A stretch of 64,000 bases of DNA from an uncultured Saprospiraceae bacterium. GTDB taxonomy: Bacteria; Bacteroidota; Bacteroidia; Chitinophagales; Saprospiraceae. Under the pieces are notes generated by a model that did no database searches, was not told the DNA's origin, and saw only the letters and a list, made by a program, of their open reading frames with translations. Below are positions 1-64,000 of the stretch, piece by piece (position 1 is the first letter of the stretch; every line of letters starts with the position of its first letter). Made by a program: the position numbers and the translations under genes. Location: the NCBI GenBank assembly GCA_937921595.1, contig CAKZTD010000136.1, forward strand, positions 1-64,000. The letters are read 5' to 3'.

Positions 1-2376
1 GCAGAAGATGTTTCTGTTGATTTATGTGAAGGTGGGGTTTACGAAGGAGTAATTTATACAGCAGACGATATTGTTGTTAAAAACTTAATGAGTGAATATG
101 GTTGTGATAGTATCGTAACGATAACGATTACAGTTACTCCAGAGATTTTGGTAGATAATCCAGTCGACTTATGTTACGGAGGAATATATGATGGAATAAC
201 TTATACAACAAGTGCCACATTAGTTGATACTTATACATCTTCTGGAGGTTGTGATAGTATAGTAACCACAGAGATTACAGTAAGAGCAGAATTGATTACT
301 AATTTAGTAGAAACAATCTGTGAAGGAGATAGTATTGTAGTTGGAACTACAGTTTACAATACAACAGGAACGACAAGTGATCTTCTAGTGACTAGCGCTG
401 GTTGTGATAGTACCGTAAACTTGATTTTGACAGTTAATCAACCAACAATATTCGAACAAACAATAGATATCTGTACAGGAGACACTTACGAAGGTGTTGT
501 TTACACTGCAGATGAAACGATATTAAATACTTACACTGGCTCAAATAATTGTGATAGTATAGTAACAACGAACTTAATCGTCCATTCAGAATATGCAGAA
601 GATGTTTCTGTTGATTTATGTGAAGGTGGGGTTTATGAAGGAGTAATTTATACAGCAGACGATATTGTTGTTAAAAACCTTATAAGTGAATATGGTTGTG
701 ATAGTATCGTAACGATTACGATTACAGTTACTCAGGAAATTTTAGTTGACAATCCAATCGACTTATGTTACGGAACGGAATACGATGGTACAATTTATAC
801 AGCAAGTACAACCTTAGTTGATACCTATACTTCATCAGCAGGTTGTGATAGTATCGTAACGACAGAGATTACGGTGGGAGCAGAATTGATTACAAATTTA
901 GTAGAAACAATTTGTGAAGGAGATAGTGTTGTAGTTGGAAATATAGTTTACAATACGACAGGAACAACAAGTGATATCTTAATGAGTAGCACAGGTTGTG
1001 ATAGTATAGTGAACTTAATATTGACAGTTAACCAACCAACAGTATTCGAACAAACAGTAAATATCTGTACAGGAGATACTTATGAAGGAGTAATTTATAC
1101 AGCAGATGAGGTTTTAATAAATACATATGTAGGTTCTAATAATTGTGATAGCGTAGTAACAACAAATCTGATTGTTCATGAAGAATATGCGATCGAAATT
1201 CCAGTAGAATTATGTGAAGGAGGAACTTATGAAGGAATCGTATATAACGCAAATGATGTTATAATAGAAAATTTATTGAGTGAGTTTGGTTGTGATAGTA
1301 TCGTAACGACAACGATTACAGTTATTCCAGAGCTCACAGTAACAGTTCCAGTCGATCTTTGTTATGGTGAAGAATATGATGGAATACCTTACACTGCAAA
1401 TACGACATTAGTTAATACATATCCATCATCAGCGGGTTGTGATAGTATAGTGACAACAGAGATTACAGTTGGAGTAGAATTGATCACGAACTTAGTAGAA
1501 ACGATTTGTCAAGGAGATAGTGTTGTAGTTGGAAATATAGTTTACAATACGACAGGAATAACAAGTAATATCTTAATGAGTAGCACAGGTTGTGATAGTA
1601 TAGTAAACTTAATATTGACAGTTAACCAACCAACAGTATTCGAACAAACAATCGATATCTGCACAGGAGATACTTATGAAGGAGTAATTTATACAGCAAA
1701 TGAGGTTTTAATAAATACATACATTGGCTCAAATAATTGTGATAGTGTAGTAACAACAAATCTGATTGTTCATGAAGAATATGCGATCGAAATTCCAGTA
1801 GAATTATGTGAAGGCGGAACTTATGAAGGAATCGTATATAACGCAAGTGATATTATAATAGAAAATTTATTGAGTGAGTTTGGTTGTGATAGTATCGTAA
1901 CGACAACGATTATGGTCATCCCAGAACTCAACGTAACCGTTCCAATCAATCTTTGTTATGGAGAAGAATATAATGGAACAGTGTATACCGCTAGCACAAG
2001 CTGGGTTGATACCTATGAAGCTGAAAGTGGTTGTGATAGTATTGTGACGACTGAAGTAAATGTTAGTCTTGAGTTGATTACTAATTTTGATGAAACGATT
2101 TGCCAAGGCGATAGCGTTATAGTTGGAGCTAGTACTTATAATACAAGCGGAACCTTTACAGATATATTAACAAGTAGTACTGGTTGTGATAGTATTGTTA
2201 CTTTAATCTTGACGGTTAATCAACCAACGAGTAGTGAGACAGATATAGTGTTATGTGCTGGAGAAGATTTTAATGGAATTGTATACCTTTCCGACACTAT
2301 ATTGGTAGAAGTACTTACAGGAACTAATAACTGTGATAGTACAGCGACAACAAACATAGTTGTTCATCCAGTATAT
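1..2376 (+). repeat. 594-base higher-order tandem repeat inside the adhesin gene
   Basis: Segments at 7 and 601, and at 901 and 1495, match almost base for base with a spacing of 594 bases (198 residues, four 50-residue units). Copies run about 1-594, 595-1188, 1189-1782 and a more diverged one at 1783-2376. Units downstream keep only the protein motif. The gradient suggests recent expansion on the N-terminal side. Confidence 0.85.
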
Positions 2377-4791
2377 TCTGAAATTATCCCAATTGTTATT
2401 TGTGAAGGCGAAAGCTATGAAGGAATAACTTATTATGCTGACACTACGCTGATAGATAACTATACAAGTATAAATAATTGTGACTCTATTATCTCTACAG
2501 TGATAGATGTAACACCAATTCTATATGATACTTTACTGCTTACTCTATGTGACGGTGATAGTTATGAAGGTGTTGTATATACTGCAGATGCTATTTTTAC
2601 AGACACTTATACTTCATCAATTAACTGTGATAGCTTTATGACAACGATCATCACCGTTAACGAATCGATGATGACGAACTTAAATGAAATTATTTGTGCT
2701 GGAGACAGTGTCGTTGTTGGACCTATGGTTTATAGAACGGCTGGAAGTTATTCAGATATTTTAATTGGATCTAACGGTTGTGATAGTACAGTGAATTTAT
2801 TGCTAACCGTAAACGATACATTTAATATTGATGTTGCTGGTGTAATTTGTGAAGGCGAAAGTTTCAACGTAGGAGGTTTTGAATTTACAGATGAAGGCGA
2901 GCATCTTGTCAATCTTTCAACAATCAATGGTTGTGATAGTATTGTCAATCTTAGCTTGATCGTAAACCCTATTTATAACGACACGCTTTATAGAGAGATT
3001 TGTGAGGGTGAAAGTTTTACAGTTGGTTCTAGTACTTATTCTACTACGGGTGTTTATACCGATCTGTTATCTACCATAGCAAATTGTGATAGTACTGTTG
3101 TTTTAGATTTAACGGTACATCCAGTTTATGAACAATCAATTGAAGCTCTAATCTGTATTGGAGATCAATATGAATTAGGAGATTCTATGTATACAGAGTC
3201 TGGTATCTATACGGCTACTTTTATGACTGAACACGGTTGTGATAGTTTAGTGACTGTTGATCTTACGGTAGTTCCAGTTTATACAAGTACCGTTTATGCG
3301 AATATTTGTGAAGGCGAAAGTTATCCCGCTGGAGGAGGACCTCAGACAATTGAAGGAACCTATTATGACACAATTATTAATAGTGTAGGTTGTCCAAATG
3401 TATTGATTACGCACTTGTACCTTTGGGATGGATTTGAAGAAACTCAAGATGTAAATATCTGTGAAGGTGAAACTTTCTTTGCTGGTGGAGCACCTCAAAC
3501 TGCTTCAGGGATTTATGCAGATACGTTAAGTACTCAGTATGGATGCGACAGTATAATGGTTACGAATCTATTGGTGAATCCAATTTTCTTTGATACGATA
3601 GAAGCATCAATTTGTGATGGTGAAAGTTATTTTGCAGCTGGAGCTAATCAAACAACTTCAGGTGTTTATGTTAATAATTATCAAACTGTAAATGGTTGTG
3701 ATAGTACCGTTGTAGTTGAATTAGAAGTGAATTACGTTACGATGTTAAATCTACCAATAACGATGTGTGATGGAGAAGTAATAACGGTAAATGGAATTGA
3801 TTATACGGAATCGGGAGTTTATATAGATTCTCTTAATACAAGTAGTGGTTGTGATAGTTTAATTACATATATGGTGACGGTAATTGATAGATATGAGACT
3901 TTCTTCGATGAAGTGATTTGTGAAGGAGATAGTATTTATATCGCAGGAGATTATCGATCTGAAGCTGGTGAATTTACAGAGGAATATACCTCTTCTAATG
4001 GTTGTGATAGTTTAATCATCACAGAGCTTTCGATTGAGCCTGCAGTAGTATTGTTTGGAGAAGATGCCGCTATGTGTTTCGGAGATGAAGTTCAATTATT
4101 AGTAGAAGGAAGTGATTTTGTTCAATGGTCTCCATCTGAAGGATTGAGCTGTGATGATTGTCCAAATCCAATTGCTGACCCTAATGTTACAACTACTTAT
4201 ACTGTTACCACAGAAAGTTGTCTTGGTACAACAACGGAGACTACAATTACTGTTGTCGTCAATAATCCTCCATCATTGACGGTAAGTACTAATAATGATG
4301 TTTTGATAAATCAAGGTATTGAATTAACTGCAGTTTCTGATGATCCAGATGCCTTGATTACTTGGTATCAAAATGGAGAAATAGTTTGTGAAGATTGTAC
4401 ATCGTATACAGCAGAGCCTTCAATTAATTTGAGTTTCTTCGTCATTGTTGAAGATGAGTTTGGTTGTGTCAATTCTGATAACATTGATGTAAATGTAAAT
4501 GACGCTTGTAGTTTCAGTAATTTTGAAATTCCAAATATCATCTCTCCAAACGGAGATGGATACAATGACTATTTTGAAATTAAATATGAAGGTGTTGAAG
4601 AAGTTTCATTATTGAGAGTGTATAATCGATGGGGTGAATTAGTATATGAAACTTATGATATAGATAAATATTGGGATGGTACTTTTAAAGGGAAAAAGTT
4701 AAACCCTGGTGTCTTTATTTATTACATGGAAGGACTTTGTTTGGATAATGAACCTTTTACAAAAACAGGAAACCTTACCATCCTGAAATAA
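1..4791 (+). CDS. Giant Cys-Asp-Ser-repeat surface adhesin (SprB-like), 5' truncated by window
   Basis: The reading frame is open from base 1, so the true start lies upstream; at least 1,596 residues are visible. It consists of about 27 tandem units of roughly 50 residues, each with a 'C.G..' segment followed by 'GCDSIV' and a Thr/Val-rich strand ending 'LTVN'. The first units also follow a higher-order repeat of about 594 bases. A non-repeat region with paired CxxC motifs follows, and the end carries 'IPNIISPNGDGYNDYF' and 'VYNRWGELVYE', the signature of the gliding-motility-associated (type B, CHU_C) C-terminal domain that sends proteins through the type IX secretion system. The likely role is a cell-surface filament for adhesion or gliding, by analogy with SprB. 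The next gene is a PorP/SprF-like partner. The adhesin class is secure; the ligand is unknown. Confidence 0.9.
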   Translation, partial: AEDVSVDLCEGGVYEGVIYTADDIVVKNLMSEYGCDSIVTITITVTPEILVDNPVDLCYGGIYDGITYTTSATLVDTYTSSGGCDSIVTTEITVRAELITNLVETICEGDSIVVGTTVYNTTGTTSDLLVTSAGCDSTVNLILTVNQPTIFEQTIDICTGDTYEGVVYTADETILNTYTGSNNCDSIVTTNLIVHSEYAEDVSVDLCEGGVYEGVIYTADDIVVKNLISEYGCDSIVTITITVTQEILVDNPIDLCYGTEYDGTIYTASTTLVDTYTSSAGCDSIVTTEITVGAELITNLVETICEGDSVVVGNIVYNTTGTTSDILMSSTGCDSIVNLILTVNQPTVFEQTVNICTGDTYEGVIYTADEVLINTYVGSNNCDSVVTTNLIVHEEYAIEIPVELCEGGTYEGIVYNANDVIIENLLSEFGCDSIVTTTITVIPELTVTVPVDLCYGEEYDGIPYTANTTLVNTYPSSAGCDSIVTTEITVGVELITNLVETICQGDSVVVGNIVYNTTGITSNILMSSTGCDSIVNLILTVNQPTVFEQTIDICTGDTYEGVIYTANEVLINTYIGSNNCDSVVTTNLIVHEEYAIEIPVELCEGGTYEGIVYNASDIIIENLLSEFGCDSIVTTTIMVIPELNVTVPINLCYGEEYNGTVYTASTSWVDTYEAESGCDSIVTTEVNVSLELITNFDETICQGDSVIVGASTYNTSGTFTDILTSSTGCDSIVTLILTVNQPTSSETDIVLCAGEDFNGIVYLSDTILVEVLTGTNNCDSTATTNIVVHPVYSEIIPIVICEGESYEGITYYADTTLIDNYTSINNCDSIISTVIDVTPILYDTLLLTLCDGDSYEGVVYTADAIFTDTYTSSINCDSFMTTIITVNESMMTNLNEIICAGDSVVVGPMVYRTAGSYSDILIGSNGCDSTVNLLLTVNDTFNIDVAGVICEGESFNVGGFEFTDEGEHLVNLSTINGCDSIVNLSLIVNPIYNDTLYREICEGESFTVGSSTYSTTGVYTDLLSTIANCDSTVVLDLTVHPVYEQSIEALICIGDQYELGDSMYTESGIYTATFMTEHGCDSLVTVDLTVVPVYTSTVYANICEGESYPAGGGPQTIEGTYYDTIINSVGCPNVLITHLYLWDGFEETQDVNICEGETFFAGGAPQTASGIYADTLSTQYGCDSIMVTNLLVNPIFFDTIEASICDGESYFAAGANQTTSGVYVNNYQTVNGCDSTVVVELEVNYVTMLNLPITMCDGEVITVNGIDYTESGVYIDSLNTSSGCDSLITYMVTVIDRYETFFDEVICEGDSIYIAGDYRSEAGEFTEEYTSSNGCDSLIITELSIEPAVVLFGEDAAMCFGDEVQLLVEGSDFVQWSPSEGLSCDDCPNPIADPNVTTTYTVTTESCLGTTTETTITVVVNNPPSLTVSTNNDVLINQGIELTAVSDDPDALITWYQNGEIVCEDCTSYTAEPSINLSFFVIVEDEFGCVNSDNIDVNVNDACSFSNFEIPNIISPNGDGYNDYFEIKYEGVEEVSLLRVYNRWGELVYETYDIDKYWDGTFKGKKLNPGVFIYYMEGLCLDNEPFTKTGNLTILK

Positions 4792-4841
4792 AATAAATTT
4801 AAGAATTTCTGCATATTTTAAATTCGGATTCAATTGTTGAG

Positions 4842-4869
4842 AAAGCTGACTTTTATAGTCAGCTTTTTT
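4842..4869 (+). terminator. Rho-independent terminator after adhesin gene
   Basis: A 9-bp stem AAAGCTGAC / GTCAGCTTT with a 7-base loop is followed by a T run. It lies 50 bases after the adhesin stop and separates it from the PorP/SprF-like gene. The rest of the 4792-5148 gap shows no gene or clear site. Confidence 0.85.
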
Positions 4870-5148
4870 CTTTTATATAAGCCTTGTTTGTTCTAAGCTT
4901 TAAACATTATGTTGACGAGGTAATTTGCCCCTATAGAATGATCAAACAACATTGTTCCTCCGTTTAGATCAGGAGTTTTGATTTAAAATATATAAGTATT
5001 GTGACAGTCATTCTCTTGGCATGGTAATTGAAAAATAAGTATTGTTATAAGTCCCTACCCCTCTATCATAATTCCTTCCCCTTTGAATATTGATATTCTT
5101 TCCCTCCAGGTAAGAAAGTAAAACATAACCATACGCTATAAATTAACC

Positions 5149-6183
5149 ATGAGAAAATCTTTACTCAAGATATTTGTGTTCCTAGGACTCACTTCCAGCG
5201 CGCTTGCACAGGATGTCCACTTTTCACAAATACATGCTTCTCCCACCATTTTAAATCCTGCAATGACAGGACTGACCAATGCCGATATTCGGTTTACAAT
5301 GAATACCAAGAGTCAATGGAATACCGTCACTACTGCTTATAAAACAGTAGCAGGGACAGTAGATATGAAACTAGGTTATATGCCGAACGGTGATGTAATC
5401 GGAGGAGGACTAGTACTCTCATCAGACAGGGCAGGTGATTTGGATTTTAGAACCAATGTTGTTGGCCTTAGTCTTTCATATATGAAATCACTAGACAAAG
5501 GAGGTAACTTCATTTCCTTTGGATTAAACAATTCATATGTTACTAATAGTGTAGATTATTCTAAGATCATAGCTTTTGATATCGAGCCATCTATTCAAGC
5601 TGGAGCACCAGATAAAATTGGATATTGGGATGTTTCAGCTGGTATTGGCTGGTTTCATACTTTTAACAAGGATTACGCTTTTCATCTTGGAGCTTCTTTA
5701 TTTCATATCAATAAACCTTATGTTTCTTTTTATGATGATGGAGGTGCCTCAGAAGATTTGTTTTTATATAGAAAATGGACTGTTCATGGTACTGGAGATT
5801 TGAAACTTAGCAAGAAGTCTATTTTGAAGCCTAGTTTTATTTTTAAAGATCAGGGACCACATAAAGAAATTACTGTAGGTACTTTTTGGAAATATAGACC
5901 GAGTAAAGATAGAGGTCAGGATAATCCTACTTCAATTTATTTTGGTGGATGGTTAAGGTGGCATGCTGCGAAAAGCTATATTGGAAGAGATGCTATTGTT
6001 GCTGCAATTAGATTGGATTATAAGAATACCTATATGACTTTTACTTTTGACATCAATGTGTCTTCTTTAACTAAAGTTTCTTATGGTGCAGGTGGACCAG
6101 AGTTTTCTGTAATTCAACTCTTAAACTTTAGAAAAGAAAACTCCAGGCCAACTAAAGTAGAATGTCCTGCGTTTATTTATTAA
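5149..6183 (+). CDS. PorP/SprF family type IX secretion membrane protein
   Basis: 344 residues with an N-terminal signal peptide ending 'SSALAQ', then the family hallmark 'HFSQIHASPTILNPAMTG' near residues 25-42. The rest is alternating beta-strand sequence rich in Gly and aromatic residues, consistent with an outer-membrane barrel. PorP/SprF proteins assist secretion and surface attachment of cargo with type B sorting domains; in Flavobacterium johnsoniae SprF is needed for SprB. Its place immediately after a giant type B adhesin, though behind a terminator, fits a dedicated cargo partner. The length is normal for the family. The family call is firm; the pairing with the upstream adhesin is inferred from position. 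Confidence 0.9.
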   Translation: MRKSLLKIFVFLGLTSSALAQDVHFSQIHASPTILNPAMTGLTNADIRFTMNTKSQWNTVTTAYKTVAGTVDMKLGYMPNGDVIGGGLVLSSDRAGDLDFRTNVVGLSLSYMKSLDKGGNFISFGLNNSYVTNSVDYSKIIAFDIEPSIQAGAPDKIGYWDVSAGIGWFHTFNKDYAFHLGASLFHINKPYVSFYDDGGASEDLFLYRKWTVHGTGDLKLSKKSILKPSFIFKDQGPHKEITVGTFWKYRPSKDRGQDNPTSIYFGGWLRWHAAKSYIGRDAIVAAIRLDYKNTYMTFTFDINVSSLTKVSYGAGGPEFSVIQLLNFRKENSRPTKVECPAFIY

Positions 6184-6207
6184 GTCGATTTAAAATAAAA
6201 ATAAAAA

Positions 6208-6247
6208 AAATAGGGAAGGCACTTTCAGGGAGTCTTCCCTATTTTTA
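6208..6247 (+). terminator. Rho-independent terminator after PorP/SprF gene
   Basis: An A-rich flank leads into TAGGGAAG, a 15-base loop, then CTTCCCTA and a T run. It lies 25 bases after the stop codon. Confidence 0.85.
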
Positions 6248-6401
6248 TTTGTATTCGTTGAAAATGGAATTTACTTGGTATGAGTTTTGATTTATCCCTA
6301 TTTATTATGAGAATGCTGTAACATATTGTAAATCAGTTATATATGTCAGCATATTTCCCCTGTCTATAATAGACAGAGAATTTTTTTTAAAACTAACATA
6401 C

Positions 6402-9400
6402 ATGAGATCTATTTTACGAGTTACCTGTCTTTTGTTTTTCCTTACCTTGTTTATGAACATAAATCTGTCCTATGCCCAATTACTTTTTGAGGGTATGGTT
6501 TTCGATGGAATGGGAAAACCTCTTTTAGAGAATGCTTCTTCTGTCGCGGTTAGCCCTGATGGAAATTTCACTTATGTCAGCAGTTATAACGACAATGCAG
6601 TTACAGTGTATAGTCGTGATGTCTCTGGTGCGCCGGGTGTACTAACTTTTGTTGAAACTAAAAAGAACGAAGTTGAAGGAGTTGTTGGAATGAATGGAGT
6701 GTACCATTTGTCAATAAGTCCAGACGGAAACCATGTCTATGTTACCGGATCTGGAGACAATGCTTTGGTATTGTTTAATAGAAATGCTGTTGACGGAACA
6801 TTGACCTACGTAACTACCTATTGGAATAATACAAATGGTATTGAAGGATTAGGAGGCGCCAATTATGTTGATATGCCAGCAGATGGAAATCATGTTTATG
6901 TTGCAGGTCCGGATGATAATGCGGTCGCTATTTTTAGTCGTAATGTAATTACAGGAGAATTGACTTTTGTAAACTATGTTGCTGACGGATTAGGTGATGT
7001 TACAGAAATGAATTATCCGCTTGCTTTAATGGTAAGTCCTGATGGTAAAAATATATATGTAAGTAGTTATGGTGATGAAGCTCTGAATGTTTTTGAAAGA
7101 GATTTGATCACAGGGGAGCTTAGTTTTGTAGAGCATTTCCAAAATAACGTTGCAGGTATATCAGGATTAACAGGAGCTTATGCGCCTTATGTAACTCCAG
7201 ATGGGGCACAGGTATATGTGTCAGGTTTAGATGATGATGCTATTGTTGCTTTTAATAGAAATCAGTCAAGTGGTGAATTAACTTATGTTGATACTTATGT
7301 TGATGACTCGAATGGAGTAGATGGAGTCTCTGGAGCACAGACTATTCGAGCAAGCGAAGATGGTAACTTTTTATTTGTCGCAGCATCTAATGAAGATGCA
7401 GTTGGTATCTTTAGTAGAAATGCTGATAATGGGGTACTTACCTTTTTGTCTACTATCCGTGAAGGTGTGGATGGAGTGACGGGAATGTCTTATCCAACCT
7501 ATATTGAATTAAGTGATGATGGGGTTAATATGTATGTTACTGGTTTTGCTTCTGCATCACTAGTCGTATTTGTATTAGATGAAGTTACAGGAATGCCAAC
7601 TTTTCAAAGTACTGAAACAGGAGCTGGTCTTGGGGTGTCGGGACTTGATGGATCAACTGCAGCAGCAATTAGTTCTGACGGTAATTTTGTTTATGTTGCA
7701 GGAAATAACTCTGATGCGATTGTAGTTTTTTCAAGAGATGAAGATTCAGGAATGTTGACTTATGTTCAGGAGATTGAAGATGCAAGTGCTACTGATGGAT
7801 TAAATGGAATCAATTGTGTTGCCATTAGTCCTGATGGTAATTATGTTTATACAACAGGATTTTGGGATAAAGCAATTGTTGTTTTTGAAAGAAATACTAC
7901 AACAGGAATGTTGACTTATATCGAAAGATATAAAGATGGAATTAGCGGTGTTGATGGATTAAATGGTGCAAATTTTATTACAGTCAGTCCTGATGGTAAT
8001 AATGTTTATACAACAGGATTCTGGGAGCATGCAGTTGCTGTGTTTGATGTAAATGCAAATGGAACATTATCTTTTGTAGAGGTTTTTAAAGATGGCGTTG
8101 CTGGTGTAAATGGATTAAATAGAGCAAGTGGAGTAACGGTGAGTCCTGATGGTAATCACATTTATGTTGCAGGTTATAATGATAATGCGTTAACAATATT
8201 TGATAGAGCTGCTAATGGTACCTTGACTTTTAATGAAACATTGATTGATGGTCAAGGTGATGTTGATGGAATTCAAAGAATTAACTCTGTAGTGGTAAGT
8301 CCTGATAATGCTCAAGTTTATGCAACTGGTCTTAATGACGATGCCGTTGCTATTTTCAATAGAGATGCTGCAACAGGAGATCTTACTTTTGCTGGTCAAG
8401 CTAAAAATGGAGTAGGAGATGTAATTGGTCTTGATGGCCCGACTCGTTTGGCAATTAGTGCAAACGGAGAACATATCTATGTTACTAGTGCAAATGATGA
8501 TGCGATTGTTGCACTCAGAAGAAACGTAACGAATGGAGAATTGGTTTTTGAAGGAGCAGTTTTTGATACTGACCCAGGTGTCAATGGATTGGACGGTGCT
8601 CAATTTGTAGCAGTAACTCCTGATGGAAAACATATGTATACTGCAAGTTCTGTTGATGATGCTGTAGCAACATTCAGTTGTACTTACATCTTTAATTCGA
8701 GCCAAGTTATTTGTGAAGGAGATAGTGTAGTCGTTGGTTCTACGGCTTACTTGGAGTCTGGGCTTTATATTGATACGTTTAGTTTTGGTGCTTGTAAAAG
8801 TGTAAGCACATTAGAGCTTGTCGTTCAGCCAGCCAATACTGTTTTGAATGTTGAGATTTGTAATGGTGATGCTTATATGTTTAATGGTGTTTCTTATAAT
8901 ACAACAGGGCAACAAGTGGCAAACTTAACATCTTCTTATGGATGCGATAGTACGGTTACTTTGAATTTGATGGTAGTCAGTGAATTTGCAAACCAAACAG
9001 TTGATGCAAATATTTGTCAAGGAGAAACTTACCCTGGAGGCTATACTACAACTGGAGTTTATACAGATACTTACACAACTTCTTTCGGATGTGATAGTAC
9101 CGTAACCATTAATTTGACGGTAAATCCAGTTTATAATGAAACAATAGATGCAGAAATTTGTGAAGGTGACTTCTATATTCTTGGAACTCAAAATTACATT
9201 GCCACTGGTACTTTCGTAGAGTCATTTACGACAGTGAATGGATGTGATAGTGTTATTACTTTGAATCTTTCTGTTGTAGAACCAGAAGTGGTTATGAATG
9301 AAACCATTTGCTCGAATGAGGTATTTACAATTGGAGGAAATTCATATTCAGAAGAAGGAGTATATAATTTTATACTGGAAAGTGGCGCAGGTTGTGATAG

Positions 9401-10538
9401 TGAAGTTACATTGAATTTGAATGTAAACAGTGCTCCAATGGTAAATCTTAATGCGGAGATTTGTCAAGGAGAAACTTATACGATTGGCTCAGAAACGTTT
9501 ACTTCAACAGGTGTTTATACCCTTGTGATGGATGCTGTTAATGGTTGCGATAGTACAATAGTCTTAGATTTATTAGTTAATGAAACCTCTACTGAAATTG
9601 CTGCAACGATATGTAATGGAGAATCTTATACTGTAGGTAGTTCTACTTTTACAACAACGGGCGTTTACCCAGTTGTATTAACCGCTACTAGTGGTTGTGG
9701 AGATAGTACTGTAACACTTACATTGACTGTTGATCCAACAGCAGTTAATCTTCCTGCATCAATCTGTGATGGCGAAGTTTATACTTTAGATGGTGTAGAA
9801 TATACAGAGACTGGCGTTTATACTCAAACAATTGTTTCTGCTGCAGGATGTGATGTAGAATACACTTTAGATCTTGCAGTGAATGAAGTTGTTGTTAGTG
9901 ATTTGACAGAAATGATTTGTGCTGGCGAATCTATTACAATTGGAGGAGATACCTATACTGAAACAGGAATGTATACGAATTTGATGACTTCATCAGCAGG
10001 ATGTGATAGTACTATTAATCTTAACCTTACAGTACTAGATCCAATTGAAACAACAGATGACATTACACATGATAATGGTTCAGGAATCGGAGCAATTGAT
10101 TTGACGGTATCAGGAGGAATGGCGCCATATACTTTTAACTGGAGTAACAATGAAACAACTGAGGATATTTCAGGCTTAGGAGTAGGAACGTTTACGGTAG
10201 TCGTAACAGATGCAAATGGTTGTACAGAAGAATATTCGTTCTTCGTTGATCAGTTAGAAGCAATTTTTGATGTGGATGCTAATATCGCTTTGGAGATTTA
10301 TCCGAACCCTGCATCTGCGGGCGGACAAGTAAATCTTTCATTCAATATCAGTCAACAACAGACTTTAAAAATTCAGTTGTATGATAATGTTGGGAAGCGT
10401 ATCAGTGCTCAAGAGGTTGATTTCTTAAGTGGAAATACAATCCACAAATTAAGATTACCACAAGTACAAGGTTTATATCAAATCTATATCGAAACAGAAG
10501 AAGGGAAATTTAAAACGATTCCTTTGGCTGTAAAATAG
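6402..10538 (+). CDS. Secreted double beta-propeller adhesin with CDS repeats, SprB repeat and type A sorting domain
   Basis: 1,378 residues. A signal peptide ('MRSILRVTCLLFFLTLF...SYAQ') is followed by about 14 blades of roughly 53 residues (residues ~27-760), each with 'SPDGN.VYV' and 'DDAVAIFSR', resembling lactonase/YVTN propellers; 14 blades suggests two seven-bladed propellers. Next come about nine 50-residue units with 'GCDST' (to ~1205), related to those in the adhesin at 1-4791 but more diverged. A single SprB repeat follows ('GGMAPYTFNWSNNE', 'VVVTDANGCTEEY'), then a type A T9SS sorting domain starting 'LEIYPNPASAGG' (~1295-1378). It is predicted to be exported by T9SS and anchored or released at the surface. 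No catalytic residues are identified; a binding role is inferred. Confidence 0.9.
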   Translation: MRSILRVTCLLFFLTLFMNINLSYAQLLFEGMVFDGMGKPLLENASSVAVSPDGNFTYVSSYNDNAVTVYSRDVSGAPGVLTFVETKKNEVEGVVGMNGVYHLSISPDGNHVYVTGSGDNALVLFNRNAVDGTLTYVTTYWNNTNGIEGLGGANYVDMPADGNHVYVAGPDDNAVAIFSRNVITGELTFVNYVADGLGDVTEMNYPLALMVSPDGKNIYVSSYGDEALNVFERDLITGELSFVEHFQNNVAGISGLTGAYAPYVTPDGAQVYVSGLDDDAIVAFNRNQSSGELTYVDTYVDDSNGVDGVSGAQTIRASEDGNFLFVAASNEDAVGIFSRNADNGVLTFLSTIREGVDGVTGMSYPTYIELSDDGVNMYVTGFASASLVVFVLDEVTGMPTFQSTETGAGLGVSGLDGSTAAAISSDGNFVYVAGNNSDAIVVFSRDEDSGMLTYVQEIEDASATDGLNGINCVAISPDGNYVYTTGFWDKAIVVFERNTTTGMLTYIERYKDGISGVDGLNGANFITVSPDGNNVYTTGFWEHAVAVFDVNANGTLSFVEVFKDGVAGVNGLNRASGVTVSPDGNHIYVAGYNDNALTIFDRAANGTLTFNETLIDGQGDVDGIQRINSVVVSPDNAQVYATGLNDDAVAIFNRDAATGDLTFAGQAKNGVGDVIGLDGPTRLAISANGEHIYVTSANDDAIVALRRNVTNGELVFEGAVFDTDPGVNGLDGAQFVAVTPDGKHMYTASSVDDAVATFSCTYIFNSSQVICEGDSVVVGSTAYLESGLYIDTFSFGACKSVSTLELVVQPANTVLNVEICNGDAYMFNGVSYNTTGQQVANLTSSYGCDSTVTLNLMVVSEFANQTVDANICQGETYPGGYTTTGVYTDTYTTSFGCDSTVTINLTVNPVYNETIDAEICEGDFYILGTQNYIATGTFVESFTTVNGCDSVITLNLSVVEPEVVMNETICSNEVFTIGGNSYSEEGVYNFILESGAGCDSEVTLNLNVNSAPMVNLNAEICQGETYTIGSETFTSTGVYTLVMDAVNGCDSTIVLDLLVNETSTEIAATICNGESYTVGSSTFTTTGVYPVVLTATSGCGDSTVTLTLTVDPTAVNLPASICDGEVYTLDGVEYTETGVYTQTIVSAAGCDVEYTLDLAVNEVVVSDLTEMICAGESITIGGDTYTETGMYTNLMTSSAGCDSTINLNLTVLDPIETTDDITHDNGSGIGAIDLTVSGGMAPYTFNWSNNETTEDISGLGVGTFTVVVTDANGCTEEYSFFVDQLEAIFDVDANIALEIYPNPASAGGQVNLSFNISQQQTLKIQLYDNVGKRISAQEVDFLSGNTIHKLRLPQVQGLYQIYIETEEGKFKTIPLAVK

Positions 10539-10565
10539 ATCTTGATTTCAATAAAAAATTAAAAT

Positions 10566-10597
10566 AAAAAGGGTTTGGCTTATAGTCAAACCCTTTT
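10566..10597 (+). terminator. Rho-independent terminator after propeller adhesin
   Basis: Stem AAAAAGGGTTTG / CAAACCCTTTTT with a 9-base loop and T-rich tail, 28 bases after the stop codon. Confidence 0.9.
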
Positions 10598-10781
10598 TGT
10601 TTTTAAGAAATAATAATTTTTTGCTTTCTCTATTATTCAGATCTACAGATTTTATTCCTTTCATCCTTTCCAATTTACCAGTTATCACATTTTCTTGAAG
10701 TATTATATAAAAATGGAATATATTGAATCTGAAGTAAAAGGAAACTTTTGCTTCGATTTATGAGTCAGTAAGTTCGTTATT

Positions 10782-10829
10782 AAAAGTTGCCATGTATTTT
10801 TCATTATGAAGATGCATTTGGCAACTTTT
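10782..10829 (+). repeat. Perfect 11-bp inverted repeat in intergenic gap
   Basis: AAAAGTTGCCA at 10782-10792 is repeated inverted as TGGCAACTTTT at 10819-10829, with a 26-base loop that itself contains TTCATTATGAA. A short T-rich tail follows. It could be a second terminator or a transcript-processing hairpin. Confidence 0.55.
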
Positions 10830-11218
10830 GTTTTATGGTTCAAATTGACTAAATTTTCACCCAATCTTGGAAGAAGACTTAGTCAGGTTAATGATAAATA
10901 TTTATTATTAGCATATTTAAAATACCAATTTTACGGTATATAAGAACCTTTAATTAAACCTATCTTTGTAAGGCATTCTTTTTGGAGAATCTTTGAGGAC
11001 TTTTATAACAATTAGGAACGAAAAACCAACCTTCAATATCTTATATTGATTTGTTTCAGAACATATTCTTAAACAACTCTTGAGAAAAGGAACGAATTTT
11101 ATCATTATTTGTAATTCCCCACACCTATTTTAAAATTCCCTTTTTTCTCTATTATTTCTACTTATAACCGATTTCTGCAAAATTATTTAATAGACGAATA
11201 TCTATTGATGCTATTCTA

Positions 11219-14200
11219 ATGAGTGGTATTGAATATCTATTTATGTCAAAAACAATGAGCATGAAATCATTTTACTCGCTAGTCGTATTTTTAACACTAG
11301 CTGTTTTTTCCTTTGGACAGACGAATTGGACAGGAGCAATTGATTCCGATTGGAATAATGCAGGAAACTGGACAGCTGGAGTTCCCACGACAGGTGTACT
11401 GACCACTGTTTTAGCCAGTCCTAATGACCCTGTAATTTCTACAGGTACAACTATCGACTTTACTTTACAGAATTTTGCAACGATTACTTTTGAGGCTGAT
11501 GTTCAAAATGCATCAACGATTGCAAACTTTGGAGGAGCTACGATTTTTAATAATGCAAGTTTTATAAACAATGCTGGGCAGTTTATCAACAACAATGGTA
11601 TGATTGTCAATAACCTTCAACTTACAAATGAAGGAACGATTCAAAGTAATGGAACGGGAGCATTAGAAAATGCGACAACAGGTACTTTCGATAATGCGGC
11701 AGGAGCTGCGATTAATAATTTTGCTACAATAATCAATGATGGTACTTTTAATAATGATGGCAATATTGCAAATTGCAATACCGTAGATAATTCTGGCGAT
11801 TTCAATAATAATGGACCACTTAATCAAGGTGCCAATGGTATTTTTAATAATTTGAATGGCGGTGTTTTAAATAATAGTAGTAACATAACCAACAGTGGAG
11901 AAATTAATAACAATATAGGTGGTGAGATAGTCAATGATAACATTGTTCAAAATAATTCAAATGGTTCGATTAGTAATGATGGATTATTTATAAATAATGA
12001 TGCAGTAACGAATGCTGGTCTTTTTGACAATACTGGAACGTTTGAAAATAATGAAATCTTCACTAACGATTTTGGTGCAACTTTCTCCAATACTTCAGGA
12101 GATATTTTAAATAACTCTTGTGCTACTTTTCGTCAATTTACTTCAAATCCAATTTCTTGTAACAGTGCTTGTTCTTTCATAAATAATGGAACAGTATACC
12201 AAATTGGAGGAACTATCGATATAACTGGAGGTACAGGAATTATCTTGGATGACATAAATATTCAACCTTCTCCAACTGCAAATTGTCAGGATATTATCGT
12301 AGTTCTAGATGCAAGTGGAGAAGCAATGATTGAAGCTTTGGATGTAGATAATAATAGTTCTGCAGGGTATTGTACGCTTGCAAGTTTGGACATTAATATC
12401 AATACTTTTACTTGTGATAACATCGGAGCTAATGTGGTTACACTTACCATTACAGATGGAGTAGGGGCGACTGGTTTTTGTACTGCGATCGTTATGGTAG
12501 TAGATGGAACTGCTCCGATTTTTAATAACTGTCCCGCAGATATGACCATCAATCTTGATGCTGGTGAGTGTAATGCTTATGTGAATTTTAATGAACCAAC
12601 GGCAAATGATATTTGTGGAGTTGTTGTGACTAAAATAGATAATACAGGACTCAATTCAGGAGATCCTTTTCCAATCGGAACAACAACGATTGAATACCAA
12701 GCAACGGATGGTTCTAATATTTCAACTTGTTCTTTTAGTATTACTGTTCAGGAATTTCCAAATCCGGAGACGAGTTTATTTTGTAATTTTCTAGAACAAA
12801 TATCTTTGGATGAAAATTGTGAAGCACTAGTCGGAGCAGATGATATTTTAGAAGGAGGCCCTTATGGTTGTTATGATAATTATACGATCGATATTTTTTA
12901 TGATATAGAAATGACTCAGCCTGTTCCAACAAGTCCCTATGTGACTGGTCAGGATCTTGATGACACTTTAGTTGTTATGGTTACGGAGCCATTTATTGGA
13001 AACTCATGTTGGGGTAAGATTTTTATAAAAGATTATTTAGCTCCTCAAATTACTTGTGAAAACTTGACGATCACCTGTTTAGAAGACTCAAGTCCCGACG
13101 CTCTTGGTTATCCTGCTACTTCGGATAATTGTGATAACGGATTGTTTCCAAGTTTCGAAGATGAAGAAACTGGAGGTGGTTGCGTAGATGGAATTATCAC
13201 GAGAACATGGACTATTACTGATGCCAGTGGGAATTCAAATTCTTGTCAACAAATTATTACGATTGTTCGACCGGATTTTGGTTTAGTCGTTTTTCCGCTT
13301 GATCTAAATAACTTAGAATTACCTGCTCTAGATTGTTCAAATAACCCAAACACTCATCCAGACTATACCGGATGGCCAACGATCAGTGGACAGAACATTT
13401 TAAATAGTACGTGTAATTTTAGCTCGACTTATACCGATCAATTAATACAAGTTTGTGAAGGTTCTTATGACATCGTTCGATCTTGGGAAGTGTGGGATTG
13501 GTGTACAAGTACCATGATGGCAGACATTCAAATTATCAAAGTTATGGATAATGATGGTGCAGCACTAATTTGTCCTGCAGACATAGAATTATTAACTGGA
13601 ACTAACAGTTGTGTAGCTTCAGTCATTCTTCCTGAGCCAATAATCAATGATGCTTGTGCTAATGCTTCAATAACAAATATTACATCTTCAGCAGGATCAA
13701 TCAGTAATGGTGTTTTAATCAACTTACCAGTTGGAACGCACACGGTTACGTACACGATCGAAGATGCTTGCGAGAATGAATCCAGCTGTTCAATAAATGT
13801 AATAGTAACTGATGAGGTTGCTCCAGTTGCGATTTGCGAATCTACTCATACGGTTGGTTTGACAATCGATGAACCAACCTTAGTTCCAGCTTTAGTATTT
13901 GATGATGGAAGTTATGACAATTGTTCTGGCTTGATTTATCAAGTAAGAAGAATGGACAATTCAAACTGTCCTGGATTTGATGGAACACCTTTCGGGCAAT
14001 TTGTACCATTTTACTGTTGTGATGTTGGAGGTCCAAATGTGATGATCGAATTAAGAGTAACTGATGTTTCTGGAAATTCAAATTCATGTATGGTTGAAGT
14101 TGTCGTAGAAGATAAATTAAATCCAGCAATTCAATGTCCTCCAGATATTACTTTGGATTGCTATGATGATTATACAGATTTAAGTGTAACAGGAGAAGCG

Positions 14201-16540
14201 ATTGCTAGTGATAATTGTAGCTATGTTTTGACACATACTGATGATGTGAATATTGATAATTGTGGGGGAGGAGTGGTCAACAGAATTTGGACGGCAACTG
14301 ATCCGGGTGGACGTACTGCATCTTGTTTACAGAGAGTTTATGTGGTCAATGATGCACCGTTTTATATTACGGATACAGAATGTAATAATGCAAATCCAAG
14401 TGATGGAGTCATCTGGCCTTGTGATTATGAAACTTCAAATTGTGCTGCTGTTACTGATCTTTCTGTAACTGGACAACCTCAGATTATCGAAGATGGTTGT
14501 GATTTGGTTTCTGTGACTCATGAAGATATTGAGTTGCCAATTACAGAGCCTGCATGTTCTAAAATAATTAGAGTCTGGACCATCCATGATTGGTGTCAGT
14601 ATGATGCTGTAACTGGTGAAGGTGTTTGGACTTATAATCAGATTATAAAAATTTTAAATACTCAAGCTCCGGAATTTACTTCTGATTGTGAAGACCAAAG
14701 TTTCTGTAGTTATGAGCAAGATTGTGGAGATGCACCGGTTGAACTTCTTGCTGCTGCAACGGATGATTGTACCGATGAAGCGGATTTGAATTTCAATTAT
14801 GAAATTGATTTGAATAATGATGGTAGTGTAGATTTTTCTGCAAATGGAAATGATGCAAGTGGAGCTTATCCATTAGGGACACATAAGATCAAATGGTTTG
14901 TCGAAGATGGTTGTGGAAATGTCAATACCTGTGATTACCTTTTTGTAATTGCTGATTGTAAAAATCCTACGCCTTATTGTATCAATGGAATAGCGATGAC
15001 TTTGATGCCAAATGTTAATCAAATAGAAATATGGGCGAATGATTTTGATCTTGGAAGCTACGACAACTGTGGAGTCGATGAGTTCTTGATGGTTTCTCCT
15101 TCTCAAGGACCAGGACAAAACCTTCCACCTGTTTCTGCTGGAGCTTCTCATGTTTTTGATTGTGATGATGTAGGAACACAAACGGTTGATATGTGGGTGA
15201 AAGACATTTTTGGAAATTGGGATTATTGTTCAACATATATCATTATTCAGGACAATGCCAACTCATGTCCAGCGCAAGATGATGTACAAGTGACTGGAGT
15301 TATTGAAAATGAATCTGGTGCGAGATTAGAATCTGTAATGGTTCATGTAGAAGGTAGTGCACCAGGTATTCCTGATCCTAATGTTACAGGAATAGATGGC
15401 GATTATGGTTTTCCAAATTTACCAATGGGTTATAATTATATGATTCAGCCAGAGAAAACAGATAATCCTTTGAATGGTGTTTCAACTTTTGACCTTGTCT
15501 TGATGAACAAACATATTCTTGGAATTCAAACATTAGATTCTCCTTACAAAATGATCGCTGCTGATATCAATGCATCATCTTCGATTTCGACTTTTGACAT
15601 GGTATTGTTGCGTCGTTTGATTTTGCAAATTGATGAAAATTTTACGTCTACAAATTCATGGAGATTTGTTGATGCTAACTATGTTTTTCCAAATCCAACA
15701 GATCCGTTTGGGATCGCTTTTCCTGAGGTATTTGAAATTGATAATTTAGAACAGGACATGGTCGGAAACTTTATAGCAGTGAAAACCGGAGATGTAAATG
15801 GCAATGCAGCGACCAATAGTTTTAATGGGGGAGGAGATGATCGAAATATGGAAGATCCATTAGTGTTTACTTTGAAAGATGAATTGTTGAATCCAGGTAG
15901 AGCTTATCAAGTGGATTTCACCGCTGCGGATATCAGTAGAATGAGCGGTTATCAATTTACCTTGACTTTTGACAAAGAGCTTTTGATTTTTAATAATATC
16001 ATTCCTGGTCAACTACCAGGATTAACGTTGAGTAATTTCGGATTCAATAAATTAGGAGAAGGTTCTTTGACGACAAGCTGGAATCAAAACGCTGATCTTT
16101 CAAGTTTGGATGAAGATGCTGTTTTGTTTAGCTTTATTTTCGAAGCGAAAACACAAACGAAGTGGAGTGAAAGTTTAAAGATTTCTTCTGAGTACACAAG
16201 AGCAGAAGCTTATAATTTAAATGCGGAAATTCTGAATGTAGTATTAGGTTTTGAATCATTGATAGAAGACGCTAAGCGATTTAAATTATTCCCTAATACT
16301 CCAAATCCATTTGCAGAAGAAACGCTGATCAGCTTTAATTTGCCAGAAGATTCTGAACTTATTTTCACTATACAGGATGTATCAGGGAAAGTATTACAAA
16401 ACCAAGAAACGCAAGCTCTTGAAGGGTATAATGAAATCCTCATTAGTAAAAAAGACCTAAATGGTCCTGGCGTTTATTTTTATACGATCAAAACGAAAAC
16501 TCATAGAGTGAGTCAAAAAATGATTTTGATTAAGGAGTAG
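11219..16540 (+). CDS. Giant secreted HYR/dockerin-like/cohesin-like protein with type A sorting domain
   Basis: Up to 1,773 residues. In-frame ATGs lie at 11219, 11243, 11255 and 11261; the signal peptide 'MKSFYSLVVFLTLAVFSFGQ' argues for 11255 or 11261, so the first 12-14 residues may not be translated. Residues ~20-380 are extremely rich in Asn with 'INN.GTINN'-type strands, probably a beta-helix. HYR-like modules follow ('APIFNNCPADMTINLDAG' and a second near residue 780) among Cys-rich 'NSNSC' modules. Around 1390-1560 are a carboxypeptidase-regulatory-like fold and dockerin-like loops ('STFDLVLMNKHILG', 'STFDMVLLRRLIL', 'VKTGDVNGNA'), then a cohesin-like domain and a C-terminal 'LFPNTPNPF' type A T9SS sorting domain. 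It is probably a surface or matrix scaffold. Modules are assigned by eye; function is unproven. Confidence 0.88.
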   Translation: MSGIEYLFMSKTMSMKSFYSLVVFLTLAVFSFGQTNWTGAIDSDWNNAGNWTAGVPTTGVLTTVLASPNDPVISTGTTIDFTLQNFATITFEADVQNASTIANFGGATIFNNASFINNAGQFINNNGMIVNNLQLTNEGTIQSNGTGALENATTGTFDNAAGAAINNFATIINDGTFNNDGNIANCNTVDNSGDFNNNGPLNQGANGIFNNLNGGVLNNSSNITNSGEINNNIGGEIVNDNIVQNNSNGSISNDGLFINNDAVTNAGLFDNTGTFENNEIFTNDFGATFSNTSGDILNNSCATFRQFTSNPISCNSACSFINNGTVYQIGGTIDITGGTGIILDDINIQPSPTANCQDIIVVLDASGEAMIEALDVDNNSSAGYCTLASLDININTFTCDNIGANVVTLTITDGVGATGFCTAIVMVVDGTAPIFNNCPADMTINLDAGECNAYVNFNEPTANDICGVVVTKIDNTGLNSGDPFPIGTTTIEYQATDGSNISTCSFSITVQEFPNPETSLFCNFLEQISLDENCEALVGADDILEGGPYGCYDNYTIDIFYDIEMTQPVPTSPYVTGQDLDDTLVVMVTEPFIGNSCWGKIFIKDYLAPQITCENLTITCLEDSSPDALGYPATSDNCDNGLFPSFEDEETGGGCVDGIITRTWTITDASGNSNSCQQIITIVRPDFGLVVFPLDLNNLELPALDCSNNPNTHPDYTGWPTISGQNILNSTCNFSSTYTDQLIQVCEGSYDIVRSWEVWDWCTSTMMADIQIIKVMDNDGAALICPADIELLTGTNSCVASVILPEPIINDACANASITNITSSAGSISNGVLINLPVGTHTVTYTIEDACENESSCSINVIVTDEVAPVAICESTHTVGLTIDEPTLVPALVFDDGSYDNCSGLIYQVRRMDNSNCPGFDGTPFGQFVPFYCCDVGGPNVMIELRVTDVSGNSNSCMVEVVVEDKLNPAIQCPPDITLDCYDDYTDLSVTGEAIASDNCSYVLTHTDDVNIDNCGGGVVNRIWTATDPGGRTASCLQRVYVVNDAPFYITDTECNNANPSDGVIWPCDYETSNCAAVTDLSVTGQPQIIEDGCDLVSVTHEDIELPITEPACSKIIRVWTIHDWCQYDAVTGEGVWTYNQIIKILNTQAPEFTSDCEDQSFCSYEQDCGDAPVELLAAATDDCTDEADLNFNYEIDLNNDGSVDFSANGNDASGAYPLGTHKIKWFVEDGCGNVNTCDYLFVIADCKNPTPYCINGIAMTLMPNVNQIEIWANDFDLGSYDNCGVDEFLMVSPSQGPGQNLPPVSAGASHVFDCDDVGTQTVDMWVKDIFGNWDYCSTYIIIQDNANSCPAQDDVQVTGVIENESGARLESVMVHVEGSAPGIPDPNVTGIDGDYGFPNLPMGYNYMIQPEKTDNPLNGVSTFDLVLMNKHILGIQTLDSPYKMIAADINASSSISTFDMVLLRRLILQIDENFTSTNSWRFVDANYVFPNPTDPFGIAFPEVFEIDNLEQDMVGNFIAVKTGDVNGNAATNSFNGGGDDRNMEDPLVFTLKDELLNPGRAYQVDFTAADISRMSGYQFTLTFDKELLIFNNIIPGQLPGLTLSNFGFNKLGEGSLTTSWNQNADLSSLDEDAVLFSFIFEAKTQTKWSESLKISSEYTRAEAYNLNAEILNVVLGFESLIEDAKRFKLFPNTPNPFAEETLISFNLPEDSELIFTIQDVSGKVLQNQETQALEGYNEILISKKDLNGPGVYFYTIKTKTHRVSQKMILIKE

Positions 16541-16594
16541 TCCATCTACTTCTATTGTTTAGTCAAATTCGTAAAGTTCCTTTTTGAAATTCAG

Positions 16595-16623
16595 GCAGCT
16601 CCAGATCAGGGGCTGCTTTTTTT
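16595..16623 (+). terminator. Rho-independent terminator after giant HYR protein
   Basis: Stem GCAGCTCC / GGGGCTGC (one G-T pair) with a 6-base loop and seven Ts. It lies between convergent genes. Confidence 0.85.
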
Positions 16624-16637
16624 GTATCAAGAATAAA

Positions 16638-17318
16638 CTACTTACGTCCATTATAGAAAATGAACATGATCCCAAAATTGAGATAGTTGTCTTCTAAATT
16701 TAAAGGATTTGAATTTCCATTTAATTCTGTATCAACACTAGAAATATTGTATCGCTGCCAAGGAATGTGGACGTAAGGTCGAATCGAGAAATCCAAAGTG
16801 TTTCCAGCATCAAGATTGTAACAAACAAAGAAGTGACTGCCTAGGCCAGTCTTTTTAAAAATAGTGAAGTCTTTATCTATTCCGGTAACCTCCGTTCGGA
16901 CTCCAAAATTTTCTACATCAATACTTCCACCATAGCTGAAATCTCCAATGAAATTTTCAATCCCAATGGAATAGCTTATGAAGCGGTGGGTTAAATTTCT
17001 TTTAAAAGACAAATCTGTAGCTGGGTCAATGCCATTTGCTTTTTTTGATCGAAACTTATTTCTCCAGGTAAAATCAAAAGCTACAAAATCGAGTCGATAT
17101 CGTAAACTCAGATGGAGTCCTTGAATGAATTGGATTGGTTCTATTTTATCTTCTAACCAAGGGCGATCATCGTTGAAAGTATTGATGATAGATTGATCTG
17201 TTTCAGGATTTAAATACCCAAGAGAATAACCAACGCCAAAATTAAATTGAGCATTAGATTGAATCGTCCCCAATATTAAAAATAAAGAAAAGAGAAAGTA
17301 GGTTCTATAATTGTGCAT
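16638..17318 (-). CDS. Outer-membrane beta-barrel protein, function unknown
   Basis: 226 residues with a signal peptide (about 1-23, ending 'SNAQ') followed by 'FNFGVGYSLGYLNPETDQ' and alternating hydrophobic/aromatic strands such as 'GLHLSLRYRLDFVAFDFTWRN', ending in 'FNYLNFGIMFIFYN'-like aromatic strands typical of small porin-like barrels of Bacteroidota. It is a single gene convergent with the preceding one. A CAAAGGTA at 17336-17343, read on the minus strand as TACCTTTG, could be its promoter with a very short leader. No enzyme motif was seen. Confidence 0.7.
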   Translation of the reverse strand: MHNYRTYFLFSLFLILGTIQSNAQFNFGVGYSLGYLNPETDQSIINTFNDDRPWLEDKIEPIQFIQGLHLSLRYRLDFVAFDFTWRNKFRSKKANGIDPATDLSFKRNLTHRFISYSIGIENFIGDFSYGGSIDVENFGVRTEVTGIDKDFTIFKKTGLGSHFFVCYNLDAGNTLDFSIRPYVHIPWQRYNISSVDTELNGNSNPLNLEDNYLNFGIMFIFYNGRK

Positions 17319-17335
17319 TGTTCTTATTTATTTCA

Positions 17336-17343
17336 CAAAGGTA
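17336..17343 (-). promoter_or_regulatory. Possible -7 box TACCTTTG for the barrel gene
   Basis: It matches the Bacteroidota -7 consensus TAnnTTTG on the minus strand, 18 bases before the start codon. No clear -33 TTTG is present, so this is tentative. Confidence 0.3.
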
Positions 17344-17477
17344 GGAAAAAGAATATTGCATGTCTGCCTAAAGGTCGAAAACTCTAATCATCATACATAG
17401 TCATATATACCTCATTTTTTTTGTAAATAAAGCCATATTTACTCATATTGTGAAAATTAAAATTTATAAATCCCAAA

Positions 17478-19394
17478 ATGGCAAAGAAACGCAAACCAAA
17501 TAGTAAAAAAGTAAAACCATCTAGAAGCGAATTTAAAGAGTTTGGCCCTTCTGAAATGCCCCCTGTTTCAGGTACTAGATTTTGGTCATCGAATGCCTTG
17601 CCGATTTTTATCCTCCTCTTTTTGTCTTTTGCGATGTATCTTTCTAGCCTTACTTTTGATTATGTCTTGGATGATAAGATTGTACTTTCTGAAAACAATT
17701 TTGTGAAAAAAGGATTTTCAGGAATCAAAGATATTTTTAAAACAGATAGCTTTGTTGGATATTTCGGGGAGCAAAAAAAGGTTTTAGAAGGAGGAAGATA
17801 TCGCCCACTATCTTTGGTTACGTTTGCAATCGAACATCAGTTTTATGGATTGAATAAGGGATATAGTCATTTTATCAATATTCTTTTGTATGCTTTAAGT
17901 GGATTGCTGTTGTTCCGGGTTTTGTTTATGTTGATACCTCCCTTGAAAACGAGTCGATGGTTTTTGAGTTTGCCTTTTATAGCTGCTTTATTATTTGTTA
18001 TTCACCCGATCCATACAGAGGCCGTTGCTAATATTAAAGGCCGGGATGAAATTCTAGCCTTGTTGTTTTCTTTTTCGGCTTTGTATTTTTCATTAAAATA
18101 TGTCAAGACTAATAATCTTTTTTTATTAATTGGAGTTTGTATTTCATTATTATTAGGAATACTAGCGAAAGAAAATGCTTTGACTTGGGTCGTAATTATT
18201 CCGATGAGTTTATACTTTTTTAGGAAAGTAAAACTCAATCAGGTATTAATTCTTGGAGGTGCATTATTAGTAACTGTTATTATTTATTTTTCGATTCGAA
18301 TTAATGCCTTAGGATATGTTCTTTCTTCTGGCGAAGAGAGTATCGATATTATGAATAATCCATTTTTTGGTTTAGAACCTGGGAATAGATATGCTACAAT
18401 TTTTTACACACTTGGCTTGTATCTTAAATTATTAATCTTTCCGCATCCACTAACGCATGATTACTATCCTTATCAAATTCCGATTTTAGGCTTTGGCGAT
18501 TGGAAAGCTTTACTAGCTATTTTAGTAAACCTGGGATTAGGAATCTACGCTCTGATTGGCCTTCGAAAAAAGAGTATCATTAGCTATGGAATCCTGTTTT
18601 ATTTCATTACCCTTTCTATCGTTTCTAATCTTTTTGTAAATGTAGGAACGACAATGAATGAACGCTTTGTCTATATGCCTTCCGTTGGAATTTGTATCGT
18701 CTTTGCGTATTTTTTAGCCAGATGGTTACCCGCTAAACTGAATGAAAAAGCAGATGAAATTAATATAATAAGTGTAGGCTTACTCTTGTTTTTTGTTATA
18801 GGGTATATTGGTAAAACAGTAAGCAGAGTGCCAGACTGGGAAAATGCTTTGACTCTGAATGCTGCTGCAGTAAAATATTCTCCAAACAGCGCTCGGGCGA
18901 ATTGCTTTATGGGCGTAGCTATCTATGAAGATTATAAATTAGAAAGTGATGTAGCAAAGAAAGCTGTAATGTTAGAGGACATCACTTATTATATTGACAG
19001 AGCTTTAGAAATTTATCCAGGATATGGTTCTGCACTAACGATGAAATCCGGAATCCTAGCAGAGCATTATAAAAAAGATTTTGATATCAATAAATTGCTA
19101 GCTGGTTTTACAACTATCCTTCGGCAGAGAGAGACGACTACTTTTACCAATGAATACATCGAGTATTTGATCAAACAAAAACGAAGCCCAAATGAGGTGA
19201 GTCAATTTTTATATAATGTTGGTTATACCATAAACTTTCAAGGACGACAAAATTATAATGCAGCGCTCTATTATCTGAATTATGCTTACCAGGTAGATCC
19301 TGCAAATCGAAATATCATTCAGGCCATCGCTCAATGTTATCAAAAAGCTGGAAACCAAAACAAGGCAAATGAGTTTTTGCAAAAACTGAATTAG
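17478..19394 (+). CDS. TMTC-like GT-C membrane glycosyltransferase with C-terminal TPRs
   Basis: 638 residues. A basic N-terminal tail (residues 1-17) precedes about ten transmembrane segments between residues ~37 and 440. The first extracytoplasmic loop contains 'DYVLDDKIVLSENN', with the acidic pair expected of GT-C/GT39-type enzymes that use lipid-linked sugars, followed by 'GGRYRPLSLVTFAIEH' and 'HPIHTEAVANIKGRDE', motifs shared with the TMTC family. The C-terminal ~150 residues are TPR-like helices ('ALYYLNYAYQVDPANRN'). Eukaryotic TMTC proteins O-mannosylate proteins; bacterial members are uncharacterised. The neighbouring T9SS adhesins are Thr/Ser rich and would be plausible acceptors, but that is inference. 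The start ATG is preceded by an A-rich stretch, normal for this phylum. Confidence 0.8.
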   Translation: MAKKRKPNSKKVKPSRSEFKEFGPSEMPPVSGTRFWSSNALPIFILLFLSFAMYLSSLTFDYVLDDKIVLSENNFVKKGFSGIKDIFKTDSFVGYFGEQKKVLEGGRYRPLSLVTFAIEHQFYGLNKGYSHFINILLYALSGLLLFRVLFMLIPPLKTSRWFLSLPFIAALLFVIHPIHTEAVANIKGRDEILALLFSFSALYFSLKYVKTNNLFLLIGVCISLLLGILAKENALTWVVIIPMSLYFFRKVKLNQVLILGGALLVTVIIYFSIRINALGYVLSSGEESIDIMNNPFFGLEPGNRYATIFYTLGLYLKLLIFPHPLTHDYYPYQIPILGFGDWKALLAILVNLGLGIYALIGLRKKSIISYGILFYFITLSIVSNLFVNVGTTMNERFVYMPSVGICIVFAYFLARWLPAKLNEKADEINIISVGLLLFFVIGYIGKTVSRVPDWENALTLNAAAVKYSPNSARANCFMGVAIYEDYKLESDVAKKAVMLEDITYYIDRALEIYPGYGSALTMKSGILAEHYKKDFDINKLLAGFTTILRQRETTTFTNEYIEYLIKQKRSPNEVSQFLYNVGYTINFQGRQNYNAALYYLNYAYQVDPANRNIIQAIAQCYQKAGNQNKANEFLQKLN

Positions 19395-19423
19395 GAAAAG
19401 CATCGTTTTAAAAATTACCCCTA

Positions 19424-20977
19424 ATGATAAAAAATACTTTACCGAACCTTGTCTTTTTATTTTTGCTCATACTTATCCTGTCATGTGGTAAAAAAGAACC
19501 TCAAGCACTTAGAATTGCTATTGCCGGAATCGCAATCGAATCTAGTACCTTCTCTCCTGCTAAAACGGAAGAAGAAGCTTTTCATGCAAGATATAAAGAT
19601 GGCATTTATTACGAGTATCCTTTTCTATCTGAAAATGCGGATCTGAGAAAAAGAGCAGATTGGTTTCCAACAGTCAGAGGACATGCTTTACCTGGAGGGG
19701 AAGTGACTCGGGAAGCTTATGAATCGCTATTAGGCAAGACATTAAAACTTTTAAAAGATAGCCTACCTTACGATGGTCTTTTTCTTGATATTCATGGAGC
19801 GATGAGTGTTGAAGGGATTGAAGATCCAGAAGGTGATTTTATAATAAGAGTCAGAGAAGTAGTTGGAAATAAAACCATGATTTCAACGAGTATGGATTTG
19901 CATGGAAATGTATCAGAGCGATTAGCCGAAAACTCAGATATGATTACCTGTTACCGTATGGCACCTCATGAAGATGCGATGGATTCAAAAAAACGAGCTG
20001 CTGAGAATTTGGTAAAACGATTAGAGTCTGGAAAAGGCAAACCTAAATTCAAAGCAAGGATCAAAGTACCAATCTTATTACCAGGTGAGAAAACGAGTAC
20101 AAGAGTAGAGCCAGGGAAAAGTTTATATGCAAAAATACAACCTTTGACAGAGGATGAAGGAATTATCGATGCTGCAATTTGGATGGGATATCCTTGGGCG
20201 GATGAGCCGAGAAATCATGGAGTAGTTATGGCGGTTGGAGATGATAAAGGGAAAGTCTCACAAGCTGCGGAGGAATTAGCCAATGCCTTTTGGGAGGTGA
20301 GAAATGCCTTTGAGTTTGTTGCTCCAACAACGACCTTGGAAGAAAGTATTCAGGCTGCGATAAAGAGTAAAGAGCGACCGTTTTTTATTAGTGACATGGG
20401 AGATAATCCAACAGCAGGTGGTGCAGGTGATGTAACTTGGACTTTGAATGAAATTTTAAACCATAAAGGTTTTGCCGCTAATCAATCTTTGGATATTATT
20501 TATGCTTCGATTCCAGGACCTAAGCTAGTTGAAAAAGCTCTTGCGGCTGGAGTAGGTGCGGAAATTTCTGCATTGGTTGGAGCTGCTGTAGACAATCGAT
20601 ATGCACCACCAATTGAATTGACAGGGATCGTTGAGTCCATCAAGGAAGGCGATAAAAATGCGGAAGTCGAAGTGCTTGTAAAAGTCAACAATTGCCGGGT
20701 GATCGTGACCAAAAAAAGAAAACCATATCATTATGAAAAAGATTTTACGGATCTCGGCCTAGATATCCGGAATGCAGATGTGGTTTTTGTAAAAATTGGC
20801 TATCTGGTTCCTGAATTATATGATATCCAAAAAGGATGGTTGATGGCTTTGACCCCGGGAGGTGTTGATCAAGATTTGAAGCGATTGGATTATAAAAACA
20901 TTCAACGGCCTATGTTTCCAATAGATAAATTTGAGAACAGCCCTGACTTAAAGGCTAAACTTATTCCAGTAAAATGA
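19424..20977 (+). CDS. M81 family (MlrC-like) metallopeptidase lipoprotein
   Basis: 517 residues. A lipobox ('LILILSCGKK', Cys21) predicts a lipoprotein. The body matches the microcystinase-C family: 'ESSTFSPAKT', 'DGLFLDIHGAMSVEG' and 'TSMDLHGNVS' supply the Asp/His zinc ligands, with 'YRMAPHEDAMD' after them. The C-terminal MlrC domain shows 'ISDMGDNPTAGGAGD' and 'PGGVDQD'. MlrC cleaves the linearised microcystin tetrapeptide, but most family members act on unknown small peptides or amides, so toxin degradation should not be assumed. It lies 29 bases downstream of the TMTC-like gene on the same strand and may be co-transcribed. Confidence 0.88.
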   Translation: MIKNTLPNLVFLFLLILILSCGKKEPQALRIAIAGIAIESSTFSPAKTEEEAFHARYKDGIYYEYPFLSENADLRKRADWFPTVRGHALPGGEVTREAYESLLGKTLKLLKDSLPYDGLFLDIHGAMSVEGIEDPEGDFIIRVREVVGNKTMISTSMDLHGNVSERLAENSDMITCYRMAPHEDAMDSKKRAAENLVKRLESGKGKPKFKARIKVPILLPGEKTSTRVEPGKSLYAKIQPLTEDEGIIDAAIWMGYPWADEPRNHGVVMAVGDDKGKVSQAAEELANAFWEVRNAFEFVAPTTTLEESIQAAIKSKERPFFISDMGDNPTAGGAGDVTWTLNEILNHKGFAANQSLDIIYASIPGPKLVEKALAAGVGAEISALVGAAVDNRYAPPIELTGIVESIKEGDKNAEVEVLVKVNNCRVIVTKKRKPYHYEKDFTDLGLDIRNADVVFVKIGYLVPELYDIQKGWLMALTPGGVDQDLKRLDYKNIQRPMFPIDKFENSPDLKAKLIPVK

Positions 20978-21070
20978 AAAGTATAGGTTGGAGAAGTTTT
21001 TAATTTGAATGTTAATAAGAGATAATCCTATTGTTTTTCAATGTTTAACGCATGATTTAAAATCGTAATA

Positions 21071-21131
21071 AAACAAAATGTTTTAAATATTTGTTTTGAA
21101 ATGTTGTTTTTAAAAACAAAATGTTTTAAAT
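21071..21131 (+). repeat. Two 18-base direct repeats upstream of glucosaminidase-like gene
   Basis: AAACAAAATGTTTTAAAT occurs at 21071-21088 and again, identical, at 21114-21131. Between them lies an approximately inverted copy of the same words (TTGTTTTGAAATGTTG). It ends 34 bases before the ATG at 21166, a suitable place for a regulator-binding site. Confidence 0.6.
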
Positions 21132-21165
21132 TTGAATTATCAATTTGACTTTAAAACAATCCATC

Positions 21166-21918
21166 ATGCAAAAGACTTTAGATATCAACATCCCAAACTA
21201 CATCAAAAAATACTGGTTTCAGCTATCTCTTATCGCAATTGTACTTTATGTAATGGCCAGTAAAGACTTAAGTTTTCAGTTCAATGTCAATAATCCAGAA
21301 ATTGAAAATTCCAGAAGCTTGCCTGGAAAAGCTCAAAAAGGAGGCATTAAAAAAAATCAAGAACTAATAACTGCTAAAGATAAAAAAGTGAAGGTCGCAA
21401 AAAGTGAAGCTAGTTTTTTTAGCAAAATTCCATTCATCGGTAGCGGAAGTAGTGCTGCTCCCAAAAAATCAGAACTTCCTCAAATTGATGATCAAGTCAT
21501 CGAATCTTACCTCAAGCGTTTCGCGCATGTAGCCATTAATGAAAGAAAAAAATATGGCGTACCTTCTTCTATTATTTTAGCAAATGCATTATTCCACAGC
21601 TACGCTGGAAAACGAGATATGGCATTATCCGGTCATAATCATTTTGCAATTTCTTGCGAAAGCGATTGGCCTGGAGCTAATGGATCTTATGCTGGAAACT
21701 GTTATCGACATTATGAAAATGCATGGACGAGTTTTAGAGATCATAGTCTCTATATTACTTCTGGAAAGTATGCTAAGCTACGTCAATTGGAATCTACCGA
21801 TTATAAAGCCTGGGCAAAAAATCTAGATGATTTAGGCTTTTCGGATTTCGGAGATTTAGAGGGAAATTTAATTAAGCTCATTGAAAAATATAGCTTGCAT
21901 CAGTTGGATCTGCAATAG
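21166..21918 (+). CDS. Membrane-anchored glucosaminidase-domain protein with altered catalytic site
   Basis: 250 residues from the ATG at 21166; a longer frame would need a TTG at 21145 and has no support. One transmembrane segment (residues ~16-32) is followed by a Lys/Ser-rich linker (to ~105) and a FlgJ/Auto-type glucosaminidase domain ('YGVPSSIILANALF', 'GHNHFAISC', 'YENAWTSFRDHSLYITSGKYAKL'). Those enzymes cut peptidoglycan between GlcNAc and MurNAc using a Glu in an 'A..ESGWG' motif. Here that position reads 'ALFHSYAG' with His144, so the usual acid is missing. It may be an inactive wall-binding homologue or use another residue. Topology puts the domain in the periplasm. Confidence 0.75.
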   Translation: MQKTLDINIPNYIKKYWFQLSLIAIVLYVMASKDLSFQFNVNNPEIENSRSLPGKAQKGGIKKNQELITAKDKKVKVAKSEASFFSKIPFIGSGSSAAPKKSELPQIDDQVIESYLKRFAHVAINERKKYGVPSSIILANALFHSYAGKRDMALSGHNHFAISCESDWPGANGSYAGNCYRHYENAWTSFRDHSLYITSGKYAKLRQLESTDYKAWAKNLDDLGFSDFGDLEGNLIKLIEKYSLHQLDLQ

Positions 21919-21919
21919 G

Positions 21920-22018
21920 ACAAGTTAGCAAGCGAACAAGTTAGCAAAATAACAAAGTAACAGAAGAGCAAAACTGGCTTTTATTGTTAACTGGCTAACT
22001 TGTTCCTCTCCCAACTTG
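21920..22018. repeat. Word-repeat palindrome in convergent intergenic space
   Basis: GAACAAGTTAGC at 21934-21945 pairs perfectly with GCTAACTTGTTC at 21994-22005. ACAAGTTAGCAA also occurs twice directly (21920 and 21936). It is related in words to the element at 43555-43638 and sits between two convergent stop codons. Confidence 0.7.
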
Positions 22019-22020
22019 CC

Positions 22021-22551
22021 TTACTCTCTTTTCTTTTTTCTATAATCGACAAAGGCACCATAGACCCAGCCTACTTTTCCTTTCTTACTTTTCACTTGAA
22101 CCCAAGGTTCATTTACAATTTCTTTATTAGGCAAACTAATTTGCTGAGTTGAGTCAGTGTATTCTCCAGTGAAATAAACCTCTTCGTCTAATTTTAATTT
22201 TTGAACAATTGAACTATCGAGGTGAGGCCCCGTTCGCATATTGAGGTCATTCATATTTACATACAAACGAGAAAGAATTTCTGTTCGGACCGTTTCGTTC
22301 CCAACTCTCGTGGTTGTTGTTACTGGTTCAATTATTGGTTCTTCCTTAGGAGGCAATGGTTTAGGCATAGAGAAGTAAATAGAATCAGTATCATCTGCAT
22401 CGGTACTTGCTTCACTATCTGAGTTTTCTGTATTGTATTGCATCTTTGTTGCACCACATTTTGAAACAGCCCAAATAATAAAACTTAGAAAGAATACCAG
22501 AATGATAATAATCTCCAGACTAGGAAGGACGCCTTTCTTATTTTTACTCAT
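22021..22551 (-). CDS. Membrane-anchored SH3-domain protein
   Basis: 176 residues. A transmembrane anchor (residues ~10-28, 'LEIIIILVFFLSFIIWAVSK') is followed by an acidic/Pro-rich linker ('PKPLPPKEEPIIEP') and a bacterial SH3 domain (residues ~95-170) with 'LYVNMNDLNMRTGPHLDSSIV', 'EPWVQVKSKKGKVGWVYG'. Such domains usually bind cell-wall peptides in the periplasm. It converges on the glucosaminidase-like gene, also a single-pass wall-directed protein, so the two may act on the same envelope structure; this is inference from proximity only. Confidence 0.75.
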   Translation of the reverse strand: MSKNKKGVLPSLEIIIILVFFLSFIIWAVSKCGATKMQYNTENSDSEASTDADDTDSIYFSMPKPLPPKEEPIIEPVTTTTRVGNETVRTEILSRLYVNMNDLNMRTGPHLDSSIVQKLKLDEEVYFTGEYTDSTQQISLPNKEIVNEPWVQVKSKKGKVGWVYGAFVDYRKKKRE

Positions 22552-22826
22552 AGTATTAAAATAGTGTTAGTGAATTAGACGAAATTATTGAAAAAAGATG
22601 TCAATAGATTATCCGTCATATTATAAAATTTCATTAAAATTAATACACTCTTACGTCAGTTTAGAGAAATATCAATTAAATTTATCATTTCCGTGTATAT
22701 AAGTTTTTTAAACTTTTAAACTTTAGAAAATCCTTATACACATATTAGTTTATTTTTACAATAAAAAACAACTGATAACCAAGTGGTTAAAGATTATTAA
22801 AAATCAAAAATCGAGCCGTTTCAACA

Positions 22827-23924
22827 ATGACCGACGATATCTTTTATAAAATCGCGATTACAAAAATCCCTAAAGTAGGATCAATCCTTTCCAAAAATCT
22901 CATCGGTTATTGTGGAAGTGCTGAGGCTGTTTTTCAAGCTAAAAGGAGCGATTTAATAAAAATCCCTGGTATAGGTCCTGGCATTGCAGAAAGTATTTTA
23001 AGTGGAAAAGGGCGTGAAATAGCAGAGAAAGAATGTCTTTATATAGAAAAAAATAGCATCAAACCTCTTTTTTACCTGGATGACAGCTATCCAACCCGTC
23101 TTAAACATTATCATGATTGCCCAGTTGTTTTATATTATAAAGGGAATGAAGACCTGAATCGGAATAAAATCATTGCGATGGTCGGTACTCGAAAGCCTAC
23201 TCTGCAAGGGAAAATGAGTTGTGAAGAAATTGTAGAAGGCCTAAAAGAATATAATGCCTTAGTCATAAGTGGATTAGCTTACGGTATAGATATTACAGCG
23301 CATAGAAAATGCGTTGAATTAGGAGTTCCTACAATTGGAGTGATGGGGCATGGAATGTCCATGATTTATCCGTCAGAGCATCAACGAGTTGCAGACCGAA
23401 TGGTAGAGAATGGTGGTTTACTAACAGAATTTACTCATGCTCAAACACCAGAACGAGAATTTTTTCCAATGCGTAATCGAATTATCGCAGGGATGTGTGA
23501 TGCCTTGATTGTTGTCGAAACTGCGAATAAAGGAGGGTCTATGATTAGTGCCCATATGGCAAATGATTATAGTAAAGACGTTTTTGCAGTTCCGGGACGT
23601 TTAAAAGATAAAATGAGTTCAGGTTGCAATCATTTAATAAAAACACATAAAGCAGCGTTGTTAGAAAGCGTAAAAGACATTGCTTACGTGTTGAGATGGG
23701 ATGATCCAGAGAAAAATGAAGGGATACAACAATCTCTTTTTATTGAATTGAATGAAAAAGAAAAACAGATTGTCGACTTACTCAAAGGTGTTGACAACCT
23801 TAGTATTGATAAACTTTGTTTTGAAACAAAAATAAATTCTGGAGAAATGGCATCTTTGCTATTGGATTTGGAGTTTAAAGGTTTAATTAAGCCAAAACCA
23901 GGAAAACGATTTGTCTTAGTTTAG
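22827..23924 (+). CDS. dprA: DNA-processing protein DprA
   Basis: 365 residues, the normal length. The N-terminal helix-hairpin-helix region has 'LIKIPGIGPGIAESIL' (~45-60). The Rossmann-like core shows 'IAMVGTRKPT', 'ISGLAYGIDITAHR', 'GVMGHGMSMIYPSEH', 'FPMRNRIIAG' and 'VFAVPGRLKDKMSSGCNHLI', the diagnostic blocks. A C-terminal winged-helix (DML1-like) domain lies at ~305-365. DprA binds incoming single-stranded DNA and loads RecA during transformation. No other competence gene lies within the window. The start ATG is the first in frame. Confidence 0.95.
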   Translation: MTDDIFYKIAITKIPKVGSILSKNLIGYCGSAEAVFQAKRSDLIKIPGIGPGIAESILSGKGREIAEKECLYIEKNSIKPLFYLDDSYPTRLKHYHDCPVVLYYKGNEDLNRNKIIAMVGTRKPTLQGKMSCEEIVEGLKEYNALVISGLAYGIDITAHRKCVELGVPTIGVMGHGMSMIYPSEHQRVADRMVENGGLLTEFTHAQTPEREFFPMRNRIIAGMCDALIVVETANKGGSMISAHMANDYSKDVFAVPGRLKDKMSSGCNHLIKTHKAALLESVKDIAYVLRWDDPEKNEGIQQSLFIELNEKEKQIVDLLKGVDNLSIDKLCFETKINSGEMASLLLDLEFKGLIKPKPGKRFVLV

Positions 23925-23944
23925 TTACCTTTTTATAATTAATT

Positions 23945-25081
23945 ATGAAAAAAATAAGCTATTTATTTCTTCTTATATTTTTGACAGCTTGTCTTTCGGA
24001 TGCTCCAGAATCGACAGATTTTGAAAATGACGAAAAAGCGGTTTTTGCGAATTTTAAGAAAGAAGGTTTTGCAGCTGCACCAAAGAATATTATTCTTTTG
24101 ATTGGAGATGGGATGGGAGTGACTCAAATTTCTGCGGGGATGTACATGAACGGAAATAAACTGCATCTCGAAAAATTTCCAATTGTTGGCCTTCATAAAA
24201 GTTATTCCGGGAGCCATTTGGTAACGGATTCTGCTGCCGGAGCTACTGCATTTTCATGTGGAGTTAAAACTTATAATGGAGCGATCGCGGTTGATATGGA
24301 TACGATGCCTGTCAAAACGATTTTAGAAATCGCAGAAGACAAAGGAATGGCAACGGGAATGATTGCAACTTCAACGATTGTTCATGCTACACCTGCTTCG
24401 TTTATAGCTCATCAGAAAAGTAGACAAATGTATGAAGAGATCGCTGCAGATTTTTTAGATACAGAAATTGATTTCTTTGTTGGTGGAGGGAAAAAATATT
24501 TTGATCGAAGAGAGACGGATGACCGTGATTTATATAAAGAGTTGCAAGATAAAAATTATGTAGTCTCTGATTATTTCCAACATGATCTTATAAAATCTGA
24601 ACTTTCGAGAAAGAAAAATTTTGCTTATTTCACTGCGGATAACGATCCTTTGCAAGTTTCTCAAGGGCGAGATTATCTTTATGCTGCTAGTAAAATGGGA
24701 ATGGCATTTTTAAGAAATAGAAGTGAACAAGGTTTCTTTTTGATGATTGAAGGATCGCAGATTGATTGGGGAGGACATGCAAACGAATCGGATTACATTA
24801 TTAGTGAGATGATCGATTTTGATAGAACCATTGGAGCTGCTCTTGATTTTGCAGCAAAAGATAAAGAGACTTTGGTTATTGTCACGGCAGATCATGAGAC
24901 TGGAGGATATTCTATTTTAAAAGAATCTGAAATGGGCGATTTAAAAACCGCTTTTACAACAGATTATCATACGGCTGATTTGATTCCAGTTTTTGCTTAC
25001 GGCCCTGGAGCCAGAACCTTTGGCGGAATTTATGAAAATACAGATATATTTAAGAAGATGAAGAAGGCGATGGGGAAGTGA
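23945..25081 (+). CDS. Alkaline phosphatase lipoprotein
   Basis: 378 residues with a lipobox at Cys16 ('FLTACLSDA'). Alkaline-phosphatase motifs are complete: 'LLIGDGMGVTQIS' (metal Asp), 'VTDSAAGATAF' with the nucleophile Ser, 'IEGSQIDWGGHANE' and 'VTADHETGGYS' (metal ligands). It would release phosphate from periplasmic or surface monoesters using two zinc ions and one magnesium ion. It starts 20 bases after dprA, so the two may share a transcript, though their functions are unrelated. It ends before a strong palindrome at 25093. Confidence 0.92.
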   Translation: MKKISYLFLLIFLTACLSDAPESTDFENDEKAVFANFKKEGFAAAPKNIILLIGDGMGVTQISAGMYMNGNKLHLEKFPIVGLHKSYSGSHLVTDSAAGATAFSCGVKTYNGAIAVDMDTMPVKTILEIAEDKGMATGMIATSTIVHATPASFIAHQKSRQMYEEIAADFLDTEIDFFVGGGKKYFDRRETDDRDLYKELQDKNYVVSDYFQHDLIKSELSRKKNFAYFTADNDPLQVSQGRDYLYAASKMGMAFLRNRSEQGFFLMIEGSQIDWGGHANESDYIISEMIDFDRTIGAALDFAAKDKETLVIVTADHETGGYSILKESEMGDLKTAFTTDYHTADLIPVFAYGPGARTFGGIYENTDIFKKMKKAMGK

Positions 25082-25092
25082 TCAGAAGAAAA

Positions 25093-25136
25093 GAGTGAGA
25101 GGTGAGGAGCAAAGGGTTTTTACTCACCTCTCACTC
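25093..25136. terminator. Strong 14-bp hairpin between convergent genes
   Basis: GAGTGAGAGGTGAG at 25093-25106 pairs perfectly with CTCACCTCTCACTC at 25123-25136 around a 16-base loop. It lies between phosphatase and lipA stop codons. There is no long T tail, so it may act as a two-way terminator or RNA-stability hairpin. Confidence 0.6.
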
Positions 25137-25153
25137 CTCAATTCTCATGGTTT

Positions 25154-26026
25154 TTATAAATGTCTTTCTGCATGATAAGAAGATCTCACCAAAGGTCCAC
25201 TTTCTACATAATCAAAACCTTTTTTCATACCGACTTCTTTATACTCTGCAAATTTATCAGGATGCACGTAAGAATCTACTTCGAGGTGCATTTTTGTAGG
25301 TTGTAAATACTGACCAATGGTCAATACATCACAGCCATGTTCTACCAAATGATCCATCGTTTCAAAAACCTGCTCATCGGTTTCGCCAAGGCCAACCATG
25401 ATTCCTGTCTTTGTTCTTTTTCCGAAATTTTTAATCCTTTGAATCTGCTCTAAGCTTCGCGAGTATCTCGCTTGAGGGCGAACCTTGCGGTAAAGCTTTT
25501 CAACCGTTTCCATATTATGAGAAACAACTTCTTGTCCACCACTGATCATTCTTTCCAATGCTTCCCAATTTCCTCTAGTATCCGGAATCAATGTTTCTAT
25601 TGTCGTGTTTGGAGACATCTCTTTTACTGATCTAACCGTTTGATACCAAATCTCTGCACCTCGATCTTTTAATTCATCTCGGTTAACAGAAGTAAGGACT
25701 GCATGCTTAACCTGCATCAATTTAATCGCTTCTGCTACTCTTCTTGGTTCATCCTCATCATACTCTGGCGGCCTTCCTGTCTTGACTGCGCAAAAAGAAC
25801 AAGAACGAGTACAAGTATTTCCAAGGATCATGAAAGTCGCAGTTCCTGCACCCCAGCATTCTCCCATATTTGGGCAATTTCCACTTTGACAAATCGTATG
25901 CAATTTGTACTCATCAACGAGTTTACGAACTTTCTTAAATTCTTCTCCAATTGGGAGTTTTACTCGAAGCCAATCCGGCTTACGGCGCCTCGGTTCTTTC
26001 TTCTCAACTATCGGTAGTTCAAACAT
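25154..26026 (-). CDS. lipA: Lipoyl synthase
   Basis: 290 residues. The auxiliary cluster motif '[12 protein letters not shown]' (CX4CX5C), the radical-SAM motif 'CTRSCSFC' (CX3CX2C) and the C-terminal 'RSSYHAE' are all present, which together define LipA. It inserts two sulfur atoms into the protein-bound octanoyl chain to make the lipoyl cofactor of 2-oxoacid dehydrogenases and the glycine cleavage system. It is a single cytoplasmic gene here; lipB is not in the window. The iron-sulfur cofactor may come from the isc genes at 41418-43482, an inference. Confidence 0.96.
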
Positions 26027-26130
26027 GATATTTTATTTTATACTCAAAAACACAGTGATTTATAAAAACAAGTGTTTTCAATTAACAAAGTAACTCCAAA
26101 TAGGTTTTATGGAAAAAATGGAAAAATTAA

Positions 26131-26937
26131 TTACCAACGCTTTCCTAACTGCAAAGTTAAGTAAAGATTGATAAAATAAGGCCGGTTTTCTGCAGATCCG
26201 TCACGATCGACCATAATTGGCACTTCTTTGAAAAAAGCATCAACCATGATTCCTGCTTCGAAAGCTTTGACAAACTCATCAAATGCACCCCAATCGAAAT
26301 GGACGCTGAATTTACCATGAATGCCAGGGATAGGTTTTATTTCTTTGAATCCTTTGCTGAAGCCTGAAGCTCCATAGATTCTATTGATGTCTGTAAAGCT
26401 GTCGTAATTTGTGCCGTCATATCTTTCGCTCACAAGGTAGATGTCGTTGGTCGAACCATCTTGCTGTCTCCAAAAGTCTAGGTAATATGGTTTTTGCAAT
26501 CCTAAAGTTGGACCTGCTTCGTAGCTAATTCCTACTGCTACACCTTTCCTTTTTGCTTTTTCAGAATAATATCTTTTGACACCAATTCCTGCACGAATAG
26601 CATAGAGGTTATTTTGTTTTCCAAATACGAAGGATTTAGAAGTTCTTCCGCTAAATTGACTCGGATAATCAAAACTATGTCGGAATTCTTTCGGGTGTTT
26701 AAGTTCACCTACTTCAATGTGATAATATTTCGTTTTATAATAAGACTGAATTTTTCCAATATTAGCAGCAACGGCCCAGCCATTGGTGTGTAATCTAAGG
26801 TCAAAGGATAATTCTTTGTCATAAACAATACCTTTGCTTTCCTCAGCAAATTGCTTAGGTTGAAATGTCCCATTCTGAGCAAATGTAACACCTGAAAATA
26901 GGCAGATAAAAAGGAAAAATGTTAGAGTCCTGTACAT
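26131..26937 (-). CDS. Predicted outer-membrane beta-barrel protein, unknown function
   Basis: 268 residues with a signal peptide (1-20, 'CLFSGVTFAQ'). Alternating strands such as 'SFDLRLHTNGWAVAANIG', 'LYAIRAGIGVKRYY' and 'VAVGISYEAGPTLGL', and the C-terminal 'YFINLYLTLQLGKRW', indicate a barrel with an aromatic last residue. No enzyme motif is visible. It is upstream of lipA on the same strand with a 104-base gap and is probably transcribed on its own. Confidence 0.7.
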   Translation of the reverse strand: MYRTLTFFLFICLFSGVTFAQNGTFQPKQFAEESKGIVYDKELSFDLRLHTNGWAVAANIGKIQSYYKTKYYHIEVGELKHPKEFRHSFDYPSQFSGRTSKSFVFGKQNNLYAIRAGIGVKRYYSEKAKRKGVAVGISYEAGPTLGLQKPYYLDFWRQQDGSTNDIYLVSERYDGTNYDSFTDINRIYGASGFSKGFKEIKPIPGIHGKFSVHFDWGAFDEFVKAFEAGIMVDAFFKEVPIMVDRDGSAENRPYFINLYLTLQLGKRW

Positions 26938-27177
26938 ATGAAAAACTTATGACTAGAAATAGAATATAAACACATGAGTGTTTTTTGTAATTTATAATAC
27001 AAGAATTATGCTGTTTCCTTGTTTTATAGCTATTAAGTTAATAAATTTTTAGTTCTTATTGTTTTCAATATACGGATTTTTAACTAGAAAAGACAGGGAG
27101 AGGACAGAGTATGAGAGGAATTTTAGAATTAAGCATGTGATGGAATAGGCAATAAGAATTTTAGGTTCCAGACATAA

Positions 27178-27217
27178 CTTGAAATTACGAAATAAGTCAA
27201 AAAATCGTTATTTCAAG
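27178..27217 (-). terminator. Inverted repeats downstream of the small-GTPase operon
   Basis: CTTGAAAT at 27178 pairs with ATTTCAAG at 27210, and inside it GAAATAA pairs with TTATTTC across a 12-base spacer, giving alternative stems. It is placed 60 bases after the last operon stop and is a likely 3' end. The rest of the 26938-27275 gap shows nothing further. Confidence 0.45.
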
Positions 27218-27275
27218 CTCGTTCCGTTCAGGCAGGCTTGCCCTTGTTCGTAAATCAATTAAACACTTTGATTCT

Positions 27276-28382
27276 TTAGACCATATATTCCAAATCAAAG
27301 CTTACCGTAATACTAAGTTCTTTTGGGTTTTTACTCACATCAACACTGCTTTTTTGGAGATCGAGTAATTGTTTTACGATCGATAAGCGGTAGATCATAG
27401 TAGAGTAGTCTTGTTCAGACAAGAAGGTTGTCTTTTTATTCAGAAGTTCAACAACTTGAAAGTTGATGATTAATGTATTTTCCTTTTTAGAGGATTGATT
27501 GATTTTGATTTCAAAGGTTGATTCTGGATGCAAGCTAACCGCATTTCCTACAATGCCCCAAAGCGTCTGTTTTAAATAAAGATAATTTCCCTTTAATGAT
27601 TTTGGAATGTTTTCATCAATCGTGAAAGTTAACTTAGTTTGGGTATTTTTTTTACGAATTAAATCCTTTGTTTCATTACAAAGGTCGGTAAGGAAGAAAT
27701 CTTGATTTGCAAAATTCGGCATATTAGAAATATTAGTCGTTTCTAATTCGTCGAGTATCAGATTAAGTTGCTTGAGTGTAACTCTTAATTGTTGGGTATA
27801 TTTACTGTCTTTATTTTCTAAAGCTCCAGATAATAAATAAGTGATGCCGTCAAGCGCATTAATTGGAGCAAGTAAAGCAGATTTTATTTTATTGAAGTAA
27901 GTCAGTTGGAGATGATCCAGACTTTCGATAATTATATTTTGCTGAATATTGATGTCTTCAATATTTTTAAAAAGCTGATGCCTTCTTTCCAAAGTTTCGC
28001 GATGAATTTCAAGTTCGTTTTTTCTTTGTTGGAACTGTTTGAAATCTTCATAAAGGTCGGTGTAGTCATAGACACACCAGAGTAATAACTCTTCTTTATC
28101 AATGATGATTTTTGAAAAACTAAAATCGTAAGTACCTGGAAGTTGTGGAATAGGCGTTTCCATTTTATTAAAAGAGATGTTGGATTGGTTAGAAGCCGTT
28201 TCCCAGATATTGGTAAAAATACTCTCTAGGAAAGGAAACCAATCAATTACAGGCTTATCTTTTAAAGGAATGGTATCGAATATGGAGTCACAACTTGAGA
28301 CAATTACTGCCTGTTTGTTTAACAGTATCAATTGGCTAAATTTGGAACGATGTCTAAGCTGAAATTCAAGAAGTTGTTGCAT
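27276..28382 (-). CDS. Degenerate histidine-kinase-like signalling protein, last gene of GTPase operon
   Basis: 368 residues. The N-terminal ~115 look like a PAS-type sensor ('AVIVSSCDSIFDTIP', 'FSKIIIDKEELLLWCVYDYTDL'), followed by a coiled coil (~115-155), a HisKA-like dimer helix and an ATPase-like fold. At the phospho-acceptor site the sequence is 'IKSALLAPINALDG': Ser168 replaces the His. In the ATPase part an Asn-containing 'WGIVGNAV' remains but the DxGxG boxes are not recognisable. It therefore probably cannot autophosphorylate and may be a scaffold or sensor. Its ATG overlaps the GTPase stop by one base (TAATG), so translation is coupled. Confidence 0.7.
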   Translation of the reverse strand: MQQLLEFQLRHRSKFSQLILLNKQAVIVSSCDSIFDTIPLKDKPVIDWFPFLESIFTNIWETASNQSNISFNKMETPIPQLPGTYDFSFSKIIIDKEELLLWCVYDYTDLYEDFKQFQQRKNELEIHRETLERRHQLFKNIEDINIQQNIIIESLDHLQLTYFNKIKSALLAPINALDGITYLLSGALENKDSKYTQQLRVTLKQLNLILDELETTNISNMPNFANQDFFLTDLCNETKDLIRKKNTQTKLTFTIDENIPKSLKGNYLYLKQTLWGIVGNAVSLHPESTFEIKINQSSKKENTLIINFQVVELLNKKTTFLSEQDYSTMIYRLSIVKQLLDLQKSSVDVSKNPKELSITVSFDLEYMV

Positions 28383-28867
28383 TATTCAAGGAATGCTTTG
28401 CCTAGGCTCAAAAATAAATCTTCAACGTTTTCTCCGGTTTTAGCACTGGTAATAATATCCCAGGGAGTCGTTAAAATCGCTTTTACTTCTTCTATTTTTT
28501 CAGGAGTAAGAAGATCGCATTTATTTCCTACCACTTTGACAATAGCATCATTGGCCATGCCATTGAGGTATTCGATATCACTTGAAATATTTTTGTAAGT
28601 AGAAGGTCTGGTGAGATCAAAAATATAGATAATGCCACTGGATCCAAGAAAATAAGAATTCGGAATTTTATCCTGAGAAACCTCTCCTGCAATATCCCAA
28701 AGTAAGAGTGAAACTTCTTCTCCTTCTATTTCAATGGATTTTTTGTTGACTTTTACACCAATAGTCGTCAAATACTTATCATCAAATTTATTGTAGATAA
28801 ATTTATTGAAAAGAGATGTTTTTCCAACGCCGAAACTTCCAGTAAGGATAATCTTTTTACTAATCAT
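28382..28867 (-). CDS. Ras/Rab-like small GTPase
   Basis: 161 residues, a single G domain. G1 is 'GSFGVGKTS' (10-18), the switch I Thr lies in 'TTIG' (34-37), G3 is 'WDIAGE' (57-62), G4 is 'NKCD' (115-118) and G5 is 'SAK' (141-143). The order and length match eukaryotic Ras/Rab proteins and the prokaryotic Rup/MglA-type GTPases; the SAK motif makes it more Rab-like than MglA. The residue equivalent to Ras Gln61 is Glu62. There is no C-terminal lipidation motif. It lies 5 bases after the longin-like gene and overlaps the kinase-like gene, so the encoded proteins are likely partners. It is presumably a cytosolic switch. Confidence 0.88.
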   Translation of the reverse strand: MISKKIILTGSFGVGKTSLFNKFIYNKFDDKYLTTIGVKVNKKSIEIEGEEVSLLLWDIAGEVSQDKIPNSYFLGSSGIIYIFDLTRPSTYKNISSDIEYLNGMANDAIVKVVGNKCDLLTPEKIEEVKAILTTPWDIITSAKTGENVEDLFLSLGKAFLE

Positions 28868-28872
28868 ATTGC

Positions 28873-29877
28873 TTATGCGGATTTAAGTGCTTGTTCTGTC
28901 TGAAAGAAATAATCTTTAAGTCTATCAGAAATACGGGTATTTATAGAGTCGTCAATATCTTTAGGGATGTGTTTTAATTCTAATTCTGCAAAATCATGCA
29001 GTTTAGTAGAGATTTCATCCTTTTCAGTAGCAGAAATTGATCCACTCATTGCGACTGCAATATAGTAAGAATAAAAGTTTTGAATATAGATTTTATAATT
29101 TCCATATTCGATCATTTCTAATTCTTGTTTTTCTCTTTGAAAAGCGTCCTCAACGAAAGCTTTAATTGCGGTAAACATTCCTGCAATCACATCCTGATCC
29201 ATTGTCTTTTCCATTGCGGCACTTCCTAATAATAATCCGGAGTCTCTTTGGATGACATAGACTTCTTCGATGATTGTTTCGTCAGCATCGCTCAATATTT
29301 CTTCAGTACCTTTGCTTTTATAGCCAAATATTTTCCCAAAGAGACCTTGCTTAGAAAAGGTGCTTTTGACTTGGCTGTCAATTCTCTCCTTTAACATTTG
29401 AAATTGGTGCGTGATTGATTTTCGAATCAATTTACCAAGTACTGGGGTGATGACATTTAGAATTTCTTCTTGAGAATCTTTAAGTTTTCGTTCAATTAGC
29501 TTATTGACGGCAACTTTAAACTCTTTCGGATAATTCTGTTTAAGTAATTCAATATGATCTTCGACGATCGGAGATACTTTTTCAGCAAGCTGATCTTTGG
29601 TTTGAATCAAAGCATTGAGACCAGCTAAATCAGCTTCCGTTTTTTGGAGCCGATCCTCCATCATACCTTTTACTATAGAACGAAATTCTTCTGGATAATT
29701 TTGACGAAATGTTTGAAGATGATCCTGAACAATAGGCGAAACTCTCTCAGATAGTAAATCATAGCTATCTAAAATATCACGAACCTCCTGGATTTTGGTG
29801 CGATCTCCAGTCAGTAATATCTCTTGAAGCTGTTCCATCAAGAGTTTGTCTTTCTGATTGTTACTAATAGAATTCAT
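28873..29877 (-). CDS. Duplicated-helix protein with longin/roadblock-like C-terminal domain
   Basis: 334 residues, no signal peptide. Residues ~42-77 and ~97-132 are an internal duplication ('VSPIVQDHLQTFRQNYPEEF' and 'VSPIVEDHIELLKQNYPKEF'). A helical linker (~140-200) leads to a domain (~203-300) beginning 'IEEVYVIQRDSGLLLGSA' and continuing 'DVIAGMFTAIKAFVEDAF', which by pattern resembles longin or roadblock/LC7 modules that bind small GTPases. It lies between a coiled-coil gene and the GTPase in one operon, so a role as GTPase regulator or effector is inferred. I do not recognise a named family for the whole protein. Confidence 0.65.
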   Translation of the reverse strand: MNSISNNQKDKLLMEQLQEILLTGDRTKIQEVRDILDSYDLLSERVSPIVQDHLQTFRQNYPEEFRSIVKGMMEDRLQKTEADLAGLNALIQTKDQLAEKVSPIVEDHIELLKQNYPKEFKVAVNKLIERKLKDSQEEILNVITPVLGKLIRKSITHQFQMLKERIDSQVKSTFSKQGLFGKIFGYKSKGTEEILSDADETIIEEVYVIQRDSGLLLGSAAMEKTMDQDVIAGMFTAIKAFVEDAFQREKQELEMIEYGNYKIYIQNFYSYYIAVAMSGSISATEKDEISTKLHDFAELELKHIPKDIDDSINTRISDRLKDYFFQTEQALKSA

Positions 29878-29900
29878 GATAAAAGAATTGAGGTGAACAA

Positions 29901-30269
29901 TTATTCTCCCATCAATTGTTTGCTTACTTTATCTAGCATTTTTCCAAGTCGCATTTTATCGTCTTTACTAACTTTATCAATCCGGTTGTTCAATTTCTCG
30001 ACATTAGAAATAAGCTGCTTTTCAATATCTTCAAATTTCATGGTATGTTCTTTATCCATGCTTGAGAAAGATTTTTGAGTAGCAGAATCCAGTTCTGTGA
30101 TTTTAGAAGAAAGCTCTTTTTTTAAATCAGCAATCTGTTCTTGAATTGTATTAAATCTAGCTTCGAAATCAGTAATTTGGTCACCCATCAAGATGTTACG
30201 GATCATGCCGATATCACCAAGATTTAAGCCATTGCCTTTATCGTTGTTATTGCCATTGCTATTTGCCAT
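29901..30269 (-). CDS. Small coiled-coil protein, first gene of GTPase operon
   Basis: 122 residues. An Asn/Gly-rich start (1-17) is followed by 'LGDIGMIRNILMGDQI' and then a continuous heptad-rich coiled coil to the end, with no signal peptide. It is 23 bases upstream of the duplicated-helix gene on the same strand. By composition it could be an oligomeric scaffold or tether. No family recognised. Confidence 0.65.
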   Translation of the reverse strand: MANSNGNNNDKGNGLNLGDIGMIRNILMGDQITDFEARFNTIQEQIADLKKELSSKITELDSATQKSFSSMDKEHTMKFEDIEKQLISNVEKLNNRIDKVSKDDKMRLGKMLDKVSKQLMGE

Positions 30270-30658
30270 AATAGTATATAAATAGGGTTTTTGAAAATAA
30301 AATTAACCGTAATAACTATGAGAGGATAGTCTACTGTATGAGTTTGCATTAGAATTGCGTTGGGAATGCTAAAATATGGTTAAATTTCCAGAAATCCATT
30401 AGTTGTTAAAAAAAACTAATTTATATCTTATAGAAATTATCCTATTAACTTTTGACAACTAAAGACTAAATTCTTCTCAAGAGAGGGGTTATATAATTTG
30501 TTTAATCAATTTATATACCGAAAACAATGAGCATCAGTTGCGTTTTTTACTAATTTTCGATAACAAAATAAAGGCGAGGTTTCGAAGGATGGCTTGATAG
30601 TGATTTCTTTGAAAGTTAAATTTTTTCCCTATTTTGATCAAATAAAAACAATCAGACT
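30270..30658. other. 389-base divergent gap between GTPase operon and upp
   Basis: Promoters for both directions should lie here, but I see no good TAnnTTTG with a -33 partner on either strand. It is AT-rich with T and A tracts (for example around 30410) and has no coding region. Confidence 0.35.
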
Positions 30659-31309
30659 ATGGCATTCATCTTAAATGACGAAAATTCGATTGCAAATAAA
30701 TTTATTTCAGAATTAAGAGATGTAAATATTCAGGGTGATCGTATGCGATTTCGTAGAAATTTGGAAAGAATAGGAGAGGTGCTAGCCTACGAAATTAGCA
30801 AAAAATTATCTTTTAAAGAACAAGAAGTGGAGACACCACTTGGGATTGCAAAATCAAGTCTAATCGAGGATAAGATTGTATTAGGAACTATTCTTCGAGC
30901 TGGTTTGCCAATGCATCAAGGTATGTTGAATATTTTTGATGATGCAGATAATGCGTTTATTTCTGCCTATAGAATGCACCATAAGGATGGTACTTTTGAA
31001 ATTAAAGTGGAATATGTGTCTTGCCCTTCTTTGGATGGATGCATATTGATTCTTTGCGATCCAATGCTTGCAACTGGAGCGTCAATTGATTTGACTATAA
31101 AAGCACTTGCTGAGTACGGAAATCCTAAAGAAATACATGTGGCTACGGCGATTGCTTCGACTTATGGCCTTAATTACATTCGTCGCTTGCATCCGGAGGT
31201 CAATCTATGGTTAGGAGCGCAAGATGATGAGTTGACTGCACGTTCTTATATTGTTCCTGGATTAGGAGATGCAGGAGATTTATCCTTTGGAAGTAAAGTT
31301 CAGGAGTAA
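30659..31309 (+). CDS. upp: Uracil phosphoribosyltransferase
   Basis: 216 residues. The PRPP-binding loop 'LILCDPMLATGAS', the 'LGTILRAGLPMHQG' block and the uracil-binding C-terminal 'YIVPGLGDAGDLSFG' identify UPRT. It converts uracil and PRPP to UMP in pyrimidine salvage in the cytosol. It begins after the divergent GTPase operon. A TACATTTG box just after its stop suggests the downstream symporter has its own promoter. Confidence 0.92.
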   Translation: MAFILNDENSIANKFISELRDVNIQGDRMRFRRNLERIGEVLAYEISKKLSFKEQEVETPLGIAKSSLIEDKIVLGTILRAGLPMHQGMLNIFDDADNAFISAYRMHHKDGTFEIKVEYVSCPSLDGCILILCDPMLATGASIDLTIKALAEYGNPKEIHVATAIASTYGLNYIRRLHPEVNLWLGAQDDELTARSYIVPGLGDAGDLSFGSKVQE

Positions 31310-31315
31310 TTTTTA

Positions 31316-31323
31316 TACATTTG
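31316..31323 (+). promoter_or_regulatory. Possible -7 box TACATTTG for the symporter gene
   Basis: It matches TAnnTTTG and lies 105 bases before the start at 31429. The -33 element is weak (TTG at 31287). Confidence 0.35.
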
Positions 31324-31428
31324 CAGCCATCGTTTAGAAATAAAGTAAGCTTACTGACCAATAATTTGTTTCGTGACTTAATTTTGCTTTTAAACAAACA
31401 TATTATAAATAGACAAAATAAACCATAA

Positions 31429-32931
31429 ATGTTTGAGACCTTGAATCCCGGGATTATTCTCGCGGTGATTGTTGGATATTTCTTACTCTTAATGGGAATT
31501 TCTTTTTTGACAGGAAAGAGTTCCGATAATGAGAATTTCTTTTTGGCAGGTCGTAATTCTCCCTGGTATTTGGTGGCTTTTGGAATGATTGGCGCATCAC
31601 TCTCTGGTGTTACTTTTATTTCTGTTCCAGGTTGGGTCGCTGGTAGCGAATTTTCTTATATGCAGACGGTACTGGGTTATTTGTTAGGATACCTAGTGAT
31701 AGCTGTGGTACTGATGCCTATGTATTATAAGCTCAATCTCACCTCCATTTATACTTACCTTGAGCAAAGATTAGGATTTTACTCTTATAAAACGGGAGCT
31801 GCGTTTTTCTTGCTTTCTAGAATAATTGGAGCTTCTTTCAGGTTATTCCTAGTCGCATTAGTTATGCAGGAATTTGTGATGTACCATTATGGGATTCCTT
31901 TTTGGTTGACGGTATTGATGACGATTATTTTGATATGGGTGTATACTTTTCGAGGAGGAATTAAAACGATTGTATGGACAGATACACTTCAAACCTTGTG
32001 CATGCTTTTAGCTGTAATCTTTACAGTGATTGCAATTAGTCAGAAACTGGAATTAGATTTTACGAGTTTGGTTCAAACGGTACAGGATAGTAAGTATTCT
32101 CAGATTTTCTTTTTTGAAGATGGTTGGTTGGATGAGAAAAATTTCTTTAAACAATTTTTAGGAGGAGCAAGTATTGCTATTGTGATGACTGGGCTTGATC
32201 AAGATATGATGCAAAAGAATTTGAGTTGCAAAAATATTGGAGATGCTCAGAAAAATATGTTTTGGTTTAGTGTAATCTTGGTATTTGCTAACCTTTTATT
32301 TTTGACATTAGGAGCCTTGCTTTTCATCTATGCTGGAGAAGTTGGAATTGAAATACCTACTAGAATAGTAAATGGTGAAGTTAAAGAAGCAACAGATTTA
32401 TTATATCCTCAGATTGCATTGAATCATTTAAGTCCTGGAGTTGGAATTATTTTTATTCTTGGATTGATTGCAGCAGCATACTCTAGTGCTGATTCTGCTT
32501 TAACCGCATTGACGACTTCTTTTTGTGTTGACTTTTTAGGTTTTGAAAAAGGAGAAGAGAATACGAATCAGAAAAGAACTCGATTTTTAGTCCATGTTGT
32601 ATTCTCTACCATTTTGTTTTTTGTCATCATGCTTTTTTATTTTATAAATGATGGTGCAGTTATTAAGCAAATCTTTACCGTCGCAACTTATACTTATGGA
32701 CCTTTATTAGGTCTTTATGCTTTTGGCTTTTTTACTAAGCGAGCTGTACAAGATCGTTTTGTACCAATCATATGTATCTTGTCACCGATTATTACTTTTG
32801 TGATTAATCGATATTCAGAAACGTTGTTCTTTGGCTATAAATTTAGCTTTGAATTATTAATAATAAATGGGTTATTGACTTTTCTTGGTCTATTGGCTTT
32901 GTCTTATTCGAAAGAAGAAAAAATGTTATAA
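31429..32931 (+). CDS. Sodium:solute symporter (SSS family)
   Basis: 500 residues with about 13 hydrophobic transmembrane segments. 'FFLAGRNSPWYLVAFGMIGASLSGVTFISVPGW' around residues 37-70 is the typical SSS start, with TM1 before it; 'GLIAAAYSSADSALTALTTSF' (~350) is the conserved TM8 sodium-site region. Substrate cannot be told from sequence; sugars, nucleosides, amino acids and monocarboxylates are all used by the family. It follows upp, but a separate promoter is likely. A very strong two-way terminator follows. Confidence 0.9.
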   Translation: MFETLNPGIILAVIVGYFLLLMGISFLTGKSSDNENFFLAGRNSPWYLVAFGMIGASLSGVTFISVPGWVAGSEFSYMQTVLGYLLGYLVIAVVLMPMYYKLNLTSIYTYLEQRLGFYSYKTGAAFFLLSRIIGASFRLFLVALVMQEFVMYHYGIPFWLTVLMTIILIWVYTFRGGIKTIVWTDTLQTLCMLLAVIFTVIAISQKLELDFTSLVQTVQDSKYSQIFFFEDGWLDEKNFFKQFLGGASIAIVMTGLDQDMMQKNLSCKNIGDAQKNMFWFSVILVFANLLFLTLGALLFIYAGEVGIEIPTRIVNGEVKEATDLLYPQIALNHLSPGVGIIFILGLIAAAYSSADSALTALTTSFCVDFLGFEKGEENTNQKRTRFLVHVVFSTILFFVIMLFYFINDGAVIKQIFTVATYTYGPLLGLYAFGFFTKRAVQDRFVPIICILSPIITFVINRYSETLFFGYKFSFELLIINGLLTFLGLLALSYSKEEKML

Positions 32932-32957
32932 AAGATCTTTTAAATTCAGAGATCAAA

Positions 32958-33000
32958 TAAAAATGGCGGCTACATTAAACTAATGTAGCCGCCATTTTTA
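32958..33000. terminator. Perfect 20-bp-stem bidirectional terminator
   Basis: Bases 32958-32977 pair without mismatch with 32981-33000 around a 3-base loop (core GGCGGCTACATT / AATGTAGCCGCC) with A/T flanks on both sides. It lies between the convergent symporter and lipoprotein genes. Confidence 0.92.
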
Positions 33001-33014
33001 TTTAGGATTCTTTA

Positions 33015-34526
33015 TCAATTATCAATTCCTAAAATAGCTCCCAGTCGAACTTTTAATTCTTGAGTACTTAAAATCCTTACTGGAGTCATTCCTTGATTGG
33101 CCGTAGACAAAGAAGCTTTTACTTTGATCTGTTTTGCAGTTTGAATTAGGTTGACACGTTCTGCAGGAATTTCTATGATATTCGTCTGCTCTGTTGTATT
33201 TATTACAGCACCATTGGCACCCATTTCCGGAGCTGATAATAAAGCTGTTTGACCTTGAAGTAAGGAGTCGATTTCTAAACCATTTTCATCCATAAAGTAT
33301 ACTTGCATTTCAAGATCTAAAGGAATTCCATTGTCTGTAATTAATTTAAATTCAGCATGTGAAATTTGCTCGATATCTTCTAATTCAAAATCAGAAATAC
33401 TTTCAATGGTGAAATCGGAAGCTGTTCCGTAGATTGGTATTTCTATTGAAAATTCTCCTTTGACTTTACTGTCCTCAGCAATGAATCCTGTTGTTTGTGC
33501 ATCTTCAGGATTGATAATACCGACGACATCATAGACGATGTATTTTGGACGAGCATTTAGAATACTAATGATGTTTGAATTATTTTTATCCAATACAATT
33601 TGATCACTTGTCTCTTGACCCATTTCATTGAGCCCAGGATATTTTAAATTATACCCATCGCTGAAAATTGATGTAAAAGGAATTGAATTTCCATCAACAG
33701 TATAGGCCATCATGTTTTCAATTTTCATTTGAACAGGAAAACCAATGGAATTTTGAATATCGAGAATAAGCTTAGGGTCGGCAAAACTAATTTCTCCATC
33801 AGTGATATCATCAAAGAGATCAACTTCAATCGTATCGCTATTTACAGTAAAGGTTTCGTTGGCCCAAATCCCTTCGATACTACTGTACGTCCAGTCTTTT
33901 GCTTCGCCAGTAATCAAGTCAAGGAGTACTCTTTGTCCTGCATTATTATAGGCTTCGTATCTGATGTCTAGATTCCCTCCAGCTAAGTTCAATGCAAAAT
34001 TTTGAATTGATGTTGGAGATATTGAAGTCGTTGTAGGAGTAGTTCCTTGATATTCAATAATGGATTGCATTTCAAATGGAGACCCGTTTTGAGTCATTCC
34101 TGGAAAGGTGATTTTTAGATTGATATCTTCAGTATGACTAGATTGGATATCAAAAGCAATGGTGCCGTTCTTCAAGTTTAATTTTGAAACGGTAAAGTTT
34201 TCAAATAATTGAACTGGAACACTCATGAAACTATCTACCAAAGCTAATGGAAAATCTTCCATTTCTTCAATCAATTCGGATGCTGCTTTTTCAACAGGAT
34301 CTTGGGAATAGTTATAAGACATTGATCCATCTGGAGCAATGGTTAAGAAAGAAAAATCTTCTTCGTTTTCTAAAATATCGTCTAATGATAATGAAGAATT
34401 AACAAGTGGAATCGCAAGCTCAGGATTGTGGTCAACTCGATCGACTTCTCTGAAATCTTCATAATTTTGACATGAATATACTAGTAAAGTACAGGTGCAG
34501 AAAAGCACATAAGATAATTTTCTCAT
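33015..34526 (-). CDS. Large lipoprotein of unknown function
   Basis: 503 residues. Signal peptide with lipobox 'LLVYSCQNY' (Cys19). The rest is beta-rich, hydrophilic and acidic, with strands such as 'LNLKNGTIAFDIQSSHTEDINLKITFPG' early on and a similar 'VKGEFSIEIPIYGTASDFTIES' later, which could be two LEA/Ig-like folds. No catalytic motif is visible. Bacteroidota encode many such surface or periplasmic lipoproteins. It has no close operon partner. Confidence 0.65.
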   Translation of the reverse strand: MRKLSYVLFCTCTLLVYSCQNYEDFREVDRVDHNPELAIPLVNSSLSLDDILENEEDFSFLTIAPDGSMSYNYSQDPVEKAASELIEEMEDFPLALVDSFMSVPVQLFENFTVSKLNLKNGTIAFDIQSSHTEDINLKITFPGMTQNGSPFEMQSIIEYQGTTPTTTSISPTSIQNFALNLAGGNLDIRYEAYNNAGQRVLLDLITGEAKDWTYSSIEGIWANETFTVNSDTIEVDLFDDITDGEISFADPKLILDIQNSIGFPVQMKIENMMAYTVDGNSIPFTSIFSDGYNLKYPGLNEMGQETSDQIVLDKNNSNIISILNARPKYIVYDVVGIINPEDAQTTGFIAEDSKVKGEFSIEIPIYGTASDFTIESISDFELEDIEQISHAEFKLITDNGIPLDLEMQVYFMDENGLEIDSLLQGQTALLSAPEMGANGAVINTTEQTNIIEIPAERVNLIQTAKQIKVKASLSTANQGMTPVRILSTQELKVRLGAILGIDN

Positions 34527-34705
34527 AGTGATAATTAATTTTTTGGAACATCGAAAGCTTTATGGAGGAATAAAGCAAATAGCGGGGGTGGGTTTAGAAC
34601 AATGTTCTAAAAATCAAGAATCAAGCCAAGAGGTGAAAAAAGGAATTGCCTTGATAGTTTTCCGTGGAATTGAAAATATCGAATAACTACAGCTGGCCTT
34701 TTAAA

Positions 34706-34818
34706 AATGAGTAAATGTGTCGATGCTTGAATATTTAGGAGCTAGATATTAAAATGTATATTTTAATAATAATCGTGACTCTCTATCTATTCATTTTTTC
34801 TTTACACATTTACTCATT
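34706..34818. repeat. 113-base nested inverted repeat
   Basis: AATGAGTAAATGTGT at 34706-34720 pairs perfectly with ACACATTTACTCATT at 34804-34818. The loop contains a second stem, TATTAAAAT / ATTTTAATA. It lies just after the stop of the minus-strand gene at 34826 and may end that transcript. The rest of 34527-34825 is featureless. Confidence 0.7.
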
Positions 34819-34825
34819 AGTTTTT

Positions 34826-35239
34826 TTAAGCCACTTCCATTTGATAGTATATAAGGGCTTTTTGTTTCAATAAATATTCTAATTTTTCTTCCGAAAAAGA
34901 AAGATATTTATTGTTAGTTAGTAGATCTAAAATTTCCTGAACGGTTTCTTCTTTTAACCATGCTTTTAGTGTTTGTAAAAGTTTGAGATCGTTGTGAAGT
35001 TCTTCAGTATAATTCAATATTTCGTCAAGATTATTGACTAATAAATTTGAACCTGAAGGACCACAATAAGTTGTCTCTACTTTAGACTCATCACTAATCG
35101 TAGTGGTGCAAGATTTGAAATAACGTTGGACTTGGAAATCGATGAATTGAATTCTGGAATCAAGTATGCTGTATACTTGTTCCATCAATGGGTTGGTCTC
35201 AGAACCATAGGTTCTGCTAGTGTTTTGATAGTGTCTCAT
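34826..35239 (-). CDS. Small helical protein of unknown function
   Basis: 137 residues, no signal peptide. It is mostly helical ('LNYTEELHNDLKLLQTLKAWLKEETVQEIL', 'EEKLEYLLKQKALIYY' regions) with three Cys around a 'TTYCGPSGSN' segment. A good promoter (TTTG-N20-TATATTTG) is placed 100 bases upstream, which supports it being a real gene. No family was recognised. Confidence 0.6.
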   Translation of the reverse strand: MRHYQNTSRTYGSETNPLMEQVYSILDSRIQFIDFQVQRYFKSCTTTISDESKVETTYCGPSGSNLLVNNLDEILNYTEELHNDLKLLQTLKAWLKEETVQEILDLLTNNKYLSFSEEKLEYLLKQKALIYYQMEVA

Positions 35240-35341
35240 GTTCCGGCTGGGATTAATAGTGCTTATAAAAATATCCTGAACAATATAAAAATAGAGCAGG
35301 CTAAGTTTCTTCTAGAAGTCTGCATCTGTTGTCATATGTAT

Positions 35342-35373
35342 CAAATATATAATATTTAAGATACTTAGCCAAA
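35342..35373 (-). promoter_or_regulatory. Bacteroidota-type promoter (TTTG-N20-TATATTTG)
   Basis: On the minus strand the -33 TTTG (35373-35370) and the -7 TATATTTG (35349-35342) are separated by 20 bases, the spacing known for Bacteroides sigma-ABfr promoters. It drives the gene at 34826-35239. Confidence 0.55.
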
Positions 35374-35651
35374 TTAAAGTATATAAATAAATTAAATATT
35401 TATTGACTGGTATGTTTTATAAATTAAGAGGTTATAAATAGCGTTTTTTTGTTAGGTGATTTTGATTCGTTTTTAATTAAAGCATAGGTCTGTTTTATTA
35501 TTAATGCATTTGAGAAATGTGTTGATTTTTATTGTCTTGATAAATACAATCGATCTCGATTCTTTCTAAAAAAATAATTATTATTGGTCTAAATATAAAA
35601 CTATGTTACTTATCGTTCGTTCAACAAATGGATTTCTAATTGGAAAATCAT

Positions 35652-35659
35652 TAGATTTG
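35652..35659 (+). promoter_or_regulatory. Possible -7 box TAGATTTG for the phosphatase gene
   Basis: It fits TAnnTTTG, 73 bases before the start at 35733. No clear -33 TTTG. Confidence 0.3.
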
Positions 35660-35732
35660 CACAAATTATAACAACCTGAGAACGGGGGCTACCAATAGCA
35701 ACTCGTATCTCCAAAGCTAAAAAAATACTAAC

Positions 35733-36194
35733 ATGAAGATCCTAATGGTATGTTTAGGAAACATCTGCCGTTCCCCCTTGGCAGAAGGTATAATGAGGAG
35801 GAAGATCAAAGAGAACAATCTAGATTGGGAAGTTGACTCTGCTGGAACTGGCTATTGGCATATCGGTGAAAGCCCTGATGAGCGATCAATAGCTGTTGCT
35901 AAAAAGTATGGTATTGATATTTCTGATCAAAAAGCCAGACAACTTCGGCCACATGACTTACAAGATTTCGATATGGTTTTTGTAATGGATTCTTCAAATT
36001 ATAGAAACGTTCAAACTTTTGCTCAATCAGAAGATGAGAAAAATAAGATCGAATTTATTATGAATTTGGTAAAGCCGGGTTATAATCAAAATGTTCCCGA
36101 CCCTTATTATGACAGCGATGGATTTGAAGAAGTCTATGAAATGTTGAATCGTGCTTGTGAGAAAGTGGTAGAAGTTTATCGGAAGCCTAAGTAA
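35733..36194 (+). CDS. Low-molecular-weight protein-tyrosine phosphatase
   Basis: 153 residues, the normal size. The N-terminal P-loop 'VCLGNICRSP' (CX5RS, Cys7 to Arg13) and the C-terminal general-acid loop 'VPDPYYD' (Asp ~126) define the family. It hydrolyses phosphotyrosine, and in bacteria often acts on tyrosine kinases of exopolysaccharide export (Wzc/BY-kinases). No kinase or polysaccharide cluster is present here, so the substrate is open. Confidence 0.93.
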   Translation: MKILMVCLGNICRSPLAEGIMRRKIKENNLDWEVDSAGTGYWHIGESPDERSIAVAKKYGIDISDQKARQLRPHDLQDFDMVFVMDSSNYRNVQTFAQSEDEKNKIEFIMNLVKPGYNQNVPDPYYDSDGFEEVYEMLNRACEKVVEVYRKPK

Positions 36195-36264
36195 GTAGGC
36201 GGATAGAAATATTCTTTATTGACTGATCCTTAATCGTTTGTTTTTGCACTAGAAGGAAAGGGGG

Positions 36265-36309
36265 ATTAGGTGTTCGGTATTCGGACTCTCCTAATGCGGA
36301 ACACCTAAT
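36265..36309. repeat. Intergenic hairpin of the CCTAATGC word family, copy 1
   Basis: ATTAGGTGTTC at 36265-36275 pairs perfectly with GAACACCTAAT at 36299-36309. CCTAATGC occurs twice in direct order (36290 and 36304). A segment TTCGGACTCTCCTAATGC resembles TTCGGGCTCTTCTAATGC in the element at 51383-51430. It lies between convergent genes. Confidence 0.7.
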
Positions 36310-36357
36310 GCCGCTTTAATAAGCTTAGAACTAATTCAATTTTATAATTATTTTTGG

Positions 36358-37431
36358 TCAAGTATTTAAGGAAGAATCGCTCTGATCCTTTTTAATAAAT
36401 TGATCAATTAATTTTTGAGCAGCTCTAAATGGAGAAACTTTCTCAGCTGTCACTTCTGATTCGACTTGGTCGATCTGGTCTTTTATTTTTTTATCATTAT
36501 AAAATAATGACTTTAGTTGATAATTGATGCTTTCAAATAACCAGTATTTTGATTGTTGAATACGATGATGTTCAAAATAGTTGTTTTCAGTTGTATGTTT
36601 TTTATATGCTTCGACGGTATTCCAAACTTCTTTAATCCCTGTATTTTTCAAGGCCGAACAAGTCATCACTTTGGGGATCCAGTTGTTTTCCTTTGGAGGG
36701 AAAAGGTGTAAAGCATTTTTGTAAGCCTGTTTAGATTCTTTAGCTAGATTCATTCTTTCTTCATCTGCTTTGTTGACCACTACAATATCTGCCATTTCCA
36801 CAATTCCCCTTTTTATACCTTGCAAATCATCTCCAGCACCTGGAAGTAATAACAACATAAAGCAATCCACCATAGAGTGAACTGCAATTTCGGATTGCCC
36901 AACGCCTACGGTTTCAATTAAAATGGTGTCATAGCCAGCGGCTTCACATAAGATGATCGTTTCTCGAGTCTTTTGAGCAACACCACCTAAGGCAACTCCA
37001 GCAGGGGAGGGGCGAATAAATGCCCGGTTATCTGCGGCTAATTCTTGCATTCTGGTCTTATCTCCAAGAATACTGCCTTTGCTTATTTGGCTAGAGGGAT
37101 CGACAGCTAATACCGCGAGTTTATGATCTAAGGAAAGTAGGTGATTTCCTAGGGATTCTATAAAAGTACTTTTGCCGACTCCCGGGCTTCCCGTGATTCC
37201 AATTCGGAGTGAATTATTAGCATAAGGCAAACAGTTTTCGATCAAGTCTGAAGCGATTTTTTGATGCTCTGGAAGCTCACTTTCAATATAGGTGATTGCC
37301 TTACTTAGCAATACCCGATCCCCAGATAGGACGCCTTTTGTCAGAGTCTCCAGATCTAAGATCCTTTTTTTACCTTTTCCAAACCTTTTGGAAGCTTCCG
37401 GATTGATTGATCGATTTTCCTTTTTACTCAT
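36358..37431 (-). CDS. meaB: Methylmalonyl-CoA mutase-associated GTPase MeaB
   Basis: 357 residues. The P-loop 'GITGSPGVGKST', the family-specific 'VDPSSQISKGSILGDKTRM', 'VGVGQSEIAVHSMVD', 'LLLPGAGDDLQGIKRGI' and 'VVVNKADEE' identify MeaB/ArgK of the G3E family. MeaB guards methylmalonyl-CoA mutase, gating delivery of adenosylcobalamin and protecting it from inactivation. A mutase small subunit is encoded on the same strand at 40186-41274, supporting a propionate/methylmalonyl pathway here. The catalytic large subunit is not in the window. TTAACAC repeats lie upstream of its start. Confidence 0.95.
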   Translation of the reverse strand: MSKKENRSINPEASKRFGKGKKRILDLETLTKGVLSGDRVLLSKAITYIESELPEHQKIASDLIENCLPYANNSLRIGITGSPGVGKSTFIESLGNHLLSLDHKLAVLAVDPSSQISKGSILGDKTRMQELAADNRAFIRPSPAGVALGGVAQKTRETIILCEAAGYDTILIETVGVGQSEIAVHSMVDCFMLLLLPGAGDDLQGIKRGIVEMADIVVVNKADEERMNLAKESKQAYKNALHLFPPKENNWIPKVMTCSALKNTGIKEVWNTVEAYKKHTTENNYFEHHRIQQSKYWLFESINYQLKSLFYNDKKIKDQIDQVESEVTAEKVSPFRAAQKLIDQFIKKDQSDSSLNT

Positions 37432-37467
37432 TTTACCTCATTCTGGTGATTTTCGCCTGAAAAGCGA

Positions 37468-37573
37468 GTGTTAAAATTTCTTAACACTTTTCAATATTGA
37501 ATTTTAACACTATGTCATAGTCTTGATTATCAGTTGTTTAGGTGCTTGTTTTCTTAACATTTGGTCTTAACAC
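37468..37573. promoter_or_regulatory. Cluster of TTAACAC motifs upstream of meaB
   Basis: GTGTTAA at 37468 and TTAACAC at 37481 form a 7-6-7 palindrome. Further TTAACAC copies are at 37504 and 37567, with TTAACAT at 37554. Clustered dyads directly before a minus-strand start look like a regulator-binding array; no regulator is identified. Confidence 0.4.
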
Positions 37574-37943
37574 TTGGCCTTTTAGGTTAAACAATTTTAT
37601 CGGGCAATTTACCCCTTTTTTACAAGGTTTATTTGCCATACCTTGCTTAAAATTACAACAATAACCTGTAAATATTTTACACCCACAATTGAGAACCCCA
37701 TTTATTTTTTAATCTCTTAATTTATAGAGAAGCCCTGTACATATATTATTTAAAGCTATGAAAAAAGTTCTACTTACATTCGATCACAGTATAATATTAG
37801 ATCCCCGAGATTTAGATTATCTGTGATCGATGTGAACTCAACCAATTTTAAACAAGTGGCCCAAAAGGGCAGATATAAAGATATAATATAAAGCTCATTG
37901 AAAACTGAAACTCATAAGTTCACAACTTATGCGAACACCATTA

Positions 37944-37981
37944 AATCTGCTGCTAAAAGTAGCAATACAGATTGTTTTTTT
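37944..37981 (+). terminator. Terminator-like hairpin inside the 37432-38271 gap
   Basis: AATCTG/CAGATT with an inner GCTA/TAGC stem, followed by G and seven Ts. No gene precedes it on the plus strand, so it may end a non-coding transcript. Confidence 0.45.
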
Positions 37982-38135
37982 AAACCCTTATTACCGAAAA
38001 CCAACTGAGGGAAACTTTATTATGCTTAAGTGGTTGGTAGTTTCTTCTAATAAATTATTTGTTCAACCAGGTAGTTATTAGACTCTCTTACGCTACTGAC
38101 CACTAACGCATAATTTCTTCATGGTTTTGAGATCG

Positions 38136-38210
38136 AAGGTTCCGGCAGGAAATTTATGAGAGCACTAAGAATTTTGTATTCTAACGCCCATTCCAGCCGG
38201 GACCTTTTTT
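38136..38210 (+). terminator. Long-loop hairpin with T tail before lipoprotein gene
   Basis: AAGGTTCCGGC at 38136-38146 pairs with GCCGGGACCTT at 38196-38206 (one G-T pair), with an inner AGAAT/ATTCT stem and a T run. It may end an RNA encoded in the gap, or act as an attenuator for the gene at 38272. Confidence 0.45.
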
Positions 38211-38271
38211 ATGCTTTTACCCCTAGGAGTCAGCATCTGATTATTTTCTGAGTCCTTAATATAAATACAAA

Positions 38272-39207
38272 ATGAAAATCACTCTTACATTCCTTGTTTT
38301 CTCCATTTTATTTCTTTTTTCCTGTAAAGATACTTCACTAGAATCCTCTGAAGAATACCAAATTGAAGTTGAGGTTTCTGAATTTCCAATAGTGTTGAAT
38401 AATGATTGTTTGGCTAAATCTATTTATACAAAACTAAAATGGAAAAAGTTTGATTTGGATTTAGAAGTTGAGGTTCGATTAGATACCACTTATTTGATTT
38501 CAGAGGTTTTTAAAGGAAATAAAAATGGAATGCGGATTGATTTACCAGAAAATGGAAATTACAAAATGTTAATAATCCTAGTGAAAAAAGGAAAGGATGT
38601 TTTAACAGAAAGAGTAATTCCTATTAAATATGTTCAAACAAACGATATTGTTGAATTTGTCAAATACAATATTTATGATGGTAAACCAATCCATCTTATG
38701 GAAAGAAAGTGCTGGCCTAATTATAAAGGAGGACATATACCGAAAGGGAAGGATTGGGAATTTATAGCTAATAAAGTCGTAAGTACAAAAGTGATTGGAG
38801 AAAACTTTACTCGAACTTTTACAATAAAAGATACCAGACTAAATGATCATGTTGCCAAAGAAAATATTTTCATTACACCAGAAATTAATTATACTTTTAG
38901 TGGCAAGAATTACTTAAACTTTAAAGACGGTACTGAGTCAAGTAGTACAGAAAATGAAAATGCTAGAATCCTTCAATCAAAGAATGACTTAGCATCCCAA
39001 AATAATATCAAAAATCAATACTCAGGCTCATTTAGTATAAGAATGGAAACAGATGGAAAGACGAGGCCAAGCTATATGGTTATTGGTTGTGAACAAGGCA
39101 CTTATTTGAAAGCAAAGGTTTTAGATTGCAATCGCTTTGATACTTTAGCTTTTGAACAAATCATCATACCGGAGTATATACAATTGGAGGTTACCTGTAA
39201 AGATTAA
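38272..39207 (+). CDS. Lipoprotein of unknown function
   Basis: 311 residues with a lipobox 'LFLFSCKDT' (Cys18). The N-terminal half contains strands such as 'LDLEVEVRLDTTYLISEVF' resembling an Ig-like fold; the C-terminal half has isolated Cys ('MVIGCEQGTYLKAKVLDCNRF', 'LEVTCKD') that may form disulfides. It has no recognisable catalytic motif and no operon partner; Lys and Asn content is higher than in neighbouring genes. Predicted to be periplasmic or surface exposed. Confidence 0.65.
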   Translation: MKITLTFLVFSILFLFSCKDTSLESSEEYQIEVEVSEFPIVLNNDCLAKSIYTKLKWKKFDLDLEVEVRLDTTYLISEVFKGNKNGMRIDLPENGNYKMLIILVKKGKDVLTERVIPIKYVQTNDIVEFVKYNIYDGKPIHLMERKCWPNYKGGHIPKGKDWEFIANKVVSTKVIGENFTRTFTIKDTRLNDHVAKENIFITPEINYTFSGKNYLNFKDGTESSSTENENARILQSKNDLASQNNIKNQYSGSFSIRMETDGKTRPSYMVIGCEQGTYLKAKVLDCNRFDTLAFEQIIIPEYIQLEVTCKD

Positions 39208-39341
39208 CTTCAAAACATAAACACTTCTTTTCCGGACTTTTTGTTTCTCATTCCATATTCCAATCCTCTTGGTATTCTTTTTGCATTTCGAAAGTATCTT
39301 ACCCCTCTTTTAATAATTTTCAAAGATCAAAAAATCGTTTT

Positions 39342-40184
39342 ATGAAAAATCTTTTAAGGGGAACCACCCTATTGCTTCTATTCGTTTCTATTCTTTCTTT
39401 CAATGCTTGTACAAAAGATAATGATCCTGTTTTAACACCAGCGACGTGTACGGATGGTATCCAAAACGGTGATGAAACGGGTGTAGACTGTGGTGGTGAT
39501 TGTGCGCCATGTACAGTGGCAGCGACTTGTACGGACGGTATCCAAAATGGAGATGAGACCGGAGTAGATTGTGGTGGTAGTTGTGATCCTTGTGCCACAG
39601 CAGCGACTTGTACGGACGGTATTCAAAATGGAGATGAGACTGGAATAGATTGTGGAGGTAGTTGTGATCCTTGTACGACAGCAGCGACTTGCACAGATGG
39701 TATTCAAAATGGAGATGAAACTGGAATCGACTGCGGAGGGAGCTGTGATCCTTGTACAAGTTCATTGTCGATGAGAGAATACATAGAAACGAATGCTCAA
39801 TTTAGTATTTTAAATGACGTGATTGTTAAAGCAGGATTTGATATTGATGGAATGGGGCCATATACTTTCTTTGCTCCAAATAATGCAGCATGGGAAGTGA
39901 TGTTAGAAAATAACAGTTGGACATCAATCGATCAAATTTCCGCACCAGTTCTAAATACAATACTTCAGTATCATGTTTCTGATTCGGGGATGATTACCTC
40001 TGATCAGTTTTCACATGGTCAGGAGATTACAATAAGATATCAATCGAAAGTAGTACGTATTGATTTGGATGACCCTGCTAATCCAAAAGTAGTAGCAGGA
40101 TTAACTAATGCTGGAATTGTTGGCATAGATCAGGTAACGACCAATGGAGTAATTCATGAGATGGATGGTGTGTTATTATTCTAG
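39342..40184 (+). CDS. Fasciclin-domain lipoprotein with four Cys-rich 27-residue repeats
   Basis: 280 residues. A lipobox ('SFNACTKDN', Cys23) is followed by four tandem 27-residue units starting 'ATCTDGIQNGDETGVDCGG' and ending 'CDPC' (residues ~34-141), then a fasciclin (FAS1) domain (~143-280) with 'GPYTFFAPNNAAWE', 'ILQYHVSDS' and 'NGVIHEMDGVLLF'. FAS1 domains mediate adhesion; each Cys-rich unit has four Cys and Asp/Asn-rich loops suited to calcium binding. It would form a short stalk carrying the adhesive head at the surface. Confidence 0.88.
   Translation: MKNLLRGTTLLLLFVSILSFNACTKDNDPVLTPATCTDGIQNGDETGVDCGGDCAPCTVAATCTDGIQNGDETGVDCGGSCDPCATAATCTDGIQNGDETGIDCGGSCDPCTTAATCTDGIQNGDETGIDCGGSCDPCTSSLSMREYIETNAQFSILNDVIVKAGFDIDGMGPYTFFAPNNAAWEVMLENNSWTSIDQISAPVLNTILQYHVSDSGMITSDQFSHGQEITIRYQSKVVRIDLDDPANPKVVAGLTNAGIVGIDQVTTNGVIHEMDGVLLF
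39441..39764 (+). repeat. Four tandem 81-base repeats
   Basis: Units begin at 39441, 39522, 39603 and 39684 and are nearly identical, encoding the 27-residue Cys-rich modules. The high identity suggests recent copy-number change. Confidence 0.88.
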
Positions 40185-40185
40185 C

Positions 40186-41274
40186 CTAAGTATTTTTAAA
40201 TTTATCCCAGGCTTGTTCTGAAAATAGTCTGGTTAATTTTTCAATATAAAAGCTACCTGCAGCGGGATCAATAACCCGGTCCAGGTAGCTTTCCATTTTA
40301 AGGAGGTGCTGGACGTTTCGAGAAATCCTGTTTGTAAAAGAAGAACCGTTTTGATCTGCAGGTAATATAGTTAATCGATTCGTTCCACCAATGACTGCTG
40401 ACATAGCAATCGTCATAGATCGTATCATATTTGTATTAGTATTTTCATCAAAAGCTTTAGGATCAATATAAGCATCTATCGAGAGCAAGGTATCTTCTGC
40501 TCCGTAAGCTTTGAGCAAATTTGCCCAAAGAATTTTCAAAGACCTGATTTTTGCAATTTCTACAAAGTAGCTTGTCCCAATAGAGATCGACAATTCAATC
40601 TCTCCGACTTGATCAACCTCTACTTGCTGAAGCGCATGGTCCATTGATCGAAGTATTTCATAAATCGAATCTATTATTTTCTCTCCCGACGTATCCTGAT
40701 TTGAAAAATCCAGAAAAGTATTTTTAAAATTAGGGAAAAGCTTTCTAGCTAATTGGAGCGTATCTTTTTGATTAGGATCAGCCAGTTGAATAGATCCTGA
40801 CAAAGTTTTGCTTTCAATAGAATGAGACCGTACGTATTCGAAATAATTTTCTAAAAAAGTAGAATAATCAGGATTTGCACCTTCGATTTTGAAATGCGTC
40901 TGGACATATGCAAGCAGGATGTCTTGGAAAAGTGCAGAAATTGTTTCCACAGAAGGCACCTCTTTGAAAATAAACCTAGGCGCATTAACTCCATTTTCGA
41001 GAGCAGAAAGTACCAACTTATTGGTTTCTTTAGGATTTTCTACGATAAAATCCTCTCCAATAAGCCAATCATTGCTCGTTGCAGAATTATTATTGAGTGT
41101 TGTCTCTTGAATATTGTCGTCGCTATGATAAAAAGGGTCGATTGTCAAGTTTTCGCCTAATTGCCATTTCAAATCCTCTAAAGGCTTTCCTTTTAGGTCT
41201 TTAAGCACTTTTTCGAGCCATTCTTCTTTAGAAAGGGCTGGAAATTCTTTGAATAGATTTTTGTTATCTGACAT
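40186..41274 (-). CDS. mutA: Methylmalonyl-CoA mutase small subunit, barrel domain only
   Basis: 362 residues. 'LFKEFPALSKEEWLEKVLKDLKGKPLEDLKWQ' at the start and 'ILPADQNGSSFTNRISRNVQHLLKMESYLDRVIDPAAGSFYIE' near the end are characteristic of the MutA-type (non-catalytic) subunit's substrate-binding-barrel half. The usual C-terminal cobalamin-like domain is absent: the protein stops about 25 residues after the barrel at 'WDKFKNT', so it is much shorter than classical MutA (~600 residues). The stop is two bases from the convergent fasciclin stop. The partner large subunit is outside the window, and MeaB lies 2.8 kb away on the same strand. Confidence 0.88.
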   Translation of the reverse strand: MSDNKNLFKEFPALSKEEWLEKVLKDLKGKPLEDLKWQLGENLTIDPFYHSDDNIQETTLNNNSATSNDWLIGEDFIVENPKETNKLVLSALENGVNAPRFIFKEVPSVETISALFQDILLAYVQTHFKIEGANPDYSTFLENYFEYVRSHSIESKTLSGSIQLADPNQKDTLQLARKLFPNFKNTFLDFSNQDTSGEKIIDSIYEILRSMDHALQQVEVDQVGEIELSISIGTSYFVEIAKIRSLKILWANLLKAYGAEDTLLSIDAYIDPKAFDENTNTNMIRSMTIAMSAVIGGTNRLTILPADQNGSSFTNRISRNVQHLLKMESYLDRVIDPAAGSFYIEKLTRLFSEQAWDKFKNT

Positions 41275-41366
41275 AGGTTTATTTATTAGTGCGAAGATAA
41301 TGGAAAAGACGCTTGAATTTAATCCTTAATCTTATTTATTGGAGAACTTTTTTAAAAGAAAACTGT

Positions 41367-41374
41367 TATATTTG
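41367..41374 (+). promoter_or_regulatory. -7 box TATATTTG of the isc operon
   Basis: It fits TAnnTTTG, 43 bases before the iscS start. A TTG at 41339 is further upstream than the usual -33 position. Confidence 0.45.
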
Positions 41375-41417
41375 CAATATATATACTCTTTCTTTAGATT
41401 AAATCTAAATAATAACA

Positions 41418-42644
41418 ATGACCAATAAAAGATTAATATACTTAGATAATAATGCGACTACACCTTGTGATCCAAGAGTAGTGGATGCAATGGTGCCTTA
41501 TTTTTATGAGGTTCCTGGAAATGCGGCAAGTAGAAATCACCCATTTGGATGGGCTGCTGAAGAAGCTGTAGATTATGCAAGAGACCAGATTGCTGATTTG
41601 ATCAATGTAGATCCTAAGGAAATTATTTTCACTTCTGGAGCTACTGAGGCAGATAACCTTGCATTGAAAGGAGTTTACGAAATGTATTCTCGAAAAGGAA
41701 ATCACATCATTACTGTAAAGACGGAACACAAAGCAGTACTTGACGCTTGTCAGAAAATCGAAAAGATGGGTGGTCAGGTGACTTACCTTGATGTAGATGA
41801 TAAAGGACTGATCAATCTTGAAGAATTAGAAGCGGCAATTACAGATAAGACCATTTTGATTTCTGTAATGTGGGCGAATAATGAAACTGGAGTTATCCAG
41901 CCGATGAAAGCAATCGGAGAGATTTGTGAAAAACACGGTGTATTGTTTTTTAGTGATGCGGTACAGGCAGTTGGAAAGATTCCAGTTGATCCAAAAGAAA
42001 CCGGTGTTCACTTGATGGCTTTTACTGCTCACAAAATGTACGGACCTAAGGGTGTTGGTGCATTGTTTGTAAATCGTAAAAAACCTCGGGTAAAAGTAAC
42101 AGCTCAGGTTGATGGTGGTGGACATGAAAGAGGAATGCGGTCTGGTACTTTAAATGTTCCTGGTATCGTAGGTTTTGGAAAAGCAGCAGAACTTGCTAAA
42201 AAAGAAATGGCTCAGGATGCAGCACGTTTATCTAAACTTAGAGATAAGTTAGAAAAAGAACTTTCTGCAAACTTAGAAGAAGTATACATTAATGGTAGTG
42301 TTGAAAATAGAATGCCACACGTAGCCAATGTATCTTTCAAACATGTGGAAGGAGAAGGTTTGATGATGACATTTAATCAAGAGATTGCAGTTTCTTCAGG
42401 ATCTGCTTGTACCTCTGCTTCTTTAGAACCATCTTATGTTTTAGTAGCACTTGGATTAGGAGATGATTTAGCTCACTCTTCTATTCGATTCAGTCTTGGA
42501 CGATTCACCAAAGAAGAAGATGTTGATTACACAATCGCAGAATTGACTAAGGGGGTTACTCATATGAGAAACTTAAGTCCAATATGGGAAATGTATAAAG
42601 AAGGAGTAGATATTGATGCTATTGAGTGGGGCAGCGAGCATTAA
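41418..42644 (+). CDS. iscS: Cysteine desulfurase IscS
   Basis: 408 residues. It has '[17 protein letters not shown]' at the N-terminus, the PLP site '[10 protein letters not shown]' and the catalytic Cys loop '[10 protein letters not shown]', which together mark a group I (IscS/NifS) desulfurase. It takes sulfur from L-cysteine for iron-sulfur assembly. iscU follows 73 bases later, then an A-type carrier, giving a short isc operon without iscR, hscBA or fdx. Group I placement rests on the 'GSACTS' loop and the IscU neighbour. Confidence 0.94.
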
Positions 42645-42717
42645 AAATAATAATAAATAACAATGACTGCTTCTGATGAGCGGCATTAAAATTGATAATT
42701 AGTTAAAACATTATAAT

Positions 42718-43137
42718 ATGGCTTATTCAGAAAAATTGTTAGATCACTTTAAGAATCCAAGAAATGTTGGAACGCTTGACAAAGGTGACAAAAATGTAGG
42801 AACTGGTTTAGTTGGTGCTCCTGAGTGTGGTGATGTAATGAGACTTCAAATTGAAGTTAATGATGAAGATGGTACCATTAAAGATGCTAAATTTAAAACT
42901 TTTGGTTGTGGTTCCGCTATTGCTTCTTCTTCTTTAGCTACAGAATGGCTAAAAGGAAAATCAATCAACGAAGCATTGTCTATTGACAATATGGAAATCG
43001 TGGAAGAGCTGGCTTTACCTCCAGTAAAAATTCACTGTTCTGTATTAGCAGAAGATGCGATCAAAGCAGCGATTAAAGATTATCAAGAAAAGAATGGATT
43101 GGAAGTTTCTCCAGAAACTGAAAATTCTCATCACTAG
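42718..43137 (+). CDS. iscU: Iron-sulfur scaffold IscU
   Basis: 139 residues. The three cluster-binding cysteines are present in 'GAPECGDVM', 'TFGCGSAIASSS' and 'KIHCSVLAEDAI', and the 'PPVK' chaperone-recognition motif is intact ('LPPVKIHC'). It is the scaffold on which 2Fe-2S clusters form from IscS sulfur. Conserved spacing and the typical length argue for a functional protein. HscA/HscB, which normally act on the PPVK motif, are not nearby. Confidence 0.95.
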   Translation: MAYSEKLLDHFKNPRNVGTLDKGDKNVGTGLVGAPECGDVMRLQIEVNDEDGTIKDAKFKTFGCGSAIASSSLATEWLKGKSINEALSIDNMEIVEELALPPVKIHCSVLAEDAIKAAIKDYQEKNGLEVSPETENSHH

Positions 43138-43155
43138 AATTTTAAAAGAAAGCTT

Positions 43156-43482
43156 ATGTTATTTGTAGCAGATAGTGCAAAAACTCAAATTGGAGAAATC
43201 ATGTCTTCTGAGAAATTAGAAGAAGATTTTTTTGTAAGAGTGAGCGTCACAAGTGGAGGATGCTCTGGTTTGTCTTACAAAATGGATTTTGATAATGAGT
43301 CCCAACCTAACGATCAAGTCTTTGAAGACAATGGTGTAAAGGTGGTGACTGACCTAAAGAGCTTTTTGTATCTTTGTAATACCACATTAGAATTTTCAGG
43401 AGGATTGGACGGCAAAGGATTTTATTTTAATAACCCGAATGCTTCGAGAGAATGTGGATGCGGTGAAAGTTTCGCCGTTTAG
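43156..43482 (+). CDS. iscA: A-type iron-sulfur carrier protein (IscA/SufA/ErpA family)
   Basis: 108 residues. The conserved cysteines are in 'SGGCSGLSYKMDFD' and the C-terminal 'RECGCGESF', the HesB/IscA signature. It delivers assembled clusters to target enzymes. It lies 18 bases after iscU in the same operon. The exact subfamily (IscA, SufA or ErpA) cannot be separated by eye; the symbol follows the operon context. Confidence 0.9.
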   Translation: MLFVADSAKTQIGEIMSSEKLEEDFFVRVSVTSGGCSGLSYKMDFDNESQPNDQVFEDNGVKVVTDLKSFLYLCNTTLEFSGGLDGKGFYFNNPNASRECGCGESFAV

Positions 43483-43512
43483 AATTTGTAAAAAAGTAAT
43501 TATAGTATATTC

Positions 43513-43544
43513 AAAAGCCTTAGAGTTCTTACTCTGAGGCTTTT
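43513..43544. terminator. Terminator after the isc operon
   Basis: AAAAGCCTTAGAGT / ACTCTGAGGCTTTT, a 14-bp stem with one mismatch and a 4-base loop, followed by T-rich sequence. Symmetrical, so it may serve the convergent gene too. Confidence 0.85.
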
Positions 43545-43554
43545 CTATTTTAAG

Positions 43555-43638
43555 GGAACAAAGTTAACAGAGTAATAAGTTAGCAAAGGCTCTGCTCCTC
43601 TGTTATTATGTTCCATTGTTCCTCTATTCTATTAACTT
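43555..43638. repeat. Word-repeat palindrome related to the 21920 element
   Basis: GGAACAA (43555) pairs with TTGTTCC (43616), AACAGAG (43566) with CTCTGTT (43598) and AAGTTAA (43561) with TTAACTT (43632), giving competing folds. It shares AAGTTAGCAAA and TTGTTCCTCT with the element at 21920-22018. Confidence 0.65.
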
Positions 43639-43640
43639 AC

Positions 43641-44438
43641 TTAAGTCACCGCCACCTTCCTCGCAATTGTATGCAATAGTCTAGGGAAAAATCTTTTTAT
43701 CAAAACCGCATAAGTCTCAGTTCCTCCAATCGTCACTTCCATCTTGTTGCGACGAATTGCGGAAATAATTTTTTGAGCACATCGTTCAGCAGACATACCG
43801 GCACCGGTTTTGGGATCCATCGTTTCTTGCTTAGTACCGTCTTTAGTCAAAGCATTTAAAGATATGTTGGTGCGGATGTAACCTGGGCAAACTAAAGTAA
43901 CTTTGATATTATCATCATGGTGTTCCATTCTCAGTGAATCAAAAAATCCATGAATTGCATGTTTGGCACCACAGTATCCTGACCGAAGTGGCGAAGCAAA
44001 TTTTCCCATTAAGCTAGTCACTGCTGCAAAGTGTCCAGATTTGCGTTCCATAAAATGAGGTAGTACTGCTTTAGTCAAAGCAACTGTTCCTAAATAATCT
44101 ATATCGACTAATTTTTTATAAACAGAAAAGTCTGTTTTAGCAACAAGAGAACGTTGACTAATTCCACCATTATTGATAAGAATATCTATTTGGCCAAAAT
44201 GATTAAGGGCTTGCTTAACTTTCGAAGGCATTTCATCATGAGCTCCAAGATCAAGAGGAAGTACTAGTGCTCGATCATCATTCAAACCACATTCGTTTTT
44301 TACTCTTTGCAATTCTTTTTCACGACGAGCAGAAAGGATTATTTTTGCTCCTAGTTTAGAATATTCCTTGGCCAAAGCTTCTCCAATTCCAGAAGAAGCA
44401 CCAGTAATCCAAACGACTTTATCTTTTAGGCTGCTCAT
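43641..44438 (-). CDS. Short-chain dehydrogenase/reductase
   Basis: 265 residues. The NAD(P)-binding 'WITGASSGIGEALA' (TGxxxGxG), 'LINNGGIS' (NNxG-type), a catalytic Ser in 'VTSLMGKFAS' and 'YCGAK' (YxxxK) are all present, a classical SDR. The C-terminal 'AERCAQKIISAIRRNKMEVTIGG' resembles the DHRS7-like group acting on lipid or steroid-like carbonyls, a weak inference. It is a single gene facing the isc operon. Confidence 0.88.
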   Translation of the reverse strand: MSSLKDKVVWITGASSGIGEALAKEYSKLGAKIILSARREKELQRVKNECGLNDDRALVLPLDLGAHDEMPSKVKQALNHFGQIDILINNGGISQRSLVAKTDFSVYKKLVDIDYLGTVALTKAVLPHFMERKSGHFAAVTSLMGKFASPLRSGYCGAKHAIHGFFDSLRMEHHDDNIKVTLVCPGYIRTNISLNALTKDGTKQETMDPKTGAGMSAERCAQKIISAIRRNKMEVTIGGTETYAVLIKRFFPRLLHTIARKVAVT

Positions 44439-44474
44439 AGTTTTTTTTGTAAAGGTAAAAACATTTCTTAGCTC

Positions 44475-46016
44475 TTAGTCTCCATCACTGTCAATAATTG
44501 GGATTAAAAATCTTTCCACCACCGAAGTCCGATGCTCCGTTTTCATGATTGTTTCCATTTTTGAAATAACCTTTGGATGATTGGCTGCTACATTATCTTG
44601 GCAGGCAATATCTTTTTCAAGATCAAATAATTCGATTGCTAAATTGTCTTTAAACATGTTTTGCCGAATACCTTTCCACTTGCCCATACGAACAGCTTGC
44701 TGACCACCGTAAGAAGGAAATTCCCAGTAAAGAAATTCATGTGTTTGTTTTTGAGGCTTTTGAATCAGCGTAGGTAGGAGACTGATTCCATCAGAATGAT
44801 AAGTTTGATCGACCTTTGCTATTTCACAAAATGTAGGCAACCAATCCCAGAATGCTGAGATGTGATTTGAAGAACTATTCGAAGGAATTTTATTAGGCCA
44901 ACTTGCAATCATTGGTACTCTGATTCCGCCTTCATGGGTATACCCTTTGCCCCAACCTCGATCAGATCTAAAGGGATTTGCACTGTCAAAAAATGGAGAA
45001 TCTGCTCCACCGACATCATAGGTCGGACCATTGTCACTGGTGAAAACGATCAAAGTATTTTCATAGATTCCTTCTGCTTTTAACTTTGCTACTAATTCTC
45101 CAACTTGCTCGTCAAGGTAAGAAATCATTCCTGCATAAGTCGCTCTCGGATTATAAGTCGGAAAATATCCTTTGCCTCCTGGATAAGGATTTTCAGGGCC
45201 AAATTTCTTTTCATAATATTCTACCCATCGTTTTGGTGCTTGTAGTGGAAGGTGTGGGATAGGAGAGGCGTAGTACAAGAAAAACGGATTTGATTTATTT
45301 TGATCAATGAATTTTAAAGCCTCCTGATGCATGACTGTTGGAGCATATTCTTTTTGATTATAAGGATCATAGGCTGATCTTTTTAAAGAGTCGGCGATAT
45401 TATCTAAAGGTGTTCCAGGTGGAACTAGTTCGTTGTCCATCCAAATTTTTTCTTCATTACTCCAAAGGTGTCTAGGGTAATAAGTGTGCGCCTGACGCTG
45501 GCAATTATAACCATAGAAAAAATCAAAACCTTGCTTAGTTGGAATACCATCAGAAAGCGGAGCGCCGAGTCCCCACTTGCCGACCATTCCTGTAGTATAA
45601 CCTCTAGTTTTTAAAAGCTCAGCGACAGTGATGGAATCGTTTGGCATTGGTCGTTGTCCTTCGAGATTTGGATCTTTTACAGCTTTTGTAAAATCCCAAA
45701 CTTCTCCTCTTTCCTTCCATTCGTCATTGCCGCGAACATAGGCATGACCGGTATGTTGACCAGTGAGAAAGACACAACGAGAAGGAGCACAGACTGGAGA
45801 TCCTGCATAATGATCGGTGAATTTCATTCCTGATTTGGCCAGTGCATCGATGTTTGGAGTCTCGATTTTTGATTGACCGTAGCAACCAAGTTCATTATAA
45901 CCAAGGTCATCGGCAAGAATGAATATGATGTTTGGTGGAAGCGATTTTTTAGGTGTTTCTTCTTTACAAGAATTTAAAAATAAAAAAATAAGGGATAGAA
46001 GGAAAAGGTTTTTCAT
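44475..46016 (-). CDS. Arylsulfatase-family sulfatase lipoprotein
   Basis: 513 residues with a lipobox ('LFLNSCKEE', Cys17). The formylglycine motif is 'CAPSR' (in 'PVCAPSRCVFLTGQ'), preceded by 'IIFILADDLGYNELGCYGQ' with metal-binding Asp pairs and followed by 'TLIVFTSDNGPTYDVGG'. It is a type I sulfatase that would need activation by a formylglycine-generating enzyme, not seen here. In marine Bacteroidota such enzymes remove sulfate from algal polysaccharides or glycosaminoglycans. No polysaccharide-utilisation genes (SusC/D, glycoside hydrolases) are nearby. Confidence 0.93.
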   Translation of the reverse strand: MKNLFLLSLIFLFLNSCKEETPKKSLPPNIIFILADDLGYNELGCYGQSKIETPNIDALAKSGMKFTDHYAGSPVCAPSRCVFLTGQHTGHAYVRGNDEWKERGEVWDFTKAVKDPNLEGQRPMPNDSITVAELLKTRGYTTGMVGKWGLGAPLSDGIPTKQGFDFFYGYNCQRQAHTYYPRHLWSNEEKIWMDNELVPPGTPLDNIADSLKRSAYDPYNQKEYAPTVMHQEALKFIDQNKSNPFFLYYASPIPHLPLQAPKRWVEYYEKKFGPENPYPGGKGYFPTYNPRATYAGMISYLDEQVGELVAKLKAEGIYENTLIVFTSDNGPTYDVGGADSPFFDSANPFRSDRGWGKGYTHEGGIRVPMIASWPNKIPSNSSSNHISAFWDWLPTFCEIAKVDQTYHSDGISLLPTLIQKPQKQTHEFLYWEFPSYGGQQAVRMGKWKGIRQNMFKDNLAIELFDLEKDIACQDNVAANHPKVISKMETIMKTEHRTSVVERFLIPIIDSDGD

Positions 46017-46134
46017 TACTGTTGCTTTTTATAAAGAAACAGCTTTTTTGAATCTTTACAAAACAAATTCAAGAGTAAGCGTTCTGGTTTGAATTCCAGA
46101 TCATGCAGTTATGTTTGTTCTCATACTTAGTAAA

Positions 46135-48651
46135 TCAATTCATCATGCTTGTAATTTTGACTGCTCGCGGATTATTTTGCTCTTCAGAAAGAGATTTACT
46201 AATCGTAAAAAAGAAGGTTGTGCCTTTTTCGAATTGTGACTCTAGCCAGATCTTTCCTTCATGTTGCTCTACAATTTTTTTGCATAGAGCAAGGCCAATT
46301 CCTGTACCTTCATATTCGCCACTAGAATGTAATTTGGTGAAAAGAGAAAATATTTTATCAAAAAATTCTTCTTTAATTCCTATCCCATTGTCCTCTAAGG
46401 AAAAGTGGTAATCTGTTTCTGTTTCTTTACAGTTAATTTTAATCAATGGAGGTTGATCAATGGATTTGAATTTTATGCTATTAGAAATTAGGTTTTGAAA
46501 CAACTGTCTAAGACGGGTTGGGTCAGCAAAAATAATATTAGGCATTTTTCCAATCTCGATGTTAATATTATTTTCCTCAATATCTGTTTGTAATTCTTGG
46601 GTGATGCTATAAATCAATGTTTCGATACCGAAAAATTTAAATGAATTTTCTTGAGAACCCACTTTTGAGTAAGCTAATAAAGCTTCAATTAGTTTTCCCA
46701 TATTCTTAGAAGCTCCGATGATGAAATCTAGGAACTCTAATTCAGTTTTATCAAATTTATGACGAGCTCTTCTGGATATTAATTGGATATAACTCGTGAT
46801 TGTTCTTAGCGGTGCTTTTAGATCATGAGAAGCCATGTATGCGAAATTTTCTAATTGCATATTACTTTCAATATACTTTTGAAGATCTTCGTTTTTTTGA
46901 TTGAGTTCTTTGAGGGTGTCTTGAATGATTGCTTCTTGTTTGGTTTTTTCAGTGACATCTTTAAGAATAGAAACGATGACATTTTCATCCGGAGAAGGAA
47001 GTCTAAAAGATGCTATTTCTATATGTAAAAGTTGTCCATTGGCATCTTGAAGTTGGCATTGGTAAAGGATGCTATTGTTGGATATAATCTCTGATATTTT
47101 ATTTTTAAAAAAATTAAAAGTAGACTCACCATTTGCTTGGAATTCAGGGAAGAAGTTTGCTGTATTGTTTAAAATAGTTTCTTCATTAGTTGAAAATAGA
47201 TCGAGGATTTTAGAATTGCAACCAAGCCATTTTTTTTGATCAATATCGTAGACGAGTAAACCATCAAAAGCATTTTCGAAAATAGTTCGGTAACGTGATT
47301 CACTTTGTTTTAATGCATTCTCTGTCATCTTTCGATCAGTAATATCTCGTGTGATGTCTCTAGAGCCATTGAAGTTTCCATGTTCATCTTTGATTGCAAT
47401 GGAGTCTACTTCGATGTATTTTACTTTTCCGCCAGGGATGATGATTCTTCCTTGGAAGTTAGTATAATAACCTTCCGCTCTAAGCTTTTGAAAATATTTA
47501 GCAGATCTTTTAATATCTCCAGGATGAACAATATCTCCGATTCTTAGAGATTTTAAATCCTCTAGTTCAAATAGTTTTTTTGCTGCAGCATTGTATTCTG
47601 TAATGTTTCCTTCCTTATCAAGGATGATGATAGAGTCATGCATATTTTCAAAAATATCTCTATATTTTGATTTGCTATTTTCTAGAACTCTCTCTGTTTG
47701 AACTTTTGTTGTAATATCGAGGAAAGAGCAATTGGAACAAATGAAATTTTTATTTTCGTCATAAATACCAGAAATGAAAGCATCTGTGATCAATGGTGTT
47801 CCGTCCTTTTTTGTAAATATTTTTTGAGTTTTAAAACGAGTAACCTGTGCTGTTTTTAATTCCTGAAATTTTGTGATCATTTCAGGTGAATTTTCCATGC
47901 AATTTTTAATAATATCAAGTTCTATCATTTCTTCTTTTGTATAGCCGATCATTTTACAGAAGGAAGGATTGAAATTCTGAACGCTTAGGTTTTCATCAAA
48001 AACGATTATTCCTAATTGAGTGTTTTCAAACTGTATCCTAAATTTGTTTTCACTAGCTTCAAGTGCCTTTTCTTTGATATTATGAATGGTGATAATTTTT
48101 TGATAAATAAAAATTAAGGCTGAGATTTTATAAAGAAAAAGCCCAAAGAAAAGAATTACAGGGAAAACATTTTTTGGAATAATATTAAGTGATGTGTGAT
48201 CAGGAATTAAGGTGTGTGATAAAGCAAATAGGAGGATTCCAGAGACGATGAAAAATATAAAAAGTATAAACGACTTTCTTTGTGCATGAGCAAAGTAAAT
48301 GAAAATAGAAACACCTAATTGGATTAAATAAAATGGAGTCAAATAAGAGGGGAATAGAAAAGCGCTTATGCAAATAATTACATAACTGAAAAAAGTCGAT
48401 AAGTATATTGCTTCTTTATAAAATCCTTGAGCATTAAAATAAATAGCAATGCAGAAAACGATAATAACGGAGAGTGGAATAAAGCTTATCTCTAGCCCTT
48501 GATGTTGTAAAATACAATAGCAAAAAAAAGCAATAGTACTTAAAATTGCCAGAAGGCAATCTATATTGAAGAAAGTCTTAGCAAGACGTTCAATTGTTGA
48601 TGTAGATGAGTCAATACCAATATTTAGTATTGTCTTTGTTGAATTATTCAT
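46135..48651 (-). CDS. Multi-PAS membrane sensor histidine kinase
   Basis: 838 residues. Six or so transmembrane segments (residues ~28-190) are followed by three or four PAS domains (~205-325, 328-450, 455-575) with 'NFNPSFCKMIGYTKEEM', 'ITEYNAAAKKLFELEDL' and 'GSRDITRDITDRK'. HisKA has 'MASHDLKAPLRTI' with the phospho-His; the ATPase domain has 'FQNLISNSIKF', 'LEDNGIGIKEEFF' and 'GTGIGLALCKKIVEQHEG'. All catalytic boxes are present, unlike the degenerate kinase at 27276. It resembles Bacteroidota phytochrome-like/PAS kinases. No receiver or response regulator is adjacent, so it is an orphan kinase. Confidence 0.92.
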   Translation of the reverse strand: MNNSTKTILNIGIDSSTSTIERLAKTFFNIDCLLAILSTIAFFCYCILQHQGLEISFIPLSVIIVFCIAIYFNAQGFYKEAIYLSTFFSYVIICISAFLFPSYLTPFYLIQLGVSIFIYFAHAQRKSFILFIFFIVSGILLFALSHTLIPDHTSLNIIPKNVFPVILFFGLFLYKISALIFIYQKIITIHNIKEKALEASENKFRIQFENTQLGIIVFDENLSVQNFNPSFCKMIGYTKEEMIELDIIKNCMENSPEMITKFQELKTAQVTRFKTQKIFTKKDGTPLITDAFISGIYDENKNFICSNCSFLDITTKVQTERVLENSKSKYRDIFENMHDSIIILDKEGNITEYNAAAKKLFELEDLKSLRIGDIVHPGDIKRSAKYFQKLRAEGYYTNFQGRIIIPGGKVKYIEVDSIAIKDEHGNFNGSRDITRDITDRKMTENALKQSESRYRTIFENAFDGLLVYDIDQKKWLGCNSKILDLFSTNEETILNNTANFFPEFQANGESTFNFFKNKISEIISNNSILYQCQLQDANGQLLHIEIASFRLPSPDENVIVSILKDVTEKTKQEAIIQDTLKELNQKNEDLQKYIESNMQLENFAYMASHDLKAPLRTITSYIQLISRRARHKFDKTELEFLDFIIGASKNMGKLIEALLAYSKVGSQENSFKFFGIETLIYSITQELQTDIEENNINIEIGKMPNIIFADPTRLRQLFQNLISNSIKFKSIDQPPLIKINCKETETDYHFSLEDNGIGIKEEFFDKIFSLFTKLHSSGEYEGTGIGLALCKKIVEQHEGKIWLESQFEKGTTFFFTISKSLSEEQNNPRAVKITSMMN

Positions 48652-49033
48652 TTGAGTTGGATCGTTTTGAAATTGTCTATTAACAATCTCAATGGCTAAT
48701 ATTATGAGTCATCTAGAATTTTAAAAATCAGCATCTGTAGCTATACGGGCTAATTATGAATCTAAAATTCAATTTCATATAATTCGTCAATAGATTTGGG
48801 TAGAACCTATTAATAAATATAAAGACAAGCTTGTTTTGCAAAAGCATTATCAATTATTTAGAGTACCATGATGACTTTAATTTTTAATAAAGTTGGAATT
48901 TTTCGTTGGAAGGGTTTAGAACTAAGAAATTGCCTGAAAGCAGGAGTAAATTCAAGGAATCTATTCTTAGGGACTATTTATTGTGAAAAGCGGATTAAAA
49001 TAACTACTTCAAAAAGTACTCCAAAATCGAAAA
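48652..49033. other. 382-base gap, nothing recognised
   Basis: A TAGATTTG lies near 48793 on the plus strand, and a 60-codon frame (48868-49050) follows, but that frame overlaps the end of the minus-strand gene and has no homology-like features. No hairpin of note. Confidence 0.35.
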
Positions 49034-49771
49034 TTAGTTTCCTTTTTTAGAACCTTTTGTATTTAACCATATTTGCTTAATAGAGAAAAGATGCATTGCG
49101 AGAGCGAAAGGAACAATAAATCCCGGAATCCAAATAAAAGGGAAATGAGCCATAAATGTATTCGCTGGTTCATTGAAAAATACTCGAAAAGGGGATGGAG
49201 TAGATAGGGTAGAGATGGCGACAATGTTAATCAAAAGGATGATCCCGAATAGATTCCAGATAAAAGCTTCAAATCTTCGGAAACGTCCTTTTCCGAAAAA
49301 AACAAAGCCACCTAATAATGCGGTAAACCCAACAATGATATCTTGATTGAATCCTTCGAAGGTCATCTGGAAAGGAATAAATTCTGCAATGAATCCCATC
49401 CAAAGAATGATTTCCATGATGATCCGAAAAGATTGAATATAGATCAACCAAGCTGGAGGAATCTGAGAAATGACTTTAGAAAATGCTTTTGAAAAAAGAA
49501 GAATGATGATTAAAACCATTGCTGGCATAACTGCAATTCCTATTCTAGGCGGAATACTTTGAAAGTCTTCAAATACTCCAAGAAAAGAAAGTGTCGCTAG
49601 TATTCCAAGCCAGCAAGTCAATCCGAAGGAGGTAAAATACAAAAGGTTTCTTTGTTTACTTGGGGAAAATTCTAGCCTTGAAAAGGCAAATTTTAAACCT
49701 CGGATAAGAAAATACAGTAGAGAGAAGGTTAGGAGGACAAGAAAAATTTGAATGATCAGGTATAAGGTCAT
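49034..49771 (-). CDS. Polytopic membrane protein of unknown function
   Basis: 245 residues with about seven hydrophobic segments and few charged loops ('SRLEFSPSKQRN', 'GKGRFRRFE'). No signature motif was recognised. It follows the 229-residue membrane protein by 9 bases, so the two and the upstream enoyl-CoA hydratase form one transcription unit. The order membrane-membrane after a hydratase gives no clear functional hint. Confidence 0.7.
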   Translation of the reverse strand: MTLYLIIQIFLVLLTFSLLYFLIRGLKFAFSRLEFSPSKQRNLLYFTSFGLTCWLGILATLSFLGVFEDFQSIPPRIGIAVMPAMVLIIILLFSKAFSKVISQIPPAWLIYIQSFRIIMEIILWMGFIAEFIPFQMTFEGFNQDIIVGFTALLGGFVFFGKGRFRRFEAFIWNLFGIILLINIVAISTLSTPSPFRVFFNEPANTFMAHFPFIWIPGFIVPFALAMHLFSIKQIWLNTKGSKKGN

Positions 49772-49780
49772 TGGGTTTTC

Positions 49781-50470
49781 TTAGATGATGCTGTTGGTCG
49801 AATTTACGAGCCGAACATTGTAAAGGTTTGCATAAGTTTGGACTATTTCAATTAAGGATTTGGAAGCTTCTTCGCTAGCAAAATCTCCATCCAAAATATT
49901 GTGTTCTACTTCTTCATTTAATTTTATATAATCAATCTCATCAACGAGGTCAAAGTCTAATTCAAAATCCTTTTGACTATTGATCAAGCGTAAGGTTTGG
50001 TTTTCTACCTCAATTCTATCGATCTTTTTCCAAGACCATTGTTCCACAAAATAATCATCGTAGGAAAAATTATTTTCATCAATATAAATAGAAGGGCTAC
50101 TATTCAAAACCAATTGTACAACATAATACAAAAGCAAAATAGCAATCATGATGGTGTTGAAATGTAAAAGATTGCCAAAGTAAAGGAGATTATAAACTAG
50201 ATAGATTAAAGTCAGAATTAATCCTTGCCAAATCAAACTAATTTGAAAATTACTTTTTTTCACCAATCGAATAACATCGACATTACCTTTCAGTCTATAA
50301 AAGAAAACTCTTTTTAAAACGATAAAAGAAGTGAAGCCAAAAATGTAAAGCTCAATGATTGTTTTGTATGCGGTAAAAAAAGTTTTATTGGTATAGTAAT
50401 CACCGACTAGTAAGCCGGCAACACCAGGAATCAAGATAGCCCAGACAATAATTGTTGAGAATTTCGGCAT
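49781..50470 (-). CDS. Four-TM membrane protein with cytosolic PH-like tail, unknown function
   Basis: 229 residues. Four transmembrane segments (~5-25, 35-52, 75-95, 103-123) are followed by a soluble domain with 'SPSIYIDENNFSYDDYFVEQWSWKKIDRIEVEN', a pattern seen in bacterial PH-like domains attached to membrane anchors, and an acidic helix. It lies 38 bases downstream of the hydratase gene. No firm family. Confidence 0.65.
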   Translation of the reverse strand: MPKFSTIIVWAILIPGVAGLLVGDYYTNKTFFTAYKTIIELYIFGFTSFIVLKRVFFYRLKGNVDVIRLVKKSNFQISLIWQGLILTLIYLVYNLLYFGNLLHFNTIMIAILLLYYVVQLVLNSSPSIYIDENNFSYDDYFVEQWSWKKIDRIEVENQTLRLINSQKDFELDFDLVDEIDYIKLNEEVEHNILDGDFASEEASKSLIEIVQTYANLYNVRLVNSTNSII

Positions 50471-50508
50471 TTTTTTAATACTGTTTATCGGTCTTGAATT
50501 CTTAAGAG

Positions 50509-51288
50509 TTATTTGCTTTTAAATTTTTGAATGGCATTTCTGGTAAAATCCGAAAGTACAAGTTGCCCGCTCATTGCTGCTCTTTCAGCAAGCAATTCAT
50601 CCCAATGTTCTGTACCACTCCAAAACGCCTTTTTCATCATGCGCATTGCTTCCGGATTTGAATTAGCTAGCTTTTGTGCCAACTCCTCAATCGCTGAATC
50701 CATCTCTTCTACACTATCATAGATGCTCGCAAATAAGCCATTGGTGCACGCCCAATCTGCACTTCGCCATTCCGTAGCATTGTAAGCTAATTGTGTCATT
50801 GCTGAAGTCCCCAACTTCCTTTCTACAGCAGGTCCTACGACGAAAGGTCCAATTCCTACAGCCAATTCACTCAGCTTGACGGCTGCAAATTTCGTAGCAA
50901 AACAATAATCCGTAGCTGAAGCAACACCAACTCCTCCTCCAACAGCTTTACCCTGAACTCGACCAATTATTATCTTAGGACATTTTCTACAAGCATTGAT
51001 GACATTAGCGAAACCCATGAAAAATGTTTTACCAACTTCAAGATTATCAATAGCAATCAATTCGTCAAAACTGGCACCTGCACAAAATGTTCGGTCTCCA
51101 GCACTTTTAAGAATAATGACATTGACTTGATCATTGTTACCTGCTTCATCAATCGCCTCACGAAGCTTCGCTAGTAATTTGCCAGGTAAAGAATTGTGAG
51201 CGGGATGGTAAAAAGTAATCGTCGCTACTTTACTTTCAATAGTAGTAGTTACGGCACCTAATTGAGTTTTATCTTTGGTTTCAGACAT
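50509..51288 (-). CDS. Enoyl-CoA hydratase/isomerase family protein
   Basis: 259 residues. Crotonase-fold oxyanion-hole segments are 'DRTFCAGASFDELI' and 'GRVQGKAVGGGVGVASATDYCFAT'; 'LSELAVGIGPFVVGPAVERKLG' follows. The second catalytic position of classical hydratases (Glu in 'ELAVGIGP') is partly kept. It may hydrate or isomerise an acyl-CoA in fatty-acid or phenylacetate-like catabolism; the substrate is not predictable. It is the first gene of a three-gene unit with two membrane proteins. Confidence 0.88.
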   Translation of the reverse strand: MSETKDKTQLGAVTTTIESKVATITFYHPAHNSLPGKLLAKLREAIDEAGNNDQVNVIILKSAGDRTFCAGASFDELIAIDNLEVGKTFFMGFANVINACRKCPKIIIGRVQGKAVGGGVGVASATDYCFATKFAAVKLSELAVGIGPFVVGPAVERKLGTSAMTQLAYNATEWRSADWACTNGLFASIYDSVEEMDSAIEELAQKLANSNPEAMRMMKKAFWSGTEHWDELLAERAAMSGQLVLSDFTRNAIQKFKSK

Positions 51289-51382
51289 AGTGTATGGAAG
51301 AATGAGTTAGTTTTTGATTTTAAATAATGCGAATCAGTTTTTAAAATACAGTTAAGATTTAATTGCTTTAAGTTAAAAAAAC

Positions 51383-51430
51383 GGCATTCGGTATTAGGTT
51401 TTCGGGCTCTTCTAATGCCTAATACCGTTT
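51383..51430. repeat. Intergenic hairpin of the CCTAATGC word family, copy 2
   Basis: GGTATTAGG at 51390-51398 pairs with CCTAATACC at 51418-51426, while GGCATT (51383) can pair with AATGCC (51414), giving mutually exclusive stems. Its words match those of the element at 36265-36309. Confidence 0.7.
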
Positions 51431-51562
51431 ATGCTCATTTAAAACAAACATCTTAATACCTATTAAACCTGATTCGCATAATTAATACAAATATACAATC
51501 TATGCTTCAAAGTAGTAGACAGACTTTGTTAATGATTTGTCAATAATTTACTACTCACTCCT

Positions 51563-51597
51563 AAAAAAAGCTCCAGCAGAATAATCCGCCAGAGCTT
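51563..51597 (-). terminator. Terminator of the DoxX-like/serine hydrolase transcript
   Basis: Read on the minus strand, AAGCTC-TGGCGGA pairs with TCTGCTG-GAGCTT through G-T pairs around a TTAT loop, followed by seven Ts. Confidence 0.8.
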
Positions 51598-51718
51598 CGA
51601 TGATGTTGAAACAATAATCAGGTAAATAAAGTGGTCAGCAGATTATTTTATTAAACTACTGACCTACTTCTTCAACTAATCAATATTTTTGATTTTGGGT
51701 TTCGTTCTTTAGAGTCCT

Positions 51719-52267
51719 TCAATGGCCAATAATATTTACCATCAATTGTTCAAAGCTAAAGACCAATAGGAATATCGCTAGGGCCATTCCAATGGTTTTT
51801 ATTTTGATAGTAAATGATTCACTAATGTTTTTTGTTTTTTGAGTCATCAGTTTTATTACCTCCGCTACTTGATCTTTATTGAAATAAAGTACTAGCATCA
51901 ATAGAAGGAAATAAATAATTGCACTTGCTAAGGCACCATAAGTATCAAGGAAGATAACATCGAATACGATAATGTTGACCAAGATTGGAATCAGAATCGC
52001 AACGCCTAATAATTTGGTTCGATTCCAAAGTAGACACCAAGCTCCGATGATTTGGGAAATTCCAACGAAAAGGATATAAATGTAGGAGTGTCCCATAAAG
52101 GTCCAGGCCAGGTCAAAAGATCCTACGTTTTCTAAAGTTTGCGATGCTACCTCTGGAGGTAGATTTCCTTTTCTATGAAATTGTCCGTTCATGATCTTTC
52201 CTAAACCGTAAAGGTTGAGTAAAAGGAAGACATGAATACGTGCAGCTAGTTCGATGTATTTTTTCAT
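51719..52267 (-). CDS. DoxX-like small membrane protein
   Basis: 182 residues, four transmembrane segments ('LAARIHVFLLLNLYGLGKIMNGQ', 'YIYILFVGISQIIGAWCLLW', 'GVAILIPILVNIIVFDVIFL', 'AIIYFLLLMLVLYF' regions) and a longer C-terminal one. The pattern fits the DoxX/DoxD-like superfamily, often linked to redox or stress functions. It is 17 bases downstream of the serine hydrolase and ends at the terminator at 51563. The family call is tentative. Confidence 0.6.
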   Translation of the reverse strand: MKKYIELAARIHVFLLLNLYGLGKIMNGQFHRKGNLPPEVASQTLENVGSFDLAWTFMGHSYIYILFVGISQIIGAWCLLWNRTKLLGVAILIPILVNIIVFDVIFLDTYGALASAIIYFLLLMLVLYFNKDQVAEVIKLMTQKTKNISESFTIKIKTIGMALAIFLLVFSFEQLMVNIIGH

Positions 52268-52283
52268 TTTTCAAATTCTTGTT

Positions 52284-53537
52284 TTAAAACAACCCGCCAA
52301 TTCTGCTTAAGACATTATGCGATTTATAAGCAATTCGATCTAATAAGTTTTTCTCCGGATGATTCATTAAGTAATGATCGCCAAGGCTTGCCAAGGCTCG
52401 AAAGATGCGGATATGGTTTCCTTTATTGGATGCTGATCCTCCAGTATTGCCGATAAAAATATATCCTAATTTGGTTTTAGGATCAAACCACATCATGGTG
52501 TTGATGCAATTGTCTCCGCCATTCATACCTGTCAAAGAATAGGTCACGCCATATTGATTCCTATCTATCATCCAGAAGATTCCGTTGTTATCAACAGATG
52601 TATTTGAAATAGAAGAAGTCAATTGAGCGCTTAGCATTTTATTAAAAGAAGCGGCTGATAATAGTTTTGGGTCTCTTGAAATAATTGCCTGACAATAGAT
52701 TGTCAAATCTTCCAAATTGCTAATCATATCTCTAGCCGGATAAAGACTGACACCGCTTGTATTTACTTCTTTAATCGACGATTCTGATTCGTAATATTTT
52801 GTGTAATTGCTCGGGTCAGCTACTGATTCGAACCAATGGGTGTTGTATATTTCTAAAGGTTCGAAAATGTATTTTAAAGTAAAGTCTGCAAAATTCATTG
52901 CTGATTTATATTCAATAATATAGGCAGCCAAACTTGCTCCAATGTTAGAATAATTCCAATCGCTACCTGGCTGATGTTTTGTAAAAGTTACTTCGCCGTA
53001 GGTTCCATTTTGAAAATAATCTGCCATGAAAGTTTTTAATGATTTTTGCTTTTTATTTTCTTCAATATAAAGCGACTCAACTACTGGTTCGTTATAATCC
53101 AATGAAGAAGTATGCGTAGCTAATTGCTTAATCGTAATTTCTTCTTCAGGGAAATTTGGGTTGAAGACTTTAAAAGGTAGATGCTGGTTGATTGGATCAT
53201 CAATATTTAAAAGGCCTAATTCTTCTGCTTTTAAAAGAGCAATTCCAATGGTCGTTTTAGAAACCGAGGCAAGGTATTGTTCTGTTTTTGTAGTATAAGG
53301 CGTTTTGTTTTTTAAATCATTATATCCAAAGCCCTGACTATAAATAATCTCTTGATCATTGAATACTGAAACTGCAAAACCTCCCATCTTTTTTTCATTA
53401 TAAAAAGATTTCATTTTTTCGTCAATGTTATTTAAATCTGCATTGATTTCATCTTTGGTTTCATATAAAACAAAGGATACAAAAGCGACAGATAATAAAG
53501 TGACAATAGTCACGGAGATTTTTAATAGCTTTTTCAT
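52284..53537 (-). CDS. Serine hydrolase of the class C beta-lactamase family
   Basis: 417 residues. One N-terminal membrane or signal segment (~5-25) is followed by the catalytic SxxK 'SVSK' (Ser91, Lys94), 'EELGLLNIDDPINQHLP', 'IKQLATHTSSL' and the YxN motif 'YSN'. The fold covers AmpC, D-peptidases and esterases; nothing shows beta-lactam activity, and lipid or peptide ester hydrolysis is equally likely. The signal implies an extracytoplasmic location. It is followed closely by the DoxX-like gene. Confidence 0.88.
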   Translation of the reverse strand: MKKLLKISVTIVTLLSVAFVSFVLYETKDEINADLNNIDEKMKSFYNEKKMGGFAVSVFNDQEIIYSQGFGYNDLKNKTPYTTKTEQYLASVSKTTIGIALLKAEELGLLNIDDPINQHLPFKVFNPNFPEEEITIKQLATHTSSLDYNEPVVESLYIEENKKQKSLKTFMADYFQNGTYGEVTFTKHQPGSDWNYSNIGASLAAYIIEYKSAMNFADFTLKYIFEPLEIYNTHWFESVADPSNYTKYYESESSIKEVNTSGVSLYPARDMISNLEDLTIYCQAIISRDPKLLSAASFNKMLSAQLTSSISNTSVDNNGIFWMIDRNQYGVTYSLTGMNGGDNCINTMMWFDPKTKLGYIFIGNTGGSASNKGNHIRIFRALASLGDHYLMNHPEKNLLDRIAYKSHNVLSRIGGLF

Positions 53538-53568
53538 TTCAATTAATTTTAAATAGATACAGTCAATT

Positions 53569-54063
53569 TTAAGGATTTTGATGATCGTAACTTAAAACTC
53601 TTTTTAAAGTCCAACCGCCTTTTTCTTTTACCCAGAGATGCGTGAATTTTGCTGTACTCGTTTTGTACATTTCCTTGCCAGGTTCTACGATATAGAATTC
53701 ATGAACTCCGGATTGAATGGCTGCGTATAGCAGGTCTCCCTGATGAAGTGGATGTACTTCTAGAGAGCCTTTTAATAACTTTCTAATTGGTTTTCTATCA
53801 GGTGTAGAACACATGTTTTCTTGAAGTGAGGTGATGAAAAGTTTCTTGTCATCCATCAGTCCACCTTGGTCATGATAAAATTCGAAGTCTTCATTTATGA
53901 TTGCTTCAAAATTTGAAAAGTCGCAATTGTTAAACCCTCTGTCGAAGATTAAACTGTCTAGTTTTTTTATCTCGATGAAAAGTTTATCACCTTGATCTAC
54001 TTGAGCAGATGTAATTGGAGCATTTAAAAATGCGATAAATAATAAGAGTAGTATTGGTTTCAT
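53569..54063 (-). CDS. Secreted SnoaL/NTF2-like (DUF4440-type) protein
   Basis: About 164 residues from the ATG at 54063, chosen because a clean signal peptide ('MKPILLLLFIAFLNAPITSAQ') begins there; an upstream ATG at 54093 adds ten basic residues. The rest matches the NTF2-like fold used by DUF4440 proteins: 'FEAIINEDFEFYHDQGG', 'FYIVEPGKEMYKTSTAKFTHLWVKEKGGWTLKRVLSYDHQ'. Such small alpha+beta barrels bind ligands or act as peptide cyclases/isomerases. It lies 31 bases upstream of the serine hydrolase and is probably co-transcribed. Confidence 0.75.
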   Translation of the reverse strand: MKPILLLLFIAFLNAPITSAQVDQGDKLFIEIKKLDSLIFDRGFNNCDFSNFEAIINEDFEFYHDQGGLMDDKKLFITSLQENMCSTPDRKPIRKLLKGSLEVHPLHQGDLLYAAIQSGVHEFYIVEPGKEMYKTSTAKFTHLWVKEKGGWTLKRVLSYDHQNP

Positions 54064-54182
54064 TTTTTTCTTTTGAATGGTTTGTAAAGGCATGTTTAAT
54101 TACAGTCCACGCTTGTCTGATTGACAGTGGAAAACTAAAAGAAACGTAAAAAAATATGCTTTTGAGTATATCAGATTTGCTG

Positions 54183-55097
54183 TTAATCCTCCATAGGATT
54201 CAACGTTGCGTTGTCAGAAACTTTTTGAGTAATGGTCGGAGAACCCTGATAACGAACTTCTGCAAAACCAATGGCTTCGACGTTGAGTTTATCTTGAGCA
54301 GAGAGATTGATTTTGGAATTCCCTTTAGCATCAATTTTAACTTCTTTTGAAGTAAAGTCTTTGCCGTTGAATTCTCCAAATTCATATACTTTAATGTCGA
54401 TTTTATCTGATTGGCCACTGATGTTTAATGTTGTGTTTCCACCAGCGGTAACGTAAGTTTCTTTTGCGTTAATTCCGTTTAAGGAAACTTCAGCAAAATC
54501 TCCTAGCTTTAAGTTGCAGTTGCCTATTTTGCCATCAATGTCAACTTTCGAAGTACCATCGGCATCGACTTTTAGATTGGTTGCGTCAATGTTAAGTTTG
54601 GCTTCTGCAAAATCATAAATATCAAGGCTAAAATTTTCAGCACTAAATTTATCATCAAAAATTAATTTGGTTGTTCCACCAAGATTTATTCGCTGCAATG
54701 AAGGGGTTGTTAAGTATACTTTAATCCCATTGCTTGGCTCAAAACTGATGTCATTAAATTCTCCAATTCGGAGTTCTTTAAAGGTTTGTTTTTCTTCTCC
54801 TTTATTTTCAATAACTGTGTAATTATCATCATGAGGATTCAAAAAAGAATGAATGTTTTCATCTGTTTCGATAACTAATGAAGGCTCTCCTTTCTTTATA
54901 TGAACTTCATATGCTCCATTTAGTCTAAAGAAAGAAATCTCTGCAATTTGATGATTCATTCTTACGATCTTACCGTTGCCGATAATGCTATTACCATCGT
55001 AGTGAATCAAACTACTTTTAGCAAAGATCAAAACACTAAGCAAAGAAAGTCCGATGACAGATATAATTCCTATAAGTATTTTGTTACTTGTTTTCAT
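54183..55097 (-). CDS. DUF2807-type beta-solenoid protein (GIN domain), membrane anchored
   Basis: 304 residues. An N-terminal hydrophobic segment (~7-27) is followed by repeated short beta-strands such as 'DATNLKVDADGTSKVDIDGKIGNCNLKLGDFAEVSL', typical of the GIN/DUF2807 domain found as a putative auto-transporter adhesin head in Bacteroidota. It sits downstream of the ABC-permease-GntR operon, as such genes often do, with a 173-base gap containing a short direct repeat. It probably displays a small solenoid at the envelope. Function unknown. Confidence 0.78.
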   Translation of the reverse strand: MKTSNKILIGIISVIGLSLLSVLIFAKSSLIHYDGNSIIGNGKIVRMNHQIAEISFFRLNGAYEVHIKKGEPSLVIETDENIHSFLNPHDDNYTVIENKGEEKQTFKELRIGEFNDISFEPSNGIKVYLTTPSLQRINLGGTTKLIFDDKFSAENFSLDIYDFAEAKLNIDATNLKVDADGTSKVDIDGKIGNCNLKLGDFAEVSLNGINAKETYVTAGGNTTLNISGQSDKIDIKVYEFGEFNGKDFTSKEVKIDAKGNSKINLSAQDKLNVEAIGFAEVRYQGSPTITQKVSDNATLNPMED

Positions 55098-55161
55098 TAT
55101 TAAAATATTTAGAAGGTGATACTTTTAAGCCCTTAGCTTTTTCTTATCCATTTAGGAAGGG

Positions 55162-55197
55162 ATTCACTCATTCGCTCATTTCTGAATTCACTCATTC
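55162..55197. repeat. Direct repeat ATTCACTCATTC, period 24
   Basis: The 12-base word occurs at 55162-55173 and 55186-55197 with a related 'TTCGCTCATT' between them. Its style matches other intergenic word-repeat elements in the window. Confidence 0.5.
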
Positions 55198-55270
55198 CCA
55201 AATTAGTATTCAAAAGATACAGTAGTTTTAAAATTTTATCCAAATAAATAGATGGCTCCACAATTGAAAT

Positions 55271-55639
55271 TTAATGACTTCCGTTGCTTTGTTTTCGATA
55301 GATCTTTTCTAAGTCCCCAAAATCAATTCCCAGTAAATCCATGTTCTTGAAAAGCTCAGGAAGGTAGCTTTGAATGAATTCTTCCTTTTTTATATTCTTC
55401 ATCTTTTGAGCGGCATCATCGCTTACGAAATAACCAATACCTCGTTTGTTGAAAATGATTTCTTGCTCTTGTAAATAACTATAAGTTCTCATAACTGTAT
55501 TTGGATTTACTTGAATAGATGCGGCCATTTCTCGGACCGATTGTATTTTATCGCCTGCTTTGATTTTTTCTGAAAGAATATTCTCACAAATAAAATCCGC
55601 GATCTGCATATAGATGGTTTGACTCTTTTTAAAATCCAT
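55271..55639 (-). CDS. GntR-family (YtrA-like) transcriptional regulator
   Basis: 122 residues. A winged helix-turn-helix ('MQIADFICENILSEKIKAGDKIQSVREMAASIQVNPNTVMRTYSYLQEQEIIFNKRGIGYFV', residues ~10-73 in part) is followed by a short ~45-residue helical tail, the size of the YtrA subgroup that lacks a large ligand domain. Its ATG overlaps the stop of the permease gene (TAATG). It likely represses its own operon through the TGTACTA palindrome at 57274. Confidence 0.88.
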   Translation of the reverse strand: MDFKKSQTIYMQIADFICENILSEKIKAGDKIQSVREMAASIQVNPNTVMRTYSYLQEQEIIFNKRGIGYFVSDDAAQKMKNIKKEEFIQSYLPELFKNMDLLGIDFGDLEKIYRKQSNGSH

Positions 55640-56412
55640 TATACTTCTCTTTCTTTAAGTTTGAAATAAGCGACTATCCACATCACTGGAGCTAACACAT
55701 ACCAAAAGATATTTTGAAGTAAAGGCCAAGCTGTATATTGCATAAAGTCTCTAAATGCTATACTTGGGATTATTCCTACGTTTTCTTTTGGTTCAAAAAA
55801 GCTTTGGAAGTACTCTGCAAAGATGCCTCTAAAACAAAGTCCTGTAAAAATACCAATGCCAATTCCTAATATTCCAATTGCAAAAAGTGTTTTGAAAAAT
55901 GCGAATCGATTGAAGGTTGCTGCTCCCAGAATGAATAGAGATTGGAGGACCAGATAAAGTTTAATTAATAATGGAAAACTCCCCGTTCGTATATCAAAAG
56001 GTCGGAAAGACCATTCAAAATAACTTTGAGTAACGGAATCAATTACTTGTGCAAAAATCCAATAAATTAACGTTAGTCCTATTAAGTATCCCAATGATGT
56101 AACTAAAAGTTTCAGTGAGAATTTTTCAAAGATCGAAGCTGGTAAAGCCAGATAATTCATTCGTTCTTCTTTTTTATTAAGCTCATTGAAACTAGAACTG
56201 GTAAAATAAAATCCTCCTGCTAAAAGTATGATGCCATACCATATTTCATGGAAACCTCCATTGTCATGATCGGAAGCATTTATTATAAAAATTATAGAGA
56301 GAATTACGAAAACTACACTTGCTACAATGATGGGCATTTTATAGCCTGAAGCTGTTTCTTCTCTAAGGAGATTTAAAAATCTCGACGGACTGAAAATTTG
56401 ATTAAGCGTCAT
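55639..56412 (-). CDS. ABC transporter permease (multi-TM), partner of the upstream ATPase
   Basis: About 257 residues from the ATG at 56412, which overlaps the ATPase gene end by 11 bases; a longer frame from 56463 runs inside that gene and adds a basic, non-hydrophobic stretch. Six transmembrane segments are visible ('MPIIVASVVFVILSIIFII', 'WYGIILLAGGFYFTSSS', 'LLVTSLGYLIGLTLIYWI' and others). No motif gives the substrate; ABC-2-type permeases with GntR regulators often handle antimicrobial or lipid stress. Confidence 0.78.
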   Translation of the reverse strand: MTLNQIFSPSRFLNLLREETASGYKMPIIVASVVFVILSIIFIINASDHDNGGFHEIWYGIILLAGGFYFTSSSFNELNKKEERMNYLALPASIFEKFSLKLLVTSLGYLIGLTLIYWIFAQVIDSVTQSYFEWSFRPFDIRTGSFPLLIKLYLVLQSLFILGAATFNRFAFFKTLFAIGILGIGIGIFTGLCFRGIFAEYFQSFFEPKENVGIIPSIAFRDFMQYTAWPLLQNIFWYVLAPVMWIVAYFKLKEREV

Positions 56413-57259
56413 GATGAACCTCCTTTTTAAATAGTTGCTGCATCTTTTCTTTGTTGCTGACAACTGCGTTAAATAATACTTCCATATCTACTTCGGTTTC
56501 TTCCCCAGTTACATTTGGAGTAACCGCTAGATAACCACCCGGCGTACGTTCTGCATATAAAGCATCACTAGCGGCAGATTCTTGAAAGTGCATCCCAAAA
56601 TGTAACTTGTTCGTAATCTCTTCGATGCTCGCATTGAAGATGATTTTTCCATTTTCCAAAATGATAACCGGATCAATAAGGTTGATCATGTCACGTACCT
56701 GATGTGTCGAAATGATAAAACATTTGTCATCAGTAATTGAACTGGCTAAGAGTTTTCGGAAAATACTTTTCGAAGGTATATCGAGTCCATTGGTTGGCTC
56801 ATCCAGAATCATTAAACTACTATTGGTAGCCATTCCGAAACTGAGTAAAACCTTTTTCTTTTGTCCGTAAGAAAGACGATTGATCTTATTGTTTTTTTCT
56901 AATTCAAATTCCTGAAGGTATTGGTCAAATTGCGATCCACTGAATTTTGGATAGAAGGCGCCGTATATTTTTTGGAAGCTGGCAATCTTCATATTCGGTG
57001 CAAAAAATTCTTCGGGTACAATGTATAAATCCGATAAGAAGGATGGATATCTATCTTCTGGATTATGTCCGTTTACGGTAAGGGTTCCGGATTTAGGATA
57101 TAACAAACCAGACATTAATTTTAATAAAGTGGTTTTTCCTGCTCCGTTTTTGCCAAGTAATCCACAGATGTTACCTGGAGCAATGCTTAGCTCTAGATCG
57201 CTAAACAGTGGCTTGTTCTTTTTGTAATGAAAATTTAAATCGTTAATTGTTATCATCAT
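56402..57259 (-). CDS. ABC transporter ATP-binding protein
   Basis: 285 residues. Walker A 'GKNGAGKTT', signature 'LSYGQKKKV', Walker B 'LMILDEPTNGLD' and the H-loop 'STHQ' are present. The C-terminal ~70 residues are an extra beta/helical tail. First gene of the ATPase-permease-GntR unit; its start follows the operator at 57274-57293 by 15 bases. Exports or signalling across the membrane are possible; the substrate is unknown. Confidence 0.93.
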   Translation of the reverse strand: MMITINDLNFHYKKNKPLFSDLELSIAPGNICGLLGKNGAGKTTLLKLMSGLLYPKSGTLTVNGHNPEDRYPSFLSDLYIVPEEFFAPNMKIASFQKIYGAFYPKFSGSQFDQYLQEFELEKNNKINRLSYGQKKKVLLSFGMATNSSLMILDEPTNGLDIPSKSIFRKLLASSITDDKCFIISTHQVRDMINLIDPVIILENGKIIFNASIEEITNKLHFGMHFQESAASDALYAERTPGGYLAVTPNVTGEETEVDMEVLFNAVVSNKEKMQQLFKKEVHHDA

Positions 57260-57273
57260 CGTTTGTGTTTTAC

Positions 57274-57293
57274 TGTACTACTTAACTAGTACA
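57274..57293. promoter_or_regulatory. Palindromic operator TGTACTA-N6-TAGTACA
   Basis: A perfect 7-6-7 dyad lies 15 bases before the ABC start codon, in the position of a repressor site. The GntR regulator encoded two genes downstream is the obvious candidate to bind it. Confidence 0.65.
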
Positions 57294-57450
57294 CTACAAA
57301 TGTATGTCAATTCTTTCGATAGATGCAAGCTTTTTTTAAACTTTCTTTAATTTTTTTGAAAAAAGGCCTTTAAAAAACATTTTAAGGCCTTTTTATGGGA
57401 ACGAATCGCAAAGTGAAATTGATAGTAAAGAGATGAAAATGGGTTTGAGG

Positions 57451-57475
57451 TGTACTACTTGGGTGTACTAGCTAG
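57451..57475. promoter_or_regulatory. Second TGTACTA site upstream of the operator
   Basis: TGTACTA occurs at 57451 and 57464 in direct orientation, the latter joined to TAGCTAG. The two copies of the half-site lie 160-170 bases upstream of the main operator, suggesting cooperative binding. Confidence 0.45.
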
Positions 57476-57673
57476 TGTGAAGTGAACAAGTATTTATATT
57501 AACAAGTGAGCAAATAGTCATTGTCTCACTCTTTCAAACTTATGAAGGTTATAAATCAATTAACTGGAATTACGCAACGTTAGAACTGAAAAATGCTTGA
57601 ATTTCGACAATTGCTTCAATCTGAAAAGTAGGCATGTTCTCGTATATTACTTGCGCGTCTTTGTATATTTTTA

Positions 57674-57810
57674 TTTCACGCAATGGCGCAAAGATCGCCA
57701 CGAGATACTGCTAATCATAAAACTCCTTCACATTTTTATTCTTCTAAATATTTTACTTGACCTTTAATTCCTTTCTGCTCTCGTGGCGTTCGTCGCGCCG
57801 TTGCGTGAAA
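57674..57810. repeat. GC-rich REP-like long inverted repeat
   Basis: TTTCACGCAATGGCGC (57674) pairs with GCGCCGTTGCGTGAAA (57795) with one G-T pair, and CGCCACGAG (57696) pairs with CTCGTGGCG (57779). The loop is an AT-rich 74 bases. Composition is much more GC-rich than the surroundings, suggesting a dispersed repeat family or remnant mobile element. Confidence 0.75.
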
Positions 57811-57941
57811 AGAATCTTTAAACAAGTATTTTGATTTATCTCACTCTGTTAAAACATAATATAGCTCTTCCGATTTTTCTATTTTTTTCAAAAACAAAAA
57901 TACCAATTTCAATACTATAATAAGTCTTTGCGTAACATCAG

Positions 57942-58892
57942 TCAATCAAAGCTAAAACTTTTTCCTTCCTCCGCAATTTGGAATCCCTTTTCAATAACCG
58001 CTTGATAAGCATCGCTCTGATTGTTTAAAACAGGATTGGTATGGTTGAAATGAATGAACTGTACTTTTGATTTATCACTAATAGAAAGCGGATCAAAAAC
58101 CTTAATACTTTCTTCGATAAAAGGGTGGGGGATGAGACTCATGTCTCGGCCAGGAATTTCTCCATTTTTATAAAAACTGCCATCTAGGAAAGCATAATCA
58201 ACTTGTTCGATTTCTTTTAAAATATCTCGATCCCATTTTTGCCATTTGTCAATATCTGGAATGAAGAGGCTACTCTTTTTATCGCTTTCAATTTTATATC
58301 CTACCGTTTCAGAATACTCATCCCGATGCGGAACTTGCATAGGGGTAATCTTAAAATTATTTCCAATAAGAATTGTAGAATCTGATTTCAATGGATGGAT
58401 TACAATATTTTTTAAATTGACCAATTGGCTCCATGGCCCATTATTTTCTAAAAAGTTTTTCATCGTCGGCATCGCATAGACTGGAACTTGATCAGCGCCC
58501 ATAGCTTCACGACCCAAGTTCATCAAACCAGTGTAATGTCCAATATGAGCATGCGTCAAAAAGATACCTGCCAATTCAATTCCCGGATAAGATTCTTGCA
58601 ATAGATAAAGTTGATCTTTAAAATCAGGTGTCGCATCAAATATCCAGGCTTTATTATTTTTAGGATCGATGAGTGAAATACAGGAAACCATCTTTCGAGC
58701 AACTTCTTTTTTCCAAACGGCTTTACAGCAATCTTTTTTGCAATTGGCTTGTGGATAGCCAGCATCTTGGGCGATACCTAGGATGGTGATGTTTGCATTT
58801 GTAACAATTGTTTTTTTATGTTGAGGTTGATCAACTTCAGAGGTAGGTTGGGCACAACTAAAAAAAAGTAAGAGATAGAATATATTTTTCAT
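57942..58892 (-). CDS. PqqB-like metallo-beta-lactamase-fold lipoprotein
   Basis: 316 residues with a lipobox ('LLLFFSCAQ', Cys13). 'NITILGIAQDAGYPQANCKKDCC' near residues 35-57 is characteristic of PqqB-like proteins, with a Cys-rich structural zinc site; 'LTHAHIGHYTGL' is the MBL metal motif HxHxxH-like, and 'QVPHRDEYSETVGYKI' supplies a further ligand. PqqB acts in PQQ cofactor synthesis, but no other pqq gene is present and the protein is exported, so another hydrolase role is likely. Start overlaps the stop of the next gene upstream by ATGA. Confidence 0.85.
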   Translation of the reverse strand: MKNIFYLLLFFSCAQPTSEVDQPQHKKTIVTNANITILGIAQDAGYPQANCKKDCCKAVWKKEVARKMVSCISLIDPKNNKAWIFDATPDFKDQLYLLQESYPGIELAGIFLTHAHIGHYTGLMNLGREAMGADQVPVYAMPTMKNFLENNGPWSQLVNLKNIVIHPLKSDSTILIGNNFKITPMQVPHRDEYSETVGYKIESDKKSSLFIPDIDKWQKWDRDILKEIEQVDYAFLDGSFYKNGEIPGRDMSLIPHPFIEESIKVFDPLSISDKSKVQFIHFNHTNPVLNNQSDAYQAVIEKGFQIAEEGKSFSFD

Positions 58893-59485
58893 TTTCCTTT
58901 GATTTCGTTCCAGGTTTTAAACAAAGATTCTTGAGTCGGACGATCTGCGGGAATTTCCCTTAGTGGTTCGCAAGGTTTTAGTGATTGATATAAATCCTTT
59001 GGAAGTGATTGATACAAAGCCGTTCCTTTCGTTTTCCAAGCGATCATGTCATCACTTACTTCTTTGATGATCTTACCGGGGTTACCAACGACAAGACTTC
59101 TTCTCGGAATTTTTGAATTTGCTTTTATAAAACACAAAGCACCGATAATACATTCCTCTCCGATTTCAACATTGTCCATAACAACGGCATTCATTCCGAC
59201 CAAGGTGTTTCGACCAACTGACGCACCATGGATAATCGCTCCATGTCCAATATGTGCTCCAGCATATAAGGTGACAGTTACTCCAGGAAACATATGCACC
59301 GTACAATTCTCCTGAACATTACAACCATCTTCAATGACAATACCGCCCCAGTCTCCTCGTAAAGCGGCGCCCGGTCCGATGTAGACGTCTTTCCCAATAA
59401 TCACATTGCCTGTAACGGCTGCTTGTGGATGTACATAAGAACTTTCATGGACCACTGGCTTGAAGCCTTTGAATTCGTAAATCAT
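58889..59485 (-). CDS. Gamma-carbonic-anhydrase-like hexapeptide-repeat protein
   Basis: 198 residues. Left-handed beta-helix hexapeptides run from ~15 to ~130 ('AAVTGNVIIGKDVYIGPGAALRG'). The three zinc-ligand histidines of the gamma-CA family occur in 'CTVHMFPGV' and 'HIGHGAIIHG'. Homologues include YrdA/PaaY, some with carbonic anhydrase and some with thioesterase activity. The gene ends inside the start of the PqqB-like gene (4-base overlap), so the two are translationally coupled. Confidence 0.9.
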   Translation of the reverse strand: MIYEFKGFKPVVHESSYVHPQAAVTGNVIIGKDVYIGPGAALRGDWGGIVIEDGCNVQENCTVHMFPGVTVTLYAGAHIGHGAIIHGASVGRNTLVGMNAVVMDNVEIGEECIIGALCFIKANSKIPRRSLVVGNPGKIIKEVSDDMIAWKTKGTALYQSLPKDLYQSLKPCEPLREIPADRPTQESLFKTWNEIKGK

Positions 59486-59512
59486 GGTTTCTTCTTTTTT
59501 GTAAAAATAAAC

Positions 59513-59548
59513 AAAAAAAGCGCCCCTGAAACAGGAGCGCTTTTTTTT
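59513..59548 (-). terminator. Terminator after the Bax-inhibitor-1 gene
   Basis: AGCGCCCCTG / CAGGAGCGCT, one mismatch and a 3-base loop, flanked by A7 and T8 runs, so it could work in both directions. Confidence 0.88.
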
Positions 59549-59566
59549 ACTTAAGACAAGCTTAAA

Positions 59567-60316
59567 TTAATCACGGAGATAAGACAATAGTCTTAAAATC
59601 TCTAAATACAACCAAACTAATGTAAATAGTAATCCCATTCCTGAATACCATTCCATATATTTTGGTGCTTTCATGGCTGCCCCTTTTTCGAAATTATCAA
59701 AATCGAGTAAAAGGTTCATCGTTGCAATACCAATAATAACTAATGTTATTCCAATACTAAGTAAACCTCCGTCGTGAAGCATCGGAAGGTCAATACCTAT
59801 AAAGTGACAAACAATATTGACTAGATAGAAGATCATGACTGCTCCAACAGCCATTGTCACCCCTGCTCTTAATTTCTGAGTTACTTTAATTAAACCAGAT
59901 TTATAGACCATTAGCATCATAAATAAAATCGCTGTTGTAATTCCTACGGCTTTTATTATGAGACCTGCATCTCCAGTAGCGGTAATATAATAAGTGGAAA
60001 TCGTTCCTACCAGCAATCCTTCAAGGACAGCATAAAGAGGAGCGAGATAAGGTGCTCGGCTAGGGTTTGAGGAAGTGATGAAATAAACAATAGCTCCTCC
60101 AATAATTCCAACCCACATAAAGATAGGGTTTGCAATTTGAGCAGCAAAGACAGCCGTAGCCAACATAACGACCATCAAAACGAGGGTTTTATTAATTGCG
60201 CCTTGGACAGTCATCACCTCTCCTCGTTCTACCAAATTGGCGTCTAATACGTTTTTGTACGTTTCTTCACCCAACATTGGGTTAGAAGATTCAGTAAATG
60301 CTTTTTTAAAACTCAT
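59567..60316 (-). CDS. Bax inhibitor-1/YccA family membrane protein
   Basis: 249 residues with seven transmembrane segments from ~45 onward. 'GVTMAVGAVMIFYLVNIV' and the late 'LDFDNFEKGAAMKAPKYMEWYSGMGLLFTLVWLYLEILRLLSYL' are typical of the BI-1/TMBIM group, including the Asp pair region used as a pH sensor for Ca2+ leak. YccA homologues interact with FtsH protease. It is a single gene followed by a strong terminator. Confidence 0.92.
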   Translation of the reverse strand: MSFKKAFTESSNPMLGEETYKNVLDANLVERGEVMTVQGAINKTLVLMVVMLATAVFAAQIANPIFMWVGIIGGAIVYFITSSNPSRAPYLAPLYAVLEGLLVGTISTYYITATGDAGLIIKAVGITTAILFMMLMVYKSGLIKVTQKLRAGVTMAVGAVMIFYLVNIVCHFIGIDLPMLHDGGLLSIGITLVIIGIATMNLLLDFDNFEKGAAMKAPKYMEWYSGMGLLFTLVWLYLEILRLLSYLRD

Positions 60317-60949
60317 ATTTTATACTTTTGATTTAATGCAATATACTAATATTTTGAGAAATGAATACTGCAAGTATTTAGCCGTAATAAGGCCTGTTCT
60401 ATAAAACAATCAATTTGCATCAAAGTTTAATAATCTTTTATAATTTTCTAAGCGTAGCGTACAAATTTTCAATAAATCATAGGGGATAGGCATTTTTTTG
60501 CAGTCTAGTTATAAATTGAGGCTTGATGCTATTATGTTGAGTGAAATGAATGAGTCGGTAAAACTAAATGATTAAGGGATTTTTTAATACTTTTTTTTGC
60601 CTAAGGAACCAACCTAGCTTCGATGAGAATCCTCTTTTAACTTTGATTAAAAAGATGAATTCAATTGGATTAGTCATTTTTAAATGGAATAGTTATATTT
60701 GCCAACCTTTTCGATCAATAAAAATCAATGAAACGATAATTTTTGGCTCGAATTTTAGGTTGTATAAAAGAGCATTAGCAAAAACAGAAACATTTGGTGC
60801 AACGCCTCAAAACTTGGCAAACCACTTGCGTACCAATTTTTAACAGATTACAGTTATCATTTACCTAAACTCAGCCTGCCTACATTTGTGGTGTAGGAAT
60901 TTTTATATGTTTAGTACAGATGTGCTAGCAGCATTTTACAAGTAAGTCT
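60317..60949. other. 633-base gap upstream of the DUF4956 operon
   Basis: It contains a TATATTTG box (60694-60701) and a weak stem with T tail (TTGGTGCAA at 60794 against TTGC-GT-ACCAA ending 60836). A 91-codon frame at 60568-60843 is present but has unusual residue use and was not accepted as a gene. Confidence 0.4.
60694..60701 (+). promoter_or_regulatory. Possible -7 box TATATTTG for the DUF4956 operon
   Basis: It matches TAnnTTTG on the plus strand, about 250 bases before the first start codon, which would give a long leader that includes the hairpin near 60794-60836. The -33 element is weak. Confidence 0.3.
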
Positions 60950-61756
60950 ATGTTTGAATTTTTATTAAATAACAGCAATACCGCCAGCGCTTCAGAATTT
61001 TCGACCATCATTACGGTATTATGTGCGTTTTTTCTCGCATCAATGATCGTACTGACTTATGAGTTGACAACGAAGGAAGCCGTTCGACCAGTTAATTTTT
61101 TACAAGGAATGGCATTAATCTCCATTGTATCTGCTATGGTTATGCAGGCCATAGGTGATTCATTGGCGAGAGGTCTTGGAATGTTAGGAGCATTAGCGAT
61201 TATTCGATTTAGAACGAAATTAGATAATCCGCGAAATATTACTTTCATGTTTGCAGCGATTGCGGCAGGTATCTCTTGTGGTGTTCTTGGGTTTATCACA
61301 GCCTTTGTCGGAACGATAGCTTTTTGTTCGGCAGCAATTATACTACGCTTCTCACCACTTGCAAATAATAGCGAACTGGTTGGGAATCTAAGGGTCAGAA
61401 TACCTGTTGATGGAAACCAAGAAAATGAATTGAATAAAATCTTAAAAAAGTTTTGCCGATTTATTGAATTGCAAGAAGTACGTTTAATGGAAGTTAAAAT
61501 TAAGCTAAACACACCGATAGAATTGCCTGTAGAATTAGAAACAACAGAAATCTCTGATCCGAATGAACAAGAAGGGGAGCTTAAATCGGCTGTTGTAGCT
61601 GAAGAAGATGTTGAACGAATCAAATATAAAGAGATGGTTTATCTGTTGAGTTTAAAAAAGCAAGAGAACCTGAGTACTCTTGCAGATGAAATAGAAACGA
61701 TTCCAGAAATCAGAGGAGTAAGGCTTCGACTGGATAAGCAAAGATTAAGTTTATGA
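60950..61756 (+). CDS. DUF4956 membrane protein, first gene of a putative export operon
   Basis: 268 residues. Four transmembrane segments lie in the first ~135 residues; 'GDSLARGLGMLGALAIIRFRTKLDNPRNITFMFAAIAAGISCG' (~70-112) is the DUF4956 core. The C-terminal ~120 residues are soluble, acidic and predicted cytosolic ('VRIPVDGNQENELNKILKKF', then a second alpha/beta unit). In other bacteria DUF4956 genes sit beside VTC-type polyphosphate polymerase and CotH genes (family knowledge); neither is in this window. Its stop overlaps the adaptor start by ATGA, so the proteins are likely made together. Confidence 0.9.
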   Translation: MFEFLLNNSNTASASEFSTIITVLCAFFLASMIVLTYELTTKEAVRPVNFLQGMALISIVSAMVMQAIGDSLARGLGMLGALAIIRFRTKLDNPRNITFMFAAIAAGISCGVLGFITAFVGTIAFCSAAIILRFSPLANNSELVGNLRVRIPVDGNQENELNKILKKFCRFIELQEVRLMEVKIKLNTPIELPVELETTEISDPNEQEGELKSAVVAEEDVERIKYKEMVYLLSLKKQENLSTLADEIETIPEIRGVRLRLDKQRLSL

Positions 61757-62820
61757 GATATTTAAATGTATTTTACATAGCGATGATTTTGGTAGGTCTT
61801 CTACTTTGGAAGATGAATGCTTCTTTCAAAAGTGAAGTGGTGACCTTTTATGGCTTTGCAGAAAATAAAGAAACAGAAATTAATTTCAACTATCCAACGG
61901 CGGTAGGGAAAATATATGTGACACCTGGACAACGAGTTAAGAAAGGAGAACCTTTACTGGATTTGTTTCGAATCAAATCTAAAGAGGTAATGGAAGATGA
62001 GCAATTCAAACTCGATGAAATGGATTCTCGAAACCGAAGTTGGGTGAATGAAAAACAGGCAGATATTCGAATTATTCAGAATCAAAAGAAAATGAGCTTG
62101 GAAGCGATAGATGCGGATGTTTTTAAATTGAAAAAGGAAATAGATTTTCAGAAATCTTTATACAGCGATTTAAAAACGGTGGATGCTGTTGATGCAACTT
62201 ATAAACCACTATCTGATAAAGTGAGAGAATTGGAAAATGAGCGAACAGCTTTGTCTGCTTCTTATGATGAAAAAATTGATAAGATTCAAACTGAAATTAG
62301 CTTGGAAGCGAATACTTTTACGATTAGAAAAAATAGAATCTATGCAGAGAAAGAATTTGAAGATTCTAATCGAGTGATTCAAAATCAATTGGTTGCTCCA
62401 TTCGATGGAGTGGTAGGAAATGTACATTGCAAAGAAGAAGAGCACATTCCTTCTTACAGAACCTTGATTACTTTTTATGAACCAAACCCTAGTCTTGTTT
62501 CTGGATATGTCCATGAAGATTTGGTTGTCCATGTAGCACTCGAAGATTCCTTTATTATTCGTTCTACCAAAGATTTAGAAACTGCCTGTTATGGAAAAGT
62601 AGTTGGTCTGGGTTCTCGTATTTCTGAGATACCAGAAAGGCTTCGGAAGATTCCTGATTTTAAAACTTATGGTCGAGAAATCTTGATAAGTATTCCGCCA
62701 ACTAATAATTTTCTTCAAAAAGAAAAAGTAGTATTGAAATTTGTAAACCCACCAAAAGGTATTTCTGAACCTGTTCGAAAAAAGAATTTAGTTGAAGATC
62801 TAAAAAGTCAAATCAAGTGA
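61753..62820 (+). CDS. HlyD-like periplasmic adaptor (membrane fusion) protein
   Basis: 355 residues. One N-terminal transmembrane segment (~5-20), then a half-lipoyl motif 'AVGKIYVTPGQRVKKGEPLLDL' (~50-72), a long coiled-coil hairpin (~75-205) and the second half-lipoyl 'LVAPFDGVVGNVHCKEEEHI' (~212-232), followed by a beta-barrel domain. This is the layout of HlyD/EmrA-type adaptors that bridge inner-membrane pumps and TolC. It is flanked by DUF4956 and the TolC-like gene with overlapping starts, and no ABC, RND or MFS pump is present. Confidence 0.9.
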   Translation: MRYLNVFYIAMILVGLLLWKMNASFKSEVVTFYGFAENKETEINFNYPTAVGKIYVTPGQRVKKGEPLLDLFRIKSKEVMEDEQFKLDEMDSRNRSWVNEKQADIRIIQNQKKMSLEAIDADVFKLKKEIDFQKSLYSDLKTVDAVDATYKPLSDKVRELENERTALSASYDEKIDKIQTEISLEANTFTIRKNRIYAEKEFEDSNRVIQNQLVAPFDGVVGNVHCKEEEHIPSYRTLITFYEPNPSLVSGYVHEDLVVHVALEDSFIIRSTKDLETACYGKVVGLGSRISEIPERLRKIPDFKTYGREILISIPPTNNFLQKEKVVLKFVNPPKGISEPVRKKNLVEDLKSQIK

Positions 62821-64000
62821 TTCGAAATACTTTTATAAAAATATTTGTGGCTTTTAGTTTGCTGTTTGGACCGTCTCAATTGTTCGCTCAGGAAGTACTT
62901 CGATTCGATGACTTTTTACAAAAAAGTATAGAAGAAGTAGATAAGGTGTTGGGTGAGCGAGCAGAGCGGAGAACGTTTAAGGCTTTTCCAATTGAAGATA
63001 TTCAGATAAGAACGGAGACGGATCGTTTAGATTTTAATCGTCAAGAATATCTACTTAGAGTTCGGCCAACTTCTTTTAAATTAGAAAATGCTCAATCTAG
63101 TTTTTATAATATTCTTCAAGACCAAATGAATTATGAGCGTCAGGCTTTGAAAGCTGATTTTATTGAAAACGCTTATCAGGATTGGCTAGCAATTTATTTT
63201 GCTTCAAAAAAATTAGAGATTCATGAACAACAATTGATTTTGTTGGAAGATGAAGAAAAGGTTTTGCAAAAATTAAGTCAATTACCTGGAAGTTCTGTGA
63301 AAGACTTAATTGATATTCAAAAAGATATTTTCGACTTGAAAATTGATATTCATAAAAAAGAGCAATTTTTAAAAAAGACACTAACTTCTGATAAAGAAAT
63401 AGATGCTAATGGAATGGTCACAGTGGAGCGGATCAAAGAACGTCTGAATGCCAAGGAAATTTCCGGTGTTTCGGCAAATTTGTTACAAGAAACTGTTTTT
63501 GATTTGCAATTAGTAGATGCAGAAATTAATATGGAGGAAGCTGATCGAAAACGTTACCTTGATTATGTTCAAGTGAAATACAGCGGACCACATGATGATT
63601 TTTTTAGAGAGAAAGTTGCAATCGGCGTTGGTTTTCAAATCCCTTTTTCGAATAGTGGAAAACTTAAATTAGAAGAGTTGGATATTAAAAAGAAAATAAC
63701 GCAGAATGAGTTTCAAGTGAAAATGAAATTAGAGGAAGATCAGATTGAGAAACAACAACAAGAAATTGAATTGCTACTCGAAGAGTGGGAGTTTTCTAAA
63801 AAACTTTATGAAGATATTAAAATCCAATCTGAAGGATTGATTCAAAAAGCGATTCGAAAAGAAGGCGCTACACCACTCCTTATGTTGAAAAATAAAAAGG
63901 ACCTTGTTAAATATGATTTAGACCTTTTAGAAGTTGAAGAGGCGATCTATGAAGAGTATGTCAACCTTTTGATTTTGACCGGTAAATTATTTGAAGAACC
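62817..64000 (+). CDS. TolC-like outer-membrane efflux protein, 3' truncated by window
   Basis: The frame is open from a GTG at 62817 to the end of the window (at least 394 residues) and overlaps the adaptor stop (GTGA). GTG is chosen because it gives an immediate signal peptide, 'FVAFSLLFGPSQLFAQ', cleaved near residue 25. The mature part is dominated by long heptad-rich helices ('YQDWLAIYFASKKLEIHEQQL', a later 'KMKLEEDQIEKQQQEIELLLEEW') alternating with short strand segments ('VGFQIPFSNSGKLKLEEL'), the TolC pattern. It would form the outer-membrane channel of the adaptor above. Confidence 0.85.
   Translation, partial: MIRNTFIKIFVAFSLLFGPSQLFAQEVLRFDDFLQKSIEEVDKVLGERAERRTFKAFPIEDIQIRTETDRLDFNRQEYLLRVRPTSFKLENAQSSFYNILQDQMNYERQALKADFIENAYQDWLAIYFASKKLEIHEQQLILLEDEEKVLQKLSQLPGSSVKDLIDIQKDIFDLKIDIHKKEQFLKKTLTSDKEIDANGMVTVERIKERLNAKEISGVSANLLQETVFDLQLVDAEINMEEADRKRYLDYVQVKYSGPHDDFFREKVAIGVGFQIPFSNSGKLKLEELDIKKKITQNEFQVKMKLEEDQIEKQQQEIELLLEEWEFSKKLYEDIKIQSEGLIQKAIRKEGATPLLMLKNKKDLVKYDLDLLEVEEAIYEEYVNLLILTGKLFEE

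Follow-up and report, generated by a model that had tools for sequence, protein, structure and literature searches.

The window, a stretch of 64,000 nucleotides from an uncultured Saprospiraceae bacterium, carries four co-directional genes that join a coiled coil, a longin/roadblock-like protein, a Ras/Rab-type GTPase and a histidine-kinase relative, which raises the question of what kind of system they encode and whether it is undescribed, as a sequence-only reading had supposed. The first gene, ORF1 (29901..30269, minus strand, as are all four), encodes a coiled coil of 122 aa. ORF2 (28873..29877) encodes a 334-aa protein with a helical N-terminal part, a 'PVLGKLIRK' helix and a C-terminal roadblock/longin-like domain. 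ORF3 (28382..28867) encodes a 161-aa Ras/Rab-type small GTPase with Group 1 Rup features, and ORF4 (27276..28382) a 368-aa output protein composed of a PAS-like N-domain and a degenerate histidine-kinase core. The intergenic gaps of 23 (ORF1-ORF2), 5 (ORF2-ORF3) and -1 (ORF3-ORF4, a TAATG overlap) agreed with the spacing and shared strand given in that reading and, together with the conserved gene order, supported its view of a co-expressed, single transcription-like unit.

Among 60 related genomes, ORF2 was present in 20, the window included, and in all 20 an ORF1 homologue lay directly upstream of the ORF2 homologue and the order ORF1-ORF2-ORF3 was kept. The GTPase accompanied ORF2 in 20/20 of these genomes, versus a stand-alone copy in 1/40 ORF2-negative relatives (Fisher 5e-15, phylogeny uncorrected), a count that covers these 40 relatives, the 381 ORF2-negative genomes of the phylum lying outside it save any among the 60. 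All 13 ORF2-positive genomes examined elsewhere in the phylum also carried the GTPase, giving 33/33 genomes tested, and the one among these 13 with two ORF2 genes had two GTPase copies. Across 14 further ORF2 loci of the phylum, a coiled-coil gene adjoined in 12 and the GTPase was located on another contig in three; it was directly downstream of ORF2 in L052, L053, L054 and L062. The same four-part order was seen in Nostoc and Mesorhizobium, the two loci inspected among four plasmid records that matched the GTPase. In both, an ORF1-type coiled coil directly precedes an ORF2-type gene with OmpA, followed by a GTPase and a PAS-kinase-REC-Hpt protein in Nostoc, and by a 'Rab family GTPase' and an adenylate/guanylate cyclase in Mesorhizobium. 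The conservation of the cassette exceeds chance by far, and the conserved neighbourhood that the earlier reading had named as support for its proposal was found throughout the ORF2-positive relatives.

ORF3 proved to be the complete Ras/Rab-type GTPase it had been taken for. It matched Pfam Ras at 7.8e-32, its best solved relatives in the PDB were Sec4, Rab14 and Rab1, and all of G1 to G5 were present (G1 GSFGVGKTS, switch I TTIG, G3 WDIAGE, G4 NKCD, G5 SAK), with no C-terminal cysteine. The G3 motif (28682..28699, minus strand) keeps its Asp and has Glu at the catalytic Gln position. In 30 aligned GTPases, the catalytic Gln occurred in none (25 Glu; V, S, T, L and G once each), and the L095 GTPase carries a Gln one residue beyond that position. 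The conserved G3 Asp is replaced in MglA (Thr78 in Myxococcus MglA; available text of PMC4316618 and PMC3000849), but was kept in 30/30 of these GTPases. The genome of the window holds one stand-alone Ras-type GTPase, and its search for PF03259 (roadblock/MglB) at E 0.001 gave no matches.

In the available text of Wuichet & Sogaard-Andersen 2014 (PMC4316618), Group 1 Rup neighbourhoods hold a coiled coil, a protein with an unknown domain (often TM-OmpA) and a GTPase without the catalytic Gln; the output protein has an invariant N-terminal Gln, and supply of Gln in trans is suggested. Judged by motifs and gene neighbourhood, the operon matches a variant of this system, with Ras/Rab-like G1-G5, no G3 Gln, a coiled coil, a conserved-domain partner, a Gln-bearing output and no MglB, so that the combination thought to be undescribed appears, as far as that text goes, to have been described in 2014. 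From its architecture, we infer that the ORF2 domain is the unknown domain of that paper. Unlike the Group 1 Rup form given there, the window's ORF2 has no TM segment and no OmpA match, and the output kinase is degenerate or missing. The ORF2 domain is common to OmpA-bearing relatives, and the departure from the fuller form by absence of the TM-OmpA anchor is apparently new. Cyclase and sigma-54-activator outputs were seen here and are unnamed in the Rup description available from PMC4316618. The same text reports that every Rup member was still without experimental characterisation in 2014; judged by title or the start of the abstract, none of the open-licence matches listed dealt with Rup systems. 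FtsZl1 clusters, in which OmpA proteins accompany a distinct GTPase (PMC2875224), were set aside as a match because Rup neighbourhoods, in the available description, name no FtsZ-like or vWA gene (PMC4316618) and because the available text on FtsZl1 describes the cluster GTPases as a diverged family (PMC2875224).

The earlier description of ORF4 as a kinase relative without the phospho-His was borne out, and its glycine boxes were absent too. Pfam returned nothing for ORF4 at E up to 1, and NCBIfam gave weak matches to the kinases BarA, ArcB, CreC and PhoR (best 5.6e-6). Aligned with two intact relatives (L050, L051), its kinase core (residues 131-368; 27279..27992, minus strand) has Ser in the phospho-His column and neither of the ATP-binding G1/G2 boxes of an active histidine kinase. 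This core was less conserved than the N-domain (residues 1-130; 27993..28382, minus strand), the part retained in short relatives, whose PAS assignment is weak (probability 4.7%). The output kinase was degenerate in 11/20 cassettes and missing in 6/20, and 3/20 had no recognisable ORF4-family gene; some of the short members were weak sequence matches (L024 E 0.0058, L026 none), and they were placed by position and alignment. Kinase decay with the PAS-like N-domain surviving, usually along with its Gln, is an apparently new feature of the bacterial order of the window. Outside this order, intact kinases or other enzymes (cyclase, sigma-54 activator) occupy the gene position; the pseudokinase is a local state, and the outputs are exchangeable there, which is also apparently new. 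This natural series, which begins with an intact kinase and ends, by way of the pseudokinase, with none, suggests that the core of the output protein is its PAS-like domain.

The conserved Gln lies in QRKNE (residues 119-123; 28014..28028, minus strand) and probably corresponds to the Gln that the 2014 paper gives as invariant in its available text (PMC4316618). The aligned Gln was found in 20/21 output proteins and was retained in 5/6 short ones; the N-domain counts omit one relative with a masked stretch, and the ORF4 alignment omits L027 (no 80-aa frame found), L030 (its frame looked spurious by eye) and L033 (by eye, an intact kinase whose N-region differs). The motif Q-x-x-[NR]-[ED] occurred in 22/27 output proteins against a mean of 2.9 and a maximum of 8 in shuffled sequences, a descriptive count, since the pattern was chosen after inspecting the sequences. 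One of the 22 carriers, Mesorhizobium, has it at another place, in 6/27 the aligned place showed no motif or a changed one, and L062, whose frame starts too early, entered the count from residue 61.

With somewhat better than even confidence, we interpret the operon as a pared-down signalling system of the Group 1 Rup kind, in which ORF3 would be the nucleotide switch, ORF2 a roadblock/longin-type platform, ORF1 a coiled-coil scaffold alongside it and ORF4 a PAS-like effector/GAP output. ORF2, probably as a dimer, would bind the GTPase and control its GDP/GTP state or position. The N-domain of ORF4 would be the part of an exchangeable output protein that faces the GTPase, and the conserved Gln may supply what the active site of the Gln-lacking GTPase is missing, making ORF4 effector and GAP in one. 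In the fuller form, a TM helix and an OmpA domain that binds peptidoglycan would anchor ORF2, and how active a kinase, cyclase or sigma-54 activator is would depend on the GTPase state. In the order of the window, which lacks the anchor and has presumably lost kinase activity from such a fuller form, the switch would for that reason probably act by protein-protein contact in the cytoplasm. It is unlikely, although several cassettes have no catalytic output and some roadblock/longin proteins serve roles beyond GTPase regulation (available text of PMC10933270), that ORF2 is instead a nucleotide-independent scaffold or effector in a protein-localisation module with no signalling switch, the GAP and GEF being encoded elsewhere: the ORF2-GTPase pairing is near-perfect, and the superfamily repeatedly binds small GTPases (available text of PMC3521125 and PMC10933270).

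The putative roadblock/longin domain of ORF2 (residues 196-305 as modelled; 28963..29292, minus strand) was compared by hhalign with a pooled roadblock profile made from 23 of the 30 loci matching roadblock (L064-L093), seven having been dropped for no usable frame, a very long frame or near-duplication. The ORF2-family profile scored 30.5, a value reached by 0/200 column shuffles (mean 11.5, maximum 20.4), and a domain profile of 36 sequences scored 35.1 (probability 83%). The alignment spans about 90 columns end to end, and the controls were low (reversed profile 11.8; four decoy families 9.9-11.6). These results argue against an unrelated alpha/beta domain with a compositional or coincidental likeness, which we regard as improbable even though single roadblock subfamilies scored more weakly (27.7, 20.8, 16.9, 10.8) and the ORF4 N-domain profile also reached 21.4, so that the pooled profile gives somewhat raised scores. 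In Pfam, where every score fell below cut-off, the window's C-domain matched Fuz_longin_1 at E 0.0047 (17.6 bits, cut-off 26.1), and Fuz_longin_1 or Intu_longin_1 ranked first for each of three domain consensus sequences. Single members matched Fuz_longin_1 in 4/20 (best 0.0026) and Intu_longin_1 in 2/20, but helical families outscored longin in single members, and Spore_III_AB also matched 4/20. A scan of the 60 relatives with Fuz_longin_1 (PF19036) gave no matches over cut-off; its best match was an ORF2 homologue, the window's ORF2 was not listed, and the remainder was noise-like. Searches of the PDB with the ORF2 sequence by itself, and with its profile, returned only matches of E >= 0.29. 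With significant similarity to the pooled roadblock profile and Pfam matches below cut-off, the conserved partner domain of Rup systems is probably a roadblock/longin relative, as had been suspected for the ORF2 C-terminus; the assignment is apparently new.

An MglA/MglB-like polarity or gliding switch coupled to T9SS is very improbable: the roadblock-like partner and the T9SS cargo and PorP/SprF protein also held by the window speak for it, but GldJ matches 59/60 relatives versus 20/60 for the operon, the operon-bearing genome G015 has weak GldJ matches only, the nearest T9SS gene among the window proteins scanned ends 10.7 kb away, related systems occur in Nostoc and Mesorhizobium, and the GTPase retains the G3 Asp absent from MglA (available text of PMC4316618). 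Of the 59 GldJ matches, 57 were at E below 1e-70 and three over the family's curated cut-off; GldJ was thus an uninformative marker of such coupling across the 60 relatives, and nothing linking the operon to gliding emerged. This link and the novelty of the combination fell away from the sequence-only reading, whereas its unit, GTPase, probable partner, pseudokinase and co-occurrence stood.

Since the partner domain is probably a roadblock/longin relative, Rup systems would probably parallel MglA/MglB, conservons and Rab/longin pairs. As in MglA/MglB, a small GTPase adjoins a putative roadblock-superfamily partner; unlike MglA/MglB, the genome has no PF03259 match, the G3 Asp is kept, and the unit includes a coiled coil and an output protein. 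The actinobacterial conservons (AGPS; CvnA-CvnB-CvnC-CvnD) are likewise four-gene units with a GTPase, a roadblock-superfamily protein, a kinase-like protein and another, an analogy to Rup drawn in the available text of PMC4316618. There, CvnD is assigned to MglA Group 2 and CvnB is an MglB homologue, and CvnA8 autophosphorylates on His183 (available text of PMC13343842). In contrast to conservons, the GTPase here is Rup/Rab-like rather than MglA-type, MglB-type CvnB has no PF03259-matching counterpart, the remaining member of the unit is a coiled coil, and the kinase relative has no phospho-His.

Eukaryotic Rab GTPases have longin platforms such as Mon1-Ccz1, TRAPP and FUZ-INTU. The operon resembles these in pairing a Rab-type GTPase with a longin-like partner, whose best Pfam models are the first longins of FUZ/MON1/HPS1 and INTU/CCZ1/HPS4; unlike them, it has no C-terminal cysteine on the GTPase and is a bacterial operon with two-component-type outputs. 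Homology of the ORF2 domain to eukaryotic longins is weakly supported. Rab-like GTPases adjoining longin-like partners inside bacteria bear on the origin of eukaryotic Rab/longin regulation, and a probable roadblock/longin partner gives the Rup system a testable mechanism. More tentatively, and with doubt, Rup could be a third bacterial GTPase-roadblock/longin class in which a Rab-type GTPase lacking its own catalytic Gln rests on a longin platform and the PAS-like domain of interchangeable outputs gives Gln in trans, output and GAP being the same protein. If so, anchor and kinase would have been lost in the window's order while this domain stayed, a GTPase cycle without enzymatic output would be left there, and Rab-longin pairing would be common to bacteria and eukaryotes.

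A recent mobile-cassette origin was rejected because the same genes recur beside the cassette. In the 33 loci searched, several of them cut by contig ends, these neighbours all fell among the loci of 19 relatives and were upp (8), a 268-aa gene (4) and lipA (3).

The four minus-strand genes were confirmed as described in the sequence-only reading: ORF1 (29901-30269), ORF2 (28873-29877), ORF3 (28382-28867) and ORF4 (27276-28382) encode 122, 334, 161 and 368 amino acids; 23 and 5 bases separate the first three, and the last two overlap by one base (TAATG). ORF1 is a coiled coil, and ORF3 was borne out as a complete small GTPase whose nearest solved structures are Sec4, Rab14 and Rab1. The genome itself comprises 8.0 Mb in 465 contigs.

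The neighborhood survey proposed in that reading revealed a conserved arrangement. ORF2 homologs were found in 20 of 60 related genomes, the window's own counted, and in all 20 the gene was preceded by a coiled-coil gene and followed by a GTPase gene on the same strand. A separate GTPase-profile search recovered a stand-alone copy (E < 1e-60) in every ORF2-positive relative, and a match at 1e-5 in 5 of the 40 ORF2-negative ones. Four of these five were weak and lay inside frames of at least 466 amino acids; the fifth (genome G049, 6.9e-35) was stand-alone, with no ORF1 or ORF2 nearby. Of 395 genomes drawn from across the phylum, 14 carried ORF2. The GTPase search there covered the ORF2-positive genomes only, and all 13 besides the window's own carried a GTPase, the one with two ORF2 genes having two good copies. 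At 14 further ORF2 loci, the GTPase was directly downstream in seven, at most 2 kb away on the opposite strand in four, and on a different contig in three. The window's flanking genes upp and lipA accompanied the cassette at 8 and 3 of the 33 loci searched; all such cassettes belong to the 19 relatives' loci, and the unit is therefore an old chromosomal resident there. The cassette is real, conserved and non-random. In genome G310 (loci L060 and L063), a pair of ORF2-type genes is matched by a pair of GTPase genes, each of the latter lying close to an ORF2 gene and divergent from it. The stand-alone Rup-like GTPase of G049 lies at L094 9037-9555 and has an unusual G3 motif (WDFGDL); another is located at L095 8361-8858 (G057), and neither has ORF1 or ORF2 homologs in the surrounding DNA examined.

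The suggestion that this four-gene combination is undescribed did not hold, because the cassette shows every feature examined of the Group 1 Rup neighborhood, already in print (PMC4316618); the comparison covered sequence motifs, domains and gene neighborhood as described in the passages of that paper cited here. As set out there by Wuichet & Sogaard-Andersen in 2014, Group 1 neighborhoods include a coiled-coil protein, a GTPase lacking the G3 Gln, a protein whose conserved unknown domain frequently precedes a TM helix and OmpA, and an output module that has an invariant Gln in its N-terminal region and is typically a diguanylate cyclase/phosphodiesterase or kinase. The authors suggested that a Gln is supplied in trans. 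They likened the neighborhood to the conservon, named Bacteroidetes and Cyanobacteria among the taxa, and used a Mesorhizobium loti protein as the Rup alignment reference. We found the order coiled coil, OmpA protein, 'Rab family GTPase' and adenylate/guanylate cyclase in Mesorhizobium sp. WSM1497, and coiled coil, OmpA protein, GTPase and PAS-kinase-receiver-Hpt in Nostoc sp. UHCC 0926. Within the phylum, the GTPase was followed by a kinase in four other genomes and by a PAS, sigma-54-activator and HTH protein in three (L052 4902-6656, L053 11002-12756, L054 4895-6679), all three activators carrying Q-x-x-N-[ED] in the N-region; such an output goes unmentioned in the passages of the 2014 description compared here.

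The main gain is the probable identification of the ORF2 C-terminal domain as a member of the roadblock/longin superfamily. A profile of 34 such domains scored 30.5 over 91 columns against 23 roadblock proteins, compared with a mean of 11.5 (SD 2.2, maximum 20.4) for 200 column shuffles and 11.8 for the reversed profile. Adding the Nostoc and Mesorhizobium sequences (36 in all) raised the score to 35.1 (probability 83%); the profiles of PAS, GTPase, coiled coil and ORF4 N-domain gave 9.9-11.6. Pfam comparisons pointed the same way below cut-off: Fuz_longin_1 matched 4 of 20 members weakly (best E 0.0026) and Intu_longin_1 two of 20, and one or the other ranked top for all three consensus sequences (E 0.019, 0.18 and 0.046), although the third also had unrelated families scoring almost as well. 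The case is weakened by the lower values of single roadblock subfamilies (27.7, 20.8, 16.9 and 10.8), and by roadblock itself scoring 16.6 against PAS and 21.4 against the ORF4 N-domain; this last control lends slightly more weight to an unrelated fold, which we nevertheless consider improbable given the scores above. The earlier longin/roadblock assignment thus probably stands at the level of the superfamily. A likeness below ordinary search sensitivity fits the absence of MglB coupling in all 121 Rup-subclade sequences (PMC4316618). Longin domains have been proposed to originate from prokaryotic roadblock GAPs (2012; PMC3521125), and the orientation in which roadblock/longin dimers engage small GTPases is conserved (PMC10933270). 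Among the matches listed in open-licence literature (titles and abstract starts), there was neither a later Rup-system study nor a roadblock/longin assignment of the Rup unknown domain.

The window's ORF2 lacks a TM segment, its 19-residue hydropathy peaking at 0.84, and has no OmpA match. ORF2 frames from other classes of the phylum reach 598-738 amino acids; OmpA matches occurred in all three scanned (L052, L055 and L059, the last just under cut-off) and TM-like segments in both measured (L052 and L055). An OmpA-type relative on a Mesorhizobium plasmid (L124 1924-4989) contains, between its TM-like segment and OmpA domain, a segment repeated four times at 136-residue intervals (copies beginning at 357, 493, 629 and 765).

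ORF4 takes several forms. In two genomes from a different order within the same class, the fourth gene encodes a hybrid kinase that is intact (HisKA, HATPase_c, receiver). Among the 20 cassettes, 11 have a long form (339-389 amino acids), six a short form (107-159) and three no ORF4-family gene. In agreement with the predicted lack of the phospho-His, none of the 11 long forms had His at that column, and glycine boxes were seen in none of them. Identity to three same-genus homologs was 73, 57 and 52% for the N-domain, whereas it was 47, 34 and 27% for the kinase part. The N-domain looks PAS-like, being collinear with PAS profiles over 93 columns, though with a probability of just 4.7%. Of the 21 output proteins aligned, 20 have a Gln just past it, including five of six short forms, with L055 loosely aligned around this residue. 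Q-x-x-[NR]-[ED] occurred in 22 of 27 output proteins, compared with a mean of 2.9 and a maximum of 8 after shuffling; the Mesorhizobium occurrence lies elsewhere than at the aligned Gln. The N-domain outlives decay or loss of the kinase, which suggests a benefit from its putative contact with the GTPase even in the absence of phosphotransfer. ORF2 would serve as platform and regulator, ORF3 as switch, ORF1 as scaffold, and the ORF4 N-domain as effector and possible GAP; we lean modestly towards this joint mechanism from sequence comparison, slightly less so in view of the 21.4 control.

The proposed gliding link found no support: 59 of 60 relatives had GldJ matches, of which 57 were strong and 3 exceeded the curated cut-off, versus 20 of 60 for the operon. 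The window contains a T9SS-related run (88-16540) with a type B sorting-domain protein (88-4791), a PorP/SprF-family protein (5149-6183) and type A sorting-domain proteins (6402-10538 and 11219-16540). A 268-aa secreted-looking protein with no family match (26131-26937) is retained close to the operon at 4 of the 33 loci searched. An 838-aa PAS-domain sensor histidine kinase (46135-48651), apparently an ordinary one given its strong kinase matches, shares the window with the pseudokinase. A MeaB-type GTPase (36358-37431) lies in the vicinity of a 362-aa protein (40186-41274) that partially matches methylmalonyl-CoA mutase.
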